Below, one piece after another: positions 1 through 64,000 of a stretch of 64,000 nt of DNA. The DNA is taken from contig JAJFUB010000055.1 of assembly GCA_021372615.1 (NCBI GenBank), forward strand, positions 1 to 64,000, in the 5' to 3' direction. The position numbers and the translations under genes are program-made. Positions within the stretch are counted from its first letter, which is position 1. Every line of letters starts with the position of its first letter. Source of the stretch: a bacterium (lineage in GTDB: Bacteria; Armatimonadota; Zipacnadia; Zipacnadales; UBA11051). The notes beneath the pieces are model-generated. The model saw only the letters and a list, made by a program, of their open reading frames with translations, made no database searches and had not been told where the DNA came from.

Positions 1-683
1 TCGTCGCGCAAGCACTTGGCGATCTGGAAATAGCGGTCGATCCCGCCGACCATCAAGAGTTGCTTCAGGATCTGCGGCGACTGCGGCAGCGCGTAGAAGT
101 TGCCGGGGCTCACGCGGCTTGGCACCAGGTAATCCCGTGCGCCCTCCGGCGTTGGCTTGAAAAGCGGCGTCTCGACTTCCCAAAAGCCCTCTTCGGTCAG
201 GAACTGCCGCGTCACCTGGTACGCCCTGTGCCGGATCTCAAGATTGCGCTGCATGCGCTCGCTCCGCAGGTCGATGTACCGGTACTTCATCCGCAGCAGC
301 TCATCGGTCTCGGTGCGGTCGGCGATGGAGAACGGCGGGGTCTTGGCCTCGTTGAGCAGCTCCAGCTTCCGCACGCGCATCTCGACGGCGCCGGTGGCGA
401 TCTCGGGGTTCTCGGTGCCCTCGGGGCGGCGGCGGATCTCGCCGCGCACCGCAATGACGAACTCGGCGCGCAGCCCGTGGGCGGCGGCGAGCGCCTCCGC
501 GCTCTCGTCGGGGTCGAAGACGATCTGGACGAGCCCGGCGCGGTCGCGCAGGTCAATGAAGATCAGGCCGCCATGGTCGCGCCGGCGGTGCACCCAGCCG
601 TTGAGCACGACCTCCTGCCCGATATGGTCTTCCCGCACCTCGCCGCAGCGAAGGGTGCGCTTCATGAACATCTGTTGTTCCAT
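1..683 (-). CDS. aspS: Aspartyl-tRNA synthetase, N-terminal part (runs off the window)
   Basis: Charges tRNA-Asp with aspartate in the cytoplasm. Read on the minus strand from the ATG at 683, the frame is open to the window edge (about 227 residues). It starts [19 protein letters not shown] and continues with the OB-fold anticodon-binding domain ([22 protein letters not shown]), the linker ([21 protein letters not shown]) and the start of the class II catalytic domain, ending within motif 2 (FQIAKCLRD). The C-terminal catalytic and insertion domains lie outside the window. It is the last gene seen of a minus-strand group with hisS, a common pairing in bacteria. Identity is clear; whether it is the discriminating or non-discriminating type cannot be decided from this part. 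Confidence 0.95.
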
Positions 684-702
684 AGTCCGACTCCAACATG
701 TC

Positions 703-764
703 AGTAGCGCGGGCGGCTCGCCCGCGCTGCGGCGCATTGGGCAGGCGGGCCGCCTGCCCTACTG
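703..764. repeat. Dispersed palindromic repeat, family A (copy 1)
   Basis: Begins AGTAGCGCGGGCGGC and ends GCCGCCTGCCCTACT, with GC-rich complementary arms between. It fills the gap between aspS and the zinc-ribbon gene. Related copies lie at 25548-25618, 27685-27748 and 62310-62362, so this is a genome-wide intergenic repeat and not a site specific to aspS. Confidence 0.75.
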
Positions 765-1277
765 GTCTCCCCGACTGCTGGTCTCCTCCACCGCCAGCTC
801 TGCCAGCCGCTGCCCCAGGTGCGGCATCTGCGACCCCACCACCAGCAAGCCGACCCAACTGATCGCCAGGAACGTGACGAACCAGGGCAACGAGGCGGTC
901 AGGACGTAGATCACCACTCCGAGCACCGCCGCGGCCTCCACCAGCGCCATCCGCACCAGGAACACCTGCTGCAACTGCGCCATCGTCTTCAGTTGCTCCA
1001 GGGGCGGGCCGACGCGCCGGGCCAGCCCGAGGTTCAGCACGGCCACGACCAGGGCCACGTATGGCACCACCGGCGGCAGCGCCAGTGGTCGCACCACGCC
1101 GCGCGTGTCCAGGAAGTAGACCAGGATGCTGTAGATCAGGGTGCTGGCGAAGAACGCAAAGCCGAGTGTGTAGATCGTCTGCAGGCGCTGCCTGTACGGA
1201 CGCAGACGGAAGCCACACAGGGGGCAGCAGTCGCCCGCCGTCACCTGCACCGGTTGGTGGCACTTGGGGCAGATCAT
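759..1277 (-). CDS. Zinc-ribbon integral membrane protein, unknown function
   Basis: A 172-residue protein opening with a four-cysteine zinc ribbon (MICPKCHQP ... DCCPLCGFRL), then four hydrophobic segments at about residues 33-54, 66-84, 106-126 and 129-146, and a short charged tail. Its start lies 1 base past the hisS stop, so it is very probably co-transcribed with hisS and aspS. I do not recognise a named family; N-terminal zinc ribbons on small membrane proteins are common and say little about function. A link to tRNA synthetase function is suggested only by position. Confidence 0.75.
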   Translation of the reverse strand: MICPKCHQPVQVTAGDCCPLCGFRLRPYRQRLQTIYTLGFAFFASTLIYSILVYFLDTRGVVRPLALPPVVPYVALVVAVLNLGLARRVGPPLEQLKTMAQLQQVFLVRMALVEAAAVLGVVIYVLTASLPWFVTFLAISWVGLLVVGSQMPHLGQRLAELAVEETSSRGDQ

Positions 1278-1278
1278 C

Positions 1279-2553
1279 CTACTTCAGTCGCTCCAACAGC
1301 TCCCCGCGCGGGACCTCCACCTGCTCGCCCGTCGCCAGGTCCTTGAGCCCCACGATGCCCTGCGCTAGCTCATCCTCGCCCAGGATGATCGCCTGCGCGA
1401 ACAGCTCGCTATCGGCGAAGCGCAACTGCGCCTTCATCGAGCGGCGGCGGTAGTCCACTTCAGTCTTCAGACCCGCGAGCCGCAGCTCCTGCAGCAGCGT
1501 GAGTGCCTCGGTCCAGACGGCGTCGCCCAGGGCGACGAGGAAGACCCCTGCGCGGGCTGGAAAGCCCGCGGTCCCCGCGAGCGTCTGGCCGAGCTGCTGG
1601 CGGGCCAGCAGCACGCGCTCCAGGCCCATGCCCAGACCCACGCCGGGCGTGGGCGGGCCGCCGCACTTCTCCACGAGCCCGTCATAGCGCCCGCCGCCGC
1701 CCAGGGCCGACTGCGCCCCGATGCCCTCGATCTGGAACTCGAAGGCGGTCTTGGTGTAGTAGTCCAGCCCGCGGACGATGGTGTGGTCAATCTCGTAGGG
1801 TATGCCGAGAGCGCCCAGCACGGCCAGCACCTGCTGCAGGTGCCCCGCACACTCGTCGCACAGCTCCTCGACGAGCTTGGGCGCCGCAGCCATGCGGTCG
1901 TGGTCCACTTTGCAGTCGAGCATCCGCAGCGGGTTCTCGACATAGCGTCGCTGGCAGCTCTCGCACAGCTCGGGGAGGCTGGGGGCCAGCGTCTGCTTGA
2001 GCTTCTCCACGTACGCCGGGGCGCAGGACGGGCAGCCCACTGAGTTGAGGAGCAGCTTGATTCCGGTGAGACCCATCTGGGCGTAGAAGTTCCACGCGAG
2101 CGAGATGACCTCGGCATCCACGGCCGGGTCGGACGAGCCGATGGCCTCGATGCCAAGCTGGTGGTGCTGGCGGTAGCGCCCGGCCTGCGGGCGGTCGTAG
2201 CGGAAGATGGGGACGACGTAGAACAGCTTGACCAGCCGCTGCTTGTCGGTGCGGTCGAGGTGATTCTCGAGATATGCCCGCACCGCCGGGGCCGTGCCCT
2301 CGGCCCGCAGAGTGATGCTGCGCTTGCCGCGGTCGTCGAAGGTGTACATCTCCTTCGAGGCGATGTCCGTCTCCTGGCCGACCGACCGCAGGAACAGGTC
2401 GGTGTCCTCGAAGACAGGGGTGCGCAGCTCGCCGTAGCCGTAGCGGCCGGCGAGTTGACGGAAGCTCTCCTCGACAAAACGCCACTCGGGAGCGATCTCC
2501 GGAGTGACGTCCTGGGTGCCGATGGGACGTTGGTAGCGCATGGTGAGGGGCAA
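1279..2553 (-). CDS. hisS: Histidyl-tRNA synthetase
   Basis: Class II synthetase charging tRNA-His. The 424-residue length is typical. It shows the N-terminal RPIGTQDV start, a motif 1 region, motif 2 (FYVVPIFRYDRPQAGRYRQH), the histidine-binding motif (RGLDYYTKTAFEF), motif 3 (GVGLGMGLERVLLA) and a C-terminal anticodon-binding domain from about residue 335. A CxxC...CxxC set (CPSC, CESC, CDEC) lies in the insertion domain. The start could be the ATG used here or the one four codons later (MRYQRPIG), which fits the family better. The next gene follows after 1 base and aspS lies downstream, giving a synthetase operon on the minus strand. Confidence 0.96.
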   Translation of the reverse strand: MPLTMRYQRPIGTQDVTPEIAPEWRFVEESFRQLAGRYGYGELRTPVFEDTDLFLRSVGQETDIASKEMYTFDDRGKRSITLRAEGTAPAVRAYLENHLDRTDKQRLVKLFYVVPIFRYDRPQAGRYRQHHQLGIEAIGSSDPAVDAEVISLAWNFYAQMGLTGIKLLLNSVGCPSCAPAYVEKLKQTLAPSLPELCESCQRRYVENPLRMLDCKVDHDRMAAAPKLVEELCDECAGHLQQVLAVLGALGIPYEIDHTIVRGLDYYTKTAFEFQIEGIGAQSALGGGGRYDGLVEKCGGPPTPGVGLGMGLERVLLARQQLGQTLAGTAGFPARAGVFLVALGDAVWTEALTLLQELRLAGLKTEVDYRRRSMKAQLRFADSELFAQAIILGEDELAQGIVGLKDLATGEQVEVPRGELLERLK

Positions 2554-2632
2554 GGATCAAGGGTCGAGGGTCAAGGGTAACGACGTCGCCGTGCCGTGAC
2601 CCTTCACCCTTGACCCTCGACCCTCTGCCCTA
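2548..2632. repeat. Inverted repeat between hisS and the upstream membrane gene
   Basis: GGTCGAGGGTCAAGGGT at about 2562-2578 is mirrored by ACCCTTGACCCTCGACC at about 2607-2623, separated by some 28 bases. RNA from this gap would fold into a long hairpin. There is no T-run, so termination is not implied; processing or a simple repeat element is equally possible. Confidence 0.6.
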
Positions 2633-3226
2633 TCCTTTCTCGTCTTCCTCTTGCTCCACGACCAGCTTCCCCTCGGCCGCGGCGATCATGACTTCCCTAT
2701 AGTATGAGTGGCGCGAGAAGACAAAGAGTTGGTAGGAGGCGGCCAGCACGAGCAGCATGACCGCGTATGACAGGCCCAGGTGTGCGGCCGCCGCCAGGAT
2801 GGCCACGACGGCGATGGCCCCGCCGATGATCGTCAGCGCCTGCACCGAGGACAGGACGCTCTTGAACACAATGTCGCTCTGGAGGGCCAGTTGCTGCTGC
2901 TGGCGGGCTGTCAGCCTCGGGAAGCGCCCCTTCTCATCGGGCTGGATGCCGGCGGCCAGCGTCAGGCGCTTGGCCAGCTTCTGCGCCCCGGTCCAGTGGC
3001 TGTCGAGGCTGAAGCCGATGAGGAACAGCCCGGCGCCAATGGCCAGCAGCACCTGGAAGCGCCGCTCCATCGTCATCGGCGTCATGTGCACGTCGGCATT
3101 GGCCAGGGAGACCGCCAGGAGCGTCAGAACGACGGCCGCTGCCAGCGGCATGAGGCCCCAGAGGAACCAGGTGTGACGCATCTGGGAGGTCGTGTCCTGC
3201 AGCCGCGGATCGTGGATGCTCATCAT
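2630..3226 (-). CDS. Four-helix integral membrane protein, unknown function
   Basis: 198 residues with four hydrophobic segments (about 20-43, 56-75, 124-147 and 150-170), a basic loop between helices 2 and 3, and an acidic tail (VEQEEDEKG). The loop contains LTARQQQQLALQ. No signal peptide or catalytic motif is apparent and I do not recognise the family. It is the first gene of the minus-strand run leading to hisS, 76 bases away across an inverted repeat. Three closely spaced ATGs (3226, 3223 and one in another frame) leave the exact start uncertain by a codon. Confidence 0.65.
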   Translation of the reverse strand: MMSIHDPRLQDTTSQMRHTWFLWGLMPLAAAVVLTLLAVSLANADVHMTPMTMERRFQVLLAIGAGLFLIGFSLDSHWTGAQKLAKRLTLAAGIQPDEKGRFPRLTARQQQQLALQSDIVFKSVLSSVQALTIIGGAIAVVAILAAAAHLGLSYAVMLLVLAASYQLFVFSRHSYYREVMIAAAEGKLVVEQEEDEKG

Positions 3227-3355
3227 TCATCGTCCGGAAATGGCAGTGCCGCCGAGTCCGGCGGCAGAAGGGATTCTATCAGCAAGGCGGGGGCAAGTCA
3301 AACGCTTGGACGCCGGGTGTGACCTACGTTTGCCGGTGGGCTACCGGCACCAGCC

Positions 3356-3476
3356 AGGGCGGGGTGTCGGCGCCAGACTGCGCAGCAGTCTGGGCCGACG
3401 GGGACCCCGCCGCGGGAAGCCACCCTAGCCACGCTTCAGGCGGGGTCCCTGTCGGCTTCGCCGACACCCCGCCCTG
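3356..3476. repeat. Dispersed palindromic repeat, family B (copy 1)
   Basis: The arms GGCGGGGTGTCGGCG and CGCCGACACCCCGCC bracket an inner palindrome, AGACTGCGCAGCAGTCT. A reverse-oriented copy of the left half lies at 7603-7660, also in an intergenic gap. Confidence 0.75.
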
Positions 3477-3567
3477 ACCCGCGAGCGCCGTTCTGCCGGC
3501 AATACAGGCTCACGCCCTGGGCGCCTGCCAGACGACACCGTCTGCCATCAGGACCAGCACGGAACCG

Positions 3568-3596
3568 TTGACCGCCACCCGTCGTCGGTGTATTCT
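3568..3596 (+). promoter_or_regulatory. Sigma-70-like promoter for the prepilin gene
   Basis: TTGACC (3568-3573), a 17-base spacer, then TATTCT (3591-3596). Start of transcription is expected near 3603, giving a leader of about 50 bases that includes the GAGGAGGA ribosome-binding site at 3638-3645. Confidence 0.65.
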
Positions 3597-3653
3597 ATGC
3601 GCGTAGCGGCGTTACATACGGTGTCCCTGAACCATCAGAGGAGGAACACGGAT

Positions 3654-4394
3654 ATGTCCCGACGACACGGCTTTACGCTCATCGAGCTGTTGGTGGTCAT
3701 CGCGATCATCGCGATCCTCGCCGCGATTCTCTTCCCGGTCTTCGCCAAGGCGCGCGAGAAGGCGCGCCAGGCGAGCTGCCAGAGCAACCTCAAGCAGGTG
3801 GGTCTGGCCATCGCCCAGTACATGCAGGACTATGACGAGAAGTACCCCTATGCCGGCAACGGCACTGACGACCCCTATGTGGCCGTGAACGTCTGTGGCT
3901 GGCGGGGCTGGCTCTCCAACGTGGTCATGCCGTATGTCAAGAACAACCAGCTCTTTGTCTGCTCGAGCGACGGGAACAACAACTACAATGTCGGGACGAC
4001 CACGGTCCCGAGCGGCGACAGCCGCTTCTACAAGGTCTCTTACTGCTACAACTACGCTGCCGCCATCAACAGCACGACACCCTCGTCCACGAACGTCCCC
4101 GGTGCCGGGGGCGCCATGGGCGCCACGGTGCGGCCTGCGGAGTTGTGCATGGTGTGGGACAGCTCGAACCGCTGGGCTGACGGCACCAATGCCTTTGGGC
4201 GCGATGTCGCACAAGCGTTTGCCGGCAACGACAACTACGGCCAGCGCCACAACGCCCTGGCCAACTTCCTGTACGCCGACGGCCACGTGAAGACCAACAG
4301 GTTCAGCCAGTTGCGCTACCGCAACCTTACGAACATGCCGGACAGTGACGCGACGGTGGACCGCCCGGTCGGCCCGACCTGGGTGTATCCGTGA
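3654..4394 (+). CDS. Type IV prepilin-like protein, DUF1559 / H-X9-DG type
   Basis: Secreted or pilus-like subunit of 246 residues. The start MSRRHG fits a class III leader cleaved before FTLIEL, followed by the hydrophobic helix and the phylum-typical stretch [20 protein letters not shown]. The C-terminal H-X9-DG motif is present ([12 protein letters not shown]). The upstream in-frame ATG at 3588 is rejected because GAGGAGGA sits 8 bases before 3654 and the leader only makes sense from here. These proteins are numerous in Armatimonadota and Planctomycetes, and their roles are mostly unproven. It has its own promoter, and a hairpin follows at 4452-4480. Confidence 0.9.
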
Positions 4395-4451
4395 ACCGTC
4401 GTCGCTGACGCCCCGGGCGTTGTGGGCCTGTCTGGACTGTGCTGTGTCGCT

Positions 4452-4480
4452 TCAGGGAGCGGCCATCGGCCGCTCCCTGA
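4452..4480 (+). terminator. Hairpin after the prepilin gene
   Basis: A perfect 13-bp stem, TCAGGGAGCGGCC / GGCCGCTCCCTGA, with a 3-base loop, 57 bases after the stop. There is no T-run, so termination efficiency is uncertain. Confidence 0.5.
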
Positions 4481-4545
4481 GCGTCCCGCAGACGGGCCGC
4501 ATAGCCTCGGCGACGACGCCGTACCACACCGAAGTCAATCCGGCG

Positions 4546-4575
4546 TTGACACTTTCCGCCTGGATGTGCTATCGT
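4546..4575 (+). promoter_or_regulatory. Strong promoter for rpsE
   Basis: Consensus TTGACA (4546-4551), an 18-base spacer and TATCGT (4570-4575) preceded by the extended -10 TGC. Transcription should start about 4582, right at the leader hairpin. Confidence 0.65.
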
Positions 4576-4585
4576 GTGTGTCCCT

Positions 4586-4607
4586 GCCTCCCGCGCTTGT
4601 GGGAGGC
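4586..4607 (+). promoter_or_regulatory. Leader hairpin in the rpsE 5' untranslated region
   Basis: GCCTCCC (4586-4592) pairs with GGGAGGC (4601-4607) around an 8-base loop. It sits at the very 5' end of the predicted rpsE transcript, 27 bases before the start codon. Stabilisation or autoregulatory binding of the ribosomal protein are both possible; neither is shown by sequence alone. Confidence 0.4.
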
Positions 4608-4633
4608 CAGTACTTTTCAGGAGTAGGCAGGGC

Positions 4634-5245
4634 ATGAGGCGCCAACCAGTAGTCCAGCAGGAAGAGTCGGAGTTGCAGGAGCGCGTGGTGCGGATTGACC
4701 GCACCCGCAAGACGGTCAAGGGTGGCCGCATCTCCTCCTCCCGTGTCATAGCCGTCGTCGGTGACGGCCGCGGCCATGTGGGTCTCGGCGTGGGCAAGGC
4801 GCGCAACGCGCCCGAGGCCATCGCCAAGGCTGTGGCCCGCGCGAAGAAGACCATGATCCGGGTGCCGATGGATGGGTACACCGTGACCCATGAGGTCACC
4901 GCCAAGGTCGGCGGCGCGGTCATCCTGCTCAAGCCCGCCTCGCGCGGCACGGGCATCATCGCCGGCGGCGCCACCCGCCAGATCATCGAAGTCAGCGGCA
5001 TCCGCGACATCCTCACCAAGTCGCTGGGCAGCGGCAACGTCTTCAACCGCGCCAAGGCCTGCTTCAAGGCCCTGACGCTGCTGCGCGACCCGCAGGAAGT
5101 CGCCGCCGCCCGCGGGCTGACGGTCAAGGACATCCTCGGCCGCGAAGTCGAGAACCCCTACGCCGACGCCGAGTCCCCGGTGCCCATCGCCGCGGCCACG
5201 CGTCCGCCGGCTCTCGACGACGACAACGACGAAGACGAGGAGTAG
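4634..5245 (+). CDS. rpsE: 30S ribosomal protein S5
   Basis: Small-subunit protein involved in decoding fidelity and mRNA entry. The S5 double-stranded RNA-binding-like domain is clear (TRKTVKGGRISSSRVIAVVG, then GDGRGHVGLGVGKARNAPEA), as is the C-terminal domain (RGTGIIAGGATRQIIE, KSLGSGNVFNRAKACFKAL). At 203 residues it is longer than usual (about 165), with an acidic tail rich in Asp and Glu. The start at 4634 is chosen because the S5 N-terminus begins there; the in-frame ATG at 4574 precedes the leader hairpin. Unlike most bacteria, it is not in the spc operon: a prepilin lies upstream and an anti-sigma gene downstream, and it has its own promoter and terminator. It may be the only copy or a paralogue. 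Confidence 0.93.
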   Translation: MRRQPVVQQEESELQERVVRIDRTRKTVKGGRISSSRVIAVVGDGRGHVGLGVGKARNAPEAIAKAVARAKKTMIRVPMDGYTVTHEVTAKVGGAVILLKPASRGTGIIAGGATRQIIEVSGIRDILTKSLGSGNVFNRAKACFKALTLLRDPQEVAAARGLTVKDILGREVENPYADAESPVPIAAATRPPALDDDNDEDEE

Positions 5246-5277
5246 CGCGCCAGGCGCTCTCTCGCATGGAGAACTGA

Positions 5278-5310
5278 CAGGGAGCCCCATCTGGGGCTCC
5301 CTGTTTCGTT
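5278..5310 (+). terminator. Intrinsic terminator after rpsE
   Basis: A perfect 11-bp stem, CAGGGAGCCCC / GGGGCTCCCTG, with a 4-base loop, followed by TTTCGTT; 32 bases after the rpsE stop. Confidence 0.9.
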
Positions 5311-5315
5311 ACTGT

Positions 5316-5405
5316 GCGTAGGTGGGTTCGTCCTCGAACCCACAGTTGCGGGCTCGGAGACGAACCCGTCCGCCAGTGCGGGTTCGAGGACGAACCCGCC
5401 TACGC
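5316..5405. repeat. Dispersed palindromic repeat, family C (double copy)
   Basis: GCGTAGGTGGGTTCGTCC, CGAACCC and the mirrored GGTTCGAGGACGAACCCGCC TACGC form a composite of overlapping palindromes. A single unit recurs at 63506-63535. It lies between convergent rpsE and the anti-sigma gene. Confidence 0.7.
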
Positions 5406-5410
5406 GGTCC

Positions 5411-6769
5411 CTAGAGACTCGCCGGCGGCTCCAGCGCCAGCAACGCCCGCCGCATGATCTCCCGCCGTCCCCCGTCCTTCTCCTGCCGCAGCATCTCCCG
5501 CAACAGTGCCTTCACCTGCGCCTTGCGCACCGGATCGTTCCGCAGGTCCTGCAGCCACTTGTCGCTGGGCGGCACGCGGTTCATGAGTAGCGACACCGCG
5601 GCTGTCGCCGACGGGGAGGCCACGGTTGCCGAGGTGGTCGGAGGCATGCCCGCGCCAGCGGTTGTCCTCGCTCGCGGCGTGGCGGCGGTGGCGGCGCCTG
5701 CCGATCCGGCAGGCGCGCCGGGCATCCCCGGCAGAGCGGACATCGTGGGTGCCGCAGCGACCGGCGCCGGTGTGGCCGCAACGGGCGCAAGGGGTGTCGG
5801 CCTGGCACGGTCCATGGCGCCGACCGACGGCAGGAGCCGGTTGACCGCGGCGACTTGCACCCTATCGGTGACATCCTTCGCTGCCACAACGCCGCCCGGG
5901 CTGGTACGGCCCTTTCCCTCGGCGCGGGACGTCGCGCCTCGCGTTGGGCCGCTGTAGCCGGCGGAGGCATCCGCCGTCATCGTCTTCATGGTCGGGGCGG
6001 ACGCCCTCATGCTCTCGGTGACAGCCTCGAGCAGAGGGGCGGGCACGGGAGCCGGTAGCGGCGGCGTCTCCGCCACGACCGCCTCGCCGCGGCCCTTGAC
6101 CGGGCCGGGTCGGGGCCGGGTTCCCTCGCCTCTCCTGCCGCGCTCCGGAGTTCCGGCCTGATGGGGCTGCTCAACGGCGTGCCGGCCGATCCGGGGCCCT
6201 GGCGTGGCGTGCGGGGGCTCCTTGGGCGTGGTGGCGGCCTTGCCCGGGGCCGCGCTGCCGCCAGCCGCCGGTGAGAGCGGGGCGGCCGGGCGGCTCATCT
6301 CGGCTTGCTGCGCCACGGGGACCTTGGGGATGACGCCCGGGGCGAACTGCCCACGGGCCAGGAAGAAGACCAGCCCCACAACCAGCAGCAGGCTGGCCGC
6401 CGCGGCCAGGGGCTGCCAGTGGCGCACCAGGGACGCAGCGCGCTGCTCGCGGGGGAGGTGGCCGTAGATCTCGGCGCACTCGGGGCAGGTGCCGATGTGG
6501 GTCAGCACCTCGGCGCGGCGCAGGGCGGGCAGGCGGCCCTCCCGCAGCGCCGCGAGGTCCTCCAGCGGCGGATGGCTCGCCTCGTCGGTCTCCTCCGCCT
6601 CCAGCGCTCCCAGCGCCGCCGTCACCCACGACAGACCCTCCAGATCCGTGCGGCAGCCCGCGCAGTCGCGCAGGTGGGCCTCCACCTGCCAGCGGCGAGC
6701 GGTTGGCAGCCGGTCCTCGGCGTACTCGTTCAGTTCCACTTCAGACGGGCACTTCATCGGTGTCCTCAT
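5411..6769 (-). CDS. Anti-sigma factor with two zinc-finger modules and one membrane helix
   Basis: 452 residues. Two tandem zf-HC2-like modules are visible at the N-terminus: HLRDCAGCRTDLEGL (about 32-46) and HIGTCPECAEIYGHL (about 91-105). A single membrane helix follows (about 122-140), then a long Ala/Pro/Arg-rich presumably periplasmic linker and a conserved-looking charged C-terminal segment (about 395-450). It lies directly downstream of the ECF sigma gene on the same strand, 135 bases away across a palindromic repeat, so it probably holds that sigma factor at the membrane. The double zinc finger is unusual, since most anti-sigma factors of this type have one. The start could also be the ATG five codons in (MKCPSEV). 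Confidence 0.8.
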   Translation of the reverse strand: MRTPMKCPSEVELNEYAEDRLPTARRWQVEAHLRDCAGCRTDLEGLSWVTAALGALEAEETDEASHPPLEDLAALREGRLPALRRAEVLTHIGTCPECAEIYGHLPREQRAASLVRHWQPLAAAASLLLVVGLVFFLARGQFAPGVIPKVPVAQQAEMSRPAAPLSPAAGGSAAPGKAATTPKEPPHATPGPRIGRHAVEQPHQAGTPERGRRGEGTRPRPGPVKGRGEAVVAETPPLPAPVPAPLLEAVTESMRASAPTMKTMTADASAGYSGPTRGATSRAEGKGRTSPGGVVAAKDVTDRVQVAAVNRLLPSVGAMDRARPTPLAPVAATPAPVAAAPTMSALPGMPGAPAGSAGAATAATPRARTTAGAGMPPTTSATVASPSATAAVSLLMNRVPPSDKWLQDLRNDPVRKAQVKALLREMLRQEKDGGRREIMRRALLALEPPASL

Positions 6770-6837
6770 AGACCTACTGATACGTTAGGGGCCCCCGGCG
6801 GGTGGATTCTTCCGCCCTGCCGCGCGTCAGTCCGGCA

Positions 6838-6908
6838 GTAGGGGCGCGATTCATCGCGCCCGGTGACGCTTCCGTTGCTTCCGCCGGCGCGATGAATCGC
6901 GCCCCTAC
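6838..6908. repeat. Dispersed palindromic repeat, family D (copy 1)
   Basis: Two 23-bp perfectly inverted arms (6838-6860 and 6886-6908) carry the core GGCGCGATTCATCGCGCC, separated by 25 bases. The right arm overlaps the stop codon of the sigma gene. The core recurs at 15740-15759. Confidence 0.8.
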
Positions 6909-7438
6909 GCTATCAGCAGCTCCTTCAGGCGACGCTTGGCGCGGCAGATGCGCGTGGCCACGGTGTTGGCCGGAATGCCCAGCAGGTCCGATATCTCGTG
7001 GTACTCGAGCCCACCGAAATGGTGCAGCATCAGCGCGGCCCGGAACTGCTCGGGCAACGCGGCCATGGCCTGCCGCACTTGCGCGGCCGTGATCTCGGCC
7101 TCGCGGGTGTCTTCGGACGGCTCGTGGGCGGGCTGGTCGGTGGGGTCCACAGCGGGCAGGTGCTTGCGGCGCAGGCGATAGAGCCGCCGCAGGGCGATGG
7201 CGCACAGGTAGGTGTAGAAGCTGGACCGGCCCTCGAAGCTGCGCAGGGCAGCGCAGTCGCGGTCCACCAGCGTGGCGAAGACGTCTTGCACGACGTCCTC
7301 GGCCTCGTCGCGGGTGAGCTGCTGCCGGCCCTGCAGGAAGCCCGTCAGGCGGGCGCGGTACCGCTCGTCCAGGAGCGCGAAGGCGCCCTGGTCCCCGGCG
7401 GCAATGGACTGCACAAGTTGCAGGTCGGTGAGAGCCAT
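6905..7438 (-). CDS. ECF-type RNA polymerase sigma factor
   Basis: 177 residues with sigma region 2 (AFALLDERYRARLTGFL ... DEAEDVVQDVFATLV) and region 4 with a helix-turn-helix (YHEISDLLGIPANTVATRIC). The open frame extends upstream to 7651 through a palindromic repeat, but homology begins at MALTDLQLVQSI, so the start is placed at 7438; no strong ribosome-binding site is visible. The downstream anti-sigma gene completes the module. The target regulon and signal are unknown. Confidence 0.9.
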   Translation of the reverse strand: MALTDLQLVQSIAAGDQGAFALLDERYRARLTGFLQGRQQLTRDEAEDVVQDVFATLVDRDCAALRSFEGRSSFYTYLCAIALRRLYRLRRKHLPAVDPTDQPAHEPSEDTREAEITAAQVRQAMAALPEQFRAALMLHHFGGLEYHEISDLLGIPANTVATRICRAKRRLKELLIA

Positions 7439-7602
7439 AGCGTGAACACGACGCCGCAGGCGCAGTCCCTGCCATGCAGAGCCGCCCGGGTACGCCGCCG
7501 GTTGTCTCGGATGAACGTCTTGCGCCCAACGAGGAGTGAAGCGGGGGGGTGTTTCGCCCCCCAAGGCGCCGACACCTTCTCCGCTCCGCCGGCGCTTACC
7601 CC

Positions 7603-7660
7603 GGGCGGGGTCCCCGTCGGCCCAGACTGCTGCGCAGTCTGACGCCGACACCCCGCCCTG
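7603..7660. repeat. Dispersed palindromic repeat, family B (copy 2)
   Basis: GGCGGGGTCCCCGTCGG, then CAGACTGCTGCGCAGTCTG, then CGCCGACACCCCGCC. It is the reverse-oriented counterpart of the left half of 3356-3476. Confidence 0.75.
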
Positions 7661-7680
7661 GCGCCCGTGGTCTGCTGCCG

Positions 7681-7710
7681 TTGCAAGAGCCGATTGTCTT
7701 GGCGTATAAT
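7681..7710 (+). promoter_or_regulatory. Promoter for the lipoprotein gene
   Basis: TTGCAA (7681-7686), an 18-base spacer and consensus TATAAT (7705-7710). Confidence 0.6.
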
Positions 7711-7861
7711 GCGGCGGTCAGGATGTTCGGCAGCGTCACGTGGGGCCGGCCCGACGGTCGGTGCTCCCAGCGGCTGTCGCCCCGTTGGCTGCTTCTCCAC
7801 GGAGTTGTCCCGCAGCGGTCGTGCGGTGGCGGGAACTCGCCTCATCATGCGAAACTGAGGG

Positions 7862-8851
7862 ATGCTTGTGAACAGATATCCGGCTCTCATGCTCCTGTGC
7901 GGTGCGCTGCTGGTCGGCGGCCTGTTCGCGGTGCTGAACGGCTGCCAGCGATCCAACGAGCCGCCCAGTGCGGCGGCCCAGGCTGAGACTGAGAACGCCC
8001 AACTGCGCGAGGCGCTCGAACGCACCGGCAAGAGCATGGAGGAGTTGGCGGCGCAGGTCGAGCAGCAGCAGAGCCGGGAGGCGCAGCAGGCTGGCGACCC
8101 GCCGGTCGTGCGCGACCTCGCCGTCGCCCGCGCCACGCTGACCGACGCCCAGAAGCTCGCCGCCCAGGCCAAGGACGCGCCGACATGCGCCGCGGTCCTG
8201 GCGCGCCTGCGACGGGTGCTGCAGAGCATCGCCGCCGAACTGCCCGCCGCGCAGATCGCCCAGCACGCCGACCGCGCCATGTACTCGATCAAGGCGAGCA
8301 TGGCCGTGGCCTCCAAGGACTTCTCCGAGGGCACGCTGGAGCTGGTGGCGGCCTATGATGCCGCCAACCACGGCCGCCCCGCCGAGCTGGTGCCTCCCGT
8401 GACCAGCGACCTCGAGGGCGCTCTGAAGACCCTCAGGAAGGGCGACCCGGAGGCGGCCCTCAAGGCGCTCAACGACGTCATCGGCAAGTCTCTGGAGAAC
8501 GCGGCGCTGAAGGTGCTGGCGCAGGCGCAGGTCGAGGCGCTGGGCGCCGAGACGGCGCTGAACCGCGAGGCCTGGACGGTCGTCGCCGCCGAGCTGTCGC
8601 AACTGGACAGTCTACTGAGTCAGATCGTCGTGGCGCAGCCGGCTGCCACGAAGACCGAGACAACGACTCCGGCGACGGGCACGGCCGCCCCTGCTGAGGG
8701 CGCCGCGCCGGCGACCCAGCCGGCGACGGCAGCCACGACGGCCCCGGCGCCGGCCGCGACGGGCCAGCAGCCAGCCGCGACCCAGCCGGCCGCCACCTCG
8801 GCCGCGCCAGCCGCGACGACCCAGCCGGCGACGGCGACACCAACGCGATGA
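7862..8851 (+). CDS. Alanine-rich lipoprotein with coiled-coil N-terminus, unknown function
   Basis: 329 residues. A type II signal peptide ends in the lipobox LNGC at about residue 22, so the mature protein is lipid-anchored. A helical heptad-like region follows (ENAQLREALERTGKSMEELA), then Ala-rich helices suggestive of TPR-like packing, and a low-complexity Ala/Thr/Pro tail from about residue 260 with repeated ATQPA units. No enzymatic motif is seen. It has its own promoter and a terminator-like hairpin follows. I do not recognise the family; a cell-envelope structural role is a guess. Confidence 0.7.
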   Translation: MLVNRYPALMLLCGALLVGGLFAVLNGCQRSNEPPSAAAQAETENAQLREALERTGKSMEELAAQVEQQQSREAQQAGDPPVVRDLAVARATLTDAQKLAAQAKDAPTCAAVLARLRRVLQSIAAELPAAQIAQHADRAMYSIKASMAVASKDFSEGTLELVAAYDAANHGRPAELVPPVTSDLEGALKTLRKGDPEAALKALNDVIGKSLENAALKVLAQAQVEALGAETALNREAWTVVAAELSQLDSLLSQIVVAQPAATKTETTTPATGTAAPAEGAAPATQPATAATTAPAPAATGQQPAATQPAATSAAPAATTQPATATPTR

Positions 8852-8856
8852 TCCAC

Positions 8857-8890
8857 GGGCGCGCCGGCCTCCGGCGCGCCCTGTACCCTT
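8857..8890 (+). terminator. Terminator-like hairpin after the lipoprotein gene
   Basis: GGGCGCGCCGG / CCGGCGCGCCC, an 11-bp perfect stem with a 3-base loop, followed by TGTACCCTTT. It separates the lipoprotein from dnaE. Confidence 0.65.
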
Positions 8891-8922
8891 TCACCTGATC
8901 CCTGCCTCACCAGCAGCCCACG

Positions 8923-11900
8923 ATGAACCAGACCGGCTTCTCCCATCTGCACGTCCACACCGAGTACAGTCTCCTCGACGGCGCCTGTCGCATCAAGCCT
9001 CTCGTCAAGCGCGCGGCGGAGTTGGAGCAGCCTGCCGTCGCCATGACGGACCATGGTGTCATGTACGGGGCCATTGACTTCTACAAGGCCTGTCACGACG
9101 CCGGCATCAAGCCGCTCCTCGGCTGCGAGGTGTACTTCACCCCGGGTTCGCGCCGCGACCGCGAGCCGGGGATGGGCCAGGCCAACAACTTCCACCTGTT
9201 GCTACTGGCGCAGAATGAGATCGGCTACCGCAACCTCCTGCGGCTCGTGTCGGCGGCGCACCTGGAGGGCTTCTACTACAAGCCGCGCACCGACCTGGAG
9301 CTGCTGAGCCAGCACCATGAGGGTCTCATCTGCCTCACTGCCTGCCAGGCGGGGCTCGTCGCCAACCGCCTCATGGCCGATGACCTCCCCGCCGCCCGGC
9401 AGCACCTGGACCAACTCCGCGAGATCTACAGCCCCGACAATGTCTACCTGGAACTGATGCAACACGGCCTGGAGGGGCAGGACGTGGTCATCGCCGGCAA
9501 GCTGGAGCTTGCCCGCCAGACCGGCGCGAAGGTCGTCGCCACCAACGACGCCCACTACGTGGCCAGGGAAGATGCGCGGCTGCACGATGTGCTGCTGTGC
9601 ATGCAGACCGGCTCGCTGCTCCAGGACGAGAAGCGGCTCCGCTTCGGCGCCGACGAGTTCTACCTGAAGTCCGAAGAGGAGATGCTGGCGCTCTTCCCCG
9701 AGGCGCCCGAGGCGATCAGCAACGTGGCCGAGATCGTGCAGCGGTGCGACGTGAGCCTGGAGCTGGGCAACCTCCGCTTGCCGCGCTTTGAGGTCCCCGA
9801 GGGCCACACGCTGGCCAGCTACCTGCGCCAGGTGTGCGAGGGCAACATTGGGCGCCTGTACGGGCCGGACCGCCCCGATGTCCAGCAGCGCCTGGACTAC
9901 GAGCTGGATGTCATCGAGCAGTGTCAGTATTCGGGTTACTTCCTGATCGTCAGTGACTTCATCGCCGAGGCCAAGCGGCGCGGGATGCTGGTGGGCCCCG
10001 GGCGCGGCTCGGCCACCGGCAGCGTCGTCTCGTACCTGACGGGCATCACCGAGGTGGACCCGCTCAAGTACGGACTGATCTTCGAGCGTATGCTCAATCC
10101 CGAGCGCGCCAGCCCACCCGACATTGACCTGGACTTCCCCGACGACCGCCGTGAAGAGATCATGGACTATGTGCGGGAGAAGTACGGGCACGACCGGGTG
10201 GCGCAGGTCTGCACCTTCAACACGCTCGGGGCCAAGGCCGCCGTGCGCGATGTCGGCCGCGTGCTGGGCATTGATCAGGACCGCATCAACCGGCTGGCCA
10301 AGTCCATCCCCGACGGCAAGGGCTGGACGCTGGAGAAGGCCCTGGCTGAGGCGCCCGAGGTCAAGCAGTTGACCGACGAGGATGCCGAGCTGGCGCAGGT
10401 CGTGGACTACGCCGCGCAGCTCGAGGGCATCTCGCGCCATTCCTCCGTCCACGCCGCCGCGGTCGTGATCTCCGACCAGCCGCTGGCGGACGTGGTGCCG
10501 CTCAAGCAGGAGAAGGGCGTCGTCATCACCCAGTACTCCATGAACCCGGTCGTGGACGCCGGCCTGGTCAAGATGGATTTCCTGGGCCTGAAGACCCTGA
10601 CCATCATTCGGCACGCCGTCGAGGCCATCGAGCGCAACTACGGCCGCAAGATTGACGTGCTGCAGATACCGCTCGACGACCCCAGGACCTACGAGCTGCT
10701 CAGCCAGGCCGACACGCTGGCAGTGTTCCAACTGGAAAGCGAGGGCATGCGCGCCCTGCTGCGGCAGTTGCAGCCGGCGAAGTTCGAGCACTGCATCGCC
10801 CTGGTGGCGCTGTACCGCCCGGGGCCGATGGACTCGGCGCCCGAGTTCTGCGCCGGCCGCCACGGCCAGCCCATCCAGTACCTGCACTCGCTGCTGGAAC
10901 CGATTCTTGAGGAAACCTACGGCGTCATCCTATACCAAGAGCAAGTCATGCGGGTGGCGACCGACGTGGCCGGCTTCTCCATGCCCCAGGCCGAGATCAT
11001 CATGCGGGCCATGGCCAAGAAGCAAACTCAGAAGATGCTGCAGATGAAGCCGCTGTTCTTCGAGGGCTGCATGAAGAACGGCGTGCCTGAGGACACGGTC
11101 CAGCAGATCTGGGACCGCATGGAGACGTTCAGCAACTACGGGTTCAACAAGTCGCACAGCGCGGCGTACGGGCTGGTCGCGTACTGGACGGCGTACCTGA
11201 AGGCGAACTGGCCGGCGGAACTGCTGGCGGCGCAGCTCACCAGCGTCATGGACGCGACCGAAGAGGTCGCCAAGTATGTGACCGAGTGTCTGCGCCTGGG
11301 CCTCAACGTCCAGCCACCCAATGTGAACCTCAGCGACGCCGCTTTTGCCGTCAAGGGCGGCGATGTCATCTTCGGCCTGGGCGCCATCAAGAACTTCGGT
11401 CCCAGCGCGGCCCAGCAGATCGTGGACGAGCGCGAGGGCCAAGGCGCCTTCGCCAGCCTGGCCGACTTCTGCCGCCGCATGGCGCCGCTGAACCTGAACA
11501 AGGCCTCGGTCAAGACGCTGATCCAGGCCGGCGCCCTGTCGGAGTTGGGCGAGCGCAACGCCCTGCTCGAAGGCCTCGACGCCTGCTACGCCGCGGCCCA
11601 GAAGCAGCAGGCCGACGCCGCGCGCGGGCAGGGCTCGCTCTTTGATGACATGGAGAGCGACGAGACCATCGCCGCCGCCGACGCGCTGCCGAAGGTCCCG
11701 CCCATGCCGTCGGACGAGTCGATGGCCCTGGAGCGCGAGCTGCTGGGCATGTACCTGTCCGACCATCCGCTCCTGCGCAACCGCGACAAGCTCGCCAAGT
11801 GCTCGACAGCGACCATTGGCGAACTGCATGAGTTCCCGGAGAAGACCAAGCTGCTCATCGGCGGGATGATCAGCGCCGTGAAGCCCTACCGCACCCGCAG

Positions 11901-12477
11901 CGGCGACACGATGCTCTTCTTCACACTGGCCGACCTGAGCAACTCGGTTGAGGTCACGATGTTCCCGCGGGCCTACCAGCAGTTCAGCGAGCTGATGGAG
12001 CTCAACGAGCTGGTGATCGTGGACGGTACAGTGGACCGGCGCGGCGGCAACGGTGGCGGCGATACGCCCGCGGATACCAAGCTGCTGTGCGACCGGGTCA
12101 TCCCGATCGAGAAGGCGCGCCCCGCCTCGGCCAAGCGCCGCCAGGACGCCGAGCGGGCGCGCCAGACGGCCATCGAGGTGGCCGCCGCCGAGGATGATGA
12201 CACGGTGCCCGAGGAGCCGCCGCCGGGCCCATGGCTGGAGGTCGAGATCCGGGTGCCGCAACTGCAGGGCGACTCCCTACCGCAGTTGCAGGACGTCCTG
12301 ACCCAGCACAGCGGCAGCGAGCGCGTGGCCCTGCTGTTCATCGGCAACGGCAAGCGGCGCCTGGTGGAGCTCGGCGGCGTGCAGGTGGACCCCAAGCCCG
12401 AGCTGCTGCTGGCCCTGCAGCAGCTGCCATTCGTGAACGATACCTACGAGGTAGACTATCTCGCGCCGCCGGCGTAG
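8923..12477 (+). CDS. dnaE: DNA polymerase III alpha subunit
   Basis: Replicative polymerase catalytic subunit, 1184 residues, the normal size for DnaE1-type enzymes. The N-terminal PHP domain starts FSHLHVHTEYSLLDGACR. The palm carries the catalytic aspartates in PPDIDLDFPDDRR (about residue 398-410) and KMDFLGLKTL (about 550). The fingers, a helix-hairpin-helix region and an OB fold (GGMISAVKPYRTRSGDTMLF, about 980-1040) follow, with a short C-terminal domain. No separate 3'-5' exonuclease insertion is seen, so this is not PolC. The gene lies directly upstream of hisD, with a short palindromic repeat starting at its stop codon. Confidence 0.97.
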   Translation: MNQTGFSHLHVHTEYSLLDGACRIKPLVKRAAELEQPAVAMTDHGVMYGAIDFYKACHDAGIKPLLGCEVYFTPGSRRDREPGMGQANNFHLLLLAQNEIGYRNLLRLVSAAHLEGFYYKPRTDLELLSQHHEGLICLTACQAGLVANRLMADDLPAARQHLDQLREIYSPDNVYLELMQHGLEGQDVVIAGKLELARQTGAKVVATNDAHYVAREDARLHDVLLCMQTGSLLQDEKRLRFGADEFYLKSEEEMLALFPEAPEAISNVAEIVQRCDVSLELGNLRLPRFEVPEGHTLASYLRQVCEGNIGRLYGPDRPDVQQRLDYELDVIEQCQYSGYFLIVSDFIAEAKRRGMLVGPGRGSATGSVVSYLTGITEVDPLKYGLIFERMLNPERASPPDIDLDFPDDRREEIMDYVREKYGHDRVAQVCTFNTLGAKAAVRDVGRVLGIDQDRINRLAKSIPDGKGWTLEKALAEAPEVKQLTDEDAELAQVVDYAAQLEGISRHSSVHAAAVVISDQPLADVVPLKQEKGVVITQYSMNPVVDAGLVKMDFLGLKTLTIIRHAVEAIERNYGRKIDVLQIPLDDPRTYELLSQADTLAVFQLESEGMRALLRQLQPAKFEHCIALVALYRPGPMDSAPEFCAGRHGQPIQYLHSLLEPILEETYGVILYQEQVMRVATDVAGFSMPQAEIIMRAMAKKQTQKMLQMKPLFFEGCMKNGVPEDTVQQIWDRMETFSNYGFNKSHSAAYGLVAYWTAYLKANWPAELLAAQLTSVMDATEEVAKYVTECLRLGLNVQPPNVNLSDAAFAVKGGDVIFGLGAIKNFGPSAAQQIVDEREGQGAFASLADFCRRMAPLNLNKASVKTLIQAGALSELGERNALLEGLDACYAAAQKQQADAARGQGSLFDDMESDETIAAADALPKVPPMPSDESMALERELLGMYLSDHPLLRNRDKLAKCSTATIGELHEFPEKTKLLIGGMISAVKPYRTRSGDTMLFFTLADLSNSVEVTMFPRAYQQFSELMELNELVIVDGTVDRRGGNGGGDTPADTKLLCDRVIPIEKARPASAKRRQDAERARQTAIEVAAAEDDDTVPEEPPPGPWLEVEIRVPQLQGDSLPQLQDVLTQHSGSERVALLFIGNGKRRLVELGGVQVDPKPELLLALQQLPFVNDTYEVDYLAPPA

Positions 12478-12501
12478 GAGCGCGGCCCTCCAGAGCCGCA
12501 G
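12477..12501. repeat. Dispersed palindromic repeat, family E (copy 1)
   Basis: GGAGCGCGGCCCTCCAGAGC CGCAG begins in the dnaE stop codon. Near-identical units occur at 39117-39141 (reverse) and 50022-50046. Confidence 0.7.
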
Positions 12502-12515
12502 AGCCCGGAGCAACC

Positions 12516-13817
12516 ATGAGCGAAGGCAAGGTCCAGATCATTGACGTGCGCCGCCAGTCCTCGGCGTTGCTGGACGCGCTGCGGCAGCGCTCGCTTGCGG
12601 ACGTCTCGCCCGAGGTCGAACAGGCCGTGCGCGAGATCGTGGACCGCGTCCGCGCCGAGGGCGATGCCGCGCTGCTGGAGTACGGCCGACGCTTTGACTG
12701 CCCGACCCTGGAGCTGGACGACCTGCGCGTCCCCGATCAGGAACTGGAGGCCGCCTACGCCGACGTCAGCCCTGAGTGGATCGGCGCCTTCCGGCGGGCC
12801 AAGGAGAACATCTACGCCTTCCATGAGCGCCTGCGGCCCACGTCGTGGCTCGATAGCTTCGACGGGATGTGGCTCGGGCAGAAGGTGACCCCCCTGGCGG
12901 CGGTCGGCCTCTATGTGCCGGCGGCAAAGGCCCCGCTGCCCTCGACGGTCGCCATGACCGCCGTGCCGGCGCGCGTCGCGGGCGTAACCCGCCTGGTGCT
13001 GGCGACCCCGCCGCGCCGTGATGGCACGCTGGACCCGACGATGCTCGTCGCCGCCGCCGAGTGCGGCGTGGATGAGGTCTATCGCATGGGCGGGGCGCAG
13101 GCCGTCGCCGCCCTGGCCTACGGCACCGACACCGTGGAGCGCGTGGACAAGGTCGTCGGCCCGGGCAACCCGTACGTGATTCTGGCCAAGCGCGAGGTCT
13201 TCGGGGTCGTGGGGATCGAGTCGCTTCCCGGCCCCAGCGAGTCGCTCATCATCGCCGACGGCGAGGCCGACCCGGTGCTGGTGGCCGCCGACCTGCTCTC
13301 CCAGGCCGAGCACACCGGCGACAATCTGGTCATCCTCCTGACCCCCGACCAGACACTGGCCGAGGCCGTGCGTGACGAGGCCTACCGGCAACTGATGGTC
13401 CTGCCCCGCATGGAGCTGACCAGCGCCTCGCTGGGCGACTACGGGGTCATTGCCATCGTGCAGGACCTGGACCATGCCGTGCAGATCGCCAACGACATCG
13501 CACCGGAGCACCTGGAACTGTCGGTGGCCGAGCCGCTGGAGCTGCTCGAGCGCGTGGAGAACGCCGGCTGCATCTGCCTGGGGCACATGACCAGCGTGCC
13601 GCTGGCGGACTACGCCGCCGGCCCGAGCCACGTGCTGCCCACCAACGGCACGGCCCGCTTCTCGTCGCCGCTGTCGGTCGAGGATTTCGTGAAGAAGTCG
13701 TCGCTGGTGTATGCCACCGAGTGTGGCCTGCAGAGCCTGGGGCCGGATGTAGCGGTGCTGGCCGAGGGCGAGGGGCTGTATGCGCACGCGGAGGCGGTCA
13801 AGCGACGTTTGCGGTAG
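12516..13817 (+). CDS. hisD: Histidinol dehydrogenase
   Basis: Oxidises histidinol to histidine in two NAD-dependent steps, the last of the pathway. 433 residues, typical of the family. Diagnostic stretches include KVTPLAAVGLYVPAAKAPLP, VDKVVGPGNPYVILAKREVF, GPSESLIIAD, the zinc and catalytic region LLSQAEHTGDN and the C-terminal DYAAGPSHVLPT. The start at 12516 follows GGAG at 12507-12510; the longer upstream frame is the shadow of dnaE. It heads the his cluster. Confidence 0.97.
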   Translation: MSEGKVQIIDVRRQSSALLDALRQRSLADVSPEVEQAVREIVDRVRAEGDAALLEYGRRFDCPTLELDDLRVPDQELEAAYADVSPEWIGAFRRAKENIYAFHERLRPTSWLDSFDGMWLGQKVTPLAAVGLYVPAAKAPLPSTVAMTAVPARVAGVTRLVLATPPRRDGTLDPTMLVAAAECGVDEVYRMGGAQAVAALAYGTDTVERVDKVVGPGNPYVILAKREVFGVVGIESLPGPSESLIIADGEADPVLVAADLLSQAEHTGDNLVILLTPDQTLAEAVRDEAYRQLMVLPRMELTSASLGDYGVIAIVQDLDHAVQIANDIAPEHLELSVAEPLELLERVENAGCICLGHMTSVPLADYAAGPSHVLPTNGTARFSSPLSVEDFVKKSSLVYATECGLQSLGPDVAVLAEGEGLYAHAEAVKRRLR

Positions 13818-13822
13818 GCGAA

Positions 13823-13934
13823 GCTGAGCTTAAGAGGATGTAGAGGATAACGGCAAGGATGTCGAGGATGAATGGAGGATGCCGTTCATCCTCGAGATCG
13901 TCGTTCCCATCCTCGCCATCCTCTCAAGCTCAGC
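13823..13934. repeat. AGGATG-type inverted repeat without an ORF (hisD-hisB gap)
   Basis: GCTGAGCTTAAGAGGATG (13823-13840) pairs with CATCCTCTCAAGCTCAGC (13917-13934) with one mismatch, and the inside is filled with AGGAT/ATCCT runs. The composition matches the arms around the GxxExxY gene at 17841-18377, as if this were an empty version of the same element. Confidence 0.7.
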
Positions 13935-13960
13935 GCCACCAACCAGAGAGTGAGCATACC

Positions 13961-14551
13961 ATGTCACGCGAAGCAACCATCAAGCGCGAGACGAAAGAGA
14001 CACAGATTGAGCTGTGGCTGAGTCTCGACGGCTCCGGCACGTACGAGATCGAGACCGGTGTTGGTTTCTTCGACCACATGCTCACTCACATCGCCAAGCA
14101 TGGGCTGCTGGACCTGAAGCTCAGGGCCACCGGCGACACGCACGTGGACGACCACCACCTGGTCGAGGATGTCGGCATCGTCCTGGGCCAGGCGCTGGCG
14201 CAGGCCATCGGCGACAAGAAGGGCATCAGCCGCTACGGCTGGGCGCTGTGCCCGCTCGATGAGGCCCTTGTCGGCGTGGCGCTGGACTTCTCGGGCCGCA
14301 CCCACCTGCAGTTCGACCTGCGCTTCCCGACCCAGAAGACCGGCACGTTCGACACCGAACTGGTCCTGGAGTTCTTCCGCGCGGTGGCCGCCAACGCCGC
14401 GATGACGCTGCACCTGTGGCAGCAGTCCGGTCTTAACAGCCACCACATCGCCGAGTCGGCCTTCAAGTCGTTCGGCCGCGCGCTGCGGATGGCCGCCGAG
14501 CTGGATGAGCGCCAGGCCGGGCAGGTGCCGAGCACCAAGGGGACGCTGTAG
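13961..14551 (+). CDS. hisB: Imidazoleglycerol-phosphate dehydratase
   Basis: Dehydrates imidazole glycerol phosphate to imidazole acetol phosphate. 196 residues, a monofunctional HisB without the phosphatase domain. The metal-binding signatures FFDHMLTHIAKHG, DTHVDDHHLVEDVGI and NSHHIAESAFKSFGRALR are intact. The start at 13961 follows AGAGAGTGAG and gives the family N-terminus (REATIKRETKETQIEL); the in-frame ATG at 13859 falls within the inverted repeat and is rejected. Confidence 0.97.
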   Translation: MSREATIKRETKETQIELWLSLDGSGTYEIETGVGFFDHMLTHIAKHGLLDLKLRATGDTHVDDHHLVEDVGIVLGQALAQAIGDKKGISRYGWALCPLDEALVGVALDFSGRTHLQFDLRFPTQKTGTFDTELVLEFFRAVAANAAMTLHLWQQSGLNSHHIAESAFKSFGRALRMAAELDERQAGQVPSTKGTL

Positions 14552-14601
14552 AAGGCCGAAGAGAGAAGACTGAAGATAGAAGACAGAAGTGAGAGCGCAC
14601 G

Positions 14602-15213
14602 ATGATCGCACTGATTGACTACGGTATGGGTAATCTGGGCAGCGTCCACAAGGCGCTGCTGAAGGTTGGCTGTGAGGTCGAGATCACGTCCGACGCGGCG
14701 GTCATTGAGGCGGCCGACGGCGTCGTGCTGCCCGGGGTCGGCGCGTTCGATGACTGCATGACCAACCTGGAGCAGGCCGGCGTCATCCCGGCCATCAAGG
14801 CTGCCATCGCGGCAGACAAGCCCTTCGTCGGCATCTGCCTGGGGCTCCAGGTGCTCTTTGAGTCCAGCGAGGAGGGCAAGCTGCCCGGGCTGGGCATTCT
14901 GCCGGGTAAGGTGGTGCGCTTCCGCCACAGCCTGAAGATCCCGCAGATCGGCTGGAACCAGATCACGATCCATGGCGACGTGCCGCTGCTGCGCGGCGTG
15001 GCGCAGGGCCCATGGACCTACTTCGTCCACTCGTACTATGCCGAGCCGGCCGATGACAGCCTCATCGCCACGACCACCGACTACGGCTACGAGTTCTGCT
15101 CGGCCGTCCGGCGCGGCAACCTGTATGCCAGCCAGTGGCATCCCGAGAAGAGCGCCGCAGTGGGCCTGCAGGTCCTGGCGAACTTCCGGAAGGCTGTGCA
15201 GGGGGAGCTATGA
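14602..15213 (+). CDS. hisH: Imidazole glycerol phosphate synthase, glutaminase subunit
   Basis: Class I glutamine amidotransferase that supplies ammonia to HisF. 203 residues. The N-terminus is IDYGMGNLGSVHKAL, the nucleophile elbow is VGICLGLQVLF and the His-Glu of the triad is in SQWHPEKS. Its stop overlaps the start of the GNAT gene (ATGA), so the two are translationally coupled. HisF, its partner, is encoded 1.8 kb downstream. Confidence 0.97.
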   Translation: MIALIDYGMGNLGSVHKALLKVGCEVEITSDAAVIEAADGVVLPGVGAFDDCMTNLEQAGVIPAIKAAIAADKPFVGICLGLQVLFESSEEGKLPGLGILPGKVVRFRHSLKIPQIGWNQITIHGDVPLLRGVAQGPWTYFVHSYYAEPADDSLIATTTDYGYEFCSAVRRGNLYASQWHPEKSAAVGLQVLANFRKAVQGEL

Positions 15214-15740
15214 ACCCGCCCGAGGAGTTCCGGACCGCCCGCCTGGTGCTGCGCCGCCCTCGTCTCGACGATGCTGAGGCGATCTTCGCCAGCTATGCGC
15301 AGGACCCGGAAGTCACGCGCTACCTGACCTGGCCCGCGCACACGGAGCTGGCGCAGACGCAGCGGTTCGTGGCCAGCCGTCTGGCCGCCTGGGAGTCAGG
15401 CGAGGCTTACGAGTGGGTCATCACCGTCCCGCCGCTGGACGAGGCCCTCGGCATGATCGCCCTGCGGGTGCAGGGCCACAAGGCCGATCTGGGCTACGTG
15501 CTGGCGCGCCCGTACTGGGGCCAGGGGCTGGTCACCGAGGCGGCGCAGGCCGTCACGGACTGGGCCTTCGCGCAGCCGGACATCTACCGCGTCTGGGCGG
15601 TGTGCGATGTCAACAACCCGGCCTCGGCGCGCGTGATGGCGAAGATCGGGATGTCGTACGAGGGCACGCTGAGGCGCTGGACGCAGCGGCCGGGGCACGA
15701 GGTCCCGTCCGACTGTCTGTGCTACGCCAGGACGAAGTAG
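15210..15740 (+). CDS. GNAT-family acetyltransferase, RimJ/RimL-like
   Basis: 176 residues. It begins RTARLVLRRPRLDDAEAIF and has the acetyl-CoA-binding region LGYVLARPYWGQGLVTEAAQ and the C-terminal AVCDVNNPASARVMAKIGM, all typical of RimJ/RimL/ribosomal-protein-alanine acetyltransferase-like enzymes. The substrate is not predictable. The ATG at 15210 overlaps the hisH stop by four bases, so it is part of the his transcript although it has no known role in histidine synthesis. Confidence 0.88.
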   Translation: MNPPEEFRTARLVLRRPRLDDAEAIFASYAQDPEVTRYLTWPAHTELAQTQRFVASRLAAWESGEAYEWVITVPPLDEALGMIALRVQGHKADLGYVLARPYWGQGLVTEAAQAVTDWAFAQPDIYRVWAVCDVNNPASARVMAKIGMSYEGTLRRWTQRPGHEVPSDCLCYARTK

Positions 15741-15759
15741 CGGCGCGATTCATCGCGCC
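15740..15759. repeat. Dispersed palindromic repeat, family D (copy 2)
   Basis: The core GGCGCGATTCATCGCGCC starts at the GNAT stop codon; the same core forms both arms at 6838-6908. Confidence 0.7.
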
Positions 15760-15770
15760 TTGCCTGCCGG

Positions 15771-15832
15771 TACGCCCGACACTCCTGTCGGGCGGTTCAC
15801 CGGACACGCGCCCGACAGGAGTGTCGGGCGTA
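15771..15832. repeat. Long perfect inverted repeat between GNAT and hisA
   Basis: The 24-bp arms at 15771-15794 and 15809-15832 are exact reverse complements with a 14-base loop. Each arm is itself partly palindromic (CCCGACA ... TGTCGGG). It lies 22 bases before hisA and could act as an RNA hairpin. Confidence 0.8.
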
Positions 15833-15854
15833 CCAACCGATACGGGAATCCGTC

Positions 15855-16577
15855 ATGATCGTCATACCTGCCATTGACCTGGCCGCCGGCAAGTGCGTGC
15901 GACTCCGCCAAGGCGACATGAACCAACAGACCGTCTACTCGGACAGTCCCGCCGACATGGCGCGGCACTGGGCGGACCAGGGCGCGGAGATCCTGCACGT
16001 CGTGGACCTCGACGGCGCCATGGGCGGCCGGTCGGTCAACCTGCCGGCCATTGAGGCCATCGTCGGGGCCATCTCCATCCCGGTCGAGCTGGGCGGCGGG
16101 CTGCGGACGGCGGACGATGTGCGGCGGGTGCTGGGCCTGGGTGTGCAGTGGGCCATCATGGGCACCAGCGCCCTGCGGCAGCCCGACCAGCTCAGGGCCG
16201 CGCTGGCGGAGTTCGGCGAGCGGATCATCGTCGGCATTGACGCCCGCGACGGCAAGGTGGCCGTGTTGGGCTGGACGGAGACCTCTGACATCAGCGCCGT
16301 GGACCTGGCGAAGCAGATGCAGGGCCTCGGCGTGCAGCGGCTGATCTGCACGGACATCGCGACCGACGGGATGCTCGTGGGGCCGAACCTCGAGAGCCTG
16401 CGCACGATCGCCGAGGCCGTGGACATCGCCGTCATCGCCAGCGGCGGGGTGAGCAAGCTCGAGGACATCGTGGCGCTGAAGGCGCTCGAGCCGCTCGGCG
16501 TCATCGGCGCGATCACGGGCAAAGCGCTGTATGAGGGCACACTCAACCTGAAGGCAGCCATCGCGGCGGCACGCTGA
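15855..16577 (+). CDS. hisA: ProFAR isomerase (phosphoribosylformimino-5-aminoimidazole carboxamide ribotide isomerase)
   Basis: Amadori isomerisation of ProFAR to PRFAR in a TIM barrel. 240 residues, normal. The acid/base aspartates lie in VIPAIDLAAGKCVRL and CTDIATDGM; phosphate-binding loops are VELGGGLRT, MGTSAL and IASGGVS. A short RBS is hard to define after the palindromic repeat. Followed by a small membrane-protein gene that starts 2 bases after the stop. Confidence 0.96.
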   Translation: MIVIPAIDLAAGKCVRLRQGDMNQQTVYSDSPADMARHWADQGAEILHVVDLDGAMGGRSVNLPAIEAIVGAISIPVELGGGLRTADDVRRVLGLGVQWAIMGTSALRQPDQLRAALAEFGERIIVGIDARDGKVAVLGWTETSDISAVDLAKQMQGLGVQRLICTDIATDGMLVGPNLESLRTIAEAVDIAVIASGGVSKLEDIVALKALEPLGVIGAITGKALYEGTLNLKAAIAAAR

Positions 16578-16579
16578 GC

Positions 16580-16975
16580 GTGCGGGTGGAATCCATGCAG
16601 TTGGCTCTGGAGCTGCTCGGGCTGCTCGGCGGATGTGCCGCGGTCGCGCTGATCGTGATCCTGGGCGGCGCGGCGCTGGTGCGGCGGTCTGCGCCGCGGC
16701 CCGCAACGGCATGGCGCCAGCGGTACCGAACTGCCTTCGCCATCGGGGCGGCGCTCGGGGCGCTGGCTGGCGTGGTGGTCACGTTCCTGGGCATGGCTGT
16801 CATGGGAGGGCTGCCAGCGCCATGGAACATCCTGGTCCTGCCGCTGGGCGGGCTGGCGGGCGGTGTCGCTCTCGGCACGGTTGCGGCAGTGCTCGTGGCT
16901 CTGGTACACGCGGCCAGCCGCCTTCGAGGCGGGGCCGCTGAGCCTGCGGGGCCGACGGCCACAGACCCGGACTAG
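16580..16975 (+). CDS. Small integral membrane protein, unknown function
   Basis: 131 residues with three hydrophobic segments at about 9-33, 50-72 and 80-110. It starts at a GTG 2 bases past hisA (an ATG lies five codons later), and hisF follows 56 bases downstream, so it is probably co-transcribed with the his genes. No recognisable family and no known role in histidine synthesis. Confidence 0.55.
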
Positions 16976-17031
16976 CCGCAGCCCTGACAGCCAATACAGT
17001 GACCCGCCGCGTGCGGGAGTTGAGGAGCCTC

Positions 17032-17835
17032 ATGCTAGCCAAACGCATCATTCCCTGTCTCGACGTGACCGGTGGCCGCGTGGTCAAGGGCGTCAAGTAC
17101 ATTGACCACGTGGACGCGGGCGACCCCGTCGAGCAGGCCGCCAACTATGACCGCCAGGGCGCCGATGAACTCGTCTTCCTGGACATCACCGCCTCCCTCG
17201 ACCACCGCGAGATCATGCTCGACATCGTCCGCCGTGTGGCCGAGCAGGTGTTCATCCCGTTCACCGTCGGTGGCGGTGTGCGCAGCGTCGAGGACATCCG
17301 CGAGATACTCAAGGCCGGGGCCGACAAGACCTCGATCATGACCGCGGCCATCAAGGACCCCGACCTGGTCAACCGCGGCGCCGAGCGCTTCGGCAGCCAG
17401 TGCATCGTCGTGGCCATTGACGCCAAGCGCGTCCCGCGCGAGGGTCGCGATGACAGCAACCTCGGCTACGCGCCCGACGAGGACATCGAGTGGGTCGTCT
17501 ACACCCACGGCGGCCACACGCCGACCACGGTGGATGCGCTCCAGTGGGCGCAGGAAGCCGAGGAGCGCGGCGCGGGCGAGTTCCTCGTCACCAGCATGGA
17601 CGCCGACGGCACCAAGGCCGGCTATGACATTGAGCTGCTCCGGCGCATCAGCGAGAAGGCCGGCATCCCCGTCATCGCCTCCGGCGGCGCGGGCAGCGTG
17701 GACCACCTGTACGAGGCGCTGACGCTGGGGAAGGCCGACGCTGTGTTGGCGGCGAGCATCTTCCACTTCGGCGAGACGACGGTGCAGGATGTGAAGCAGG
17801 AACTGAAGGCCAGAGGCGTAGACATACGGATTTGA
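17032..17835 (+). CDS. hisF: Imidazole glycerol phosphate synthase, cyclase subunit
   Basis: Uses PRFAR and ammonia from HisH to give IGP and AICAR. 267 residues. The N-terminus is [20 protein letters not shown] with catalytic Asp11, and the second catalytic Asp is in IVVAIDAKR. Phosphate loops are FTVGGGVRS and IASGGAGS. The ATG at 17032 follows TGAGGAG and matches the family start; an in-frame ATG at 16999 is ignored. Confidence 0.97.
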
Positions 17836-17840
17836 GGAAC

Positions 17841-18377
17841 GGAAGACAGGATGTAAGGATGGAAGGATGGGGAGGATACGGCAGAGGCCAACGGCATTGC
17901 CAGGGGGTAGGGGCAGTGGAGCACGAGGAGTTGACGGGGCGGATCATCGGGGTGTGCTATGAGGTGGCGAACGAGCTGGGGCATGGGTTCCTGGAGTCGG
18001 TGTACCAGAAGGCGCTGGCCATGGCCTTGGCGCAGGAGGGGCTGGCAGTGGCCCAGCAAGTGCCACTCAAAGTGTCCTTCCGTGGAGAGATCGTCGGGGA
18101 GTTCCTGGCTGACATTGTCGTTGAGGGCACCGTCATCCTGGAGCTGAAGGCCGTCTCCGCACTCGCGTCCGAACACAGCGCACAGCTCATCAACTACCTG
18201 AAGGCGAGCGGACAGGACGTCGGCCTGCTCGTGAACTTCGGCCGGCCGAGCATCGAGGTCAAGCGCTGCTGGCGCCCCAAAGTCGCCGTGCCAGAACAGT
18301 AGCCGGCCGTCAATCCGTTCATCCTTGCCATCCTTATATCCTTACATCCTGTTGCCGTTGCCGTTGCCGTCATCCTT
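17841..18377. mobile_element. Possible GxxExxY cassette flanked by AGGATG inverted repeats
   Basis: ACAGGATGTAAGGAT (17846-17860) is exactly repeated in inverse at 18338-18352, with further AGGAT runs outside and inside, bracketing one small ORF. The whole block separates hisF from hisI. There is no transposase. The palindrome-plus-ORF layout and a similar empty palindrome in the hisD-hisB gap suggest a non-autonomous mobile cassette. Confidence 0.5.
17916..18302 (+). CDS. GxxExxY-motif protein (PD-(D/E)XK nuclease-like)
   Basis: About 129 residues from the GTG at 17916, which follows GGGGGTAGGGG and matches the usual start ([17 protein letters not shown]). The diagnostic motif is GFLESVY. 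A nuclease-like core follows: [18 protein letters not shown] has the D...E-x-K arrangement of PD-(D/E)XK folds. The family is widespread, often in multiple copies per genome, with no established function. An ATG at 17832 overlapping the hisF stop would start inside the inverted repeat and is less likely. Lies between inverted repeats within the his operon. Confidence 0.85.
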
Positions 18378-18394
18378 TCCCCCTGAGGACTTCC

Positions 18395-18778
18395 ATGTCT
18401 GTAGTTGACGAACTCAAGTTCGATGCCAACGGCCTCATCCCCGCCATCGCCGTGGACGCGGAGACGGGTGAAGTGCTCATGGTTGCCTACATGAACCGCG
18501 AGTCCTTCCAGGCGACCGTGGAGACCGGCCATGCCACGTACTGGAGCCGGTCGCGGCAGCAGTTCTGGGTCAAGGGGGAATCGTCCGGCCATCTGCAGAA
18601 GGTAAAGTGGATCCGCACCGACTGCGACAAGGACACGCTGCTGCTCGGCGTCGAGCAGGCCGGCGTGGCCTGTCACACCGGCCGTCGCAGTTGCTTCTTC
18701 TACGAGCTGCGCGACGGGCAGTGGTGCGAGACCTGCGAGCCCGAGGTGGATCCTGACGAGATCTACCACCGCAAGTAG
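18395..18778 (+). CDS. hisI: Phosphoribosyl-AMP cyclohydrolase
   Basis: Opens the purine ring of PR-AMP. 127 residues, a monofunctional HisI without the HisE pyrophosphohydrolase domain. Zinc and magnesium ligands are in [17 protein letters not shown] (DCD) and [11 protein letters not shown]. The start is ATG 18395 after CCCTGAGGAC. hisE is not found nearby, so PR-ATP hydrolysis must be encoded elsewhere. Confidence 0.96.
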
Positions 18779-18785
18779 CCCCTGC

Positions 18786-21470
18786 TTGCTCCTGCTGGCG
18801 GCGTGCCTGGCCGCGGCCCTGGTGTCGCCGGTGGTCGGCGCGCCGGCGGATGCTCGGGCGCGGGCCCTGGCGCTCCTGCACCGCGGGCAGTATGCCGAGG
18901 CGGCGCAGGCCCTGGCGCCGTTGGTCGCCGCCCACCCCCGGGATGCCGACCTGCAGTACCGCCTCGGGGTCGCCCGCCAGCGCTCCGGCGACTTGTCGGG
19001 GGCGATCAACGCCTTCAACCGCGCCGCGCGCCTGCGCCCCAATGAAGCGGTGTATGCAGCGGCGCTGGCGCGTCTGTACGCGGAGCTGCCCCGGGCCGAC
19101 CGCGCCTCGTTCTGGTACCGCAAGCTCCTGCGCCTCCGCCCCAAGAACCCCAAGCTGGCCGAAGAGGCTGCCTCGTTCGTGCTGCAGCAGGGCAACCCCC
19201 TCGAAGCCGAACTCATCCTCAAGCAGGCCACCGCGGCCAACCCCAAAGCGCCCGAGCTGTGGCTGCTGCTCGCGCAGTGCTACCAGCAGATGAAGCTGGA
19301 CGCCGAGCAGGCCCGGTGCCTGGAGCAGGCCGCGCGCCTGCAGCCCGCGCAGCCAGACCAGCTCCGCAAGCTCATTGATCTGTACCTGCAGGCCGGACAG
19401 CCCGACCGCGCCCTTCCGTACCTCCAACTGGCCGTGCGCCGCCAGCCCCAGAGCGCCGCGCTGCAGGCCCGCCTGGCCGAGTGCTACCTCGCGGTGGACG
19501 ACCGCAGAGCGGCGGTAGCGGCTTACCGGACGGCGGCCCGATTGGCCCCCCGCGTGCCGCAGTACCAGTTGGTGCTGGCGCAGGTCCTGGGCGAGGAAGA
19601 CCCGGCCGAGGCCCTGCGCGCGTACGACGCCGCCTTCGCGCTCCAGCAGCCCCTGGCCGACCAGCTCCTGACGGCCTCGGCGCTGGCGGCCAAGGCCGGC
19701 CGCCCGGATGCCGCGCTGGGCTACCTGACCTGGCTGGTGGCCCTCACGCCCGGGGAGTTGGAGCCCCGCCGCATGCTGATCCAGGCCGCGCTGACCGAGC
19801 ATGACACCCCGACCGCGCTGATGCAGTGGCGCGAGCTGCAGCGGGCCGGGCAGCAGCAGTATGCCCTGGAGGAGGCCGAGTTGGCGCTGCGGCTCGGGGG
19901 GCGTGAGTGGGCGCTGACGCGCTTGCAGGAGGTGGCCGACCGGTCGGCGGGCGACGCCCTGCTGCAGGCCCGGCTGGCGTCGCTCTTCCAGCAGCTGCAC
20001 GACGCGCCGCGCGCGGAGATGCTGGCCCGGGCGGCGCTCGCGCGATCCGGGGGAGGTACGGCTGAGGACGTGCGCGCCACGCGGCTGTTGGCCGCCCAGG
20101 TGCTGCTGCAAGTCGAACAACCCGAGGCGGCCGAGCCCGTCTTCCAGGAAGTGCTGCAGGCTGCGCCCGACAACGCAGTGGCCCGGCGCAGCCTCGCCCT
20201 GTGCGCCCTGCAGCGCGGGCAAGTGCGGGTTGCATGGGAGCAACTGCGGCGCGCCGTGCCGGATCACCCGCGCGATGTGGAGACCATCGAGGCGTTCATC
20301 GAGGCCGCCGAGGCGGCCGACGAGATGGACGCTACGGCCCTGGTCTTCCAGGCGCTGCTGTGCGAAGCCCCCGACAACGCCGCGGTGCTGGACGGACTGA
20401 CGATGCTCTATCGCCGGCAGGGGGGGACGGTGCTGGCGGCCCGGCGCCTGGGCGATCTGGCCGACCGTCAGCCCCGCCAGGGCCTGCTCAACCTGGCGGC
20501 GGCGCGCGAGTTGGCCGCGGCGGGGCGGCGCCAGGAGGCGGCGGCAATCTACGAGCGGCTGGCCCGCGGGTCGGAGTTCACCGCCGCCGCCCGCGTGGGC
20601 CTGTGCCATGTGCTGCTGGCCCAGCAGCGGTACTCTGAACTGATCGCGGCCCTGGCCCGCCTCACCGGCCCACAGGCCATCGGAGCCGAGCCATACCGGC
20701 TCCTGCTGGCGGCCCGTAGCGATCTGGCCTTGCAGACGAGCGCGGACCTGAACCTGGCTGCGGTCGCCCAGGCGGCCGCCGACGTGGCGCTGGCCGACCC
20801 GGAGTCCGAGGCCTACTACCTGGCCCTGGCCGAGATGTACCTGGCGACACGCCAGGCGGACGCCGGGGTCATATTCCTGCAGACCGAGGCGACGCGGCGG
20901 GCCGTGACGGCCCCGGCTACTGTGGGTCTGACGCGGTTGCTGCGCCAGCTCGGGCGACCGCGCGAAGCGCTGGTCTGGCTCAACCAGACTGAGGGCGCCG
21001 CCGGCTCCCCCACCGGTCTGCTGGAGCGCGCCCAGTGCCTGCTGCAGGTCCAGCGCGTGCCCGAAGCCGGGCTCGCGGCCGAGCAGGTGCTGCAGATGAC
21101 GGCAGGACCGACGGACTATGGGGGCGCCGGTCTGGCAGGGGACAGCGAGGGGAACGGGCCGGGAGCGCGGGCCGCGGCGCACATGGTGGCCGCGGAGGCC
21201 TGCGCGCAGGGCTACCGCCCCGAGGAGGCGCTCTGGCACCTGGTGCAGGCCATCATGAACGGGGGGCCGCGCGAGCGCCTCACCTACCGCATCGTCGGCC
21301 TGTGCATCAACCAGCCCCTCAGCGAGACCGCGGTGCTCAACGCGCTGCAGCAGCTCTACGCCGCGGGGTTCACGGACGCCGCCCTCGGCATCGCCGATGC
21401 ACTCGTCGCCAAGCCGGGCTTCGGACGGCTGAAGCAGTGGGCGATGCAGCGCGCGGCCCGAGACCGGTAA
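18786..21470 (+). CDS. Large TPR-repeat protein, probably exported
   Basis: 894 residues made almost entirely of tetratricopeptide-like helical repeats (for example QYAEAAQALAPLVAAHPRDA, DLQYRLGVARQRSGDLSGAI). It begins with a hydrophobic stretch (LLLAACLAAALVSPVVGAPA) that looks like a signal peptide. The start is uncertain: TTG at 18786, 7 bases past hisI, lacks basic residues, and an upstream in-frame start inside hisI would add an Arg but uses no standard start codon. TPR proteins scaffold complexes; no partner is indicated. Confidence 0.75.
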   Translation: MLLLAACLAAALVSPVVGAPADARARALALLHRGQYAEAAQALAPLVAAHPRDADLQYRLGVARQRSGDLSGAINAFNRAARLRPNEAVYAAALARLYAELPRADRASFWYRKLLRLRPKNPKLAEEAASFVLQQGNPLEAELILKQATAANPKAPELWLLLAQCYQQMKLDAEQARCLEQAARLQPAQPDQLRKLIDLYLQAGQPDRALPYLQLAVRRQPQSAALQARLAECYLAVDDRRAAVAAYRTAARLAPRVPQYQLVLAQVLGEEDPAEALRAYDAAFALQQPLADQLLTASALAAKAGRPDAALGYLTWLVALTPGELEPRRMLIQAALTEHDTPTALMQWRELQRAGQQQYALEEAELALRLGGREWALTRLQEVADRSAGDALLQARLASLFQQLHDAPRAEMLARAALARSGGGTAEDVRATRLLAAQVLLQVEQPEAAEPVFQEVLQAAPDNAVARRSLALCALQRGQVRVAWEQLRRAVPDHPRDVETIEAFIEAAEAADEMDATALVFQALLCEAPDNAAVLDGLTMLYRRQGGTVLAARRLGDLADRQPRQGLLNLAAARELAAAGRRQEAAAIYERLARGSEFTAAARVGLCHVLLAQQRYSELIAALARLTGPQAIGAEPYRLLLAARSDLALQTSADLNLAAVAQAAADVALADPESEAYYLALAEMYLATRQADAGVIFLQTEATRRAVTAPATVGLTRLLRQLGRPREALVWLNQTEGAAGSPTGLLERAQCLLQVQRVPEAGLAAEQVLQMTAGPTDYGGAGLAGDSEGNGPGARAAAHMVAAEACAQGYRPEEALWHLVQAIMNGGPRERLTYRIVGLCINQPLSETAVLNALQQLYAAGFTDAALGIADALVAKPGFGRLKQWAMQRAARDR

Positions 21471-21485
21471 GCCGCGCTGCTCCCC

Positions 21486-22514
21486 TCACCGGTACCGCGC
21501 GACCGTGTCGAACAGCGCCTCCACGTTCTCCCACGGAAAGCCGTTGTCGATCTCCAGGTAAAGCCAACTCCCGCCCTCCTGCGGCCTGAAGGCGGCGACG
21601 AGGTCGGTAACATGCTGTCGCACCTGCGCCGGTGTGCCGAAGGTCATGATGTGTGAGCGCTCCGGGTGCAGCGCCAGGGCCAGCTTCAGCTCGCGGCAGC
21701 GCCGCGCGAGGGTGGGCCAGTCGTACAGGTTGATCTGCGGCCACAGCGCGTTGACCCCCAGGTCCGCCAGGTCGCCCAGGAGGTCCCAGATCTGCCCGCA
21801 GGAGTGGAAGAAGATGTCCACGCCCTGCGCGCGGGCCGGGGCCAGGAGCTTCTCGTAGCGCGGCCGGAAGAACCGCCGCCACTGCTCGGGCGCCAGCAGC
21901 AGCGCCTCCTGGGTGCCGAAGTCGTCTCCCATCTGCACCCCGTCCGGCTCCAGCGCCAGCGCGTACCGCAGGGCCTCGGCCTGGTACTCCACCAGCATGT
22001 CGGCCAGACGGTTGATCTCCCGCGTGTTGAGGGCGATGTCCATCAGCACGTCCTCGAAGCGCCGCAGCGAGTGCAGCGTCTCGAAGAACCCGCCCCAGCC
22101 GGCCTTCAGGTAGTAGCGCTGCTTGTGCGTGGCTGCCGCAGCGCGCGCGGCCGCGAAGGCCGGGCCCGAGGGCGTGGGTGGCGCCGGCGGTCGGTAGTCG
22201 GCCAGGTTCGCCCAGTCGTCGAGCGGCCGGTGTTGGGGGAGGCCCCAGGCGCCGAAGATGTGGTGCTTCCAGGTGACGCCCCAGGCATCAGTGCGCACCT
22301 CGCAGTAGCTGCCGTCGGCCTGGATCGCCGCCGGGTCGGGATGCGGCAGTGGCAGGTCCGAGAAGTCGCCGAAGTCGTGGGGGTGGTCGCGTAGGAGCCG
22401 CTGCAGCCGCGTGCCATGCTCGTACAACCCGGCAGGCGAGGGGTGGCATTCCAGCCCCACGATGTCGCAGGGCTGGAAGTCGAGGACGGCGCGAATGCGT
22501 TCGCGCGGCAGCAT
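21486..22514 (-). CDS. Uroporphyrinogen decarboxylase-like protein (UroD/MtaA superfamily)
   Basis: 342 residues from the ATG at 22514 (MLPRERIRAVLDFQPCD). The barrel motifs of the superfamily are visible: DGVQMGDDFGTQEALLL, VDIFFHSCGQIWDLLGDLAD, NALWPQIN and the C-terminal WLYLEIDNGFPWENVEALFD. The HxCG motif is of the corrinoid/thiol methyltransferase-like branch, so true heme synthesis is unlikely; these paralogues are abundant in glycan-degrading bacteria with unknown substrates. The upstream extension of the frame overlaps the prepilin gene and is discarded. It lies 17 bases downstream of that gene. Confidence 0.8.
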   Translation of the reverse strand: MLPRERIRAVLDFQPCDIVGLECHPSPAGLYEHGTRLQRLLRDHPHDFGDFSDLPLPHPDPAAIQADGSYCEVRTDAWGVTWKHHIFGAWGLPQHRPLDDWANLADYRPPAPPTPSGPAFAAARAAAATHKQRYYLKAGWGGFFETLHSLRRFEDVLMDIALNTREINRLADMLVEYQAEALRYALALEPDGVQMGDDFGTQEALLLAPEQWRRFFRPRYEKLLAPARAQGVDIFFHSCGQIWDLLGDLADLGVNALWPQINLYDWPTLARRCRELKLALALHPERSHIMTFGTPAQVRQHVTDLVAAFRPQEGGSWLYLEIDNGFPWENVEALFDTVARYR

Positions 22515-22531
22515 CTGGGGCCCCCGGCGCC

Positions 22532-23146
22532 CTACCAGCCGTGGCCGCACGACCACATGCCCTTCGTGCTCTCCGACTTCATCCACTTGGCATGGCCATC
22601 GAGGAAGACGAAGTTGCCGCCATTGTTGTGCGGGTCCTGCACATGGCAGCAGCCGTACTGGCCGTAGGCCGCACAATGGTATGGATGCTGTGAAGCGCCC
22701 CCGGTGTTGGGCCGCTCGGAGACAGCGATCGTGTTGGCCGGGGCCTGGAAGTTCGCGAGCCTCTGGGGATTGACGTCCTCAGGGAAGACGCTGCGGTTCA
22801 CGCCATAGTCCAGCGCCCCGGCCGCCGAGTTGGAGGAGGGGCACTTCCAGATCTGGCTGTTCTTGATGTATGGCTCCACCACCTGGAACCAGCGCCGGTT
22901 TCCGCCGGGATTGCTCGTGCTCCAGAACGCGCCGGTCCAGACCCCGATGTAGCACCCGGGGTGGGCCTCGTCGTAGTCCTGGATGTAGGCCACCAGCCCG
23001 ATGCCCATCTGCCGGGCGTTCGACAGACAGCTCGCCTGACGCGCCTTCTCCCGGGCCTTGGCGAACACCGGGAACAGGATCGCGGCGAGGATCGCGATGA
23101 TCGCGATGACAACCAACAGCTCAATGAGTGTGAATCCCTTGCGCAT
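22532..23146 (-). CDS. Type IV prepilin-like protein, DUF1559 / H-X9-DG type
   Basis: 204 residues. Leader MRKG is followed by [18 protein letters not shown] and [17 protein letters not shown]. The C-terminal motif is [13 protein letters not shown] perfect AGGAGGG ribosome-binding site lies 7 bases before the ATG at 23146. Several cysteines (GCCHVQ, WKCPSS) may form disulfides outside the cell. Divergent from larA and followed closely by a UroD-like gene. Confidence 0.9.
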
Positions 23147-23363
23147 GTGGTCACCCTCCTGAATGATGGCCCCCACCACCGCCCCCGGAACCTGCGTTTC
23201 GTGCCCCTTCCCTGCGGAGTGCAGCGTCTCCTTCCGCCGGTGGGACGATCTCGAGCGTTCCTCAGGCCGCCGCCCGTGCCGGCGCGGGTTCGCCTCGCCG
23301 CAGCGGAGGATTGCGCCGCCCGCGGCGGGAACTCTGCGTGCAGCATCGTGCTGAGGAGTGTCC

Positions 23364-24704
23364 ATGCAGATCCATCTTCGCTACGGCCGTCAGGGGCTGG
23401 ACGTCGAGCTACCCGACCGCAATGTGCGCCATGTGCTGCGCATGAACGAACTGCCGGTGTTGCCCGACCCGGAGGGCGCGGTGCGCGAGGCGCTGCTCCA
23501 CCCCATCGCCTCTCCCCCGCTGGCCGAGATCGCCACCGGCCGCCGCGATGCCGTCATCGTCGTCTCGGACATCACCCGCCCTGTGCCCAACGCGTTGTTG
23601 CTGCCGCCGCTGCTGGAGACGCTCGGCCAGGCCGGTCTGCCCCCGGAGCAGGTGACGATCCTCGTCGCCACCGGTCTGCACCGGGGCAACACCGACGAGG
23701 AGCTGGCCGAGATGCTGGGGCCGCAGGTCATGGCCAGCGGCTGCCGCATCGTCAACCACGTGGCCCGCGACCCGGAGAGCCATGCGGACCTGGGGCGCAC
23801 GTCGCGCGGCCTCCCGGTGCACGTGGACCGGCGCTACGTCGAGGCCGACCTGAAGATCCTGACCGGCCTGATCGAGCCGCACCTGATGGCGGGCTATTCG
23901 GGCGGCCGCAAGGCCATCTGCCCCGGCCTGTGCAGCGTGCGCACGGTCATGGCGTGGCACAGCGCCGAGATGCTCGACCCGGACGAGGCGCGCGCGGGCA
24001 ACCTGTGGCACAATCCCGTGCACGAGCAGGCACTGGAGGTGGCAGACCTGGCGAACGGCTGCGGGCTGGAAAGCCCGCGGTCCAACGTCTTCCTCCTCAA
24101 CGTCGTGCTCAACGAGGCCCGGCAACCGACCGGTGTCTTCGCCGGCGACATGCGCCGGGCCCATCTGGCGGGCATGGAGTTGGCCGAGCGCCAGACCAAG
24201 GTGACGCTGGCCGAGCCGGTGGACATTGTCGTCACCACCGCCGCCGGCTACCCGCTCGACCTGACGTTCTACCAGGGCGTCAAGGGGATGGTCGGCGCGC
24301 TGCCCATCGTCAAGCCCGGCGGTACCGTCATCGTGGCCCAGGAGAACGCCGAGGGCCTCGGCGGCCCGGAGTTCGCTGAACTGATCCTCGGCCAGAGCAG
24401 CCTCGATGGTCTCATGGCCCAGGCCTTCGCCGGTACGCTGTGCTCCATTGACCTGTGGCAACTCCAGGAGATGCACAAGGTCTGCCGCCAAGCCACGGTC
24501 GTCAGCGTGTCGAGCCTGCCCGCCGACCTGCAGCGCGAGCTGTTCGTCGTTCCCGCCGAGACGGTGGAGGCGGCGGTGGCGCAGGCCCTCGCGGTCCACG
24601 GTCCGGACGCCAGCATCGCCGTGATCCCCGAGGGGCCGTATGTCCTCGCGTGTTTGCAGGATGATCTGGTGGGGATGCGGAACGTCCGAGAGATGGTATG
24701 CTGA
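23364..24704 (+). CDS. larA: LarA-family nickel-dependent racemase/epimerase (DUF2088)
   Basis: 446 residues. Shows the family signatures [17 protein letters not shown] and [13 protein letters not shown], and the cofactor-binding stretch [20 protein letters not shown], whose Lys is the residue that tethers the nickel-pincer nucleotide in lactate racemase; a His follows in TVMAWHSAE. LarA homologues act on lactate and other 2-hydroxy acids including sugar acids, so the substrate is open. larB, larC and larE for cofactor assembly are not in the window. The ATG at 23364 is preferred to the GTG at 23358 because GAGGAG ends right before it. Confidence 0.85.
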
Positions 24705-24723
24705 GGTTCACCCGAGGGTGCTC

Positions 24724-25512
24724 ATGCGTTACGGTGTTGCCGTCTGGAACTACATGGAGCCCGGGCTCCCACTGACGGAGTTGGTACAGGAGTTGGCTGG
24801 AGCCGGCTTCGACAGCCTCGCCCTGCAGCCCCACTTCCTGGCCGACCTCGACGCCGCGGCGTGGCGCGACCTGGGCCGGGTCGTCGAGCGCAACGACCTG
24901 ACCGTCACGCTGCACACGAACTTCCCGCTGTTCCGCGCCGAGCACCTGCGCACGGCCCGCGAGCAGTTCGGCGCGCGTTTGCTCGATGTCACCTTCGATG
25001 CCGCCATGGAGACCACGTCCTGCGGCATGTTCTACGACATAGCGACCATGGCGCTGGTGCTGCGGACCGTGGCCGAGACGGCGCCCGGCTTGCGCTTCGG
25101 AGTCGAGGACTTCCCGCTGGACGCCGCCGCCGTGGACGCCTACGCCGAGCACCTGCGGCCGCTGCTGGCCCTGGACGGCTTCGGGATGCTCGTGGACCTG
25201 GGGCATCTGAACCTGCGCCGGCACCAGCACCCGTACTTCCAGGGCGGGGACGCCGCCGCCTACATCCGTAGCGTCGCGGCGCCGATCCACGAAGTGCACG
25301 TGCACGACAACGACGGCATGCGCGACCTGCACCAACACCCCGGCGCAGGCAACGCCGACCTGGCTGGCGCCGCGCGGGGCCTGCGTGAAGTCGGCTTCGA
25401 CGGCGTCTGCACGATCGAGGTCGCGCCGTCCTTCCACGGCGCCACACCGGCCGAATCACGCCCCGCCCTGCGCGGGTCGCTGCAAGCCTGGCGCGCGCTC
25501 ATGGCGGGTTGA
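24724..25512 (+). CDS. Sugar phosphate isomerase/epimerase-like TIM-barrel protein
   Basis: 262 residues of the xylose isomerase-like AP endonuclease 2 superfamily. Metal-ligand-like positions are FGVEDFPLD, GMLVDLGHLNL, HEVHVHDNDG and CTIEVAPSF, arranged as in IolE/IolI-type enzymes. It begins 19 bases after larA on the same strand and probably forms an operon with it for sugar or sugar-acid interconversion. The substrate is not predictable. Confidence 0.82.
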   Translation: MRYGVAVWNYMEPGLPLTELVQELAGAGFDSLALQPHFLADLDAAAWRDLGRVVERNDLTVTLHTNFPLFRAEHLRTAREQFGARLLDVTFDAAMETTSCGMFYDIATMALVLRTVAETAPGLRFGVEDFPLDAAAVDAYAEHLRPLLALDGFGMLVDLGHLNLRRHQHPYFQGGDAAAYIRSVAAPIHEVHVHDNDGMRDLHQHPGAGNADLAGAARGLREVGFDGVCTIEVAPSFHGATPAESRPALRGSLQAWRALMAG

Positions 25513-25547
25513 AGTAACGGAACTGGCCGCGGGCGCCACCGCGCCGT

Positions 25548-25618
25548 AGTAGCGCGGGCGGCCCGCCCGCGCGGGCAGGCGGCCCGCCCGCGCGGGCAGG
25601 CGAGCCGCCTGCCCTACT
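25548..25618. repeat. Dispersed palindromic repeat, family A (copy 2)
   Basis: AGTAGCGCGGGCGGCCCGCC ... GAGCCGCCTGCCCTACT, with an internal tandem of CGCGGGCAGGCG. Same family as 703-764. Confidence 0.75.
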
Positions 25619-25685
25619 GGGCTGCCGGTCTCCCAGCTGGACACTGTCCCGAACCGGGCTGCACTATCACCAAGGAGATGACGTG

Positions 25686-26750
25686 ATGTCCAAGCTCAAA
25701 GTCGCATTCATCGGCACCGGCAAAGTCCCCGAGAAGGCCGGTCCCATGGGCTATGCCATGGCCTATCGCCATGGCGAGGCGTACAAGCTGCTGGCCGACG
25801 ACGTCGAGATGGTCGCCGCCGCCGACATCGTGCCCGAGCACGCGCAGGCCTTCGCAAGCAAGTTCGGCTTCACCGACATCTTCACGGACTATCACGAGAT
25901 GCTGGCGCAGATCAAGCTGGACCTCGTGTCCATCTGCACCTGGCCGCACCTGCACCGACAGATGGTCGTGGACTGCGCCGAGGCCGGCGTACCCGCCATC
26001 CACTGCGAGAAGCCCGTGGCCTACAGCTTCGGTGACGCCAGGGCTCTCGTCGCGGCGTGTGAGCAATCCGGCACGAAGCTCACTTTCAACCACCAGCGGC
26101 GCTACGGCCTGCCCTTCGCCATGGCCAAGCAGATGATTGACGACGGCGTCATCGGTGACATCCAGAAGATCGAGATTGGCATCGGGGATCTGTTCGACTA
26201 CGGCTCCCACAACTTCGACATGGCCAACTGGTTCGCCGGCGAGGGTAACACCAGTTGGGTGCTGTGCGGCTTGGACTACAGCAAGGAGAAGCTGATCTTC
26301 GGCACCCACAACGAGAACAGCGCCATCGCGGTGTGGCAGTATGAGAGCGGCATCTTCGGCCAGGCGGCCACGGGCGACGCGGGCGCGTCGGTCGGCTGCC
26401 ACCACCGCATCATCGGCAATGATGGCATGATCGAGATCGGGCGCGCCGGCCAGCCGGTGCTGCGCGTTCTGCAGGCCGGCGCGTCCTGGGTTGGCTACGA
26501 CTGTGACGGCGAGAGCTGCCATGGCCCCAACTTCATCGAGCGCTGTCTGGCCGACGTGGTGGACTGCTTCAAGACCGGCCGCGAGTGCATGATGAACGCG
26601 CGCAACGCCCTGCGGGCCACCGAGCAGATCTTCGCCTGCTGGGAGTCCGTGCGGCGGCGCGGCATGGTGCACCTGCCGCTGGACATCGAGGACAACCCGC
26701 TGCGCGACATGGTCGAGCGCGGCGACTTGAAGCCGGCGAAGGCACAGTAG
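25686..26750 (+). CDS. Gfo/Idh/MocA-family oxidoreductase
   Basis: 354 residues. NAD(P)-binding Rossmann N-terminus (KVAFIGTGKVPEKAGPMG), the EKP signature (IHCEKPVAYS) and a C-terminal alpha/beta dehydratase-type domain with a plausible catalytic pair in YGSHNFDMANWF. These enzymes oxidise or epimerise sugars and inositols. AAGGAG at 25672-25677 supports the ATG at 25686; the GTG one codon earlier is possible. It lies after larA and the isomerase, separated by a repeat. Confidence 0.88.
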   Translation: MSKLKVAFIGTGKVPEKAGPMGYAMAYRHGEAYKLLADDVEMVAAADIVPEHAQAFASKFGFTDIFTDYHEMLAQIKLDLVSICTWPHLHRQMVVDCAEAGVPAIHCEKPVAYSFGDARALVAACEQSGTKLTFNHQRRYGLPFAMAKQMIDDGVIGDIQKIEIGIGDLFDYGSHNFDMANWFAGEGNTSWVLCGLDYSKEKLIFGTHNENSAIAVWQYESGIFGQAATGDAGASVGCHHRIIGNDGMIEIGRAGQPVLRVLQAGASWVGYDCDGESCHGPNFIERCLADVVDCFKTGRECMMNARNALRATEQIFACWESVRRRGMVHLPLDIEDNPLRDMVERGDLKPAKAQ

Positions 26751-26783
26751 TACGGACGAAGGGACGTCACAGGTGGTGATGGC

Positions 26784-27653
26784 ATGGTTCGAGGTCTGGT
26801 AGTCGCATGTGTGCTGTTGGTCTGCGTGGGCGCGGCGTGCGCGCAAAGCGCCATGAGTGGTCGTACGGCCGGCATGGGCAATGCGAGCCTGTCGTCGCTG
26901 GGCGACAGTGAGGCCATCTTCCTGAACGCGGCGGCCCTGCCGTGGCTGCGGCAGGCCGCTGGTTCGGCCGACCGGCACCTGTGGGGCGGGCAGGCCATGG
27001 CCGCCTATGGCTTTGCCGATGTGTCAGGCGTGCCCGCCTGCGACGCGCAGAGCACCTTCCTGACCGGCGCCGGCGCCACCAACGGCAAGCATGGCCTGGC
27101 GGCCTACTATGCTGACGCGGACCTGCTCACCGACAAGCCGACCGAGTTCGGCATCGGCTACGGTGTGTCTCTCTCGCATGACTGGTCGGTAGGCGCCATG
27201 CTCCGCATGTGGGACCACCCCGGCGAGGCGGACGACGTGGAGACGACCGATTTCAGCCTCCTGCGCCAGTGGCACCTGACCAACGGCAGGCCCCTGACGG
27301 CCACGCTCGTGGTGCGCGATGCCTACAGCCACACCGACGAGGGCAGGACGTATGACCTGGGCGTCTCGGGCTATCTGTCCGAGGACTTCCTGCTCGCGCT
27401 CCTGGCGCGCGACCTGACCAACGAGACGTACCGCCTGCTCAACGTGGGCGCCGAGGTGCAGATCCGCCCGGGGTGGTTCATCCGCACGGGCTATGAGGAG
27501 CGGGCCCACAAGAACCCCATCGGCCTCAGCCTCGGTGTCGGCCACCGGGTCAGGGACTGGCAGTTCGACCTGGCCTTCACGCACTGGGACTCGAGCATGG
27601 CCAATGTGGACATGGGGGTCGGGGTGACCGGCAGCGCCACTGTACTGTTCTAG
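26784..27653 (+). CDS. Outer-membrane beta-barrel-like protein (PorV/FadL-like)
   Basis: 289 residues with a cleavable signal peptide (VVACVLLVCVGAACAQS). The start of the mature part, SGRTAGMGNASLSSLGDSEA, resembles PorV/PorQ-type and UPF0164 proteins. Alternating amphipathic strands run to a C-terminal Phe (GSATVLF), as in outer-membrane barrels. This supports a two-membrane envelope. Substrate unknown. Confidence 0.7.
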   Translation: MVRGLVVACVLLVCVGAACAQSAMSGRTAGMGNASLSSLGDSEAIFLNAAALPWLRQAAGSADRHLWGGQAMAAYGFADVSGVPACDAQSTFLTGAGATNGKHGLAAYYADADLLTDKPTEFGIGYGVSLSHDWSVGAMLRMWDHPGEADDVETTDFSLLRQWHLTNGRPLTATLVVRDAYSHTDEGRTYDLGVSGYLSEDFLLALLARDLTNETYRLLNVGAEVQIRPGWFIRTGYEERAHKNPIGLSLGVGHRVRDWQFDLAFTHWDSSMANVDMGVGVTGSATVLF

Positions 27654-27684
27654 GGTCGCGTCCCGGTAGTGCGCTGCATCCGTC

Positions 27685-27748
27685 AGTAGCGCGGGCGGCC
27701 TCGCCCGCGCATGGTGGGGGTGGGCGGGCGAGGCCGCCTGCCCTACTG
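27685..27748. repeat. Dispersed palindromic repeat, family A (copy 3)
   Basis: AGTAGCGCGGGCGGCCTCGC ... GCGAGGCCGCCTGCCCTACT around a short G-rich spacer, between the beta-barrel gene and the next UroD-like gene. Confidence 0.75.
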
Positions 27749-27800
27749 CGGTTGGTCAGTTCCCTCTGGGACGCGACACGAGGTCGCGCAGGTAGGCTCA

Positions 27801-28877
27801 ATGGGAACCGGTACACTCAGCCGCCGCGAGCGGATGCGCCTCGCGCTCGACCACCAGACCACCGACCGCATCCCCTTCGCCATGGTCTGCGCCGGGATCA
27901 ATGCCCCGGCCCACCGGGCACTCGAGGAGTATCTGGCGCGCGAGCGCCAGACCACCGTCGCCGCCGTCCTGCAACCCCTCGTGGACATCCAGGGCTGTGC
28001 TCCCCCGTATGTCGGTCCCGCGCTGCCCGCCGGGACCGACATGTGGGGCGTCCACCGCAAGCCCGTGAGCTACGGCGCGGACTGCTACCACGAGATTGAC
28101 GTCTATCCCCTGGCCGGGGCCCGTACCGTCGCCGACATCGCCGCTCATGCCTGGCCGACGCCGGAACTGTTCGACTACGCCGCCTTCCCCGGCCTCGTGG
28201 CCCGGCTGCAGGCCGACGGCGAGACCTGCCTCATGCTGTCGAATGGCAACATCTTCGAGACCACGTGGTACATGCGCGGCTTCGAGCAGAGCTTCATGGA
28301 CCTGGTCATGGAGCCCGAGCTGTTCCACGCCATCGCCGGCCGGGTCACCGACTTCTTCTGCGAGCACTTCCACCGCGCGCTCAGTGCTGTCCCGGGCGCG
28401 ATTGACCTGGTCTTCACGGCCGACGACATCGGCGGCCAGAACGGGCTGCTCATGTCGCTGGCGATGTGGGAGGAGCACCTCAAGCCCTACCACACGCGCC
28501 TCAATGCGGTCATCCACGAGCACGGGGCCCGGGTCATCTACCACTCGGACGGGGCGGTGGCGGAGGCGGTGCCGGGGCTGCTGGACATGGGGATAGACGT
28601 GCTGCAGGCGCTGCAGTTCGACGCCGCAGGGATGGACCCGGCGGACCTGAAGGGGCGTTTCGGGGATCGGCTCTGCTTCGAGGGCGGCGTGAGCGTCCAG
28701 CACACGCTGCCTTTCGGCACTGCGGAGGACGTGGCGGACGAGGTGCGGCGGCACATTGACATCCTCGGCGCGGGGGGCGGCTACATCCTCGGCCCCAGCC
28801 ACGCCATCCAGGCCGGCACACCCCCCGAGAACATCGTGGCCCTGTTCGACACGGCGGCGGGGTACTACCCCCACTGA
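27801..28877 (+). CDS. Uroporphyrinogen decarboxylase-like protein (second paralogue)
   Basis: 358 residues from the ATG at 27801 (MGTGTLSRRERMRLALDHQTT). Superfamily landmarks are IDLVFTADDIGGQNGLLMS, ARVIYHSDGAVAEAVPGLLD, GGVSVQHTLPFGT and GGYILGPSHAIQAGTPPENI. The expected Cys of the HxCG motif is replaced (HSDG), as in paralogues without the zinc-thiol site, so it differs from the protein at 21486-22514. No heme genes are nearby. Likely a C1-transfer or decarboxylase-type enzyme of unknown substrate. Confidence 0.8.
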   Translation: MGTGTLSRRERMRLALDHQTTDRIPFAMVCAGINAPAHRALEEYLARERQTTVAAVLQPLVDIQGCAPPYVGPALPAGTDMWGVHRKPVSYGADCYHEIDVYPLAGARTVADIAAHAWPTPELFDYAAFPGLVARLQADGETCLMLSNGNIFETTWYMRGFEQSFMDLVMEPELFHAIAGRVTDFFCEHFHRALSAVPGAIDLVFTADDIGGQNGLLMSLAMWEEHLKPYHTRLNAVIHEHGARVIYHSDGAVAEAVPGLLDMGIDVLQALQFDAAGMDPADLKGRFGDRLCFEGGVSVQHTLPFGTAEDVADEVRRHIDILGAGGGYILGPSHAIQAGTPPENIVALFDTAAGYYPH

Positions 28878-28886
28878 CGCAGTTGC

Positions 28887-29147
28887 CTACTCGTAGACGC
28901 GGCTACGGTGCCCGATGGTGACGACACGGACTACCCGCGCTGTGTCGTCTACGGTGTAGACGACGCGGTAGTCACCGACGCGGGTCCGCCACGCCCCGTC
29001 CCACTTGCCGTGTAGCCGCACCACGCCCGGCGGCCTGGGCTCGGTCGCCAGCGCGTGCAATTCCTGCAGCACTCGCGCCTGCAGTTCCGGTCCCATGCTC
29101 CGTATCATCCTGGCGGCGCGGCCGCTCACTTCGACTTCGTATGGCAT
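28887..29147 (-). CDS. RelE/ParE-family toxin
   Basis: 86 residues. YEVEVSGRAARMIRSMGP, WRTRVGDYRVVYTVDD and IGHRSRVYE are typical of RelE-type mRNA interferases, including the Arg and C-terminal Tyr positions. The gene overlaps the antitoxin gene by 22 bases and is translated after it. A chromosomal type II toxin-antitoxin pair. Confidence 0.9.
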   Translation of the reverse strand: MPYEVEVSGRAARMIRSMGPELQARVLQELHALATEPRPPGVVRLHGKWDGAWRTRVGDYRVVYTVDDTARVVRVVTIGHRSRVYE

Positions 29148-29413
29148 GTGCCCCCCAGCTCCGCCTCAAGTTGCTCAAGGGGAACCCACTCGGTAGCCGG
29201 ATCGCTGAGTATCTCCTCGGCTTCCGCCATGAGCGCCCGATCCAGGGCCACGTCGGCGACCCATTCGGCGATGATGCGGCGCAGGAGGGCTGAGCGGGTC
29301 GTGCTCTCAGCGTTGGCAGCTTCGTCGAGCATCGCGAGGGTGTGATGGTCCAGGCTGACGTTGACGCCCATCTTGCGGTGGACGGGGTCTTGTCGTGTCT
29401 TCATGGGAGGCAC
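29126..29413 (-). CDS. Ribbon-helix-helix antitoxin
   Basis: 95 residues. The N-terminal RHH fold (VNVSLDHHTLAMLDEAANAE) should bind DNA; the C-terminal helix (AEAEEILSDPATEWVPLEQL) should wrap the toxin. It starts at ATG 29413 or the ATG three codons on. A perfect palindrome overlaps the promoter 11 bases upstream, consistent with autorepression by the antitoxin or the pair. Confidence 0.85.
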   Translation of the reverse strand: MPPMKTRQDPVHRKMGVNVSLDHHTLAMLDEAANAESTTRSALLRRIIAEWVADVALDRALMAEAEEILSDPATEWVPLEQLEAELGGTCHTKSK

Positions 29414-29423
29414 CTGCGGTGAT

Positions 29424-29439
29424 ATGTTTGCGCAAACAT
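29424..29439 (-). promoter_or_regulatory. Palindromic operator of the toxin-antitoxin operon
   Basis: ATGTTTGCGCAAACAT is a perfect 16-base palindrome that overlaps the end of the -10 box of the minus-strand promoter. Confidence 0.7.
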
Positions 29440-29466
29440 TATATCGCCCGTCTCGCCCTATATCAA
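29438..29466 (-). promoter_or_regulatory. Promoter of the toxin-antitoxin operon
   Basis: On the minus strand: TTGATA (29466-29461), a 17-base spacer and consensus TATAAT (29443-29438). The -35 box overlaps the stop codon of the upstream gene. One of the few A/T-rich spots in the region. Confidence 0.7.
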
Positions 29467-30569
29467 ACCCCCTGTGTCAGGAACAGCAGCATGTCCGCCT
29501 GCATGTACGCGCACTCGGTGATCTCTTCCCCCTCGTCTCGCATCGGCAGTAGTCCCGAGGCGCTCCGCTGCGACAGTGCGTACCCCAGTAGCCGCTCCGC
29601 CGCCGCCACGTTCCCCTCGCCTCCGATCCGCCGCAGCACATTGGCCGTCAGCGCATAGGTCCACATGTTGTGCTTGGCGGTCGAGGTCTCGTTCTCGTCC
29701 CACAGCAGCGTGCCGTCAGCGGCCACGCAGCCACTCAGGAACTTGCCGGCCATCTCCAGGGCTCGCCGCACGTCCTCCGCCGGCGCCACGTCGCCCCGGT
29801 AGTGCATCTCCGGCAGCGTCTCCACCGCGTTCAGCAGACACCAGACCACCAGCGAGGTGTAGTTGATCGTGATGCCGTCATTGGCGCGATAGGGGAAGCA
29901 ACCATTCGGCCATTGCAGCGTCAGCGTGTGGCGGACCGTCCGCCGCGCGCCCTGGTAGAAGATGTTCACCGTGCGCCCGTACACCTCGCGCAGCGCGGTG
30001 AAGATCGCCGCCAGCGCCTCCCCGGTGTGCAGGTTGGCGTTCAGCGTGTCATACGGCGAGCGCTCGTGGTGGGGGAAGATGCCCGAGCCCGGCGGCCACT
30101 CGATGGACAGGTACCAGTGGCCCGCGCGGTGCAGGCATTCCAGGTAGCAGGCCTTCGGCGGCAGCCCCGCCAGCAGCGCGTTCGCCAGCCCGTGGATGAC
30201 GAACGAGACCTCGATGGTCGAGCATTCCTCCAGCCCGGTGCACTCCCAGTCCGAGGGTCGCTCGTTGTTCTGGATCTCGAAGTACCCGCCGCTCTCATGC
30301 TGGCGCGTCACGACCCAGTCGAAGGCCGCCTCGGCGCGGCGGCACAGGTCGTCATCATCGCGCTCCTGCCCGGCCAGCCACAGTCCCAGCCCCCCACTGC
30401 CCGCTCCGCGCGGGTGGTGGCTCCCCCCGGCGTGCCAGTCCAGCAGCGGCCCATGGTAGGCCTTCTCGCTCCAGAAGGCGCCGTAGTACTGCCCGGGCGT
30501 GAAGTCCTGGCAGCGGACGAGGTACGCGACGATGGCATCACAGGTGGCGGTGAGGTCGGAGGGGATCAT
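29463..30569 (-). CDS. Alpha/alpha-toroid-like protein, unknown function
   Basis: 368 residues from the ATG at 30569 (MIPSDLTATCDAIVAYLVRC), which overlaps the end of the GT39 gene by about 30 bases. The sequence is a run of helix pairs with Trp/Gly-rich loops (GHWYLSIEWPPGSGIFPHHE, HTLTLQWPNGCFPYRANDGI, TLLWDENETSTAKHNMWTYA), reminiscent of the alpha-alpha toroids of terpenoid cyclases and some glycoside hydrolases. No signal peptide. A broken copy of its first 67 codons lies at 32279-32481. Function not assigned; co-transcription with a GT39 enzyme suggests glycan or lipid-linked sugar metabolism. Confidence 0.65.
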   Translation of the reverse strand: MIPSDLTATCDAIVAYLVRCQDFTPGQYYGAFWSEKAYHGPLLDWHAGGSHHPRGAGSGGLGLWLAGQERDDDDLCRRAEAAFDWVVTRQHESGGYFEIQNNERPSDWECTGLEECSTIEVSFVIHGLANALLAGLPPKACYLECLHRAGHWYLSIEWPPGSGIFPHHERSPYDTLNANLHTGEALAAIFTALREVYGRTVNIFYQGARRTVRHTLTLQWPNGCFPYRANDGITINYTSLVVWCLLNAVETLPEMHYRGDVAPAEDVRRALEMAGKFLSGCVAADGTLLWDENETSTAKHNMWTYALTANVLRRIGGEGNVAAAERLLGYALSQRSASGLLPMRDEGEEITECAYMQADMLLFLTQGV

Positions 30570-32196
30570 GCGCGGGGGGTTCGGCGCGGCCGGCGGACAC
30601 ACCTGCCCGCAGCTCGTACACCTCCCAGTGCGGCAGGTGCTGGACCTGTCGGTAGTTCTGGCGCACGAACGCCCACACCAGGGGGGCTGCGCCCGGCTGC
30701 CACGCCGGCGAGGTGCCGAAGGGCACTGCGTCGTCGGTGGGCTTGACGATGATCGGGGGGCGGGTGCGGCACAGGTCGGCACGCAGCGCGGCGGCGGCCC
30801 CCGGGAACAGCTCGCCGGGCTCGCGGCCGATCCACCCCAGGGCGTAGTTGAGCGTGAGGTCGCGGGCCGCCGGCAGCCGGTTGGCGTACCAGTACACCTG
30901 GGGCGCCCACGCCCACACCAGTATCCGGTCGGTCGGGCGCGTCCGGGCCTGCGTGGTGTCCGCCACCGCCGCGAACACCTCCTGGCTCGCCTCGTCCATG
31001 ACGGCCCTCGCGTTGTCGGGATGGGAGAGCAGCAGTCGTCCCCCGACGGCCAGCACCCCCAACGCCAGCATCACGCCGGCGGCGGAGCGCAGGAGCGGGC
31101 AGCGCGGCCAGCGTCTGACCTGTGCCGCACCCAGACCCACGGCCAACGCCCAGGGGGGCGCCGCCTGCAGGAAGTAGTGGTCGAACAGGCGCCCGCCCGG
31201 CAGCACCGCCAGGGCGCTGCCGAGGCCCAGAGCCACCAGAAGCCAGCGGAGCGTCGGCACCGCCACGCCCCTCCCCGCCTCTCCCCATCGCGCCGGCACA
31301 ACAGCCAGCACAGCGCCGAGCAGGCCGAGCCCCGCCAGGGCCGGCAGCAGGCCGACACCCAGGCTGCCGCAGGCATTGCGCCATCCGTCAGCCCAGCCCA
31401 CGCGCTGTTCCGCATACGCCAGCCCCCAGCCGCCGCACGCCGGCCATAGGTACGACTGGGCCCCGTGCGCGGTGTAGTAGGCAACCAGTGGGGCCCAGGC
31501 CAAGAGCGTCCCGGCCATGGCCAGGCCCACGCTCGCCCCTGCATCGCGACCTCCGCCGCGCCGCGCCGCTACCCAGATCAGCCACAGCCCCAACGCCGCC
31601 ATCGGGACCAGCGCCGTCTGCCGGAACAGCAGCGCCATCCCACCCCACACGCCTGCCAGCAGCACCCACCAGCCATCGCCCCGCCGGGTCCATTCGGCCA
31701 GACACAGGGCGCTCAGTGCTACCAGTGCCGTGGACGGCCACTCGCCGTTGAGCACCACCCATTCGGGGGCAGGCCACCCGTTGGCATGGGTGATCAGCAC
31801 ATAGGCGACCGCCACGGGCCACACCGGAAGCGTCGGCGCCGCCAGGCGCGCCAGTCGGAGCGTGACCAGCAGCGTCACGGCCGCCAACAGCAGCGCCAGC
31901 AGCCGTGAGCCCGCGATCATGCCGCCTGGCAGCCGCGCCGCCAGGAGGTATGCCGCCGCCATCCCGGGCGGCTTGTTGTCCCACGTGTCGCGGCCCGGCA
32001 GCAGCCCCTGGCTCCACGCCCGGGCGGTTACCGCGTAGACAGCCTCGTCCGACTTGAGCAACCCGCCGTCGCAGTAGGGAAGGCGTAAGAGGATGATGGC
32101 CCCCACACACAACAGCACGAGCGCTGCAGAGATGACGACCCCACCGCCGAGCGTGCCGTCCCTGCCCGGCACTGTGCTAGACGATATCCCGTTCAT
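30538..32196 (-). CDS. GT39-family membrane glycosyltransferase
   Basis: 552 residues with about ten membrane helices. The first periplasmic loop has the Asp-Glu pair (LLKSDEAVYAVTARAWSQG) and WDNKPPGMAAAYLL, which is the classic PMT/ArnT-type catalytic and substrate loop. It should transfer a sugar from a polyprenyl phosphate carrier to protein or lipid. The last 30 bases overlap the next gene downstream. The start at 32196 is the only good ATG; no strong RBS. Confidence 0.82.
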   Translation of the reverse strand: MNGISSSTVPGRDGTLGGGVVISAALVLLCVGAIILLRLPYCDGGLLKSDEAVYAVTARAWSQGLLPGRDTWDNKPPGMAAAYLLAARLPGGMIAGSRLLALLLAAVTLLVTLRLARLAAPTLPVWPVAVAYVLITHANGWPAPEWVVLNGEWPSTALVALSALCLAEWTRRGDGWWVLLAGVWGGMALLFRQTALVPMAALGLWLIWVAARRGGGRDAGASVGLAMAGTLLAWAPLVAYYTAHGAQSYLWPACGGWGLAYAEQRVGWADGWRNACGSLGVGLLPALAGLGLLGAVLAVVPARWGEAGRGVAVPTLRWLLVALGLGSALAVLPGGRLFDHYFLQAAPPWALAVGLGAAQVRRWPRCPLLRSAAGVMLALGVLAVGGRLLLSHPDNARAVMDEASQEVFAAVADTTQARTRPTDRILVWAWAPQVYWYANRLPAARDLTLNYALGWIGREPGELFPGAAAALRADLCRTRPPIIVKPTDDAVPFGTSPAWQPGAAPLVWAFVRQNYRQVQHLPHWEVYELRAGVSAGRAEPPAHDPLRPHRHL

Positions 32197-32278
32197 GCCT
32201 CTCCATCGCGTGCATGCACGCGATGGGTACCGTTCAAGAGGTGCGAGGCGGAGACCTTCATCCGACGGTGCGTGCCCT

Positions 32279-32481
32279 CACACGGCCAGCCACAGCCCCA
32301 GCCCCCCCACTGTCGGCTCCGCGCGGGTGGCGGCCCCCCCGGCGTGCCAGTCCAGCAGCGGCCCGCGGTAGGCCTTCTCGCTCCAGAAGGAGCCATACTA
32401 CGGCCCGGGGGTGAGATCCTGGGCGCGCACGAGATGGGCTACGATGGCGTCACAGGTGGCGGAGAGGTCGGTGGTGGGCAT
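32279..32481 (-). pseudogene. Broken partial copy of the toroid gene N-terminus
   Basis: Reading the minus strand from ATG 32481 gives MPTTDLSATCDAIVAHLVRA then QDLTPGP, a TAG stop, and then YGSFWSEKAYRGPLLDWHAG, closely matching the intact gene at 30370-30569 (DLTATCDAIVAYLVRCQDFT, YGAFWSEKAYHGPLLDWHAG). Similarity ends near 32281 in LWLA. The in-frame stop and abrupt end make it a pseudogene left by a partial duplication across the GT39 gene. Confidence 0.88.
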
Positions 32482-32850
32482 GGGGGAGCGGCTCGGCACT
32501 CGGGGGAGGGGGACCTGCCGCGCGGGGGGGGGGCGGGCCGCGATGAATGCGCGGGAGGAGTTGAGGGCGGCGTTCGAGGGGTATGAGCAGGGGATACTCA
32601 CCAAGGGCGGGTAGTGACCGTCGCAGGGATGCGCATGGCATCCCCAAGCGCGTGTGACGGGCGGCGAGAGGTGCGCGTGCAGGCCTCGCGAGACACGTGG
32701 AGATGCCCGATGCTCCTCATCTACCCAGACAACGCCGGGAATAGAGCGGGAGTCGCGCATACCACAGGCCTTGCTGCCGACGTGGGTAAGGAGTACCCTT
32801 TTCGCTGTAGCCAGCGGGCACACCACCTCAAAGCAGGAGGGGATGCTGCC
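32482..32850. other. Intergenic region with no convincing gene
   Basis: About 370 bases between the pseudogene and the next gene. It contains a G-rich tract near 32523-32537 and a short open frame (MNAREELRAAFEGYEQG, ATG at about 32541) without clear coding support. Composition is less GC-biased than in neighbouring genes toward the right end. Confidence 0.4.
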
Positions 32851-33816
32851 GTGAGTGACCGCCTCAATACAGGACGAGCATACCTCAGCAAGATGCTCAC
32901 CGTCGGCTGCAACACTGCTGAGATACGAGTCGCCATGCTGGCTGCCGGCTGGGGGACTCATGAGATTGACTCCCTCGTGGCAGAACATGAAGGACCGCCC
33001 GAGCCAGAGCCGGGGAAGAAGCGCAGAACGGGACGGGGTATCCGACTCGAGGACGTAGAGCGCCGGGCCGACGAGGCGCGGCGGGCGGTCGAGGAGGTCC
33101 GGGCGACGCTCGTAACGCCGGAGTATGGCGTGAGCCTGGGGCAGACCGGGGCCCAACATCTCCCGGAGGAAGGTATACCCGAGGGGCAGGATCCCAGCCT
33201 CGGCATATACCTCTGTGTGGGCGCTGACAGCCCGCCAAGATGGGCCAAGTGGGCGCGAGTAGCAGGGCCGGTAGATGAGCAGACCTGTTCTCTGTGTTGG
33301 TTGCTCTGCGGCGAAGTATTCAGAGCCGGGAGCGAAGAGCTATTCCGCTACGCTCCGCCGGTGCATCGGAAATGCAGACACTATCTGGTGTGGTACCCGG
33401 AGAAGCCACAGGACACGGAGGACTTCGAGGTACCGAGTGCGGAACTGGTGGCGCGGTACGGCCACTTCATCACCAGGCCGCAAGAGGATTATTGGCAGCG
33501 AGTGCCGGTGGTCCCTGGGTACCCGAACAGTGACGCGACGTGGGTCACGGACCCCGAGACCGGCAAGCCAACGGGGAAGCTCGCCTGGCACACGACTCCC
33601 GCCGCACCCCTGAGTCGGGAAGCTGACACTGCCCTGCTCGAACTGCTGAGGAAGCCGATGGCGATACCGGCGGAGGTATGGAAGGCGGCGAGAAGGCACA
33701 TGGCTGAACTCCAGCACTGCGGCTACGTGCACATCAAGATTGCCGGCGGAACCAGAACAGTGAGCCTGAGCCCCGAAGGTGAGGCCGCTGCCAGGAAAGC
33801 CTTCAGCGCAGGGTGA
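32851..33816 (+). CDS. Orphan protein with phage-head-like Cys/His motif
   Basis: 321 residues from GTG 32851, which follows AGGAGGGG at 32835-32842; the longer frame to 32614 looks non-coding. The central motif is DEQTCSLCWLLCGEVF ... YAPPVHRKCRH, closely like the D-x-x-T-C-xx-C ... PP-x-H-xx-C end of phage Mu gpF / SPP1 gp7 minor head proteins. The N-terminal half has a charged coiled segment (LEDVERRADEARRAVEEVRA), and the C-terminal part a winged-helix-like region (IPAEVWKAARRHMAELQHC). Codon choice (AGA, CGA, ATA) differs from neighbours, which suggests transfer. No other phage genes are nearby. Function unknown. Confidence 0.55.
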   Translation: MSDRLNTGRAYLSKMLTVGCNTAEIRVAMLAAGWGTHEIDSLVAEHEGPPEPEPGKKRRTGRGIRLEDVERRADEARRAVEEVRATLVTPEYGVSLGQTGAQHLPEEGIPEGQDPSLGIYLCVGADSPPRWAKWARVAGPVDEQTCSLCWLLCGEVFRAGSEELFRYAPPVHRKCRHYLVWYPEKPQDTEDFEVPSAELVARYGHFITRPQEDYWQRVPVVPGYPNSDATWVTDPETGKPTGKLAWHTTPAAPLSREADTALLELLRKPMAIPAEVWKAARRHMAELQHCGYVHIKIAGGTRTVSLSPEGEAAARKAFSAG

Positions 33817-33950
33817 CAATTCCGGCGGGGCTGTGAGCCTACCAGGGCTGTGGGGCATCTTGTCTTCGTCCGCCCCTCCGTCAAGAGTCCCCCCTCGGGC
33901 GCGATCCCCTTGTCCGACGGTGAGTAGCGTCCGCCAGCCCGGCGGTGCCG

Positions 33951-34184
33951 CTATTCGTCGACCAACTCCCGCAGCTCGTCATTGCTGATGTCGACTTGCC
34001 GCAGGATGTGCGCCAGCGTGCCTGGCGGCAGAGGCTTGTTGCTGTGAACGGCAACCGAGACAGTCTTGCCAACCTCTCGGTTCACCAGCGTGACATGACT
34101 CCCCCGCTGTCTAAGAGGCTCATAGCCGATGTGACCCAATGCCTTGATCAACTCGCGTCCGGAGACGACTGGCTGCTTAGGCAA
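33951..34184 (-). CDS. hicA: HicA-type toxin (mRNA interferase)
   Basis: 77 residues with the HicA double-stranded RNA-binding-like fold: SGRELIKALGHIGYEPLRQR, the catalytic His in GSHVTLVN, and the C-terminal PPGTLAHILRQVDISNDEL. It overlaps hicB by 8 bases and lies downstream of it, the less common order. Confidence 0.9.
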   Translation of the reverse strand: MPKQPVVSGRELIKALGHIGYEPLRQRGSHVTLVNREVGKTVSVAVHSNKPLPPGTLAHILRQVDISNDELRELVDE

Positions 34185-34443
34185 AGACAGCCTCCTCCGC
34201 CACGGTCACCCTGTATACCGAGGCTTCAGCGGCTTCTCCCAGATCGAAGTTCACCGTCCCCACGTCCGCTGGCATCGGCAGCCCCAGCGCCTCCTGACCA
34301 TCCCGGTACGCCAAGATGGCCTCCTCGACCATCTTCAGGGCCTCGGGCAGGCTCTCGCCCCACGTGGCGCAGCCGGGCAGCGCCGGCACGATAGCCGAAT
34401 AGCGCCCGTCCTTCTCTCGCAGCATGACGACTGTATAGGTCAC
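34177..34443 (-). CDS. hicB: HicB-type antitoxin
   Basis: 88 residues from GTG 34443 (VTYTVVMLREKDGRYSAIVP), 6 bases after AGGAG. The partial RNase H-like fold is typical: ALPGCATWGESLPEALKMVE then EAILAYRDGQEALGLPMP. The short C-terminus lacks an obvious helix-turn-helix, so DNA binding may be weak or absent. The upstream extension of the frame is rejected. It pairs with HicA. Confidence 0.87.
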   Translation of the reverse strand: MTYTVVMLREKDGRYSAIVPALPGCATWGESLPEALKMVEEAILAYRDGQEALGLPMPADVGTVNFDLGEAAEASVYRVTVAEEAVFA

Positions 34444-34471
34444 CTGAACGCTCCTGTCTCTCCCCCACCGA

Positions 34472-34500
34472 ATCTTACCCCCTTCCCGCCGCCTTGTCCA
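34472..34500 (-). promoter_or_regulatory. Promoter of hicBA
   Basis: On the minus strand: TGGACA (34500-34495), a 17-base spacer and TAAGAT (34477-34472), about 29 bases before the hicB start. Confidence 0.5.
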
Positions 34501-34557
34501 CACCCGTCCCGGTCTGCGGCGCGCCGCTGCCGCTTCCCGCCATCCCGCCATCGCTCC

Positions 34558-34587
34558 TTGCCTTTTGCCGCCCCTTCCGTCTATAAT
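34558..34587 (+). promoter_or_regulatory. Promoter of glmS
   Basis: TTGCCT (34558-34563), an 18-base spacer and consensus TATAAT (34582-34587). The transcript would have a leader of about 150 bases that contains a palindromic repeat (34690-34717). I do not see the core of a glmS ribozyme in it. Confidence 0.6.
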
Positions 34588-34689
34588 GCTGTTCCGGACG
34601 AAATCCCCTTTGTCCGCCGCTCCGTACCGTCGCCGGCCCTGCGGCCGGTTTATCATTGTGTCCGTGCGCCGGAGTGCCGGCGCATCTAC

Positions 34690-34717
34690 GGGGCGGGGTA
34701 CAAGCCCCCGCCCTACA
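34690..34717. repeat. Dispersed palindromic repeat, family F (copy 1)
   Basis: GGGGCGGGGTACAAGCCCCC GCCCTACA lies in the glmS leader. Two more units are at 63614-63642 (reverse) and 63664-63692. Confidence 0.7.
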
Positions 34718-34741
34718 GGGCACCATCCGAGGCGATCTGTC

Positions 34742-36721
<1,980 letters not shown>

Positions 36722-36762
36722 CGGCGGGAATCGGGATTCGGGATTCGGGAACCGTAACGACA

Positions 36763-36800
36763 ACGGCCCCGCCTCGTCTGAGGCGGGGCCGTCTTGCTGT
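36763..36800 (+). terminator. Terminator after glmS (family G hairpin, copy 1)
   Basis: ACGGCCCCGCCT / AGGCGGGGCCGT with a short loop, then CTTGCTGT. Similar hairpins occur at 38161-38196 and 39080-39118. Confidence 0.8.
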
Positions 36801-36845
36801 GTGTACGAATGTAATCCTGTCCGCAGAGGCGAATGTCTCCCCATC

Positions 36846-37844
36846 ATGCAGAGGGAAGGCACAGTTCACCGCAGGGGGCTCCGCCTCAGGCGCGGCCCCA
36901 TTCTCCTGGCGCTACTCTTCGTCGCCGCCCTGGCTGACTACTGGCTCTACCCGCTCTGCGTGAGTCCTGACGTCCCCTCCCCCAACTACGGCGAGAACGC
37001 TCTCTGGCTGCGCTACACGTGGTACTTCGGTCAGAGGAGCGGCGCGGACTTGCACCGGCTGGCACACGACCTGCGGGTGCTGGAGATCCGGTACGCTTAC
37101 TTCCATGTGCGGCTCGTCAACCGTGAGGGCAAGCTCGTCTATCGGTACCCGGACCCCGCCCGGCGGCTGGTGCGGACGCTGCATCGGCTCGCGCCCAAGG
37201 TGAAGGTGCTGGCGTGGGTGTATGCGGGGAATGTCCGGGCAGGAGGGTTGGTGGATCTGGATGATGCGGCGATGCGGAGCAACATGGTTGGCGAAGCGCT
37301 GTGGTTGACCCAGACCTGCGGTTTCGACGGCGTACAGTGGGACTACGAGACGTGCCGCGACGGCGACCCCGGCCTGCTGGAGCTGCTGCGCGAGACGCGG
37401 GCGGCGCTGGCCCCGCGGAAGCTGCTGGGCGTGGCCGCGGCGCCGTGGCTGCCGTGGCATAGGTGGGGTTGGGGTTGGAGCGAGGGCTATTTCGGTGAGG
37501 TCGCGCGCGAGTGTGACCAGATCGCGGTCATGTGCTACGACACGGGCATGCACTGGCCGCGCTGGTATGCGTGGCTCCTGGGGCAGGAGTGCCGGCGGGT
37601 GCCCGTCGCTGTGGTTGCCGCCAATCCGCATTGTCGCGTGCTGCTCGGGCTGCCGACCTATGGCCGTGGTGTGCCGGCCCACAACCCGCGGGCCGAGAAC
37701 CTGCCTCTGGCACTGGTGGCTGTCCGCAACACCCTCGGTAGTCGCCCGCTCAGCCCCGCGCTCGCGGGTGTAGCCCTGTTCGCCGACTACACGACCGAGC
37801 CGGCGGAGTGGGACGCGTATGAGCGTCTCTGGCTGGCGCGGTGA
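36846..37844 (+). CDS. GH18-like membrane-anchored or secreted glycoside hydrolase
   Basis: 332 residues from ATG 36846. A basic N-terminus and hydrophobic segment (PILLALLFVAALADYWLYPL) form a signal anchor. The TIM-barrel motif FDGVQWDYE matches the GH18 D-x-x-D-x-E-type active site with Glu as proton donor; QIAVMCYDTGMHWPRWYAW and LLGLPTYGRG match later GH18 strands. Chitinase, endo-glucosaminidase or a spore-cortex-like peptidoglycan hydrolase are possible. It is enclosed by two copies of the glmS 3' end and terminator, suggesting insertion or tandem duplication. Confidence 0.72.
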   Translation: MQREGTVHRRGLRLRRGPILLALLFVAALADYWLYPLCVSPDVPSPNYGENALWLRYTWYFGQRSGADLHRLAHDLRVLEIRYAYFHVRLVNREGKLVYRYPDPARRLVRTLHRLAPKVKVLAWVYAGNVRAGGLVDLDDAAMRSNMVGEALWLTQTCGFDGVQWDYETCRDGDPGLLELLRETRAALAPRKLLGVAAAPWLPWHRWGWGWSEGYFGEVARECDQIAVMCYDTGMHWPRWYAWLLGQECRRVPVAVVAANPHCRVLLGLPTYGRGVPAHNPRAENLPLALVAVRNTLGSRPLSPALAGVALFADYTTEPAEWDAYERLWLAR

Positions 37845-38020
37845 GGCGGCAAGTGGCTCTCCCTCACGGCGCGGCAGGCGTCGTTCTGCACTGTCCAGGA
37901 GCGTGCTGGACACGCGGAATGCGGGGCGCTTGAGGGAGTGTGATCGTTGTGACGGACTCCGGTGGCGAGGTGTGGCGGGACGAACGGTTGGTGCGGCGGC
38001 ATCTGGATGCGGTGCGCAGG

Positions 38021-38141
38021 GCCATCCCGCTGCAACTGCTGGCCTACCACATCGCCAGGTTCCGCGGCGAGCACATTGACCAGCCGCGCAATCTGGCGAA
38101 GACGGTGACCGTCGAGTAACGGCGGGAATCGGGATTCGGGA
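38021..38141 (+). pseudogene. Duplicated glmS 3' end
   Basis: Bases 38021-38141 copy 36623-36743 with about four mismatches in the coding part. They encode [20 protein letters not shown] then [12 protein letters not shown] and the same TAA, followed by the same GGCGGGAATCGGGATTCGGG. The preceding 27 codons (ending [12 protein letters not shown]) are in frame but do not resemble glmS, so this is a chimeric fragment. Confidence 0.9.
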
Positions 38142-38160
38142 AGCGGGCTTCGTGATGACA

Positions 38161-38196
38161 ACGGCCCCGCCTCGGTTGAGGCGGGGCCGTTTGTCT
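38161..38196 (+). terminator. Terminator hairpin (family G, copy 2)
   Basis: ACGGCCCCGCCTC / GAGGCGGGGCCGT with loop GGTT, then TTGTCT. It corresponds to the hairpin after the real glmS. Confidence 0.75.
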
Positions 38197-38237
38197 CCTC
38201 GGGGAACGACAGTCGTCCCGGCTCTCCAGGTCGTGCG

Positions 38238-38900
38238 TCAGTCCTCGGCGCGAGTATACAGTCGCGCGGACCCCAGACCGGACTCTCGGGACATCCATTT
38301 GGCGTGACCATCCACGAAGCCATAGTTCCCGCCGCCGTTGTGAGTCGTCGTGAAGCGAGTCAGGGCTGGGTAGTACGAGAGGAGCGGCGCCGTGTAGTAA
38401 GTGTCGGTCACTACATCACCCAGTAGGAACGTCTCGGCGGGCACCGGGAATTGGCTGAGCGCGAAGGGACCGGCCTGTCCTTGCCCGGTGCCGGTGCCCA
38501 GCATGAACCCGCAGCCGTCATTGTACCTGCCCGCGGCGGTACCGACGTTCCAGCCATAGCCAATCTGGCTGGTGGTCAGGCCGATGGTGGTAGCCCAGTT
38601 ACTGATGGCCGTCTGCTGCACGGACGGGCAACGGAAGACCTGGGAGTTCTTCGCGTACGGGCAGATGAAGTCACACCAGACCAGCCCGGAGTCGTGGCCG
38701 CACTTGGGGAGGACCTCATCGTAGTCCTGTGCGTACTGCAGAGTCGCCAACACCAACTGCTTGACGTTGCTCAGACAGCTGCTCTGCCTCGCCTTCTCCC
38801 TGGCCTTGGCGAACACCGGGAACAGGATCGCCGCTAGAATCGCGATGATCGCGATCACCACCAACAGTTCAATAAGCGTGAAACCTCGGCTCACCGCCAT
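38238..38900 (-). CDS. Type IV prepilin-like protein, DUF1559 / H-X9-DG type
   Basis: 220 residues from ATG 38900 (MAVSRG, then [18 protein letters not shown]). [17 protein letters not shown] follows the hydrophobic helix. The end motif is [24 protein letters not shown] lies just upstream of the ATG. The third protein of this family in the window; each is at an unrelated locus, typical of a large dispersed paralogous family. Confidence 0.9.
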
Positions 38901-39079
38901 CAGCCTCCCTGCGCCGTCCGGGCGCACCTGACTCGGTCCCCCAGAGGGACCGTGCGACTTTGTGCCTGCGTTCGTGCCGTGGCTGTGCCGCGACGGGCGT
39001 AAGTCTATGCCTCAGCCCCATGACTGTCGAGGTCTATGTTGTGTAGTGAGGTAACACATACGTGTCCCAGGAACGACAA

Positions 39080-39118
39080 CGGCCCCGCCTCAGGAATGAG
39101 GCGGGGCCGCTTCGTTCT
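39080..39118 (+). terminator. Terminator-like hairpin (family G, copy 3)
   Basis: CGGCCCCGCCTCA / TGAGGCGGGGCCG with loop GGAA, then CTTCGTTCT. It sits between divergently oriented genes with no gene ending into it, so here it behaves as a repeat more than a terminator. Confidence 0.6.
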
Positions 39119-39141
39119 GCGGCTCGGGAGAGCCGCGCTCC
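39117..39141. repeat. Dispersed palindromic repeat, family E (copy 2)
   Basis: CTGCGGCTCGGGAGAGCCGC GCTCC, the reverse complement of the units at 12477-12501 and 50022-50046. Confidence 0.7.
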
Positions 39142-39217
39142 AGGCTACGCGCCGGCAGGAGATCGCCTCGCGCAGGGCCAATTGTCTTCCACCACATCCC
39201 CCGGCCGGAGGGTCGCC

Positions 39218-40057
39218 ATGGGCGAGCACAGGCAGTGTGACAACTGCAAGACCGAAGTGGACGCAGCCGCGACGTTCTGCCCCCGCTGCGGGCAGCGGTT
39301 CGCGCCCGCGGCCACACCACCACCGGCGCCACCCGTGCCACCGGCCGCGCCGCCACCTGCTCCCGTAGCGGCGGCGCCGCCCCCGCCGCCAGCCGCCCCT
39401 CCGGTGATGGCTGCCCCCGTGCCGCCCACGCCGGTTGTGCCCGCGACGGCCCCGCCCCGGCGCTCGAGCGCCTGGCCCGCCGTGGCCATCGGCTGCGCCG
39501 TGCTCCTGGTGATACTCGCGGTCGGCGGCTTTGCGCTCTACCGGGGCTACCAGAGCGGCCGGCAGGCGTGGGCCGAGGTGCAGCAAGAGCTCAAGGCCGC
39601 CCAGCCCAAGACCGACACTGGCGGCGAGGCCGCCAAGACCGAGGACACGACCACGGGGGAGCAGGAGACCAAGACGAGTGACGAGCCCGTCATCGAGGTC
39701 GGCGAGGGTGGCGGGACCAACCCGCCCACCGCCTACCCGGTCGAGGAGGTCCCCGCGCTGCAGGTGGAGGAGGGCAAGCCCTTCGGCCCCGTCAGCAACG
39801 GCGACCAGGCCGCCGGCCTGGTGCTGGCCAAGCCCGAGACGCAGGACTGGGTGCAGGCCATTGACGCGGCCCGGCAGGAGGGCAAGAAGCGGACGGCGAT
39901 GGTCAGCGTGGAGCTGATCCCCGGCACCGGCAACTACCTGGTGCACCTGTTCGAGAACGTGCAAGATGAAGAGCCCGGCCACACTGCCACCTTCGGTTGG
40001 TTCAAGGTGAACAAGGAGACCGGAGAGGTGACGAACGAGACTGTGGGGGCGAACTGA
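39218..40057 (+). CDS. Zinc-ribbon, proline-rich membrane protein, unknown function
   Basis: 279 residues. N-terminal double-CxxC zinc ribbon (CDNCKTEVDAAATFCPRCGQ), a Pro/Ala-rich linker (about 28-85), one membrane helix (WPAVAIGCAVLLVILAVGG), an acidic linker and a C-terminal globular domain (about 185-279). The ATG at 39218 follows GGAGGG. The layout recalls other zinc-ribbon single-pass proteins with an exported C-terminal domain. No enzymatic motif. Followed closely by an SGNH hydrolase gene. Confidence 0.7.
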   Translation: MGEHRQCDNCKTEVDAAATFCPRCGQRFAPAATPPPAPPVPPAAPPPAPVAAAPPPPPAAPPVMAAPVPPTPVVPATAPPRRSSAWPAVAIGCAVLLVILAVGGFALYRGYQSGRQAWAEVQQELKAAQPKTDTGGEAAKTEDTTTGEQETKTSDEPVIEVGEGGGTNPPTAYPVEEVPALQVEEGKPFGPVSNGDQAAGLVLAKPETQDWVQAIDAARQEGKKRTAMVSVELIPGTGNYLVHLFENVQDEEPGHTATFGWFKVNKETGEVTNETVGAN

Positions 40058-40081
40058 CCCCCCAAGCACGAGGTGAATCGC

Positions 40082-41164
40082 ATGACTTGTGACGTGATGG
40101 GAACCGCGCTGCCCGCCGTGTGGGTGGCCCTGGCCATGGGGCTGTTGCTCTGGCTGGTCCCCGAGCAGACCGAGGCCGCCGAAGAGATCGTCTGGACCGA
40201 CGCGCGCCAGCTCACCATCGAGGGCAAGGGCTGGACGGATACGGCCGCCTTCTACGACCGCCTGCCCGCGAAGGCCCAGGGCGTGGTGCGTCAACCCGTC
40301 TGGGACCTCAGCCGCGACAGCGCCGGCTATTCGGTGCACTTCCTCACCGACTCCCCCACGATCCGCGTGAAGTGGGACCTGCTCAAGCCGACGTTGGCCA
40401 TGGACCACATGCCAGCCACCGGCGTGAGCGGTGTGGACCTGTACGCACGGCGGGAGGATGGGGGCTGGCGGTATGTCGGCACGGGCCGTGTCACCAAGCA
40501 ACTGGGCAACGAGGCCACCTTCGCCAACCCCGGCGCCCGGGAGTTCGTGCTCAACCTGCCGCTGTACAACGGCGTGACCGCCGTGAGCGTCGGCGTCCCA
40601 GCCGGCAAGTCGCTCGCGCCGCTGTCGGCGCCGCGCGGCAAGCCCGTCGTCTTCTACGGCACCTCCATCACCCAGGGCGGGTGCGCCTCGCGCCCGGGCA
40701 TGGCCTACAGCGCCATCGTCGGCCGCCAGCTCGACGTCCCCATCATCAACCTGGGTTTCTCCGGCAATGGGCAAGGTGAGCCGGAGATGGCCGACCTGCT
40801 CGCCGAACTCGACCCGGCCGTCTACGTCTTCGACGCGCTGTGGAACATGAGTCCGGACTTCGTCAGAGAGCGGACGGCGCCGTTCGTGCGCAAGTTGCGG
40901 GCGGCCCACCCCACCACGCCCATCCTCCTGGCCGAGGACTGCACCGTCCGCAACACCATCCCCACGGCCAAGGGCAAGATCCTGCGCGACATCTTCGCTG
41001 CGCTGCAGCAGGAGGGCGTCACCGGCCTGTACTTCGTCTCCGCCGAGGGCATGATGGGCCCGGACGACCAGGGCACCGTGGACGGCTGCCACCCGACCGA
41101 CCTGGGGTTCATGTACCAGGCCGAGGTGTTCACCAAGGCCCTGCGGCCGATCCTGGGGAAGTAG
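40082..41164 (+). CDS. Secreted SGNH/GDSL-type hydrolase
   Basis: 360 residues. Signal peptide or anchor at about residues 6-33. A beta-sandwich N-terminal domain is followed by an SGNH esterase domain: block I PVVFYGTSITQGGCASRPG (catalytic Ser), block III LGFSGNGQGEPEM (Gly, Asn) and block V DGCHPTDLGF (Asp, His). Likely acts as a carbohydrate or acetyl esterase outside the cytoplasm. Starts 24 bases after the zinc-ribbon gene, so probably one operon. Confidence 0.85.
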   Translation: MTCDVMGTALPAVWVALAMGLLLWLVPEQTEAAEEIVWTDARQLTIEGKGWTDTAAFYDRLPAKAQGVVRQPVWDLSRDSAGYSVHFLTDSPTIRVKWDLLKPTLAMDHMPATGVSGVDLYARREDGGWRYVGTGRVTKQLGNEATFANPGAREFVLNLPLYNGVTAVSVGVPAGKSLAPLSAPRGKPVVFYGTSITQGGCASRPGMAYSAIVGRQLDVPIINLGFSGNGQGEPEMADLLAELDPAVYVFDALWNMSPDFVRERTAPFVRKLRAAHPTTPILLAEDCTVRNTIPTAKGKILRDIFAALQQEGVTGLYFVSAEGMMGPDDQGTVDGCHPTDLGFMYQAEVFTKALRPILGK

Positions 41165-41214
41165 TCGGTTCGTGAACCCCGATCCACCGGCATGATCGGC
41201 GGGTCGCGCGAAGA

Positions 41215-42786
41215 CTAGCTGCGCCTGCCGAACGCGCGTCGCCAGTCCGATAGCACCTCGCGGTAGTGCTTGTCTGAGGAGTACCCGGAGCGCTGGAAGT
41301 CGTACTCCGCGCGCTCTGTCTGGTCAAGGAACCAGTTGGCAAACCCGTCGAGGTAGAAGTCCTCGGGCTCCTCCGGGAGCGCGAACACGCGGAGGTCGAG
41401 TATGGGCGACACGGTCTCGCGTACGCGACAATCCAGATCAGCGCACCAGTAGGCCAGCGCTGCATCCGCCCTGTACTGGCGGACGTGCGGTGCCATTGCT
41501 ACCAGCTCGGTGAAGCAGTCGACAGCCCGGTCGAGGTGTCCCAGTTCCAGGTTGAGGCTGGCCAGATGGTGCCAGAAGTTGGCCTCATGGAACTGCTCGC
41601 AGTGGCTTTCCAGGACGCCAAGAGCCTCAGTCGGCTGATCCAGATTCCCCAGGGCCACGGCGTAATCCACCACAATGTCGGCTGTCACTTCCTCGCGCCG
41701 CACCAGCTCTCCTAGGACGTGTGCCGCGTCGGCGTACCGGCCCTCGTTGGCATAGGCGAAGGCGCGCAGCGCCCGGACCTGCATGCGGTCTCCTGCTAGC
41801 ACAATGCGGCCTTCGTCAATGTCAGCGAAGACGCGCTCTACCTCTTCGGCAGGCTCCCCGCACAGGATCGAGAGCAGCACCACCCACGTGCGGGCCGCCG
41901 GGTCGGCCGGATCGAGCCGCATCGCCTCGCGGTAGAGCGCCAGGGCCTCCTGGTATGAGCCCTCCTGGCGGGCAACGTACCCCAGAGCTCCATACGTGTT
42001 CTCGTCCACGGAGGGGTGATTGAGTAGGGCCATCAGGGTTTCTCGCGCCTGGCGCAAGTCGCCGCATGAACTTTCGCAGACGGCCCTGACTACATAGGGA
42101 TAGTAGATACTGGTTGCAGCCTGAGGGAATTCGTACTCGCACATGGCGACGAAGAACGCTGCGCGTGCTCGGGCCCGGAGGAAATCCCCGGCCTCATAGG
42201 CTGCGACAAACTCGTCCCGAACGTTCATGAGGCGGGTGAAGACCGCCCTGTCGTGTTCCGCGTGCCGAGCGCGCAGGCCCCTGATCTCGTCATCGAAGCG
42301 CAGCATGAAGGGCAGGCGGGGGTCTTCGTTGGGCCGCGGCACGTAGTCGACGCGCATGTCTCGGCAGAGCTCCTGGACCAGCGCGTCGAGTTCTTCGGGC
42401 GAGAGCAAGTCCGCCTCGCGGCGGCGGATCGTCGCGAGTTCCCGGTAGGGAGGCTCCCATTGCTCGTCCGGCGGGCAACCGGCCACGGCGACGGGAATGA
42501 TCTGAAGCTGGTGCTCCGCCCGGCGGACCAGGGCGTGCTCGACCTCCAGTTTGGCATAGCGGGTGTTGAGGGCATTCGCCGAGACCATCGGCACAAAGTA
42601 GTCGCTCCGGTTGATCTGATTGCACAGGTAATCCGGCAAGGACGCTCCGCCCGGGATCTCCTGCGGCTCGTCGGCGTAGTTCCACACGTTCAGCGGTTGA
42701 GCCTGCAGCCGTGCGAGCAGGCGGCGCACTTCCTCCCGATCATCACTGGAGAAGCTGACGAACACGCGCGGCTCTGGGGCCGTCAT
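41215..42786 (-). CDS. TIR-domain protein with C-terminal TPR repeats
   Basis: 523 residues. TIR domain at about 5-130: RVFVSFSSDDREEVRRLLAR (strand A and box 1-like), INRSDYFVPMVSANAL and RYAKLEVEHAL, where Glu81 lines up with the catalytic Glu of NAD-cleaving TIR domains. A helical region follows, then TPR-like repeats from about 230 to 470 (YGALGYVARQEGSYQEALAL, HHLASLNLELGHLDRAVDCF). The start at ATG 42786 is fixed by the TIR N-terminus. It begins 17 bases after an unknown secreted-protein gene on the same strand. No SLOG, STAND or known Thoeris partner is adjacent. NADase activity is inferred from the retained Glu. Confidence 0.85.
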   Translation of the reverse strand: MTAPEPRVFVSFSSDDREEVRRLLARLQAQPLNVWNYADEPQEIPGGASLPDYLCNQINRSDYFVPMVSANALNTRYAKLEVEHALVRRAEHQLQIIPVAVAGCPPDEQWEPPYRELATIRRREADLLSPEELDALVQELCRDMRVDYVPRPNEDPRLPFMLRFDDEIRGLRARHAEHDRAVFTRLMNVRDEFVAAYEAGDFLRARARAAFFVAMCEYEFPQAATSIYYPYVVRAVCESSCGDLRQARETLMALLNHPSVDENTYGALGYVARQEGSYQEALALYREAMRLDPADPAARTWVVLLSILCGEPAEEVERVFADIDEGRIVLAGDRMQVRALRAFAYANEGRYADAAHVLGELVRREEVTADIVVDYAVALGNLDQPTEALGVLESHCEQFHEANFWHHLASLNLELGHLDRAVDCFTELVAMAPHVRQYRADAALAYWCADLDCRVRETVSPILDLRVFALPEEPEDFYLDGFANWFLDQTERAEYDFQRSGYSSDKHYREVLSDWRRAFGRRS

Positions 42787-42803
42787 GGCGCGAATCCTCC
42801 CGA

Positions 42804-43940
42804 TCAGCCGCCTGGCCGCGGAGCCAACACTGGCGGCGGAATCAGCACTGTCGGCGTGGACACGTCCGGCTCCCACCCCACCCCGGCCACAGAACGGATG
42901 AAGCTTGCGAATTGCTCGGGCGATGACGCCTTCACATGCCTGAGGAAGGCGGCATAGCGCATGGTGTTCACCAACGCACGGTAGACGGTCGGGTTGATGC
43001 CTTCGAGTTGCTTGACCGTGTCTGAGACTGGACCGTTGAGTTGCGGCAGGGGAATGGGCGTGCGGTCGGCATCGAGGCCCCAGAAGTACCAGATGGGATC
43101 TCCTGTCAGGCTCAGGGCTTGGCCGTTGAGGTCGAACGTCACGGTCTGGCCGAAATCGCAAATGACATACGAATGATGCACCCACTCGCCCCCAGGCATC
43201 AGCCGGTCCTTTACCGCACTCCAGAACTTGTCGTAGCGCTCCGTGTTGGCCTGGACGTCGGGCTTCATCTCTCCGTCACCCAGGATGTACTCGCCGTCCA
43301 GCTTGGGCAGATCACAGCAGTCCCGGGTCAGAACCAGCTGACCGTCCCGGTACAACCTCAGGAGCAGGGCATCAGCCTGGAAGAGCCTCAGCCCCAGAAG
43401 AGTGTCCTCGAAGTCGGCATGGTAGTTGATGATTCTCTCGCGACGCTCTCTGCGAGCTTTCTCGTCACTCTCGTTCTGGAGGTGACCGAAGAGTGTCACG
43501 CAAGAGCCCTCATCTTTCGCCGCAAAGCGCGCGATGGGTACGAGTTGCCAGTCCGGGATCAGAGCTGTGACCGTGGTCACTGTCCCCTTGCCGTCCGCCA
43601 GGACGACCTGCAGCCTCTGACCATCGGGGCGGTTCGCGTCATAGCTGAGGCCTGCCACTTCCCGGCCATTGGCAGGCGTCGCGACTCCGTCAAAGGCAAT
43701 GCCGCCAGTGCCCGCCAAGAGGTCCAATACCTCCTTGTCCACGATGCCCTGCTCAAAGCGGCGCAGGTTCGGAGAGAGATGCGGCCCACGAAGCGTGTGC
43801 GCAGGGGCGAAGGCAAGTGTCTGTCCCCCCAGTTGCAGTTTGGCCTGGCCCAAGGTTGGGAGTAGCGCCGCCAGGGCAAACAGCACGCCCAGGCATGGGC
43901 GTCGGAACACATGTCTCTGGCTGCCGGTGTGTCGGTCCAT
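42804..43940 (-). CDS. Secreted protein of unknown function, TIR operon partner
   Basis: 378 residues from ATG 43940, preceded by GGGAGGA. Signal peptide with RRPCLGVLFALAALLPTLGQA. The mature part is mainly beta strand (LQLGGQTLAFAPAHTLRG, AFDGVATPANGREVAGLSYD, GQTVTFDLNGQALSLTGDP) with a Cys pair (TRDCCDLPKLDG). I do not recognise the family. It lies 17 bases upstream of the TIR-TPR gene, on the same strand, and is likely co-transcribed. That pairing of an exported protein with a cytoplasmic TIR protein is unusual. Confidence 0.65.
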   Translation of the reverse strand: MDRHTGSQRHVFRRPCLGVLFALAALLPTLGQAKLQLGGQTLAFAPAHTLRGPHLSPNLRRFEQGIVDKEVLDLLAGTGGIAFDGVATPANGREVAGLSYDANRPDGQRLQVVLADGKGTVTTVTALIPDWQLVPIARFAAKDEGSCVTLFGHLQNESDEKARRERRERIINYHADFEDTLLGLRLFQADALLLRLYRDGQLVLTRDCCDLPKLDGEYILGDGEMKPDVQANTERYDKFWSAVKDRLMPGGEWVHHSYVICDFGQTVTFDLNGQALSLTGDPIWYFWGLDADRTPIPLPQLNGPVSDTVKQLEGINPTVYRALVNTMRYAAFLRHVKASSPEQFASFIRSVAGVGWEPDVSTPTVLIPPPVLAPRPGG

Positions 43941-44009
43941 CCTGGTCCTCCCTCGTGGGGTCTGCCCCACCGTCTGGACGTGCCGGTCGCATGTGACTAT
44001 CATGGGTTC

Positions 44010-44053
44010 ACCATCCGCACACCCAGCACCTGCCAGTGTCTGGCAGGATGGTG
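44010..44053. repeat. Hairpin between divergent genes
   Basis: CACCATC ... GATGGTG encloses CCTGCCAG-TGT-CTGGCAGG (44029-44047), a perfect 8-bp stem. It is placed between the TIR operon and a membrane-protein gene and could be an operator or an RNA hairpin. Confidence 0.45.
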
Positions 44054-44136
44054 TGACTACGCGAGACCAGGACCCGCGATGTCGGACCCAGCCGAACGGT
44101 TGACGCTCGCCTGACCCCGCACTGAGGTTCGCCGCA

Positions 44137-46128
44137 ATGCAGGCTGAAGCACAACACCAAGCGGCTCTTGCCCCTCCTCACGCCCGTGGCGTCACGGGCC
44201 GCGCGGTCGCGCTGGGCCTGGTCAGCATCGTCGCGGTGATCCTGCTCATCCACTGGGCGGAGCTGATCCTCGGCAGCTCGCGCGGGCACAGCGCCATGGC
44301 CAACACCAGCATCCCGCTGGGGGCCTTTGCCTCGCTGATGCTGCTTGTCTCGGTCAACAGCCTGGTGGGCCGCTGCCGCCGCCGCTGGCAGCTCTCCTCG
44401 GGTGAACTGGTCGTCGTCTATGCCATGACCACCGTGGCCACGGTCCTGGCGTCCTCGGGGGCCATCCACTTCCTCGTGCCGGCCATGGCCGCCCCGCTGG
44501 GCTTCGCCTCCCCCGAAAACCGTTGGGAGACACTGTTCTTCCAGTACATCCCCCGCTGGATCGGCCCGGACGACCCCCGCCTGCTGCGGCACTTCTTCGA
44601 GGGCGGCGTCCCGGTGCCGGTGGGCCTGTGGTTCCGGCCGGTCACCATCTGGTCGGGCTTCGTCTTCACCTATGGTGCCTGCTGCCTGTCGCTGGTGCTG
44701 CTGCTGCGCCGGCAGTGGATCGAGAGCGAGCGCCTGACCTTCCCGACCGTCTATGTGCCCCTCAGCCTCACTGAGCCCGATGGCGCCTTCTGGCGCAGCA
44801 AGGCCGCCTGGGTCGGCATCGCCATCCCCTTCCTGATCGGCACGCTCAACACGCTGAACGTCAACTTCCCGTCCATCCCGAAGCTGGAGGTCCGCCGCAT
44901 AGACCTGTCCTCGCACTTCGGGGACCCTCCCTGGAACGCCATCGGGGGGCTGGCGATTTCCTTCTACCCCTTCGTGGTCGGCCTGGCGTTCCTGCTGTCC
45001 ACCGAGATGACGTTCTCGTGCTGGTTCTTCTACCTGATGACCAAGGTGCAGCGGATCGTGGGGGCGAGCTTCGGGGTGGCGCAGTGGGGCTCGGGGGGCC
45101 TGGCGCGCTTCCCGTTTGAGAACCACCAGGGCGCGGGGGCGTTCGTGGCGCTGGCGCTGCTGGCCCTGTGGATCGGGCGCAGGCCCCTGGCACAGACCTT
45201 CCGGGCCGCCTTCCACTCGGCGCTGGACCTGGGCCAGGGCGCGCCCCCGGAGCCGGGCAGCCGCCCCGATCGCGCCGCCCAATGGGCCGTCTGGGGCTTC
45301 CTGCTTAGCTTCGCGGCCCTGGTCGGTTTCTGCCGCGCGGCGGGGATGTCGCTCTGGACGCCTGTGGTGCTGCTGGCGCTGTCGCTGACCTACCTGGTCG
45401 CGGCCACCCGCATCCGCGCCGAGACGGGCAACGCGTGGCTCTTCGGCCCCGATGTGGACCCCCAGCGCCTGATGATCACCGCCGTGGGGGCGCGCCACAT
45501 ACTCCCCCGCGATCTGACCATCATGGCGTACCTGAACGCCATCTCCAGCTTCGACCTGCGTTGTGTCTCGATGCCCCACCAGCTCGATGCCTTCAAGCTG
45601 GCCGAGGTCCGCAAGCTGGAGCGGGGGCGGCTGACCGGGGCGCTCCTGCTGGGGCTGGCGGTGGGCATCCCGGTGGCCTTCTGGCTCGGGCTGGCCATCT
45701 GGCACAACATCGGGGCGCTGGCGAAGGGGGAGCCCTGGCGCACGATGATGGGCAAGCAGCCCTTCGACCGGCTACAGGGCTACCTCACCAACCCCCAGCC
45801 CGCCAACCTGATCGAGCTGGTGTTCGTGTCCGCCGGGCTGCTCTTCACCGGCTTCCTGTTCATCATGCGCACCCGGCTGCTGACCTGGCCCTTCCACCCG
45901 GTAGGCTACGCCATGGCCAACACCAACAGCATGGGCAGCCAGTGGTTCCCGTTCCTGCTGGCCTGGGCGGCGAAGACCGTGATTCTGCGCTACGGTGGCG
46001 CCAAGCTCTATCGCCGCGCCCAACCCTTCTTCCTCGGCCTCGTCGTCGGCGACTTCCTCAACGGCGCCCTCTACAGCCTCCTCGCCTGCTTCGTCAGCTC
46101 CATGAAGGTCTACCCGATCAACTGGTAG
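44137..46128 (+). CDS. Large polytopic membrane protein, DUF6785/OPT-like
   Basis: 663 residues with about twelve to fourteen membrane helices (for example AVALGLVSIVAVILLIHWAE and AISFYPFVVGLAFLLSTEMT). It resembles the DUF6785/DUF6784 family of oligopeptide-transporter-like proteins seen in Planctomycetes, Verrucomicrobia and Armatimonadota. Substrate unknown. Divergent from the TIR operon. The start at 44137 has only a weak upstream RBS. Confidence 0.6.
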   Translation: MQAEAQHQAALAPPHARGVTGRAVALGLVSIVAVILLIHWAELILGSSRGHSAMANTSIPLGAFASLMLLVSVNSLVGRCRRRWQLSSGELVVVYAMTTVATVLASSGAIHFLVPAMAAPLGFASPENRWETLFFQYIPRWIGPDDPRLLRHFFEGGVPVPVGLWFRPVTIWSGFVFTYGACCLSLVLLLRRQWIESERLTFPTVYVPLSLTEPDGAFWRSKAAWVGIAIPFLIGTLNTLNVNFPSIPKLEVRRIDLSSHFGDPPWNAIGGLAISFYPFVVGLAFLLSTEMTFSCWFFYLMTKVQRIVGASFGVAQWGSGGLARFPFENHQGAGAFVALALLALWIGRRPLAQTFRAAFHSALDLGQGAPPEPGSRPDRAAQWAVWGFLLSFAALVGFCRAAGMSLWTPVVLLALSLTYLVAATRIRAETGNAWLFGPDVDPQRLMITAVGARHILPRDLTIMAYLNAISSFDLRCVSMPHQLDAFKLAEVRKLERGRLTGALLLGLAVGIPVAFWLGLAIWHNIGALAKGEPWRTMMGKQPFDRLQGYLTNPQPANLIELVFVSAGLLFTGFLFIMRTRLLTWPFHPVGYAMANTNSMGSQWFPFLLAWAAKTVILRYGGAKLYRRAQPFFLGLVVGDFLNGALYSLLACFVSSMKVYPINW

Positions 46129-46149
46129 AACACAATCACAGTCGTGTCG

Positions 46150-46158
46150 TGGTATAAT
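46150..46158 (+). promoter_or_regulatory. Extended -10 promoter for the subtilase gene
   Basis: TGGTATAAT (46150-46158) without a clear -35 box, about 90 bases before the start codon. Confidence 0.45.
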
Positions 46159-46249
46159 ATGGCGTACTGTTCCCTCGGGAGCACACGGTCGTGGACCACC
46201 TTGAGAACTGCGTCGGCGGGGGCAGCCTATGCACTGTCAGTAGGAGGCG

Positions 46250-47485
46250 ATGGCGATGAGGATCACCAGTCTGTCCCTGATCTTGGCCCTGGCTGCACTG
46301 CTTGCTCTGGGTCTGTTCGCTGGTTGCTCGGGCGTGGGTGACCGGACGCCCACCACAACTGCCCAGGCAACGCCGGCGGCCGCCCCGGCGGAAGCCGGCC
46401 CGGCCGCGCGTATCGTCGTGTTCAAAGCGGGCGCGGCCACTGCGACGGCGCGCCGCGACATGGTCCGTGCCGCCGGCGGCGAAGCCGGTGTAGACCTCGC
46501 CCTGATCCGCGGTCTGTCCGCCGGCCTCACCCCGGCGGCGGAGCGGGCTCTGGGCGCCAACCCCAACGTCCTGCGCATAGACCCAGACGTCATCGTGACG
46601 GCCTCGCCCGGGAAGCCCACCAAGCCCACCCCCACCCCCCAACCGCCCCAGGTGCAGCCCTGGGGCGTGGACCGGATTGACGCCGAGGTGGCGCGCGCCC
46701 AGGGCGTGACCGGCGCGGGCGTGAAGGTGGCGGTCCTGGACACCGGCATCCAGGCCGACCACCCCGACCTCGCAGCCAATGTCAAGGGGGGCGCCAACTT
46801 CGTCAGCACGCCGCCGTGGAAGCCGGCCAACGCCAGCAAGTGGGCCGACGATAACGGCCACGGCACCCATGTGGCCGGGATCATCGCGGCCGTGGACAAC
46901 ACCATCGGCGTCGTCGGTGTCGCTCCCCAGGCCAGCCTCTATGCCGTCAAGGCTCTGGACAAGAGCGGCTCGGGGTACCTGAGCTGGATCATTGCCGGGC
47001 TGCAGTGGTGCGGGGCCAACGGAATCCAGGTCGTGAATATGAGCCTGGGCACGGCCAGCGATGTCCAATCGTTCCATGATGCGTGTGACCAGGCGCACGC
47101 TCTGGGCATCAAGCTCGTGGCCGCGGCCGGCAATGAGAACGCGGCTGTCAGCTACCCGGCGGCCTACGCCTCCGTCATCGCCGTAGCGGCTGTGGACCGC
47201 ACGGACACCCGCGCCTGGTTCAGCAACTTCGGCCCCCAGATCGCCGTGGCAGCCCCGGGCGTGGACGTGTTCTCCACCTACCTGGGCAGCGCCTATCAGA
47301 CCCTCAGCGGCACCAGCATGGCGGCGCCTCACGCCACGGGGACGCTGGCCCTGAAGCCTGACGTCAGCCTGACCAACACCGCCGATGACCTGCTGCCGGC
47401 GGGGTTCGATGTCTACACCGGCTACGGCCTGGTGGACGCCGAAAAGGCGGCGCTGGGCACGCAGACAGGCAACAACCTGCCCTAG
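46250..47485 (+). CDS. Lipid-anchored subtilisin-like serine protease (S8 family)
   Basis: 411 residues. Lipoprotein signal peptide with lipobox LFAGC. A propeptide of the inhibitor I9 kind spans about 50-120 (ARIVVFKAGAATATARRDMV). The catalytic domain has all three residues: Asp in VAVLDTGIQADHPDL, His in GHGTHVAGIIAA and Ser in SGTSMAAPHATG. The oxyanion Asn is in VAAAGNENAAVS. The region after the Ser is shorter than in most S8 enzymes but ends with the usual GYGLVDAEKA. Starts at ATG 46250 or 46256. Followed by a strong hairpin. Confidence 0.93.
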   Translation: MAMRITSLSLILALAALLALGLFAGCSGVGDRTPTTTAQATPAAAPAEAGPAARIVVFKAGAATATARRDMVRAAGGEAGVDLALIRGLSAGLTPAAERALGANPNVLRIDPDVIVTASPGKPTKPTPTPQPPQVQPWGVDRIDAEVARAQGVTGAGVKVAVLDTGIQADHPDLAANVKGGANFVSTPPWKPANASKWADDNGHGTHVAGIIAAVDNTIGVVGVAPQASLYAVKALDKSGSGYLSWIIAGLQWCGANGIQVVNMSLGTASDVQSFHDACDQAHALGIKLVAAAGNENAAVSYPAAYASVIAVAAVDRTDTRAWFSNFGPQIAVAAPGVDVFSTYLGSAYQTLSGTSMAAPHATGTLALKPDVSLTNTADDLLPAGFDVYTGYGLVDAEKAALGTQTGNNLP

Positions 47486-47564
47486 CCGTCGGGTGAGGCG
47501 TTCTGCGGGCAGCGCATAGTCGCGACAGTGCGCCGGCCGCTGAGCACCATCTCTGCGAGCCACA

Positions 47565-47593
47565 GGGCCCCGCCCGAACCCCGGGCGGGGCCC
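47565..47593 (+). terminator. Hairpin after the subtilase gene
   Basis: GGGCCCCGCCCG / CGGGCGGGGCCC, a perfect 12-bp stem with a 5-base loop, 80 bases after the stop. No T-run. Confidence 0.6.
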
Positions 47594-47724
47594 GTCGCAT
47601 TCGTGGGGGCGCGTCCCCTCCCCGAGGCCTGCCGATGATCCCTCACCATACCGTCCCCATACCCGCCTGCCCTTGCCGTGCCATGTCGCGGGCAGGTAGA
47701 CAAATCCGCCCCGCGAAAACGCAC

Positions 47725-47730
47725 TATAAT
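47725..47730 (+). promoter_or_regulatory. -10 box upstream of the second ECF sigma gene
   Basis: Consensus TATAAT in an A-rich spot; no clear -35. It leaves a leader of about 20 bases before the GTG at 47759. Confidence 0.5.
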
Positions 47731-47758
47731 ACTGAGTCCTGTGAAGGAAGCGCGGGTT

Positions 47759-48319
47759 GTGACCCATTCGGACCACGAACTGTTGCAGTGCCTGGCGCAC
47801 GGGGACATGGCGGCGCTGGGGGACCTGTACGACCGGCACGCGCGCCGCGTGTACCACGTGCTGCTGGCTCGGGGCCTGGAGGTAGGCGAGGCTGATGAGG
47901 TCTTGCCCGAGGTGTTCCTGGCGCTGGCCGAGCGGGGCCGCAAGCTCCGCCAGGTGCAGAGCGCCCTGGCCTACCTCCTCGGCATCGCCCGGCACCTGGC
48001 ACACCGGGTCCGCAAGGCCCGCACGAAGGGCGCCACGGCCAGTCTTGCCGGCCATGATGATCGCGGGGAGCCTGCACGGCCAGCGGGGCTGGCCGTGGCA
48101 CCCACAGCTACCATAGCACCCGGACCAGAGGGCAGCCTGGCAGTCGTGCAGTTGCTGCGGCAACTGCCTCCCCAGCAGGCCGAGGTGGTGGCCCTGAAGG
48201 TGTGGCACGGCTTCACCTTCGAGGAGATCGGCCAGGCCCTAGCGGTCTCGCCCAACACCGCCGCCAGCCGCTACCGTTACGGGATTGAGAAGCTGAAGGG
48301 GATGTGGGAGGAGGAGTAG
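47759..48319 (+). CDS. ECF-type RNA polymerase sigma factor (second)
   Basis: 186 residues. Region 2 is DMAALGDLYDRHARRVYHVL then EADEVLPEVFLALAERG; region 4 is LPPQQAEVVALKVWHGFTFE then EIGQALAVSPNTAASRYRYG. The start is GTG 47759 with AAGGAAG 8 bases before it; an in-frame GTG at 47741 has no RBS. The next gene begins immediately after its stop. Probably regulated by the following membrane protein. Confidence 0.87.
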   Translation: MTHSDHELLQCLAHGDMAALGDLYDRHARRVYHVLLARGLEVGEADEVLPEVFLALAERGRKLRQVQSALAYLLGIARHLAHRVRKARTKGATASLAGHDDRGEPARPAGLAVAPTATIAPGPEGSLAVVQLLRQLPPQQAEVVALKVWHGFTFEEIGQALAVSPNTAASRYRYGIEKLKGMWEEE

Positions 48320-48661
48320 ATGAGCGACCTTGAGATGCGGATGGCGAGAACGTCCCTGCCCGAGCCGCCCGAGCCGCTGCGCCCGCGCCTGCTGGCCCGC
48401 GCGCGGCGCGAGCACCGTTGGCGGACGGTCCAGCGTGTCTGGCGCTGGGCGCTGGTGACGGCGGCGGCGCTGCTACTGACGCTCAACCTGCAGTTTGGCC
48501 GCGCCCAGGAGGCGCGCCTGGCCTCCCTGGTGCAGCCGCCGTCCATCGAGCGCCCCCTGGACACGAAGGTCCTCGCGCAGCGCCTGGAACACCGTCAACG
48601 CCTGCTGATCGCCTGGTGCAGTGGGGACTTCCCCAGCGAACTGAGAGAGGAGATGCTCTGA
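48320..48661 (+). CDS. Single-pass membrane protein, probable anti-sigma partner
   Basis: 113 residues: a basic cytoplasmic N-terminus (about 1-42), one membrane helix (WALVTAAALLLTLNLQF) and a short outer segment. It starts directly after the sigma gene stop and overlaps the next start by one base. Position and layout suggest an anti-sigma role, but there is no zinc-finger motif, so the assignment rests on context only. Confidence 0.55.
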   Translation: MSDLEMRMARTSLPEPPEPLRPRLLARARREHRWRTVQRVWRWALVTAAALLLTLNLQFGRAQEARLASLVQPPSIERPLDTKVLAQRLEHRQRLLIAWCSGDFPSELREEML

Positions 48662-50007
48662 TGCGACACAACCGTGTGCTGAGCAGTCTCACGATCCTGG
48701 GTCTGGTGGCGGGGACGGTCTTCGTAGTCGGGGCGGCCTTCTGGACCGTCAGCAACATGCGCTACGGCCGGATGCTGGAGCGCGAGCTGGCGGCGCTGAA
48801 GACCGAGGGCTACCCGCTGACCGTCGCCGAGGCCAAGCCGGCTCCCGTGCCGGAGGCTGACAACGCGGCCTGTCTCTACCTGCCGCTCTTCCAGGTCAGC
48901 TTCGACCCCAAACAGGGCTCGCCAGGCAATAGTCCGGACAGCGGCCTGCGCCGCTTCAAGGTGGATCGTGCAGACCTGCCGGGCGTGCTGGCCCAGCGCG
49001 CGATCGTCGAGAGCCCCGACGCCCGGCGGGCCCTGGCCACGCTCAGGCAGGCCTCCGCCATGCCCTTCTGTGTCTTCCCGGTCCGCTGGGACGACGGGTT
49101 CAGCTCCCTGTTCCCCCACATGGCGCAGTTCCGCCAGGGCGCGCGGCTGGTGTGCGCCCAGGCTATGCTCAAGGCCCATGACGGCAAACTGCCGGAGGCG
49201 CTGGACTGGCTGGCGGTGTCGTACCGCATGGCCGACCAGGCCGCCGCGGAGCCGACGCTGATCGCCCAGCTTGTGGCCATCGCCATGCGGGCCATCAGTG
49301 ACAAGGCCGCACATGAGATCATCGCCCCGGCCACGCTCACGCCGGCGCAGGCGCGGGGGCTCTACGACCAGCTTGCCCGGGCCCAGATCGCCGCAACCTA
49401 CGAGGCTGGCATGCGGATGGAGCTGGCCCAGGGCCTGACCTTCATCGAGGGGCTGCGCCAGCGCCGGCAGGACCTGCGGCCACTGCTCGGTGACCTGGGC
49501 AACCCGTACCCCGGCCTGAACGCCGTCCTCTATTCCGGCCTGGCGTCGCCGCTACTCAAGCTCGAGGAGACGAACTACGCCCGCGCGATGCGGCAGGCGA
49601 TCGCCCGCTCGCGTCAGCCATACCGAGAGACGGCCGGTGCCCCGGACATCATGGCCGGACACAACGGCCCGGGGTACATGCTGGCTCATATCCTGCTCCC
49701 GGTCTATGCGAGGGTCAACGCGAAGCGCGACCAGTCCCTTGCCGCCACGCGCCTGCTGCAGATCGTGCTCGCGCTCAAGGCCCAGAAGCAGTCGCTGGGC
49801 AGCTATCCCCCCGTCCTGACCGGCCTGGTCTGGCAGTCACCGCTCGAGGACCCTTTCAGCGGCAAGCCCTTCGTCTACCGACCCCGTGGCAACGGCTTCC
49901 TGCTCTACAGCATCGGCCCGAACCTCAAGGACGACGGCGGCAAGGGCCCCTCCCAGCCGAGCAAGATCCTCGAGGAGGGCGACATGGTGTGGGTGTGCCA
50001 GCGCTAG
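48661..50007 (+). CDS. Membrane-anchored protein of unknown function in the sigma operon
   Basis: 448 residues. N-terminal anchor (VLSSLTILGLVAGTVFVVGA), a large helical exported part, and a C-terminal stretch with a pseudopilin-like end (SPLEDPFSGKPFVYRPRGNG then LLYSIGPNLKDDGG), as in type II secretion pseudopilins and related DUF families. Translation is coupled to the preceding gene (TGATG). No catalytic motif. The operon of sigma, single-pass partner and this exported protein looks like a signalling unit with an extracytoplasmic sensor or effector. Confidence 0.6.
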   Translation: MRHNRVLSSLTILGLVAGTVFVVGAAFWTVSNMRYGRMLERELAALKTEGYPLTVAEAKPAPVPEADNAACLYLPLFQVSFDPKQGSPGNSPDSGLRRFKVDRADLPGVLAQRAIVESPDARRALATLRQASAMPFCVFPVRWDDGFSSLFPHMAQFRQGARLVCAQAMLKAHDGKLPEALDWLAVSYRMADQAAAEPTLIAQLVAIAMRAISDKAAHEIIAPATLTPAQARGLYDQLARAQIAATYEAGMRMELAQGLTFIEGLRQRRQDLRPLLGDLGNPYPGLNAVLYSGLASPLLKLEETNYARAMRQAIARSRQPYRETAGAPDIMAGHNGPGYMLAHILLPVYARVNAKRDQSLAATRLLQIVLALKAQKQSLGSYPPVLTGLVWQSPLEDPFSGKPFVYRPRGNGFLLYSIGPNLKDDGGKGPSQPSKILEEGDMVWVCQR

Positions 50008-50021
50008 GGCGCCCTGCCGCT

Positions 50022-50046
50022 GGAGCGCGGCTCTACAGAGCCGCAG
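50022..50046. repeat. Dispersed palindromic repeat, family E (copy 3)
   Basis: GGAGCGCGGCTCTACAGAGC CGCAG, 15 bases after the preceding stop. Confidence 0.7.
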
Positions 50047-50155
50047 ACGCCTCTGTCCGCTCGCCTCCCTAGAAGGAGCCCGCGTCGCGTCGGCGAAGTC
50101 ACCAGCGTTCCCCAGCACCCGCGCTGCCCGATGGCAGCGCCCGGAGGGTACGCTC

Positions 50156-53100
50156 ATGCGCCGCGGATACGCCCCCCTCGCACTCGGGCTCAGTCTCCTC
50201 ATCGTCTCACTCGCGTGGCCCGCGGGAGACACGCTCTTCCGCGCCTCCTTCGAGAAGGGCTTCGACGCCGACGAGGCCGGCGGGAAGGCGGCGCCTCTGG
50301 CGAACGCCAAGACCGCCCTGGTCCCCGACCGTTTCGGCCAGTCGCTGGTGCTCAGTCCTGGCGGCGGCACGCTCAGCTACGCTGCTGCCGGCAATGTTGA
50401 CCTGCAGCAGGGCTCCGTCATCCTGTGGGTGCAGCCCCGTGACCTGGCGAGCGCGAGGAACCCGGTCTTCTTGCTCTCGGCCTCGCAGGGCGATGCTTCC
50501 CTCGCACTGCTGTGGGAAGGCAAGCAGCGGACGCTGCGCTTCGTGACCGGGCGGCAGGGCCGCACTGCCGAGGTCGTCAAGCCGGCCTACGACTGGACGG
50601 AGCCAACGTGGCACTACCTCGTCGCGACCTGGTCCCCCGCGGGCCCCGCGCTCTATGTGGACGGGCAGGCCGCCGCCGCCTCGCGACCGGCCGCCGGGAA
50701 GACCCGGGGCGATCAACTCACCCTCGGCGGCGACTTCGGCGGGACAGCCTCCCTCAGCTTCCGCTCCCTCTCCATCCTGAAGACGCCCCTCACTGCCGAC
50801 CAGGTGCAGGAGAAGTACCGGGTCGCGATGTCGGGGCAGGTCCAGCACGAGCGCCCGCTGCTGACGGTCGGCCAGTGCGCCAAGCCGCCCACGGTTGACG
50901 GCAAGGTGGAAGACGCCGAGTGGGCGGCCGGCGGCGGCACGGCGGGCTTCGTCGAGATCGCCAGCGGCCAACTCACCGCCGCCCAGACCCGCGTTCTGGT
51001 GACCTACGACGAGACGAACGTGTACGTCGCCTTCATCTGCCCGACCCGGCAGAAGCCTTTTGCCAACAAGACCGCGCGGGACGCCGGCTCGCCCTGGGAC
51101 GAGGACTGCGTCGAGGCGTGGCTGCAGCCGGAGGTCGGCTTCACCGGCAAGTACTTCCACGTGATCGTGAACGCCGCCGGTAGCCTGTATGATCTCGAGG
51201 ACCAGAGCGCGGCGTGGAACGGCACGAGTGCCTGGGCCGCCAGCCAGGACGACTCGGGCTGGAGCGCCGAGTTCGCCGTGCCCCATGCCGCCCTGGGCAC
51301 CATGGCGCCGACGCCGGGCACGAAGTGGCAGGCCAACTTCTGCCGCAGCTTCGGCGGCAGCGGCGCCACCAACCGCCACACCGCCTGGGCATTCACCAAT
51401 GGCAGCGGCTATGGCGTCTGGCAGTGGTTCGGCGCTGTGCAGTTCGCCCCGTCAGGGCCGGTGGCGCGCGTCACCGGCTGGACGGCGGCGGGGACGGACG
51501 CGAGCGCCCAGGTGCAGCTCGCCAACCCGGGCCCACAGCCCGTGCCGGTCTCGGCGGATCTCATCATGTATCGCGCCGGCATGGGCGAGGACACCCGTGA
51601 GGTGGCCGTTGGGCCGTGGACGCTGGCCCCCGGCGAGGTCCGTACCGAGACCATCGCCACGAAGGCGAGCTTCGCCGCCGACCAGGTGAAGCTGCAGGTC
51701 CGCAGCGGGGAGAAGCCACTGCTGGTGCAGACGGTCCGGGCGGGGGCGAAGGAGGCTGTCGGCGCCACGGCCCCGGCGGTGAGCGCCGGGCCGTCCGGCA
51801 GCCGGCCCCTCCAGGCGCCGAAGCTGACCCAGGAGATGCTCGCCGCTGTGGTCGCCGGGCGCAAGCTGTGGGAGCACAACCGGATCGGGATCACCAACGC
51901 CGTGCCGCCGCCGTGGACGCCGATGACGCTGACCGGCAAGACGGTGGGCTGCTGGGGACGCCGGTACGACTACGCCGCCAGCCTCTTCCCCCGACAAGTC
52001 ACCGCGCAGTCGGCTGAGCTGCTTGCCGGGCCGGTGGCGCTCGTGGCGAAGATCGGTGGCAAGGAGATCGTCCTGCAAAAGGCCGACCAGCAGAGCGCGA
52101 CCGCCGCGCCAAACGAAGTCAACTTCGACGCCCGAACCGCCGCGGGCAACCTCACCGCCCGCGTGCAGTCTCACCTGGAGTTCGACGGGTGCATCAAGCT
52201 GACACTCACCCTCGCCAGCAAGGGCCAGCCCGTTCGCTTCGACAACCTCGAGTTGCGTCTCCCCGTCAAGCCCGAGCGCGCGCTGTACTACCACTGGTTC
52301 GAGGCCACGCGCGACCCGCGCCTGACCAATGCCGGGGCCCTGCCCGAGGCGGGCCTGAAGACCCACTTCAAGCCCCTCTTGTGGCTGGGCGATGACGACC
52401 GCGGTCTGTGTTGGTTCGCCGAGTCGCCGCGCGGCTGGCAGATCAATGACGCGGAGTCGGTGTTGACCGTGCGGCGCGACCAGGGCCGAACCGTGGCCTG
52501 CATCCGCATGGTGGACCGCCCGTGGCAGCTCGACGGCCAGTGGCAGACGGTGTTCGGCCTCATGGCCACGCCCTCGCGGCCGACGCCACCCGGTTGTCGC
52601 AACTGGCTCATCCCCCTCAATCAGACGAACCCCTGGGGTACATGGGCTCCGGGCTTCAACAACCTCAGCGGCACCGACGACCCCGGTACGCTCATGCCCA
52701 AGGACCCGGCGGCCATGAAGCGCTGGGTGGAGGACGTGCAGAAGCACGGGGAGAGCGCGCCGTACTACCCGGGTCAGGAGCTCTGTCGGGCCATCCCCTA
52801 TAGCCAGGTCGTCTTCTGGAGCGGCAAGTACCGCGACGGGATGCCCGCGCCGGAGATCAAGGTCTTCGGACCCGAGTGGTCCAACATCACCCGCCCGCCT
52901 GGCCCCCGCCAGGAGCCGGATGAGCAGATTCCGCTCAAGGAGTACTACTGGGTCTGCCCCAACTCCAGCTTCTCGCAGTACTACATCTACAAGCTCAACC
53001 AGCTCCTGGACCAAGTGCCGCTGGATGGTATCTACATTGACGGGTCGTGGTGGTTCTGCTCCAACAAGCAGCACGGCTGCGGCTATGCGGACGATCAGGG

Positions 53101-54334
53101 CGTCTGGCAGAAGCAGTACAACATCTGGGCCTTCCGCGAGCTGTTCAAGCGCATGTACTGCCTGTTCTACGCCCGGCGCCAAAGCCCGGTGCTTCACTTC
53201 CACACCTCCTGTTGGCTGGCGCTGCCCTGCCTGTCGTTCTGCCACATGATGCTCGACGGCGAGCAATACCACGACGCGGCGCAGAAGGTCGAAGACCACT
53301 TCATGGACATCGTGCCGCTGGACAAGTGGCGCGCGGAGCACAGCACGCACTTCGGCCCGGCCCCGTTCATCCTGCCCGACATCCCCGGCCAGTGGGCCCA
53401 GGCGCAGGCGCCGACGCGCGAGCTGCTGATGCTCACCAACCTGCACGATGTCGGCATCTTCCCCGGCAGCTTCAACACCCGGCTGATGATGCGCAACTAC
53501 CAGGCCCGCCGCCTGTTCGGCGTGGCCGACTGCCAGTTCAGGGGCTACTGGAAGACCGACTGGGCGGCGTGCGCCACGCCCGACGGCCATGTCAGCGTCT
53601 ACCGCAAGCCCGATGGGGCCCGGTGCCTGCTGGTGGTGGGCAACTCGGCCAAGCAGGACAACACTCTCACGGTGAAGCCCAACCTGGCGGCGCTGAAGCT
53701 GCGGGGGCCGGTTACGGCGGGGGTGGACCTGGAGACGGGGGAGAAGCTCGCACTGACCGGGGGCGTGCTGACCGTGCCGGTCAAGGCGCGGGACTTCCGG
53801 CTGATCGCTCTGCCGGCCTATGCGCCCCCGCCGATCACCGCCGGCGACCTGCGCGCGACCGCCCTGACGACGCTGAAGAACCCCGGCTTCGAGGAGGACA
53901 TGTCCGGCTGGATGACCTCCACCCTCGAGGGCAATGGCGGCAGCATCACGCTCGATGCGCAGGTCAAGTACGCCGGGAAGGCGTCGTGTCATCTATACAA
54001 GGCGGAGGGGCCGGGCGGGGTGCATCTGGAGACGCGGGATGTGCTCGCGGTCACGCCGGGGCAGAAGTACCGGGTCAACTGCCAACTGAAGATCGTGAAC
54101 TCAACCGGCGCGCAGGCCTACTGGATGATCAGCGCGACCGACAACGAGGGCACCTCGGTGCTGAGCAACAACCTGTTTGCGGGCTTCGTGAAGACCAACC
54201 AGGACTTCACGCCGCTGCCCTACGAGTTCGTAGTGCCGCCGGGTGCGGTCGCCATCCGCCTGCACTTCCTGGTCGCCTTCCCCGGCTCCATGGACGCCTG
54301 GGTGGATGACTTCCGCTTCGAGGAGGTCCGCTAG
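50156..54334 (+). CDS. Very large secreted multidomain protein: LamG, CBM9-like, DUF6067-like, C-terminal CBM
   Basis: 1392 residues from ATG 50156 after CGGAGGG. Signal peptide (LGLSLLIVSLAWPAGD). Domain order: LamG/concanavalin-like at about 20-225 (GSVILWVQPRDL, HYLVATWSPAGPALYVDGQ), CBM9/DOMON-like at about 238-435 (VDGKVEDAEWAAG, WDEDCVEAWLQPE), a long central region at about 480-1230 resembling DUF6067 putative glycoside hydrolases (YYHWFEATRDPRL, GIYIDGSWWFCSNKQHGCG, LFYARRQSPVLHFHTSCW), and a C-terminal carbohydrate-binding jelly roll (NPGFEEDMSGWMTSTLEGNG). Acts outside the cell on a polysaccharide. The catalytic residues are not certain. Confidence 0.78.
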   Translation: MRRGYAPLALGLSLLIVSLAWPAGDTLFRASFEKGFDADEAGGKAAPLANAKTALVPDRFGQSLVLSPGGGTLSYAAAGNVDLQQGSVILWVQPRDLASARNPVFLLSASQGDASLALLWEGKQRTLRFVTGRQGRTAEVVKPAYDWTEPTWHYLVATWSPAGPALYVDGQAAAASRPAAGKTRGDQLTLGGDFGGTASLSFRSLSILKTPLTADQVQEKYRVAMSGQVQHERPLLTVGQCAKPPTVDGKVEDAEWAAGGGTAGFVEIASGQLTAAQTRVLVTYDETNVYVAFICPTRQKPFANKTARDAGSPWDEDCVEAWLQPEVGFTGKYFHVIVNAAGSLYDLEDQSAAWNGTSAWAASQDDSGWSAEFAVPHAALGTMAPTPGTKWQANFCRSFGGSGATNRHTAWAFTNGSGYGVWQWFGAVQFAPSGPVARVTGWTAAGTDASAQVQLANPGPQPVPVSADLIMYRAGMGEDTREVAVGPWTLAPGEVRTETIATKASFAADQVKLQVRSGEKPLLVQTVRAGAKEAVGATAPAVSAGPSGSRPLQAPKLTQEMLAAVVAGRKLWEHNRIGITNAVPPPWTPMTLTGKTVGCWGRRYDYAASLFPRQVTAQSAELLAGPVALVAKIGGKEIVLQKADQQSATAAPNEVNFDARTAAGNLTARVQSHLEFDGCIKLTLTLASKGQPVRFDNLELRLPVKPERALYYHWFEATRDPRLTNAGALPEAGLKTHFKPLLWLGDDDRGLCWFAESPRGWQINDAESVLTVRRDQGRTVACIRMVDRPWQLDGQWQTVFGLMATPSRPTPPGCRNWLIPLNQTNPWGTWAPGFNNLSGTDDPGTLMPKDPAAMKRWVEDVQKHGESAPYYPGQELCRAIPYSQVVFWSGKYRDGMPAPEIKVFGPEWSNITRPPGPRQEPDEQIPLKEYYWVCPNSSFSQYYIYKLNQLLDQVPLDGIYIDGSWWFCSNKQHGCGYADDQGVWQKQYNIWAFRELFKRMYCLFYARRQSPVLHFHTSCWLALPCLSFCHMMLDGEQYHDAAQKVEDHFMDIVPLDKWRAEHSTHFGPAPFILPDIPGQWAQAQAPTRELLMLTNLHDVGIFPGSFNTRLMMRNYQARRLFGVADCQFRGYWKTDWAACATPDGHVSVYRKPDGARCLLVVGNSAKQDNTLTVKPNLAALKLRGPVTAGVDLETGEKLALTGGVLTVPVKARDFRLIALPAYAPPPITAGDLRATALTTLKNPGFEEDMSGWMTSTLEGNGGSITLDAQVKYAGKASCHLYKAEGPGGVHLETRDVLAVTPGQKYRVNCQLKIVNSTGAQAYWMISATDNEGTSVLSNNLFAGFVKTNQDFTPLPYEFVVPPGAVAIRLHFLVAFPGSMDAWVDDFRFEEVR

Positions 54335-54350
54335 CGACGGCGCCGGTCAG

Positions 54351-54656
54351 TTAGCCCCGCTCGATGCGGTACCCGAGCACGAGGATGGCCTTGAGGGTCT
54401 CCATGGCCGCGCTGCGGTCGTACTGCTTCTCTGAGTCGGGCAGGTCCGCGTAAGGCACGAGGCACGGGTGCAGCTTGCGGGCGTCGTCGCGTTGTGGGCC
54501 GTACTGCCACCCGTCGGCCATGCGCTGGGCGGCCCAGATGTCGTGGGCGTTCTCGGCCAGGTACTCGGTGAGGGCCACCAGCTCCTCGGGCAGGGCCACG
54601 GCTGAGGTATCCAACGGCTTGGGTTGGTAGGGCATTGCCTGCTCCAGTTCAGTCAT
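54351..54656 (-). CDS. Stand-alone RyR-domain protein
   Basis: 101 residues from ATG 54656 (MTELEQAMPYQ). Almost all of it is one RyR repeat as in ryanodine receptors: LAENAHDIWAAQRMADGWQY, GPQRDDARKLHPCLVPYADL, PDSEKQYDRSAAMETLKAIL, VLGYRIERG. It lies 49 bases after the AAA+/RyR gene on the same strand, so probably co-transcribed. Prokaryotic RyR repeats have been proposed, from comparative genomics, to sense nucleotide-derived ligands; nothing in this sequence proves that. Confidence 0.9.
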   Translation of the reverse strand: MTELEQAMPYQPKPLDTSAVALPEELVALTEYLAENAHDIWAAQRMADGWQYGPQRDDARKLHPCLVPYADLPDSEKQYDRSAAMETLKAILVLGYRIERG

Positions 54657-54705
54657 GCGGTACGCCGACAGTGACAGGTTACCCCGGATAGCGCTGCGGA
54701 GCAAC

Positions 54706-57700
54706 TCATTCCGCCCCCTCCTCGCTATCGCTACCTGGCTCGGGCCGGAACCGGACGGCCCTATAGCCGGCCACCTTGAGGATGTCCGGGATGGCCCGGA
54801 TGATGCGGTAGTCCTTCTCACGCTCGCTGAAGGGTAGCTGGGCCCAGTCGACCATCAGGGGATGCCGCTTGTGCTCGTTGTCCCGCTCGGGGGCATAGGT
54901 CCAGCCGCTGGCCAGGCGTTCGCGGTGCCAGCCGAGGTGCTCGGCGCGGGCCAGGCGGACCAGGTGCTTCTCGATGGCCTTGCGCAGGGTCTCCTGCCAC
55001 TTGTCGCTTTCTCCGGGAGCCAGGGGCTCGACGGCAAAGTCAATGAGTCCCAGGTGGCCCGGTATCCGCACTGCAGCGGCCAGGCTGGACTTCCTGTGGT
55101 CCTCGCCGAGATCCTCGTACGCCTTGCGACTCGCCTCCAGTTCCGCGTCCGGACCGCTCACCTGCCGCAGCCATCTGTCCTTCATCTGCTGCGGGAGGTA
55201 GCCCCAGTTGATCAGGCCGGCCAGGTCCTCTCGGGCGGGATGGCCGCGGAAGGCCTCGCGCGCGGTGAGTAGCTTCATGAACTCGTCGGCGACGGTCTCA
55301 CAGTCGAGCATGAACTCCGGGGGCAGGGCGGAGCGGTGCAGACGATCCCGCTCGCGGCTCAGGTCCGCGCCGCTTGCCTGGTGGCCGCTCGGCGACTCCA
55401 GGGGCCAGGCGGACTGATGCAGGTGCGCCTGTCTGCAGCCGCTGCACAGCACCCGCACGATCTTCTCGAAGGAGCGCGCACCGTTCCGGTACTCGGACAC
55501 CTGGAGCAGGGCGTCCAGCAGGCCGGGGTCCATCTCCAGGCGGTCGTCATCGCCCAGCTTGAGCAGGCTGCGCAGCAGTAGCGCGCGGCGGATGGGCCAG
55601 GTGAGGTCGTCGGGGCAGGCCGGGTCGCGCCGCCCGTTCGGCCCCAGCACGTTCAGGAAACCGTGTAGCCGCGAGACGAAGTCCGGCCCCTTGGCCAGCG
55701 TGAACGCCCGGTAGCGCGTGGCAGCCTCTTCGTACTCCTTCTCCTTGGCCTGCTGCTGCGGCTGTTCGAGCGCCGCCAGCTCCTCCGCTGTCGGCTTCCT
55801 CGGCTTCCGCAAGGCAAAGTCCACAAGCCTGTGGCAGGTGCCTCCGGCGAAGACGAAGATGCACTTGCCGATGGGGTGGATGACCTGCCCCTCCTGGAAC
55901 GTGCCATCCTGCATGGGCGCCAGCAGGTACTGCAGCCACCTGTTCTGCCCGGTGTCGAACTCATCCCAGAAAGCGACTGGCGTGATTCCCCGCAGGACTT
56001 CGTCACGCACGCGGTGGAAGGCCCCCACGAGTTCGGCGGGGTCGCTGAACTGCGACAGGTTGAACTGCAGCAACGGCACTTCCTTGCCCAGAATGGACTT
56101 CGCCAGGGCCTCTACCGCGAACGACTTCCCTGCCCCCGGGGGGCCAAAGACGCCGAGGCACAACGGCCGCTTCTGGACGCCGCCGTGCTCGTATTCGCGG
56201 ATCAGAATGTCCAGCGCGCGCAGGCTCTCGATCTCATTGCGGTCCACTGAGAACAGGGGGCCCAGGCGCAGGGCCGGCACCTCCGAGACGGCCTCCGGGC
56301 CGTAGATAGCGACCAGGTGCCCGAGGCCGGCCAGCGGTGCACAACCGGCGGAGCCGGGCCCCGACGGGGCGCCGGTGGCAGAAGCCGCAGTGCCGGACGG
56401 CTCCTCGAGGCTGGTCAGGATGGTCCACGGACGCTCTGTCGGCTGCGCGGGGACACGCACGATCTTGGGGGCGCTGTGTGTCCGGGCCAGCACCTGCCCC
56501 AACTCATACGTCGGGACGCCCGGGTGAGGGTCGGACACCCGGCCATGGCCCAGCACCAGCAGCTCACGTCGGGCCTTCAGGCCGGCGGCGATGCCCTCCG
56601 GCATGGCCCGCAGCAGCGTCTCCGGGTTCGTGAAGGGGCTCTTGCCCCTCGTCTCCTTGACCAGCCCGAGGTGGTGGCGCATCAGGTGATGGGCGATGCC
56701 GACGGTGAAGCACGTTTGGAAGCCGTAGGCCGTGCCGTCCACGGCGCGGGCGTAGTCCGCCTCCATCTCCTCGGGGGTGAAGACCAGGACGGCGTCGCTG
56801 ATCTCGCGGCGTCCCTCGGCGCCGTCGCGGCACGTTACCCACAGGGCCCCGGCGGACCCGTAGGTCACCACAGTGTGCGCCGCGGTCCGCAGCTCATCCC
56901 CGACCTCTGAGGCCTGCAGGCCGCGCAGCGTATGCTCGGTGCACCGCTCCCATGACAGGCGCCCGCCAATCTGGACATCCTCGCGCCGCAGGTCGCTCGC
57001 CGAGACGACCACGATCAGCCGGTTCGCCACCGGCCGCAGCGCCGGCCACAGATCGCCCCGGCACAGGGGGTAGCTCATCTTCAGCAGGTAGAAGCCCTTG
57101 CCCCTGGGGCGAAGGTCGGGCCACGGCACGCGTCTTCTCGGGGCGTGTCGGAAGAGCACTGCACCGTCGTCAATGATGGTGAGCACGGGCGGTCGGGGGC
57201 GCGGGTCGGCATGTGGAGTCGCGCGGCGAGTGAAAGTGAAGTCCTGGCGTTCGCGGTCCGTGGGGCCGTAGCCGAAATCCGGCTGTACGCGCCAGACGCG
57301 CTCTTCCTTGCCTTTCCCCGCCGGCCGCGCGACCCATACGCCATAGGAGCGCAAGTGTGAGGGGAGCTTCGCCTCCAGCCCCCGTGTTACCAGGTCCAGC
57401 TCCGCGGCATAGGCGGGCTCGGGTCGTGGCACGGCAAGCGCCTTAGGCTTGGGCAGAGCCTTCTCGCCATGGTCACGACGCCCGCGGTTCCTCTCCTGCC
57501 ATTCCTCGATGCCCCGCTTCCAGGCGAGCCCCTCCGCGTCCGCCGCCGCGCTCAGCAGGCGGTGTGTCAGTGCGGCGCCCCCCAGTTCCTGCGTGTAGAC
57601 GGTGCCGGGCTCGGCGAAGGACGTGGCGGCGGTCTTCACTCCCCCATAGAAGTGACAGTCGAGAACGATGTCCCCGGTCACAACAACACGCTCGGTCTTC

Positions 57701-57708
57701 TTGAGCAC
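54706..57708 (-). CDS. AAA+ ATPase with sugar-kinase-like N-terminus and two C-terminal RyR-like repeats
   Basis: 1000 residues from GTG 57708 (GGGAGG 9 bases before). About 1-310 resembles a PfkB/ribokinase-type fold: VVVTGDIVLDCHFYGG, LGGAALTHRLLSAAAD, RLIVVVSASDLRREDVQ and HTVVTYGSAGALWV, but the usual catalytic DTxGAGD motif is not seen. A linker follows. The AAA+ module has Walker A GVFGPPGAGKSF (about 520) and Walker B VAFWDEFDTG (about 580). The C-terminus has a degenerate RyR-like repeat (about 825-905: AYEDLGEDHRKSSLAAAVRI) and a full one (about 915-990: LGWHRERLASGWTYAPERDN, then HKRHPLMVDWAQLPFSEREK). A start at ATG 57801 would add 31 unsupported residues. Role unknown; sensor-ATPase in signalling or defence is the best guess. 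Confidence 0.8.
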   Translation of the reverse strand: MLKKTERVVVTGDIVLDCHFYGGVKTAATSFAEPGTVYTQELGGAALTHRLLSAAADAEGLAWKRGIEEWQERNRGRRDHGEKALPKPKALAVPRPEPAYAAELDLVTRGLEAKLPSHLRSYGVWVARPAGKGKEERVWRVQPDFGYGPTDRERQDFTFTRRATPHADPRPRPPVLTIIDDGAVLFRHAPRRRVPWPDLRPRGKGFYLLKMSYPLCRGDLWPALRPVANRLIVVVSASDLRREDVQIGGRLSWERCTEHTLRGLQASEVGDELRTAAHTVVTYGSAGALWVTCRDGAEGRREISDAVLVFTPEEMEADYARAVDGTAYGFQTCFTVGIAHHLMRHHLGLVKETRGKSPFTNPETLLRAMPEGIAAGLKARRELLVLGHGRVSDPHPGVPTYELGQVLARTHSAPKIVRVPAQPTERPWTILTSLEEPSGTAASATGAPSGPGSAGCAPLAGLGHLVAIYGPEAVSEVPALRLGPLFSVDRNEIESLRALDILIREYEHGGVQKRPLCLGVFGPPGAGKSFAVEALAKSILGKEVPLLQFNLSQFSDPAELVGAFHRVRDEVLRGITPVAFWDEFDTGQNRWLQYLLAPMQDGTFQEGQVIHPIGKCIFVFAGGTCHRLVDFALRKPRKPTAEELAALEQPQQQAKEKEYEEAATRYRAFTLAKGPDFVSRLHGFLNVLGPNGRRDPACPDDLTWPIRRALLLRSLLKLGDDDRLEMDPGLLDALLQVSEYRNGARSFEKIVRVLCSGCRQAHLHQSAWPLESPSGHQASGADLSRERDRLHRSALPPEFMLDCETVADEFMKLLTAREAFRGHPAREDLAGLINWGYLPQQMKDRWLRQVSGPDAELEASRKAYEDLGEDHRKSSLAAAVRIPGHLGLIDFAVEPLAPGESDKWQETLRKAIEKHLVRLARAEHLGWHRERLASGWTYAPERDNEHKRHPLMVDWAQLPFSEREKDYRIIRAIPDILKVAGYRAVRFRPEPGSDSEEGAE

Positions 57709-57906
57709 GGGTTCCACCCTCCCACTTCTCAATGCACAGCAGCAAACAGCCCCATATGCGTGTTCGCTTCGCCGGAGCCATACCCTAATCCTCCTCGCCA
57801 TGCTCGTGCAGGCGTCCGGCCTGCTACGGCGAAGTCACGGAGGCGCATCGTGCACAGCAGGGCCCCGCTGCGAAGCGCTACCGCTCGACCAGGGATGGGA
57901 ACGGCC

Positions 57907-60900
57907 ATGAGACACGCCGTGCTGATGATGCTGTGGCTGGCAGGCGTCGCGACACTGGCAACGGCCGCTCCGGCGCCGCAGGTACTCGAGGTCGGCGCCG
58001 CGACCCTGAAGGTCCTCGACCCGCCCTGGCGCGCCGGCTCGGTGAGCTTCCAGGTGGACGGTGGGACGCCCGTGGTCAGCGCTGTGGACGTCTTCGCCGC
58101 GTCCGCTGACTGGAAGCAACACCTCTTCGACTTCCGCGGGGCTGAGGTCACAACCACCGACACCTTCGCCGGACGACGGGTCGTCATGCGCCGGCAGGGC
58201 GACTTCGGCAACGCCGAGCAGGAGGCCGTGCTCGGACCGAACCAGCTCGACCTCCGCTGGTCCCTCGACTTCCGGACGCTCGCGGGCAACCTGGAGATCA
58301 ATGTCTTCCTGCCGGAAGCCACGCTGGGCGTGTCGCCATGCGAGGTGACGCTGCAGGACGGCACGACCCGCGCGGACCAACTGTGGGTGGAGCAGCGCGC
58401 GCCGCTGGCCAACTTGCGGCAGCTTGTCGTCCAGACGCCCCGGCGCCGGATCGTCATGGACTTCGGCGCCCAGGGCGGCTGGCAGTTCCAGGACCTCCGC
58501 CGCAGCCAGGACAACCGCAGCCTGTACCGCCTCGTGCTGCCTACCTACGGCTTCAAGAGCCCCTGCCACCTGGAAGCACGGTTGCGGATCACGGTCAACC
58601 CGCCGGCAGCTGAGTTCAGCCCCGTGCCGCTGGCTGACGCGGCGAACATGGGCCTGCTGGACGAGCGCGAGGGCGATGGGCGGGGCGGCTGGACCGACCA
58701 GGGCGACAACGACCTGCGGGCCCTGCCCACCGGCCTGCAGTTCCTGCGCGGCATCCCCTTCAAGGTCGGCCCGGCCACGGGCCCGTCGGTCCTCATGCTG
58801 CGCGGCGGCGACCGCAACACCTTCCCCGTCGAGGCCACGGTGCCGATGGGGCGGCCCGCGGCGGCGCTCTTCTTCCTGCATGGCTGCGCGTGGGCCGCGC
58901 CCGGCAAGACCGCCTTCAGGGCCACGGTGCGCTACGAGGACAACACCACCACCGACATTCCGGTGCGGGTAGGGCAGGAGGCGCTCGACTGGTGGGGCGT
59001 GCGCGACCTGGGGGAGAACGCGCGCGTGGCCTGGCGCGGCGCCAGCAATCGGGCGCCCGTGGGCCTGATGCTCCTGCGCTGGCTCAACCCCCATCCGGAC
59101 AAGCCGATCCGCGACCTGACTTTCCGCGCCGGCGACGGCCCGGTTGCCGGGATTGTCGCCGTGACGGCCGCCTCAGGCCCCGTGGCGATCAGCGGCGGGA
59201 CGACGGGCGGGGCCAAGCTACCGCCGCTGCGCGTCGCCGCCGCCGGCCTGACCGGCCTGGACCGCTGCTTCCGTGGCACCCACCTCGACCCCGAGTGGGC
59301 GGCCGCGGATCTCAAGCAAGCGGCCGACCTGTCCGGCTATGACCTGCTCTTCGTGACCGAGGACCTACCCTCGGCGGTGGCGGCGAAGGTGGCCGAGCGC
59401 GTGCGGGGGGGCGGGCGGTTGCTCGTGTTCGGGCCGCCCCCGCAGGGCCTGGCGGACCTGCTGCCGGTGACGATGGCCGCCCCGCCGGTGCTGCGGGCCA
59501 TTGCTCCGTACTGGCGCTGGGCCGAGGGCGAGCCCCGGGCCTTCTTCCTACAGCCGGCGGACGCCAACTCGCCGCTGTTCAATGGCCTGGACATGGCCCA
59601 GATGGCCCCGACGGGGGCTCTGTACGAGGCCACGGCGCGGCCGGGGGCCACTGTCGAGGCCACATGGCGCAGCACCGATGGACAGAGTTTCCCGGCCATC
59701 GTCCGGCAGAGCGTCGGCCAGGGCGTGGTCACGGTCCTCAACTTCCCCCGCCTCTACCCCGCCTCGGGCGGCACGGACTACGGGCGCATGTTCACCGGCC
59801 TGAACCGCTACTGGGACCCGTTCCTGCTCAAGCTGGCCTACCACGCGGCCGGTCAGGACGACGTGCCGCGGCGCCTGGGCGAGTTGTTCGCCGCCAAGGC
59901 CCAGCGCGAGCGCCTGATGGGCCCATGGGCCGATCTGCAGATGCACCTGGAAGACGCGCGGGCCCTGGCCGACGTCGTCGCCACCCCGGCAGCGGAGGCG
60001 CAGTACCAGGAGGCAACGGCCCTTGCGGCACGAGCAGATCAGGCGCTGGACGAGGGAGACGAGCTGATTGGGGGGCTGACGGGCGCGGAAGCCCGCCTCG
60101 CCTACGAGAAGGCGGAGGCCGCGCTGCGGCAGGCGGGGCAGGGCCTGGACGGCCTGACGGCTTCGCTGCGCCGTGAGGCGCTCGCTCGGCCCGGCGTCAA
60201 GACGATCCAGCCCGTCGCCGGGCCACCGCTGCTAGTGGGCTCCACGCACGTCAACGGTGGCCTGGTCTATCCCTCCGGTCCCAGCCGCCAGTGGTACTAC
60301 GACCAGACGCTGCGTCGCATGAGGGGCGAGCTGGACTGGAACGTCTTCGACATCGTGGTGGGGGGCTACGCGGCGGGGGAGGTGCGGCCGGACGGGAAGG
60401 ACCCGCGACCCGGGGCCCTCGACGACATCGCCCGCGCCGCCCGCGACAGCGGCATGGCCATGATCCTGTGCACGGTGGGCGGGGCCTTCGACACGCGCGG
60501 CAAGGAGACGCCGTACAGCGCCCCGGCCCTGGCCGCCCGGGCGCGGGACTTGCGCCGGCTCGCCGCGCACTTCGACCCCCTGTCCGGGTTCTACGGCTTC
60601 GAGCCCAACAACGAGCCCGGCCTGGGCGTGAAGCCCGACACCATGTTCGGCTACAACGACCAGACCCTCGGCGACTTCCGCGCCTGGCTGCAGCAGCGCC
60701 ATGGCGACCTGGCGAAGCTCAACGCGACGCTGCAGACCACCTACGCCGGCCTCGCCGACATCACGCCCCCCCGTCCCGAGGAGATGGCGCAGATCGGGAT
60801 GGACGACCCCCGGCGGGCGCTATGGGCCGAGTGGATCGAGTTCCGTTTCCAGCTCATGGAGGGCCTGCACCGCAGTGACTGGGAGGCCCTGCGGTCGGTC

Positions 60901-62289
60901 AGCCGCAAGCCCATCTTCGACCGGACGGCCGGGGACGGGCTGAACTGGTGCGGCGTGCCGGCCAGCGGTGCGCTGGACGCTGCGCGCCAGGATCGGCGCG
61001 CCCGCTGGCACGACGCCCTCGGCACCCATGTCATCTCGCCCTTCCTGCTCGACTACCAGGTGGGCATGAGCCGCGGCAAGCGCCTGGTGCAGAGCGAGTA
61101 CTACTGGAGCACCTACGGCGGCGGCTCCGACGGCCTGCGCTACCGCTTCGGCGGCAACTTCATGCACCCGATCCTCCAGAACGAGGCGCGCAACTTCGCG
61201 GCTGTTTCGCGCAACCTGTGGAAGGCCGTCTCGCGGGGCAACGACCTCTTCACCGTGTACTTCGCCAACCCCGTGAACACCTACAGCTTCGACGAGGGCT
61301 ACTGGGGCCCACACACGGCGTACTGGGCCGACCATTCGTTCAAGGCCATGGCCTATGCCATGAAGGTCGTCCCCCGTGAGATCAGCCGTTTCCGGGGCGA
61401 GATCGTCGGCGCGCGCCACATGCCCCAGGTCGGGCTGGTGGAGCCCCTGGCGAGCATCGTCCACACCATCGGCACGCCGATCGCCGCCGACATCCGCGAC
61501 CCGCAGTACGAAGCCGAGAACCTGCACAAGCTGCTCCTGGGCCGCCATGTGCAGACAGAGATCGTGGGTGAATGGCGCCTGCTCGAGGGCCCGCCCCCGG
61601 CCGCTCCGCCCGGACAGTCCGTGTCGGCCATGCCGCTGGACCTGCCGCCGGTGCTGGTGGCGCCGTATGGCGTCTTCCTGAACCGGGAGACGCAGGACCG
61701 CCTCGCCACATGGGTCAGCCAGGGCGGCACACTGCTCGCGACGGGGCCGGTGGGGCTGTACGACGAGTACGGCCGCTCCTGCGGGAAGCTGCTGCAGGCC
61801 GCCTTCCCCGGCCTGACCGTGCAGCGTGGTGATGGCCCCGCCGTGGCCCTCGCCGGCGGTGGGGCCACGGTGCGGCGGCGCTGGACGTTCGGCGGAGTGG
61901 CGTCGGACCGGGCCTACGCCGACGGCCAGGGAGCGGTGCTGCGCGGGAGGCTGGGGAAGGGCGAGATCATCGTCACCGGCTTCTCTCACCTGGATGGGCC
62001 GGACGTGGTGGCCGATCTCCTCGGGCAGGCCGTCGCCCGCCATGCCCCGCCGCTGGCCGACGCCGACAACCCGTCCGTCCAGCTCTACCTGTGTCGGCGG
62101 GAGGGGACGTATCTGCTCTACGTGGTCAATGAGGATCATGCGCAGGGGCAGCGGACCCGGCTGACGCTCAGGCGCCCGCTGATCGTCGCCGACCTGCGCT
62201 CTCGCCTGGGTTTGGGGACGCGGACGGAGCTGACCCTCAACCTGCGCCCGGGCGAGGGGCGGGTGCTGCGGCTGACGCCTCCGAGCTAG
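57907..62289 (+). CDS. Secreted GH42/beta-galactosidase-like multidomain enzyme
   Basis: 1460 residues from ATG 57907 (an in-frame ATG at 57895 is also possible). Signal peptide MRHAVLMMLWLAGVATLATA. Beta-sandwich domains lead to a glutamine-amidotransferase/ThuA-like domain (about 445-625, YDLLFVTEDLPSAVAAKVAE, RVRGGGRLLVFGPP). A TIM barrel follows (about 780-1165): the acid/base is probably the Glu in FYGFEPNNEPGLG, and the nucleophile the Glu in RLVQSEYYWSTYGG; FRAWLQQRHGDLAKLNATLQ is typical of GH42-like enzymes. A trimerisation-like Rossmann domain and C-terminal strands finish it. Substrate unknown. Divergent from the RyR operon. Confidence 0.75.
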   Translation: MRHAVLMMLWLAGVATLATAAPAPQVLEVGAATLKVLDPPWRAGSVSFQVDGGTPVVSAVDVFAASADWKQHLFDFRGAEVTTTDTFAGRRVVMRRQGDFGNAEQEAVLGPNQLDLRWSLDFRTLAGNLEINVFLPEATLGVSPCEVTLQDGTTRADQLWVEQRAPLANLRQLVVQTPRRRIVMDFGAQGGWQFQDLRRSQDNRSLYRLVLPTYGFKSPCHLEARLRITVNPPAAEFSPVPLADAANMGLLDEREGDGRGGWTDQGDNDLRALPTGLQFLRGIPFKVGPATGPSVLMLRGGDRNTFPVEATVPMGRPAAALFFLHGCAWAAPGKTAFRATVRYEDNTTTDIPVRVGQEALDWWGVRDLGENARVAWRGASNRAPVGLMLLRWLNPHPDKPIRDLTFRAGDGPVAGIVAVTAASGPVAISGGTTGGAKLPPLRVAAAGLTGLDRCFRGTHLDPEWAAADLKQAADLSGYDLLFVTEDLPSAVAAKVAERVRGGGRLLVFGPPPQGLADLLPVTMAAPPVLRAIAPYWRWAEGEPRAFFLQPADANSPLFNGLDMAQMAPTGALYEATARPGATVEATWRSTDGQSFPAIVRQSVGQGVVTVLNFPRLYPASGGTDYGRMFTGLNRYWDPFLLKLAYHAAGQDDVPRRLGELFAAKAQRERLMGPWADLQMHLEDARALADVVATPAAEAQYQEATALAARADQALDEGDELIGGLTGAEARLAYEKAEAALRQAGQGLDGLTASLRREALARPGVKTIQPVAGPPLLVGSTHVNGGLVYPSGPSRQWYYDQTLRRMRGELDWNVFDIVVGGYAAGEVRPDGKDPRPGALDDIARAARDSGMAMILCTVGGAFDTRGKETPYSAPALAARARDLRRLAAHFDPLSGFYGFEPNNEPGLGVKPDTMFGYNDQTLGDFRAWLQQRHGDLAKLNATLQTTYAGLADITPPRPEEMAQIGMDDPRRALWAEWIEFRFQLMEGLHRSDWEALRSVSRKPIFDRTAGDGLNWCGVPASGALDAARQDRRARWHDALGTHVISPFLLDYQVGMSRGKRLVQSEYYWSTYGGGSDGLRYRFGGNFMHPILQNEARNFAAVSRNLWKAVSRGNDLFTVYFANPVNTYSFDEGYWGPHTAYWADHSFKAMAYAMKVVPREISRFRGEIVGARHMPQVGLVEPLASIVHTIGTPIAADIRDPQYEAENLHKLLLGRHVQTEIVGEWRLLEGPPPAAPPGQSVSAMPLDLPPVLVAPYGVFLNRETQDRLATWVSQGGTLLATGPVGLYDEYGRSCGKLLQAAFPGLTVQRGDGPAVALAGGGATVRRRWTFGGVASDRAYADGQGAVLRGRLGKGEIIVTGFSHLDGPDVVADLLGQAVARHAPPLADADNPSVQLYLCRREGTYLLYVVNEDHAQGQRTRLTLRRPLIVADLRSRLGLGTRTELTLNLRPGEGRVLRLTPPS

Positions 62290-62309
62290 CGTGGCGGTCA
62301 GGCGAATCG

Positions 62310-62362
62310 GTAGGGCAGGCGGCCTCGCCTGCCCGGCGCGGGCGAGGCCGCCCGCGCAACTG
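62310..62362. repeat. Dispersed palindromic repeat, family A (copy 4)
   Basis: GGTAGGGCAGGCGGCCTCGC ... GCGAGGCCGCCCGCGCAACT, in reverse orientation relative to copies 1 to 3, between convergent genes. Confidence 0.7.
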
Positions 62363-62411
62363 TGGTCTGCGGAGTCGCCTGCGGTACGCAGCCCCACTGT
62401 GCGCCGTCTCG

Positions 62412-63485
62412 CTACTGACAGTACTTCCGGACCACCGCGGCGATGTCGGCGTTGTTGATGACGTCCCGGCTGCTGCACACCTGGAGGTGGCGGCAGCCGT
62501 TCTCGATCATCGTGCGCAGCTCCATCTCTACGCGCGCGGCGTCCTTGACCGGGAAGTCCCCCGGCCGGTCATAGTACCCGATCATGCCCACCCCTTCCTG
62601 GCGGGCGTGGTACCTGCGCGCCTCTCCCGCGATGGTCCGGCTGTAGGCCGCGATCTTCTCCTGGGGCCACAGCGTGTACCAGGCCGCGGTCTGACCGCAG
62701 TAGTCCACATCCAGCCGGTTGCCGTACAGCGGCTCGGGGGCGAAGACCGGCCAGATGTGGATGGCGGTCTTCAGGTCGGGCCGGCGTGACCGCGCGCAGT
62801 CGGCCAGGCCATTGATGTAGTCCACCAGCGTGTCGCGGAAGCAGGCCACCGTCGCCTCCTCCGGCTTCATGTCGGGGTGGGCCTGCACGTACTGCGCCAG
62901 TAGCTGCTGGCACCGGTCGCACTGGCAGCCGTGGTAGTTCTGGTAGCCGAACCCATCGAAGGCCAGGCCCGCGAGGCCCGGCACCGCGGCGATCGCGGCG
63001 ATCTGGGACTTGAACAGCTCCTGGCACTCCTGGTCGGTGAAGCAGATGATCCGGTTGCACAGCACCTCGTGGGTCAGCAGCGGCTCGCCGCCGAACTGGT
63101 AGGGGATCAGGAACCTGTTCCGCCCGGCCGAGATGAAGCGCAGGGCGGCCTCCTCGTCTGCGCTCATGACCTGCCACGGCACGGGGCGGTCGGGGGTACG
63201 CTTGCTCCACAGGGACGCCACGCCACCCATGGGTGCGATACACGAGAAGATGCCGATCCCGTACCTGGCCCCGGCCTCGACGTCCTGTCGCAGCACCGCC
63301 GGGTCGGTGGTCCAGGTGATGAGGCTGCGGAAGCCCACGTGATGGGCCGCGGCCATGAAGGTGTCCAGATGCTTCTCATCAATGCCCCAGCCGGTCAGAA
63401 AGGCCGGCTGACGGTCGGCGGCCAGAACGCCAGACGCCGTCAGCAACGACAAGGCGGCCACACAGCACAGGAGTTGACACTTCAT
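62412..63485 (-). CDS. Secreted TIM-barrel-like protein of unknown function
   Basis: 357 residues. Signal peptide (LLCCVAALSLLTASGVLAAD) with a start at ATG 63485 after GGAGG. The body alternates strands and helices as in a glycoside-hydrolase barrel (FRSLITWTTDPAVLRQDVEA, GLAGLAFDGFGYQNYHGCQC, LKTAIHIWPVFAPEPLYGNR). A CxC...C group in the loop after FDGFGYQNYH (CQCDRCQQ) is often seen in putative glycan-active barrels and may bind metal. Candidate acidic residues are Asp in LAFDGFG and Glu in FAPEPLYG. The family is not recognised. Confidence 0.65.
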   Translation of the reverse strand: MKCQLLCCVAALSLLTASGVLAADRQPAFLTGWGIDEKHLDTFMAAAHHVGFRSLITWTTDPAVLRQDVEAGARYGIGIFSCIAPMGGVASLWSKRTPDRPVPWQVMSADEEAALRFISAGRNRFLIPYQFGGEPLLTHEVLCNRIICFTDQECQELFKSQIAAIAAVPGLAGLAFDGFGYQNYHGCQCDRCQQLLAQYVQAHPDMKPEEATVACFRDTLVDYINGLADCARSRRPDLKTAIHIWPVFAPEPLYGNRLDVDYCGQTAAWYTLWPQEKIAAYSRTIAGEARRYHARQEGVGMIGYYDRPGDFPVKDAARVEMELRTMIENGCRHLQVCSSRDVINNADIAAVVRKYCQ

Positions 63486-63505
63486 CCCGATCCTCCACAA
63501 CCATC

Positions 63506-63535
63506 GCGTAGGCGGGTTCGTCCCCGAACCCGCAG
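63506..63535. repeat. Dispersed palindromic repeat, family C (copy 2)
   Basis: GCGTAGGCGGGTTCGTCCCC GAACCCGCAG, matching the units at 5316-5405. Confidence 0.7.
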
Positions 63536-63613
63536 AACCTGCCCAGGCAACAGCATACCACCGGCCCACACCAGGGGGAAGGGGAGACACCAGTCTGCAG
63601 GGCAGGGCGACGT

Positions 63614-63692
63614 CTGTAGGGCGGGGGCTTGTACCCCGCCCCTCCGTTCCGTATTTGCCATGCGGGGCGGGGTACAAGCCCCCGCCGTACAC
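63614..63692. repeat. Dispersed palindromic repeat, family F (two opposed units)
   Basis: CTGTAGGGCGGGGGCTTGTA CCCCGCCCC (63614-63642) faces GGGGCGGGGTACAAGCCCCC GCCGTACA (63664-63692). The single unit in the glmS leader is near-identical. Confidence 0.75.
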
Positions 63693-63800
63693 CCCAGGCC
63701 TTCGCTCCGCAGGCTGACTACGCGTTGACGGCAGTGCGCCCACACGCTACCATCAGCTCGTGGCGCCCGGATGGCGCCACACCCATCTGGAGGTTCGCGC

Positions 63801-64000
63801 ATGCTCAAAGGCATCTCCCCCCTCATCAGCCCCGAGCTACTGGCCGTGCTCTCGCGCATGGGCCACGGTGACGAGATCGTGCTGGCCGATGCACACTTCC
63901 CCGGCGAGACGGTGGGCCGGCGCGTGCTGCGCGCCGATGGCCTGAAGATCGCCGACCTGCTCGACGCCATCTTGCCGCTGTTCGAGCTGGACGCGTACGT
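63801..64000 (+). CDS. RbsD/FucU-family sugar mutarotase (cut by window end)
   Basis: The first 66 residues are seen, from ATG 63801 after [26 protein letters not shown], then [19 protein letters not shown], with the conserved His and Asp, is typical of FucU, which interconverts the alpha and beta forms of L-fucose or related sugars; RbsD acts on ribose. The rest lies outside the window. Fits the carbohydrate theme of the region. Confidence 0.88.

Follow-up and report, generated by a model that had tools for sequence, protein, structure and literature searches.

RESULTS

The cassette between hisF and hisI

The window, by which we mean the whole 64,000-nucleotide stretch of DNA that was analysed, contains a his operon in which one small gene, enclosed by inverted repeat arms, lies between hisF and hisI. 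The features of this region, and a gene-less copy of the arms elsewhere in the operon, are as follows.

13823..13934, no strand assigned: gene-less copy in the hisD-hisB gap of the same his operon, with AGGAT-type arrays that face each other
17032..17835, + strand: hisF, intact upstream neighbour (TIGR00735; GTG start at 16999 in the open reading frame list, ATG at 17032 read from the sequence)
17846..17877, + strand: 5' arm, ACAGGATGT-AAGGATGG-AAGGATGGGG-AGGAT read inward
17916..18302, + strand: GxxExxY gene, 128 aa (PF13366/TIGR04256); the GTG start at 17916, after GGGGTAGGGG, is proposed from the sequence
17928-18266: 113-aa domain whose numbering is used for the PD-(D/E)XK core (E23, D62, E72-x-K74, Q86, Y90)
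18321..18352, - strand: 3' arm, reverse complement ACAGGATGTAAGGATATAAGGATGGCAAGGAT
18353..18377, + strand: outer GCCGTTGCCGTTGCCGTCATCCTT-type stretch; other arms in the same genome (L005, L011, L004) have comparable GCCGTT/CATCCT stretches on their outer side
18395..18778, + strand: hisI, intact downstream neighbour (NF000768)

An earlier note on this DNA had described a perfect 15-bp inverted repeat around a single GxxExxY gene that splits hisF from hisI, and both the repeat and, through its profile matches, the gene are borne out. Positions 17846-17860 (ACAGGATGTAAGGAT) and 18338-18352 are exact 15-bp reverse complements, and the repeat is in fact longer, extending beyond this core to arms of 32 nt (17846-17877 and 18321-18352) that are 88% complementary, with 443 nt between them; in a gapped alignment they reach 17838-17881 and 18315-18359. 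The arm score of 49 was equalled by none of 5,000 dinucleotide shuffles of both intergenic stretches (maximum, 39) and by none of 3,868 random placements of identical geometry within the 64-kb window (maximum, 31). Each arm is an imperfect tandem array of a ACAGGATN/AAGGATGN unit and not a simple palindrome. The hisF-hisI gap measures 559 bp here versus 32 bp in G001, the closest of the relatives searched (hisF 92% identical), a comparison between genera in which the intergenic sequence is too diverged to align; a profile search of that relative gave no PF13366 match among the matches listed.

The GxxExxY protein

The protein scores well above the curated cut-offs of TIGR04256 (E 1.7e-41; 141.3 bits versus 35) and PF13366 (E 4.7e-40; 137 bits versus 22), the latter being its sole match in a Pfam search. 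E23, D62, E72, K74, Q86 and Y90 are invariant in all 27 aligned GxxExxY sequences, and we take the E...D...ExK...Q residues among them to have the catalytic roles of a PD-(D/E)XK core. An AF2 model (pLDDT 97) has as its closest solved fold Cas4 SSO0001 (4ic1; Z 10.3, rmsd 3.3, 95 aligned residues), followed by middling matches to Hjc (Z 7.7) and XisH-family proteins (Z 6.2-6.6). A family's absence from this list of fold matches does not exclude kinship. Foldseek, which returned nothing below E 0.001, has R2 endonuclease in its own list. A sequence search of solved structures gave no relative, with one chance-level match (E 0.47). By fold and active-site layout, the GxxExxY protein is a predicted Cas4/Hjc-like PD-(D/E)XK nuclease.

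Unsaturated dS was obtained for 17 of 33 pairs, which gave dN/dS values of 0.028-0.123; ratios this low indicate that purifying selection keeps the gene functional. Such strong selection, and the fact that some lineages have long kept the gene where it is, would suit a gene that benefits its host just as they would a selfish one. Among plasmids, only 8 of 72,556 records matched the protein, none of them reaching 60% identity, and 50,697 phage records gave no match.

Related repeats in the source genome

The earlier note had called GxxExxY genes multi-copy families, but in the source genome the family is not a high-copy one, with two genes; the second copy (L001) also lies between inverted AGGAT arrays, and a family search with its flanks showed these not to be syntenic. 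The pattern AGGATGGAAGGATG, with at most one mismatch, has 14 matches in this genome (reversed control, 0). Some of these form gene-less inverted pairs (L005 and L004), others are single or direct (L006 and L009), and at L011 (1495-2380) AGGAT-type inverted arms in the style of the GxxExxY cassette surround a HigB-like toxin gene and an HTH gene. The gene-less copy in the hisD-hisB gap scores 37, compared with a random-placement maximum of 31 that was, however, computed for another geometry. Arms in the source genome take the ACAGGATGNAAGGATG form, and the exact ACAGGATNNACAGGAT form has no match there.

Other repeats were also seen. GGCCCCGCCTCGNNTGAGGCGGGGCCGT hairpins recur in the window at 36759-36792, 38161-38208 and 39061-39109, and a REP-like 26-nt inverted pair, GGTACGCCCGACACTCCTGTCGGGCG, lies directly upstream of hisA (15769-15794 and 15809-15834). 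An abundant short dispersed repeat, with dozens of near-identical copies, occurs at about 870-910 and 1105-1140 of L001 and on many contigs of G000; it is apparently unrelated to the arms.

Arms at GxxExxY loci in general

For the arm test, we reverse-complemented the stretch 3' of each gene and aligned the 5' stretch to it, with a threshold of 33, the 95% level of mismatched pairs. The test was applied to 42 loci of the same phylum and to a multi-phylum set of 80 loci, 4 of which were dropped. A single peptide pattern had served to select this second set, as the top 80 among at least 589 confirmed places, and the GFLE subfamily is over-represented in it as a result; its loci exceeded 33 in 55 of 76 cases versus 1 of 393 shifted windows. 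The profile searches within the phylum contributed best-scoring loci only, and 40 extra stretches were picked from multi-copy genomes. Pooling, with removal of 9 duplicates and 3 partial proteins, left 157 unique loci, of which 7 with less than 100 bp of flank were dropped.

In this pooled set, 125 of 150 GxxExxY loci have arms (score of at least 33) and 25 do not, while the controls gave 4 of 462 shifted windows and 0 of 750 shuffles. None of 29 hisI control loci had arms (the window's own hisI being left out). The shifted-window and hisI controls rule out ordinary intergenic repeats such as might surround any gene. The earlier note had named as its refutation a lack of association between GxxExxY genes and such repeats elsewhere; the search for it gave the opposite result. 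Judging from record titles, with names partly translated, the arm-bearing loci of the multi-phylum set span Planctomycetota, Chloroflexota, Acidobacteriota, Desulfobacterota, Gammaproteobacteria, Bacillota and Bacteroidota, and they also occur in Spirochaetota, Verrucomicrobiota, NC10, Patescibacteria, Sumerlaeota, FCPU426 and Methanosarcinales.

The arms consist of direct tandem units (e.g., ACAGGAT), with a best period of 8, 9 or 10 nt in 210 of 244 arms, and the unit varies by locus (ACAGGATN, CGCAGATN, CACGGATN, AAGGGATN, CACAGAGN, CACGGAGN and CACGAATN all occur). The median distance from 5' arm to domain is 83 nt. At two loci, the cassette reading frame begins within its own 5' arm (L080 at 2959, L079 at about 2959), so that the arm encodes the first residues, MDLQDGQDK and MDRQDGQDM, respectively.

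Correspondence between arm and nuclease

Between different genomes, arm similarity is correlated with protein identity (Mantel r 0.307, reached by 0 of 2,000 permutations), and when labels were permuted only within genomes, again 0 of 2,000 reached this value (mean 0.205, sd 0.024). From 20-45% to 65-80% protein identity, arm similarity rises from 0.064 to 0.334, whereas over the same range there is almost no change in the outer flanks (0.072 to 0.077) or the inner spacers (0.056 to 0.073); above 80% identity, where there are only 9 pairs, spacers and flanks rise too. Inner spacers (r 0.102) and outer flanks (r 0.047) have weak correlations of their own with the protein, so part of the arm-protein correlation reflects common descent. 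Linked descent alone, however, should mark the spacers too, yet it hardly does, and this comparison, which takes no account of phylogeny, points to recognition of the arms by their own GxxExxY protein.

Arm class likewise follows subfamily. GLLE proteins have GAG-type arms at 14 loci and GAT-type arms at 2, and GFLE proteins have GAG-type arms at 2 and GAT-type arms at 63 (Fisher p 7e-12), which makes four discordant loci (two GLLE with GAT and two GFLE with GAG); the remaining 44 of the 125 loci fall into neither class for arms or protein. Where both subfamilies are present in one genome, the arm class of every classed copy matches its protein in four genomes (G065, G059, G112 and G108), and one copy is discordant in each of two others (G009 and G105).

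Movement and gene-less copies

A cassette from Desulfuromonadales (L079) and one from Nitrospirae (L080) are 77.5% identical across the 436 bp that run from one arm to the other; outside, identity falls to background. The neighbours differ as well: hsdR- and hsdM-like ORFs at the former and a response-regulator-like ORF at the latter (names from translations only). Here one unit stands in different contexts and homology stops at its ends, as is characteristic of a mobile element, and the conclusion that the arm-gene-arm unit has moved between genomic contexts and phyla is supported by these sequence comparisons. No target-site duplication was seen by eye at these two loci or at the gene-less copies, nor was any insertion seen to be polymorphic between strains. 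A genus-level search for the empty site of another cassette (L071) found the flanking genes apart in relatives and no clean empty site.

Arm pairs also occur without the gene. In L079 and L095, one sits in frame within the hsdM-like gene that adjoins the GxxExxY cassette; L111, L075 and L078 lack it, and this region is variable in other respects as well. The Pelotomaculum genome that carries L093 (G226) has four gene-less pairs whose ends are common with the gene-bearing copy. Exact ACAGGATNNACAGGAT matches number 62 in this genome and 94 in G225 (reversed controls, 0), and the latter has many further gene-less pairs, 12 of which were picked and read. Among 201 genomes of the phylum, ACAGGAT arrays are present in 18 of 58 with GxxExxY versus 7 of 143 without (p 2e-6), and three or more array matches in 9 of 58 versus 1 of 143 (p 7e-5), "without" meaning outside the 58 positives of the profile search, with some assemblies incomplete.

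S23-type and Y1 transposase loci

Genes for PF05635 four-helix proteins from the same phylum (L158-L187, with L177 in the source genome) are bracketed by inverted heptamer arrays; 23 of 28 score above 33, 2 of 30 having been dropped before the count. The best period was 7 or 14 in 28 of 48 of these arms, and they differ from the GxxExxY arms in all six genomes in which the two could be compared. As expected, the Y1 transposase genes of the phylum had arms of REP type, with scores above 33 at 20 of 30. In the window, a gene-less inverted heptamer pair of AGGGTCG-AGGGTCA-AGGGT, in the style of the four-helix arms, lies at 2560-2578 and 2606-2624.

DISCUSSION

The computation supports four points: the unit is general, the protein corresponds to its arms, the unit has moved in the past, and gene-less copies exist. 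Taking these together, the hisF-hisI insert (17846-18352, about 507 bp) is probably a minimal mobile cassette, composed of inverted AGGAT-unit arms and one small Cas4/Hjc-like nuclease gene, and constructed in the manner of RAYT-REP units around an unrelated enzyme. The suggestion of the earlier note, a mobile cassette with palindromic ends, thus stands as regards the cassette (arms at 125 of 150 loci, cross-phylum homology, gene-less copies) and gives way as regards the ends, which are tandem octamer-like arrays. From the correspondence of protein and arm sequences, we infer that the nuclease may act on its own arms. It would bind their octamer arrays as DNA, whether in a strand that the inverted arms have folded or in duplex form, and would nick or cut there, starting copying or insertion; anything between cognate arms could then be moved, whether the nuclease's own gene or, in trans, gene-less copies. 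In function, the nuclease would thus correspond to the RAYT transposase, to which it is unrelated.

One alternative is that the arms serve another mobility enzyme, such as an HUH transposase, and that GxxExxY is cargo, much as the HigB-HigA-type pair of L011 would be. That cassette does have the same arm type with HigB-like toxin and HTH genes in place of the nuclease, and of the 25 genomes in which exact ACAGGAT arrays occur, 7 show no match to PF13366. Within single genomes, however, arm type follows nuclease type, which is unexpected for cargo, and the Y1 transposase genes of the phylum have REP-type hairpins, with no octamer array visible by eye among the arms listed. We therefore think a passenger role unlikely. 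The arms may instead be operators, bound by the nuclease or by an inactive version of it to regulate its own gene and the genes beside bare copies, mobility being old and passive. Arms close upstream of the gene (a median of 83 nt from the domain), strong purifying selection and the protein-arm correspondence would all suit such a role, yet it leaves the second, inverted copy 3' of the gene superfluous, and homology confined to the cassette across phyla points to movement as a unit; regulation as the main function thus seems to us highly doubtful.

Complementary arms close around an ORF also raise the question of whether they pair in the transcript, as a stem that is processed (by RNase III) or protects the mRNA. 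According to the available part of PMC4990558, stems like this are present in the S23 intervening sequences of 23S rRNA. Over the 125 loci, however, G-U-compatible mismatches number 146 versus 164 non-wobble transitions, and neither the gene-less copies nor the in-frame copies within the hsdM-like gene would need a stem of this kind. Given the absence of any wobble excess, we dropped this reading as extremely improbable.

On the mobile-cassette reading, the GxxExxY cassettes of many unrelated bacteria would seem to be very small mobile DNA elements, of a class that has been overlooked. A broader and more tentative proposal, which we consider possible and rather less than probable, is that GxxExxY proteins are the enzymes of undescribed minimal mobile elements of many phyla, Cas4-like PD-(D/E)XK nucleases that recognize inverted octamer arrays and move these elements with no known transposase, and that S23-type genes with their heptamers are a second class, of which the rRNA intervening sequences are a special case. 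In the literature covered, with subscription papers and preprints outside its scope, we found no description of arms at GxxExxY genes. GxxExxY is named there in unrelated contexts, in the portions of the papers available, and the available portion of PMC4679880 describes TAACTGA heptamers without naming such a gene. The cassette reading offers a testable function for a widespread protein family of unknown role, as well as an origin for the short AGGAT- or CACAGAG-type repeats scattered in environmental genomes, and the heptamer bracket of S23-type genes could help explain the source of rRNA intervening sequences.

Comparison with known systems

Several known systems share features with the cassette. 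Its nuclease resembles Cas4 and Hjc nucleases, the R2 endonuclease and XisH in fold and active-site layout, but has no sequence relative among solved structures, and we know of no Cas4/Hjc, R2 or XisH nuclease that lies between octamer arms of its own. Like MITEs, REPINs and Rickettsia palindromic elements, the arms form gene-less inverted pairs, also in frame within a coding gene. What sets the present case apart is the identification of a copy in which the same ends enclose a gene, that of its own nuclease. S23 intervening sequences and their PF05635 genes are also compact units with one small gene and inverted ends, but their protein is unrelated, their repeat unit is 7 nt rather than 8-10 nt, and the GxxExxY copy described here lies in a his operon and not in rRNA.

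The closest parallel is with RAYT-REP units (REPtrons; TnpA_REP), which also combine a short gene between its own inverted repeats, repeats that co-evolve with the enzyme, and gene-less copies elsewhere. The two differ in their enzyme, which here is a predicted PD-(D/E)XK protein and not of the HUH/Y1 type, and in their repeats, which are tandem arrays of 8-10 nt rather than single REP palindromes; moreover, dN/dS is low for GxxExxY, whereas rayt genes are described as fast evolving in the available part of PMC2817692. As far as the available parts of PMC2817692 and PMC8266576 go, the evidence for RAYTs was that the gene is flanked by its own inverted repeats, that repeat and enzyme co-evolve, that there are gene-less copies, and that the presence of the gene correlates with REP abundance, much as the presence of GxxExxY goes with array abundance. 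Since the lines of evidence in that part of PMC2817692 are the same as those assembled here for an unrelated nuclease, the cassette resembles a known kind of unit. If the nuclease does work on its arms, it would represent a second, independent invention of the RAYT-REP lifestyle, built around a Cas4-like enzyme.

Follow-up and report, generated by a model that had tools for sequence, protein, structure and literature searches.

This locus raises the question of whether a protein combining a TIR domain with TPR repeats (TIR-TPR) and the exported protein encoded immediately before it (SEC) act together, and for what purpose. In the window (the whole 64,000-nucleotide stretch that was analysed), both genes occur as given in a preliminary description, at the same positions on the minus strand, with the SEC gene first and 17 bases between the two (Table 1). 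The ATG of the TIR-TPR gene is preceded by a Shine-Dalgarno-like GGAGG, as is that of the SEC gene. The neighbouring genes, which encode a GDSL lipase (40073-41164) and a DUF6785 protein (44137-46128) according to Pfam, are located on the opposite strand, and the pair therefore looks like a separate transcription unit. The G+C content of the pair is 64% versus 68.6%, the second lowest among 205 windows.

Table 1. Positions of the SEC/TIR-TPR gene pair, its predicted parts and the RyR genes of the window
Feature	Position	Strand	Basis
SEC (exported partner), 378 aa	42804..43940	-	ORF, GGAGG before ATG; 14 family members aligned
Predicted signal peptide region, ~residues 1-33 of SEC	43842..43940	-	Kyte-Doolittle segment 15-33, then GQA
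TIR-TPR protein, 523 aa	41215..42786	-	ORF, Pfam and alignment of relatives
TIR domain, residues 8-110	42457..42765	-	Pfam TIR_2 E 2.9e-17; phmmer to Cat1 E 1.8e-5
Glu81 codon, putative catalytic residue	42544..42546	-	Alignment to AbTIR/Cat1 Glu; invariant 10/10
TPR repeat region, ~residues 224-434	41485..42117	-	Several Pfam TPR models above threshold
AAA ATPase with C-terminal RyR, 1031 aa	54706..57801	-	Pfam RyR E 4.5e-11, weak AAA
Stand-alone RyR (R12) protein, 101 aa	54351..54656	-	Pfam RyR E 4e-36 on longer ORF

The domain arrangement first proposed for the TIR-TPR protein, a TIR domain followed by C-terminal TPR repeats, was recovered with Pfam. TIR_2 scores 63.7 bits (cut-off 28), which places the domain within the TIR fold; the ThsB_TIR model scores 12.7 bits, below its cut-off of 21.2, and the PADLOC models for ThsB (E 2.5e-4) and SpbK match weakly. 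The closest PDB match of the TIR domain is Cat1. Glu81, the first E of KLEVEHAL (in RYAKLEVEHAL), had been suggested to align with the catalytic Glu of NAD-cleaving TIR domains, and phmmer pairs it with the Glu of both AbTIR (8g83) and Cat1 (9mud). The alignment of the TIR-TPR family has eight invariant columns, of which Glu81 is one, kept in all ten members. By profile and by putative catalytic residue, the TIR domain is typical of the bacterial TIR family. It is a putative NADase, and the conservation of the Glu fits such cleavage of NAD+.

SEC had been described as exported, beta-rich and unassignable. Its N-terminus resembles a signal peptide, with a hydrophobic segment (residues 15-33) ending at an A-x-A-like site (GQA), and all members of its family with an intact N-terminus open, by eye, with a hydrophobic stretch; the threshold of a hydropathy scan was passed by most of them and missed by the L021 protein and the first L052 copy. 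No transmembrane segment beyond the signal peptide was identified in SEC or TIR-TPR of the window. Searches of Pfam, NCBIfam, PADLOC, PHROGs and PDB sequences gave no match to SEC (one PHROG at E 0.37). Judged by sequence, SEC is a member of a previously undescribed family, of which 14 members share residues G79, G80, Y100, R109, W131, P135, G152, Y173, R185, D190, G221, G223 and E224, among others, with D130, H174, D262 and R334 near-invariant (window numbering). A stretch of ~110 residues present in other members is missing from SEC of the window. Type IX secretion sorting domains are present at the C-terminus of two of the 14 relatives, which are therefore probably surface proteins; SEC of the window has no such domain.

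Two AlphaFold2 models of SEC were built from four sequences (mean pLDDT 64.1 with pTM 0.68, and 63.7 with pTM 0.56). Rather than being beta-rich, the low-confidence fold is mixed alpha/beta. Neither model has a Foldseek match at E <= 0.001 in PDB or BFVD, a result which does not amount to a new fold, and the best VIA-align Z scores are 2.9 and 4.8. The structure search that had been recommended for SEC thus matched nothing and the protein stays unassigned, as first described.

Relatives of the pair are rare and distant. SEC was found in one of 291 genomes of its own phylum, that of the window; same-phylum matches at E 0.003-0.01 were taken as chance, being weak. A full-length relative of TIR-TPR is absent from 60 relatives, and a scan with the single TIR-TPR sequence gave no relatives, exact peptide patterns probably missing proteins so diverged. 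Scanning 84,980 species genomes with SEC only, three distant relatives were identified (26-36% identity), in a Bacteroidetes MAG (L021), a second MAG (L022) and Flavilitoribacter nigricans (L023), and a TIR-TPR gene comes directly after each of the three genes on the same strand. A profile of these three sequences and SEC of the window (A1) matched further members of the family in genomes G308, G345, G346, G357, G459, G644 and G798, and also another copy in G292. When 395 Bacteroidota genomes were searched with a profile, no member was added besides that of G293.

Altogether, TIR-TPR adjoins SEC on the same strand in nine of the 11 genomes possessing SEC (the window and eight of the ten others). 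As the SEC family was found without using TIR, this adjacency is not built into the search. The spacing ranges from -23 to +59 bases across loci, including 4-base overlaps, and the order is SEC followed by TIR in most loci, being reversed in the second G292 copy. G346 possesses a TIR gene between two SEC genes, one of which is cut by the contig end, and G798 has two SEC genes followed by one TIR gene. G308 has a SEC gene without a TIR-TPR gene, and the G357 contig stops upstream of its SEC gene. Only the SEC-family gene at L045 (9197-10549), which has no TIR gene nearby, clearly breaks the pairing; genes for a histidine kinase and a response-regulator-like protein are located near it.

For the converse search, ten TIR-TPR proteins were combined in a profile, with which 82 genomes of the phylum of G292 were scanned. 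The full-length TIR-TPR proteins were confined to genomes carrying SEC, namely G292 (two), G345 and G346 (614-682 bits; these scores are high by construction, the profile including the members of these genomes, which does not apply to the absence elsewhere). The remaining matches listed for the 82 genomes are partial TIR or TPR matches below 70 bits. Within this one phylum, full-length TIR-TPR thus occurs in 3/5 SEC genomes versus 0/77 others (Fisher p 1.1e-4). Furthermore, SEC and TIR-TPR co-evolve: for ten pairs the two trees have the same topology (distance correlation r 0.86, Mantel p 5e-5), and the pair of the window is nearest to that of G345 in both. The pairing of SEC with TIR-TPR is well supported as conserved across distant phyla. 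The preliminary description had advised a search for a conserved neighbourhood, which is strongly evident, and had considered that TIR-TPR might lack the partner in all relatives, which is contradicted by both the neighbourhoods and the converse search.

The explanation that best covers these observations as a whole, and which is held to be somewhat probable, is that SEC and TIR-TPR form a conserved envelope-to-cytoplasm signalling module, probably with an immune function. SEC would cross the inner membrane and act in the periplasm or at the cell surface as a sensor or guarded object, the role of sensor being suggested by its predicted location and its pairing. The cytoplasmic TIR-TPR would answer the state of SEC through a signal crossing the membrane, probably by way of the TPR repeats and an intermediary. 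The TIR domain would then cleave NAD+ at Glu81, causing NAD+ depletion or producing a cyclic ADP-ribose signal, which in some relatives may be read by an RyR membrane protein encoded next in the operon. Defence against phage, a predator or contact attack would be the likely use. The preliminary description, which had suggested that the pair could be an envelope-sensing immune module, is thereby largely upheld in its observations and partly supported in its interpretation.

The RyR domain (PF02026) of this last step occurs in two proteins encoded in the window, with scores of 123.6 bits (54351-54656) and 43.3 bits (54706-57801), both above the cut-off of 27.4. Their genes are on the same strand, that of the 101-aa protein following that of the 1031-aa AAA protein, and are the only RyR matches in the 6.4-Mb genome. 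They are located 10.4 kb from the pair; the chance of finding the sole RyR locus at less than 11 kb is ~0.3%. Genes on the opposite strand separate them from SEC/TIR-TPR and they are outside the operon; the two proteins are possible functional associates of the pair. The 101-aa protein is a very strong match to the repeats of animal ryanodine receptors.

In two Bacteroidota operons (L051 and L052), the third gene, 31 and 35 bases past TIR, respectively, codes for a membrane protein that carries RyR at its C-terminus. The L051 protein also possesses TrkA_N (RCK type) and is homologous to the L052 protein over ~620 residues. Both (L051 10753-12678; L052 13286-15151) have N-terminal transmembrane segments, a TrkA_N/RCK-like region and RyR. 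At L044, a RelA/SpoT-TPR-RyR protein is encoded 228 bases past TIR, and a second RyR gene is located on the same 59-kb contig. RyR genes were identified in seven of the 11 SEC-family genomes, that of the window included, and are located on other contigs than the pair in G345, G346 and G357. They were not found in G291, G293, G459 and G308, and RyR therefore cannot be a universal component. Among genomes of the G292 phylum, RyR genes are present in 4/5 SEC genomes versus 13/77 others (p 0.006, from few genomes and with phylogeny ignored).

It has been described that phage RyR-domain (R12) proteins bind or cleave 2'/3'cADPR via residues H75, W78, H100 and D117 of RyDEP (PMC13232231, 2026 preprint). 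The matching H, W, H and D ligand residues are kept in both RyR proteins of the window and in those of L051 and L052; in the RyR of L044, Asn replaces the second His. RyDEP is a phage anti-defence protein, whereas the RyR domains described here are bacterial and either make up a protein by themselves or are joined to AAA, RelA/SpoT or membrane RCK-like parts.

A link of the RyR genes to the pair is suggested by these positions, and a tentative reading, which is rather doubtful, makes of it a three-part second-messenger circuit, with SEC as sensor, TIR-TPR as cyclase and an RyR-domain protein as receptor or effector, for instance an RCK-like membrane protein gated by 2' or 3'cADPR. For the window, the distant AAA-RyR and stand-alone RyR proteins would be the receptor or a signal-removing part. 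The SEC-TIR-RyR order of L051 and L052, the RyR genes of L044, the nearness of the sole RyR locus to the pair of the window, the conserved ligand residues and the binding of 2'/3'cADPR by R12-domain phage proteins (PMC13232231) argue for such a circuit. Against it stand the four genomes lacking RyR, the three with RyR on other contigs and the 13 pair-less genomes that also possess RyR, and the RyR domains may instead degrade or sequester the signal. A receptor axis, in which the SEC sensor would act on a TIR-TPR cyclase whose cADPR gates the RyR RCK-like membrane protein, is considered unlikely; if true, it would be a prokaryotic counterpart of cADPR-ryanodine-receptor signalling, coupled to envelope sensing.

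TIR-TPR might also be a suicide NADase only, emptying the cell of NAD+ and killing it with no diffusible signal, SEC then being the trigger or guarded object. This account, possible but not favoured, is consistent with the presence of the putative catalytic Glu, with the lack of an obvious third effector gene at most pair loci and with the best PDB match being Cat1, a TIR protein that depletes NAD+ according to PMC12162218, but the RyR membrane proteins in two operons point to a signal. The RyR operons favour a cyclic signal in at least some members; depletion alone is also possible.

TPR proteins are often chaperones or assembly factors. A housekeeping, non-immune role, in which TIR-TPR would be a scaffold or regulator for the export, surface assembly or stability of SEC, suits the tight co-evolution and overlapping genes of the pair as well as the type IX sorting domains in two SEC partners. 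It is nevertheless improbable, as the invariant Glu81 would be superfluous in such a role and the spread of the pair is patchy and partly linked to mobile elements, with TIR-rich surroundings. That SEC is an exported toxin used in conflict between cells, with TIR-TPR for cytoplasmic self-protection or regulation, would suit the conserved polar residues of this secreted and in some cases surface-anchored family, but is most improbable, since neither a toxin family nor a delivery domain was found, and the TIR protein resembles an effector rather than an immunity protein.

Known bacterial TIR systems have mostly been described as detecting threats inside the cell. The SEC/TIR-TPR pair looks like an undescribed system by which something happening at the cell surface raises an alarm inside the cell. 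A TIR enzyme tied genetically and in evolution to SEC would mean that bacteria can use NAD+-based alarm signalling to respond to events at their surface. The SEC family and its bond to TIR are new, whereas TIR-based NAD+ signalling is already known. A search of the literature did not find the pair described; earlier mention of it, or of RyR-TrkA proteins, elsewhere is possible. Furthermore, the operons with RyR membrane proteins would offer a direct bacterial test of RyR domains as receptors for TIR-made cADPR, the question of PMC13232231.

Among known systems, Thoeris (ThsB TIR and ThsA) is similar in that a TIR protein would convert NAD+ into a signal, and different in that TPR repeats and an exported partner belong to the pair only. 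An assignment to Thoeris was rejected, as no ThsA (SIR2-SLOG or macro) was identified beside the pair among the Pfam-scanned neighbours; no SIR2 or macro protein was found among the scanned neighbours of the pair in the window or at other loci. Cat1, a CRISPR-associated TIR protein, is the best match of solved structure and has its Glu aligned, but possesses a CARF sensor where the pair has TPR repeats, with no CRISPR genes seen nearby. SpbK, to which PADLOC matched TIR-TPR weakly, is a single TIR NADase defence protein; it is not known to have a TPR region or an exported partner gene (PMC12847820). Predicted NTP-dependent conflict systems of multicellular prokaryotes share with the pair TIR effectors, TPR, membrane-proximal parts and conserved neighbourhoods, while the pair itself is without a STAND, MoxR-vWA or EAD part, and term searches of PMC7159879 and PMC8195603 found none resembling it.

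For the envelope-to-cytoplasm module, an immune purpose may be indicated by distribution and surroundings. No SEC relative was identified in plasmid records (queried with SEC of the window), phage records (queried with the L022 protein) or viral contigs, which neither supports nor excludes defence. The patchy distribution and low G+C content of the pair suggest horizontal transfer. The L050 copy is surrounded by integrase, relaxase and coupling-protein genes, and further TIR genes are located beside the L044, L047 and L051 copies. The rare and patchy spread, the low G+C content, the mobile genes of L050 and the nearby TIR genes together suggest a putative defensive role.

Several other genes were noted around the pairs. 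At L050 (6683-7066), a gene 305 bases past TIR-TPR codes for a small protein matching PDC-M50A, a candidate defence family of PADLOC. L044 of G292 (2979-18949) is a dense island with two SEC/TIR-TPR pairs and two more TIR proteins. It also encodes the RelA/SpoT-TPR-RyR protein, as well as a phosphofructokinase-like protein of 789 aa whose long N-terminal extension is possibly TIR-like. In the Bacteroidetes MAG, genes for an FtsA/MreB-like actin-family protein (L021 3081-4400) and a large TPR protein lie upstream of the pair.
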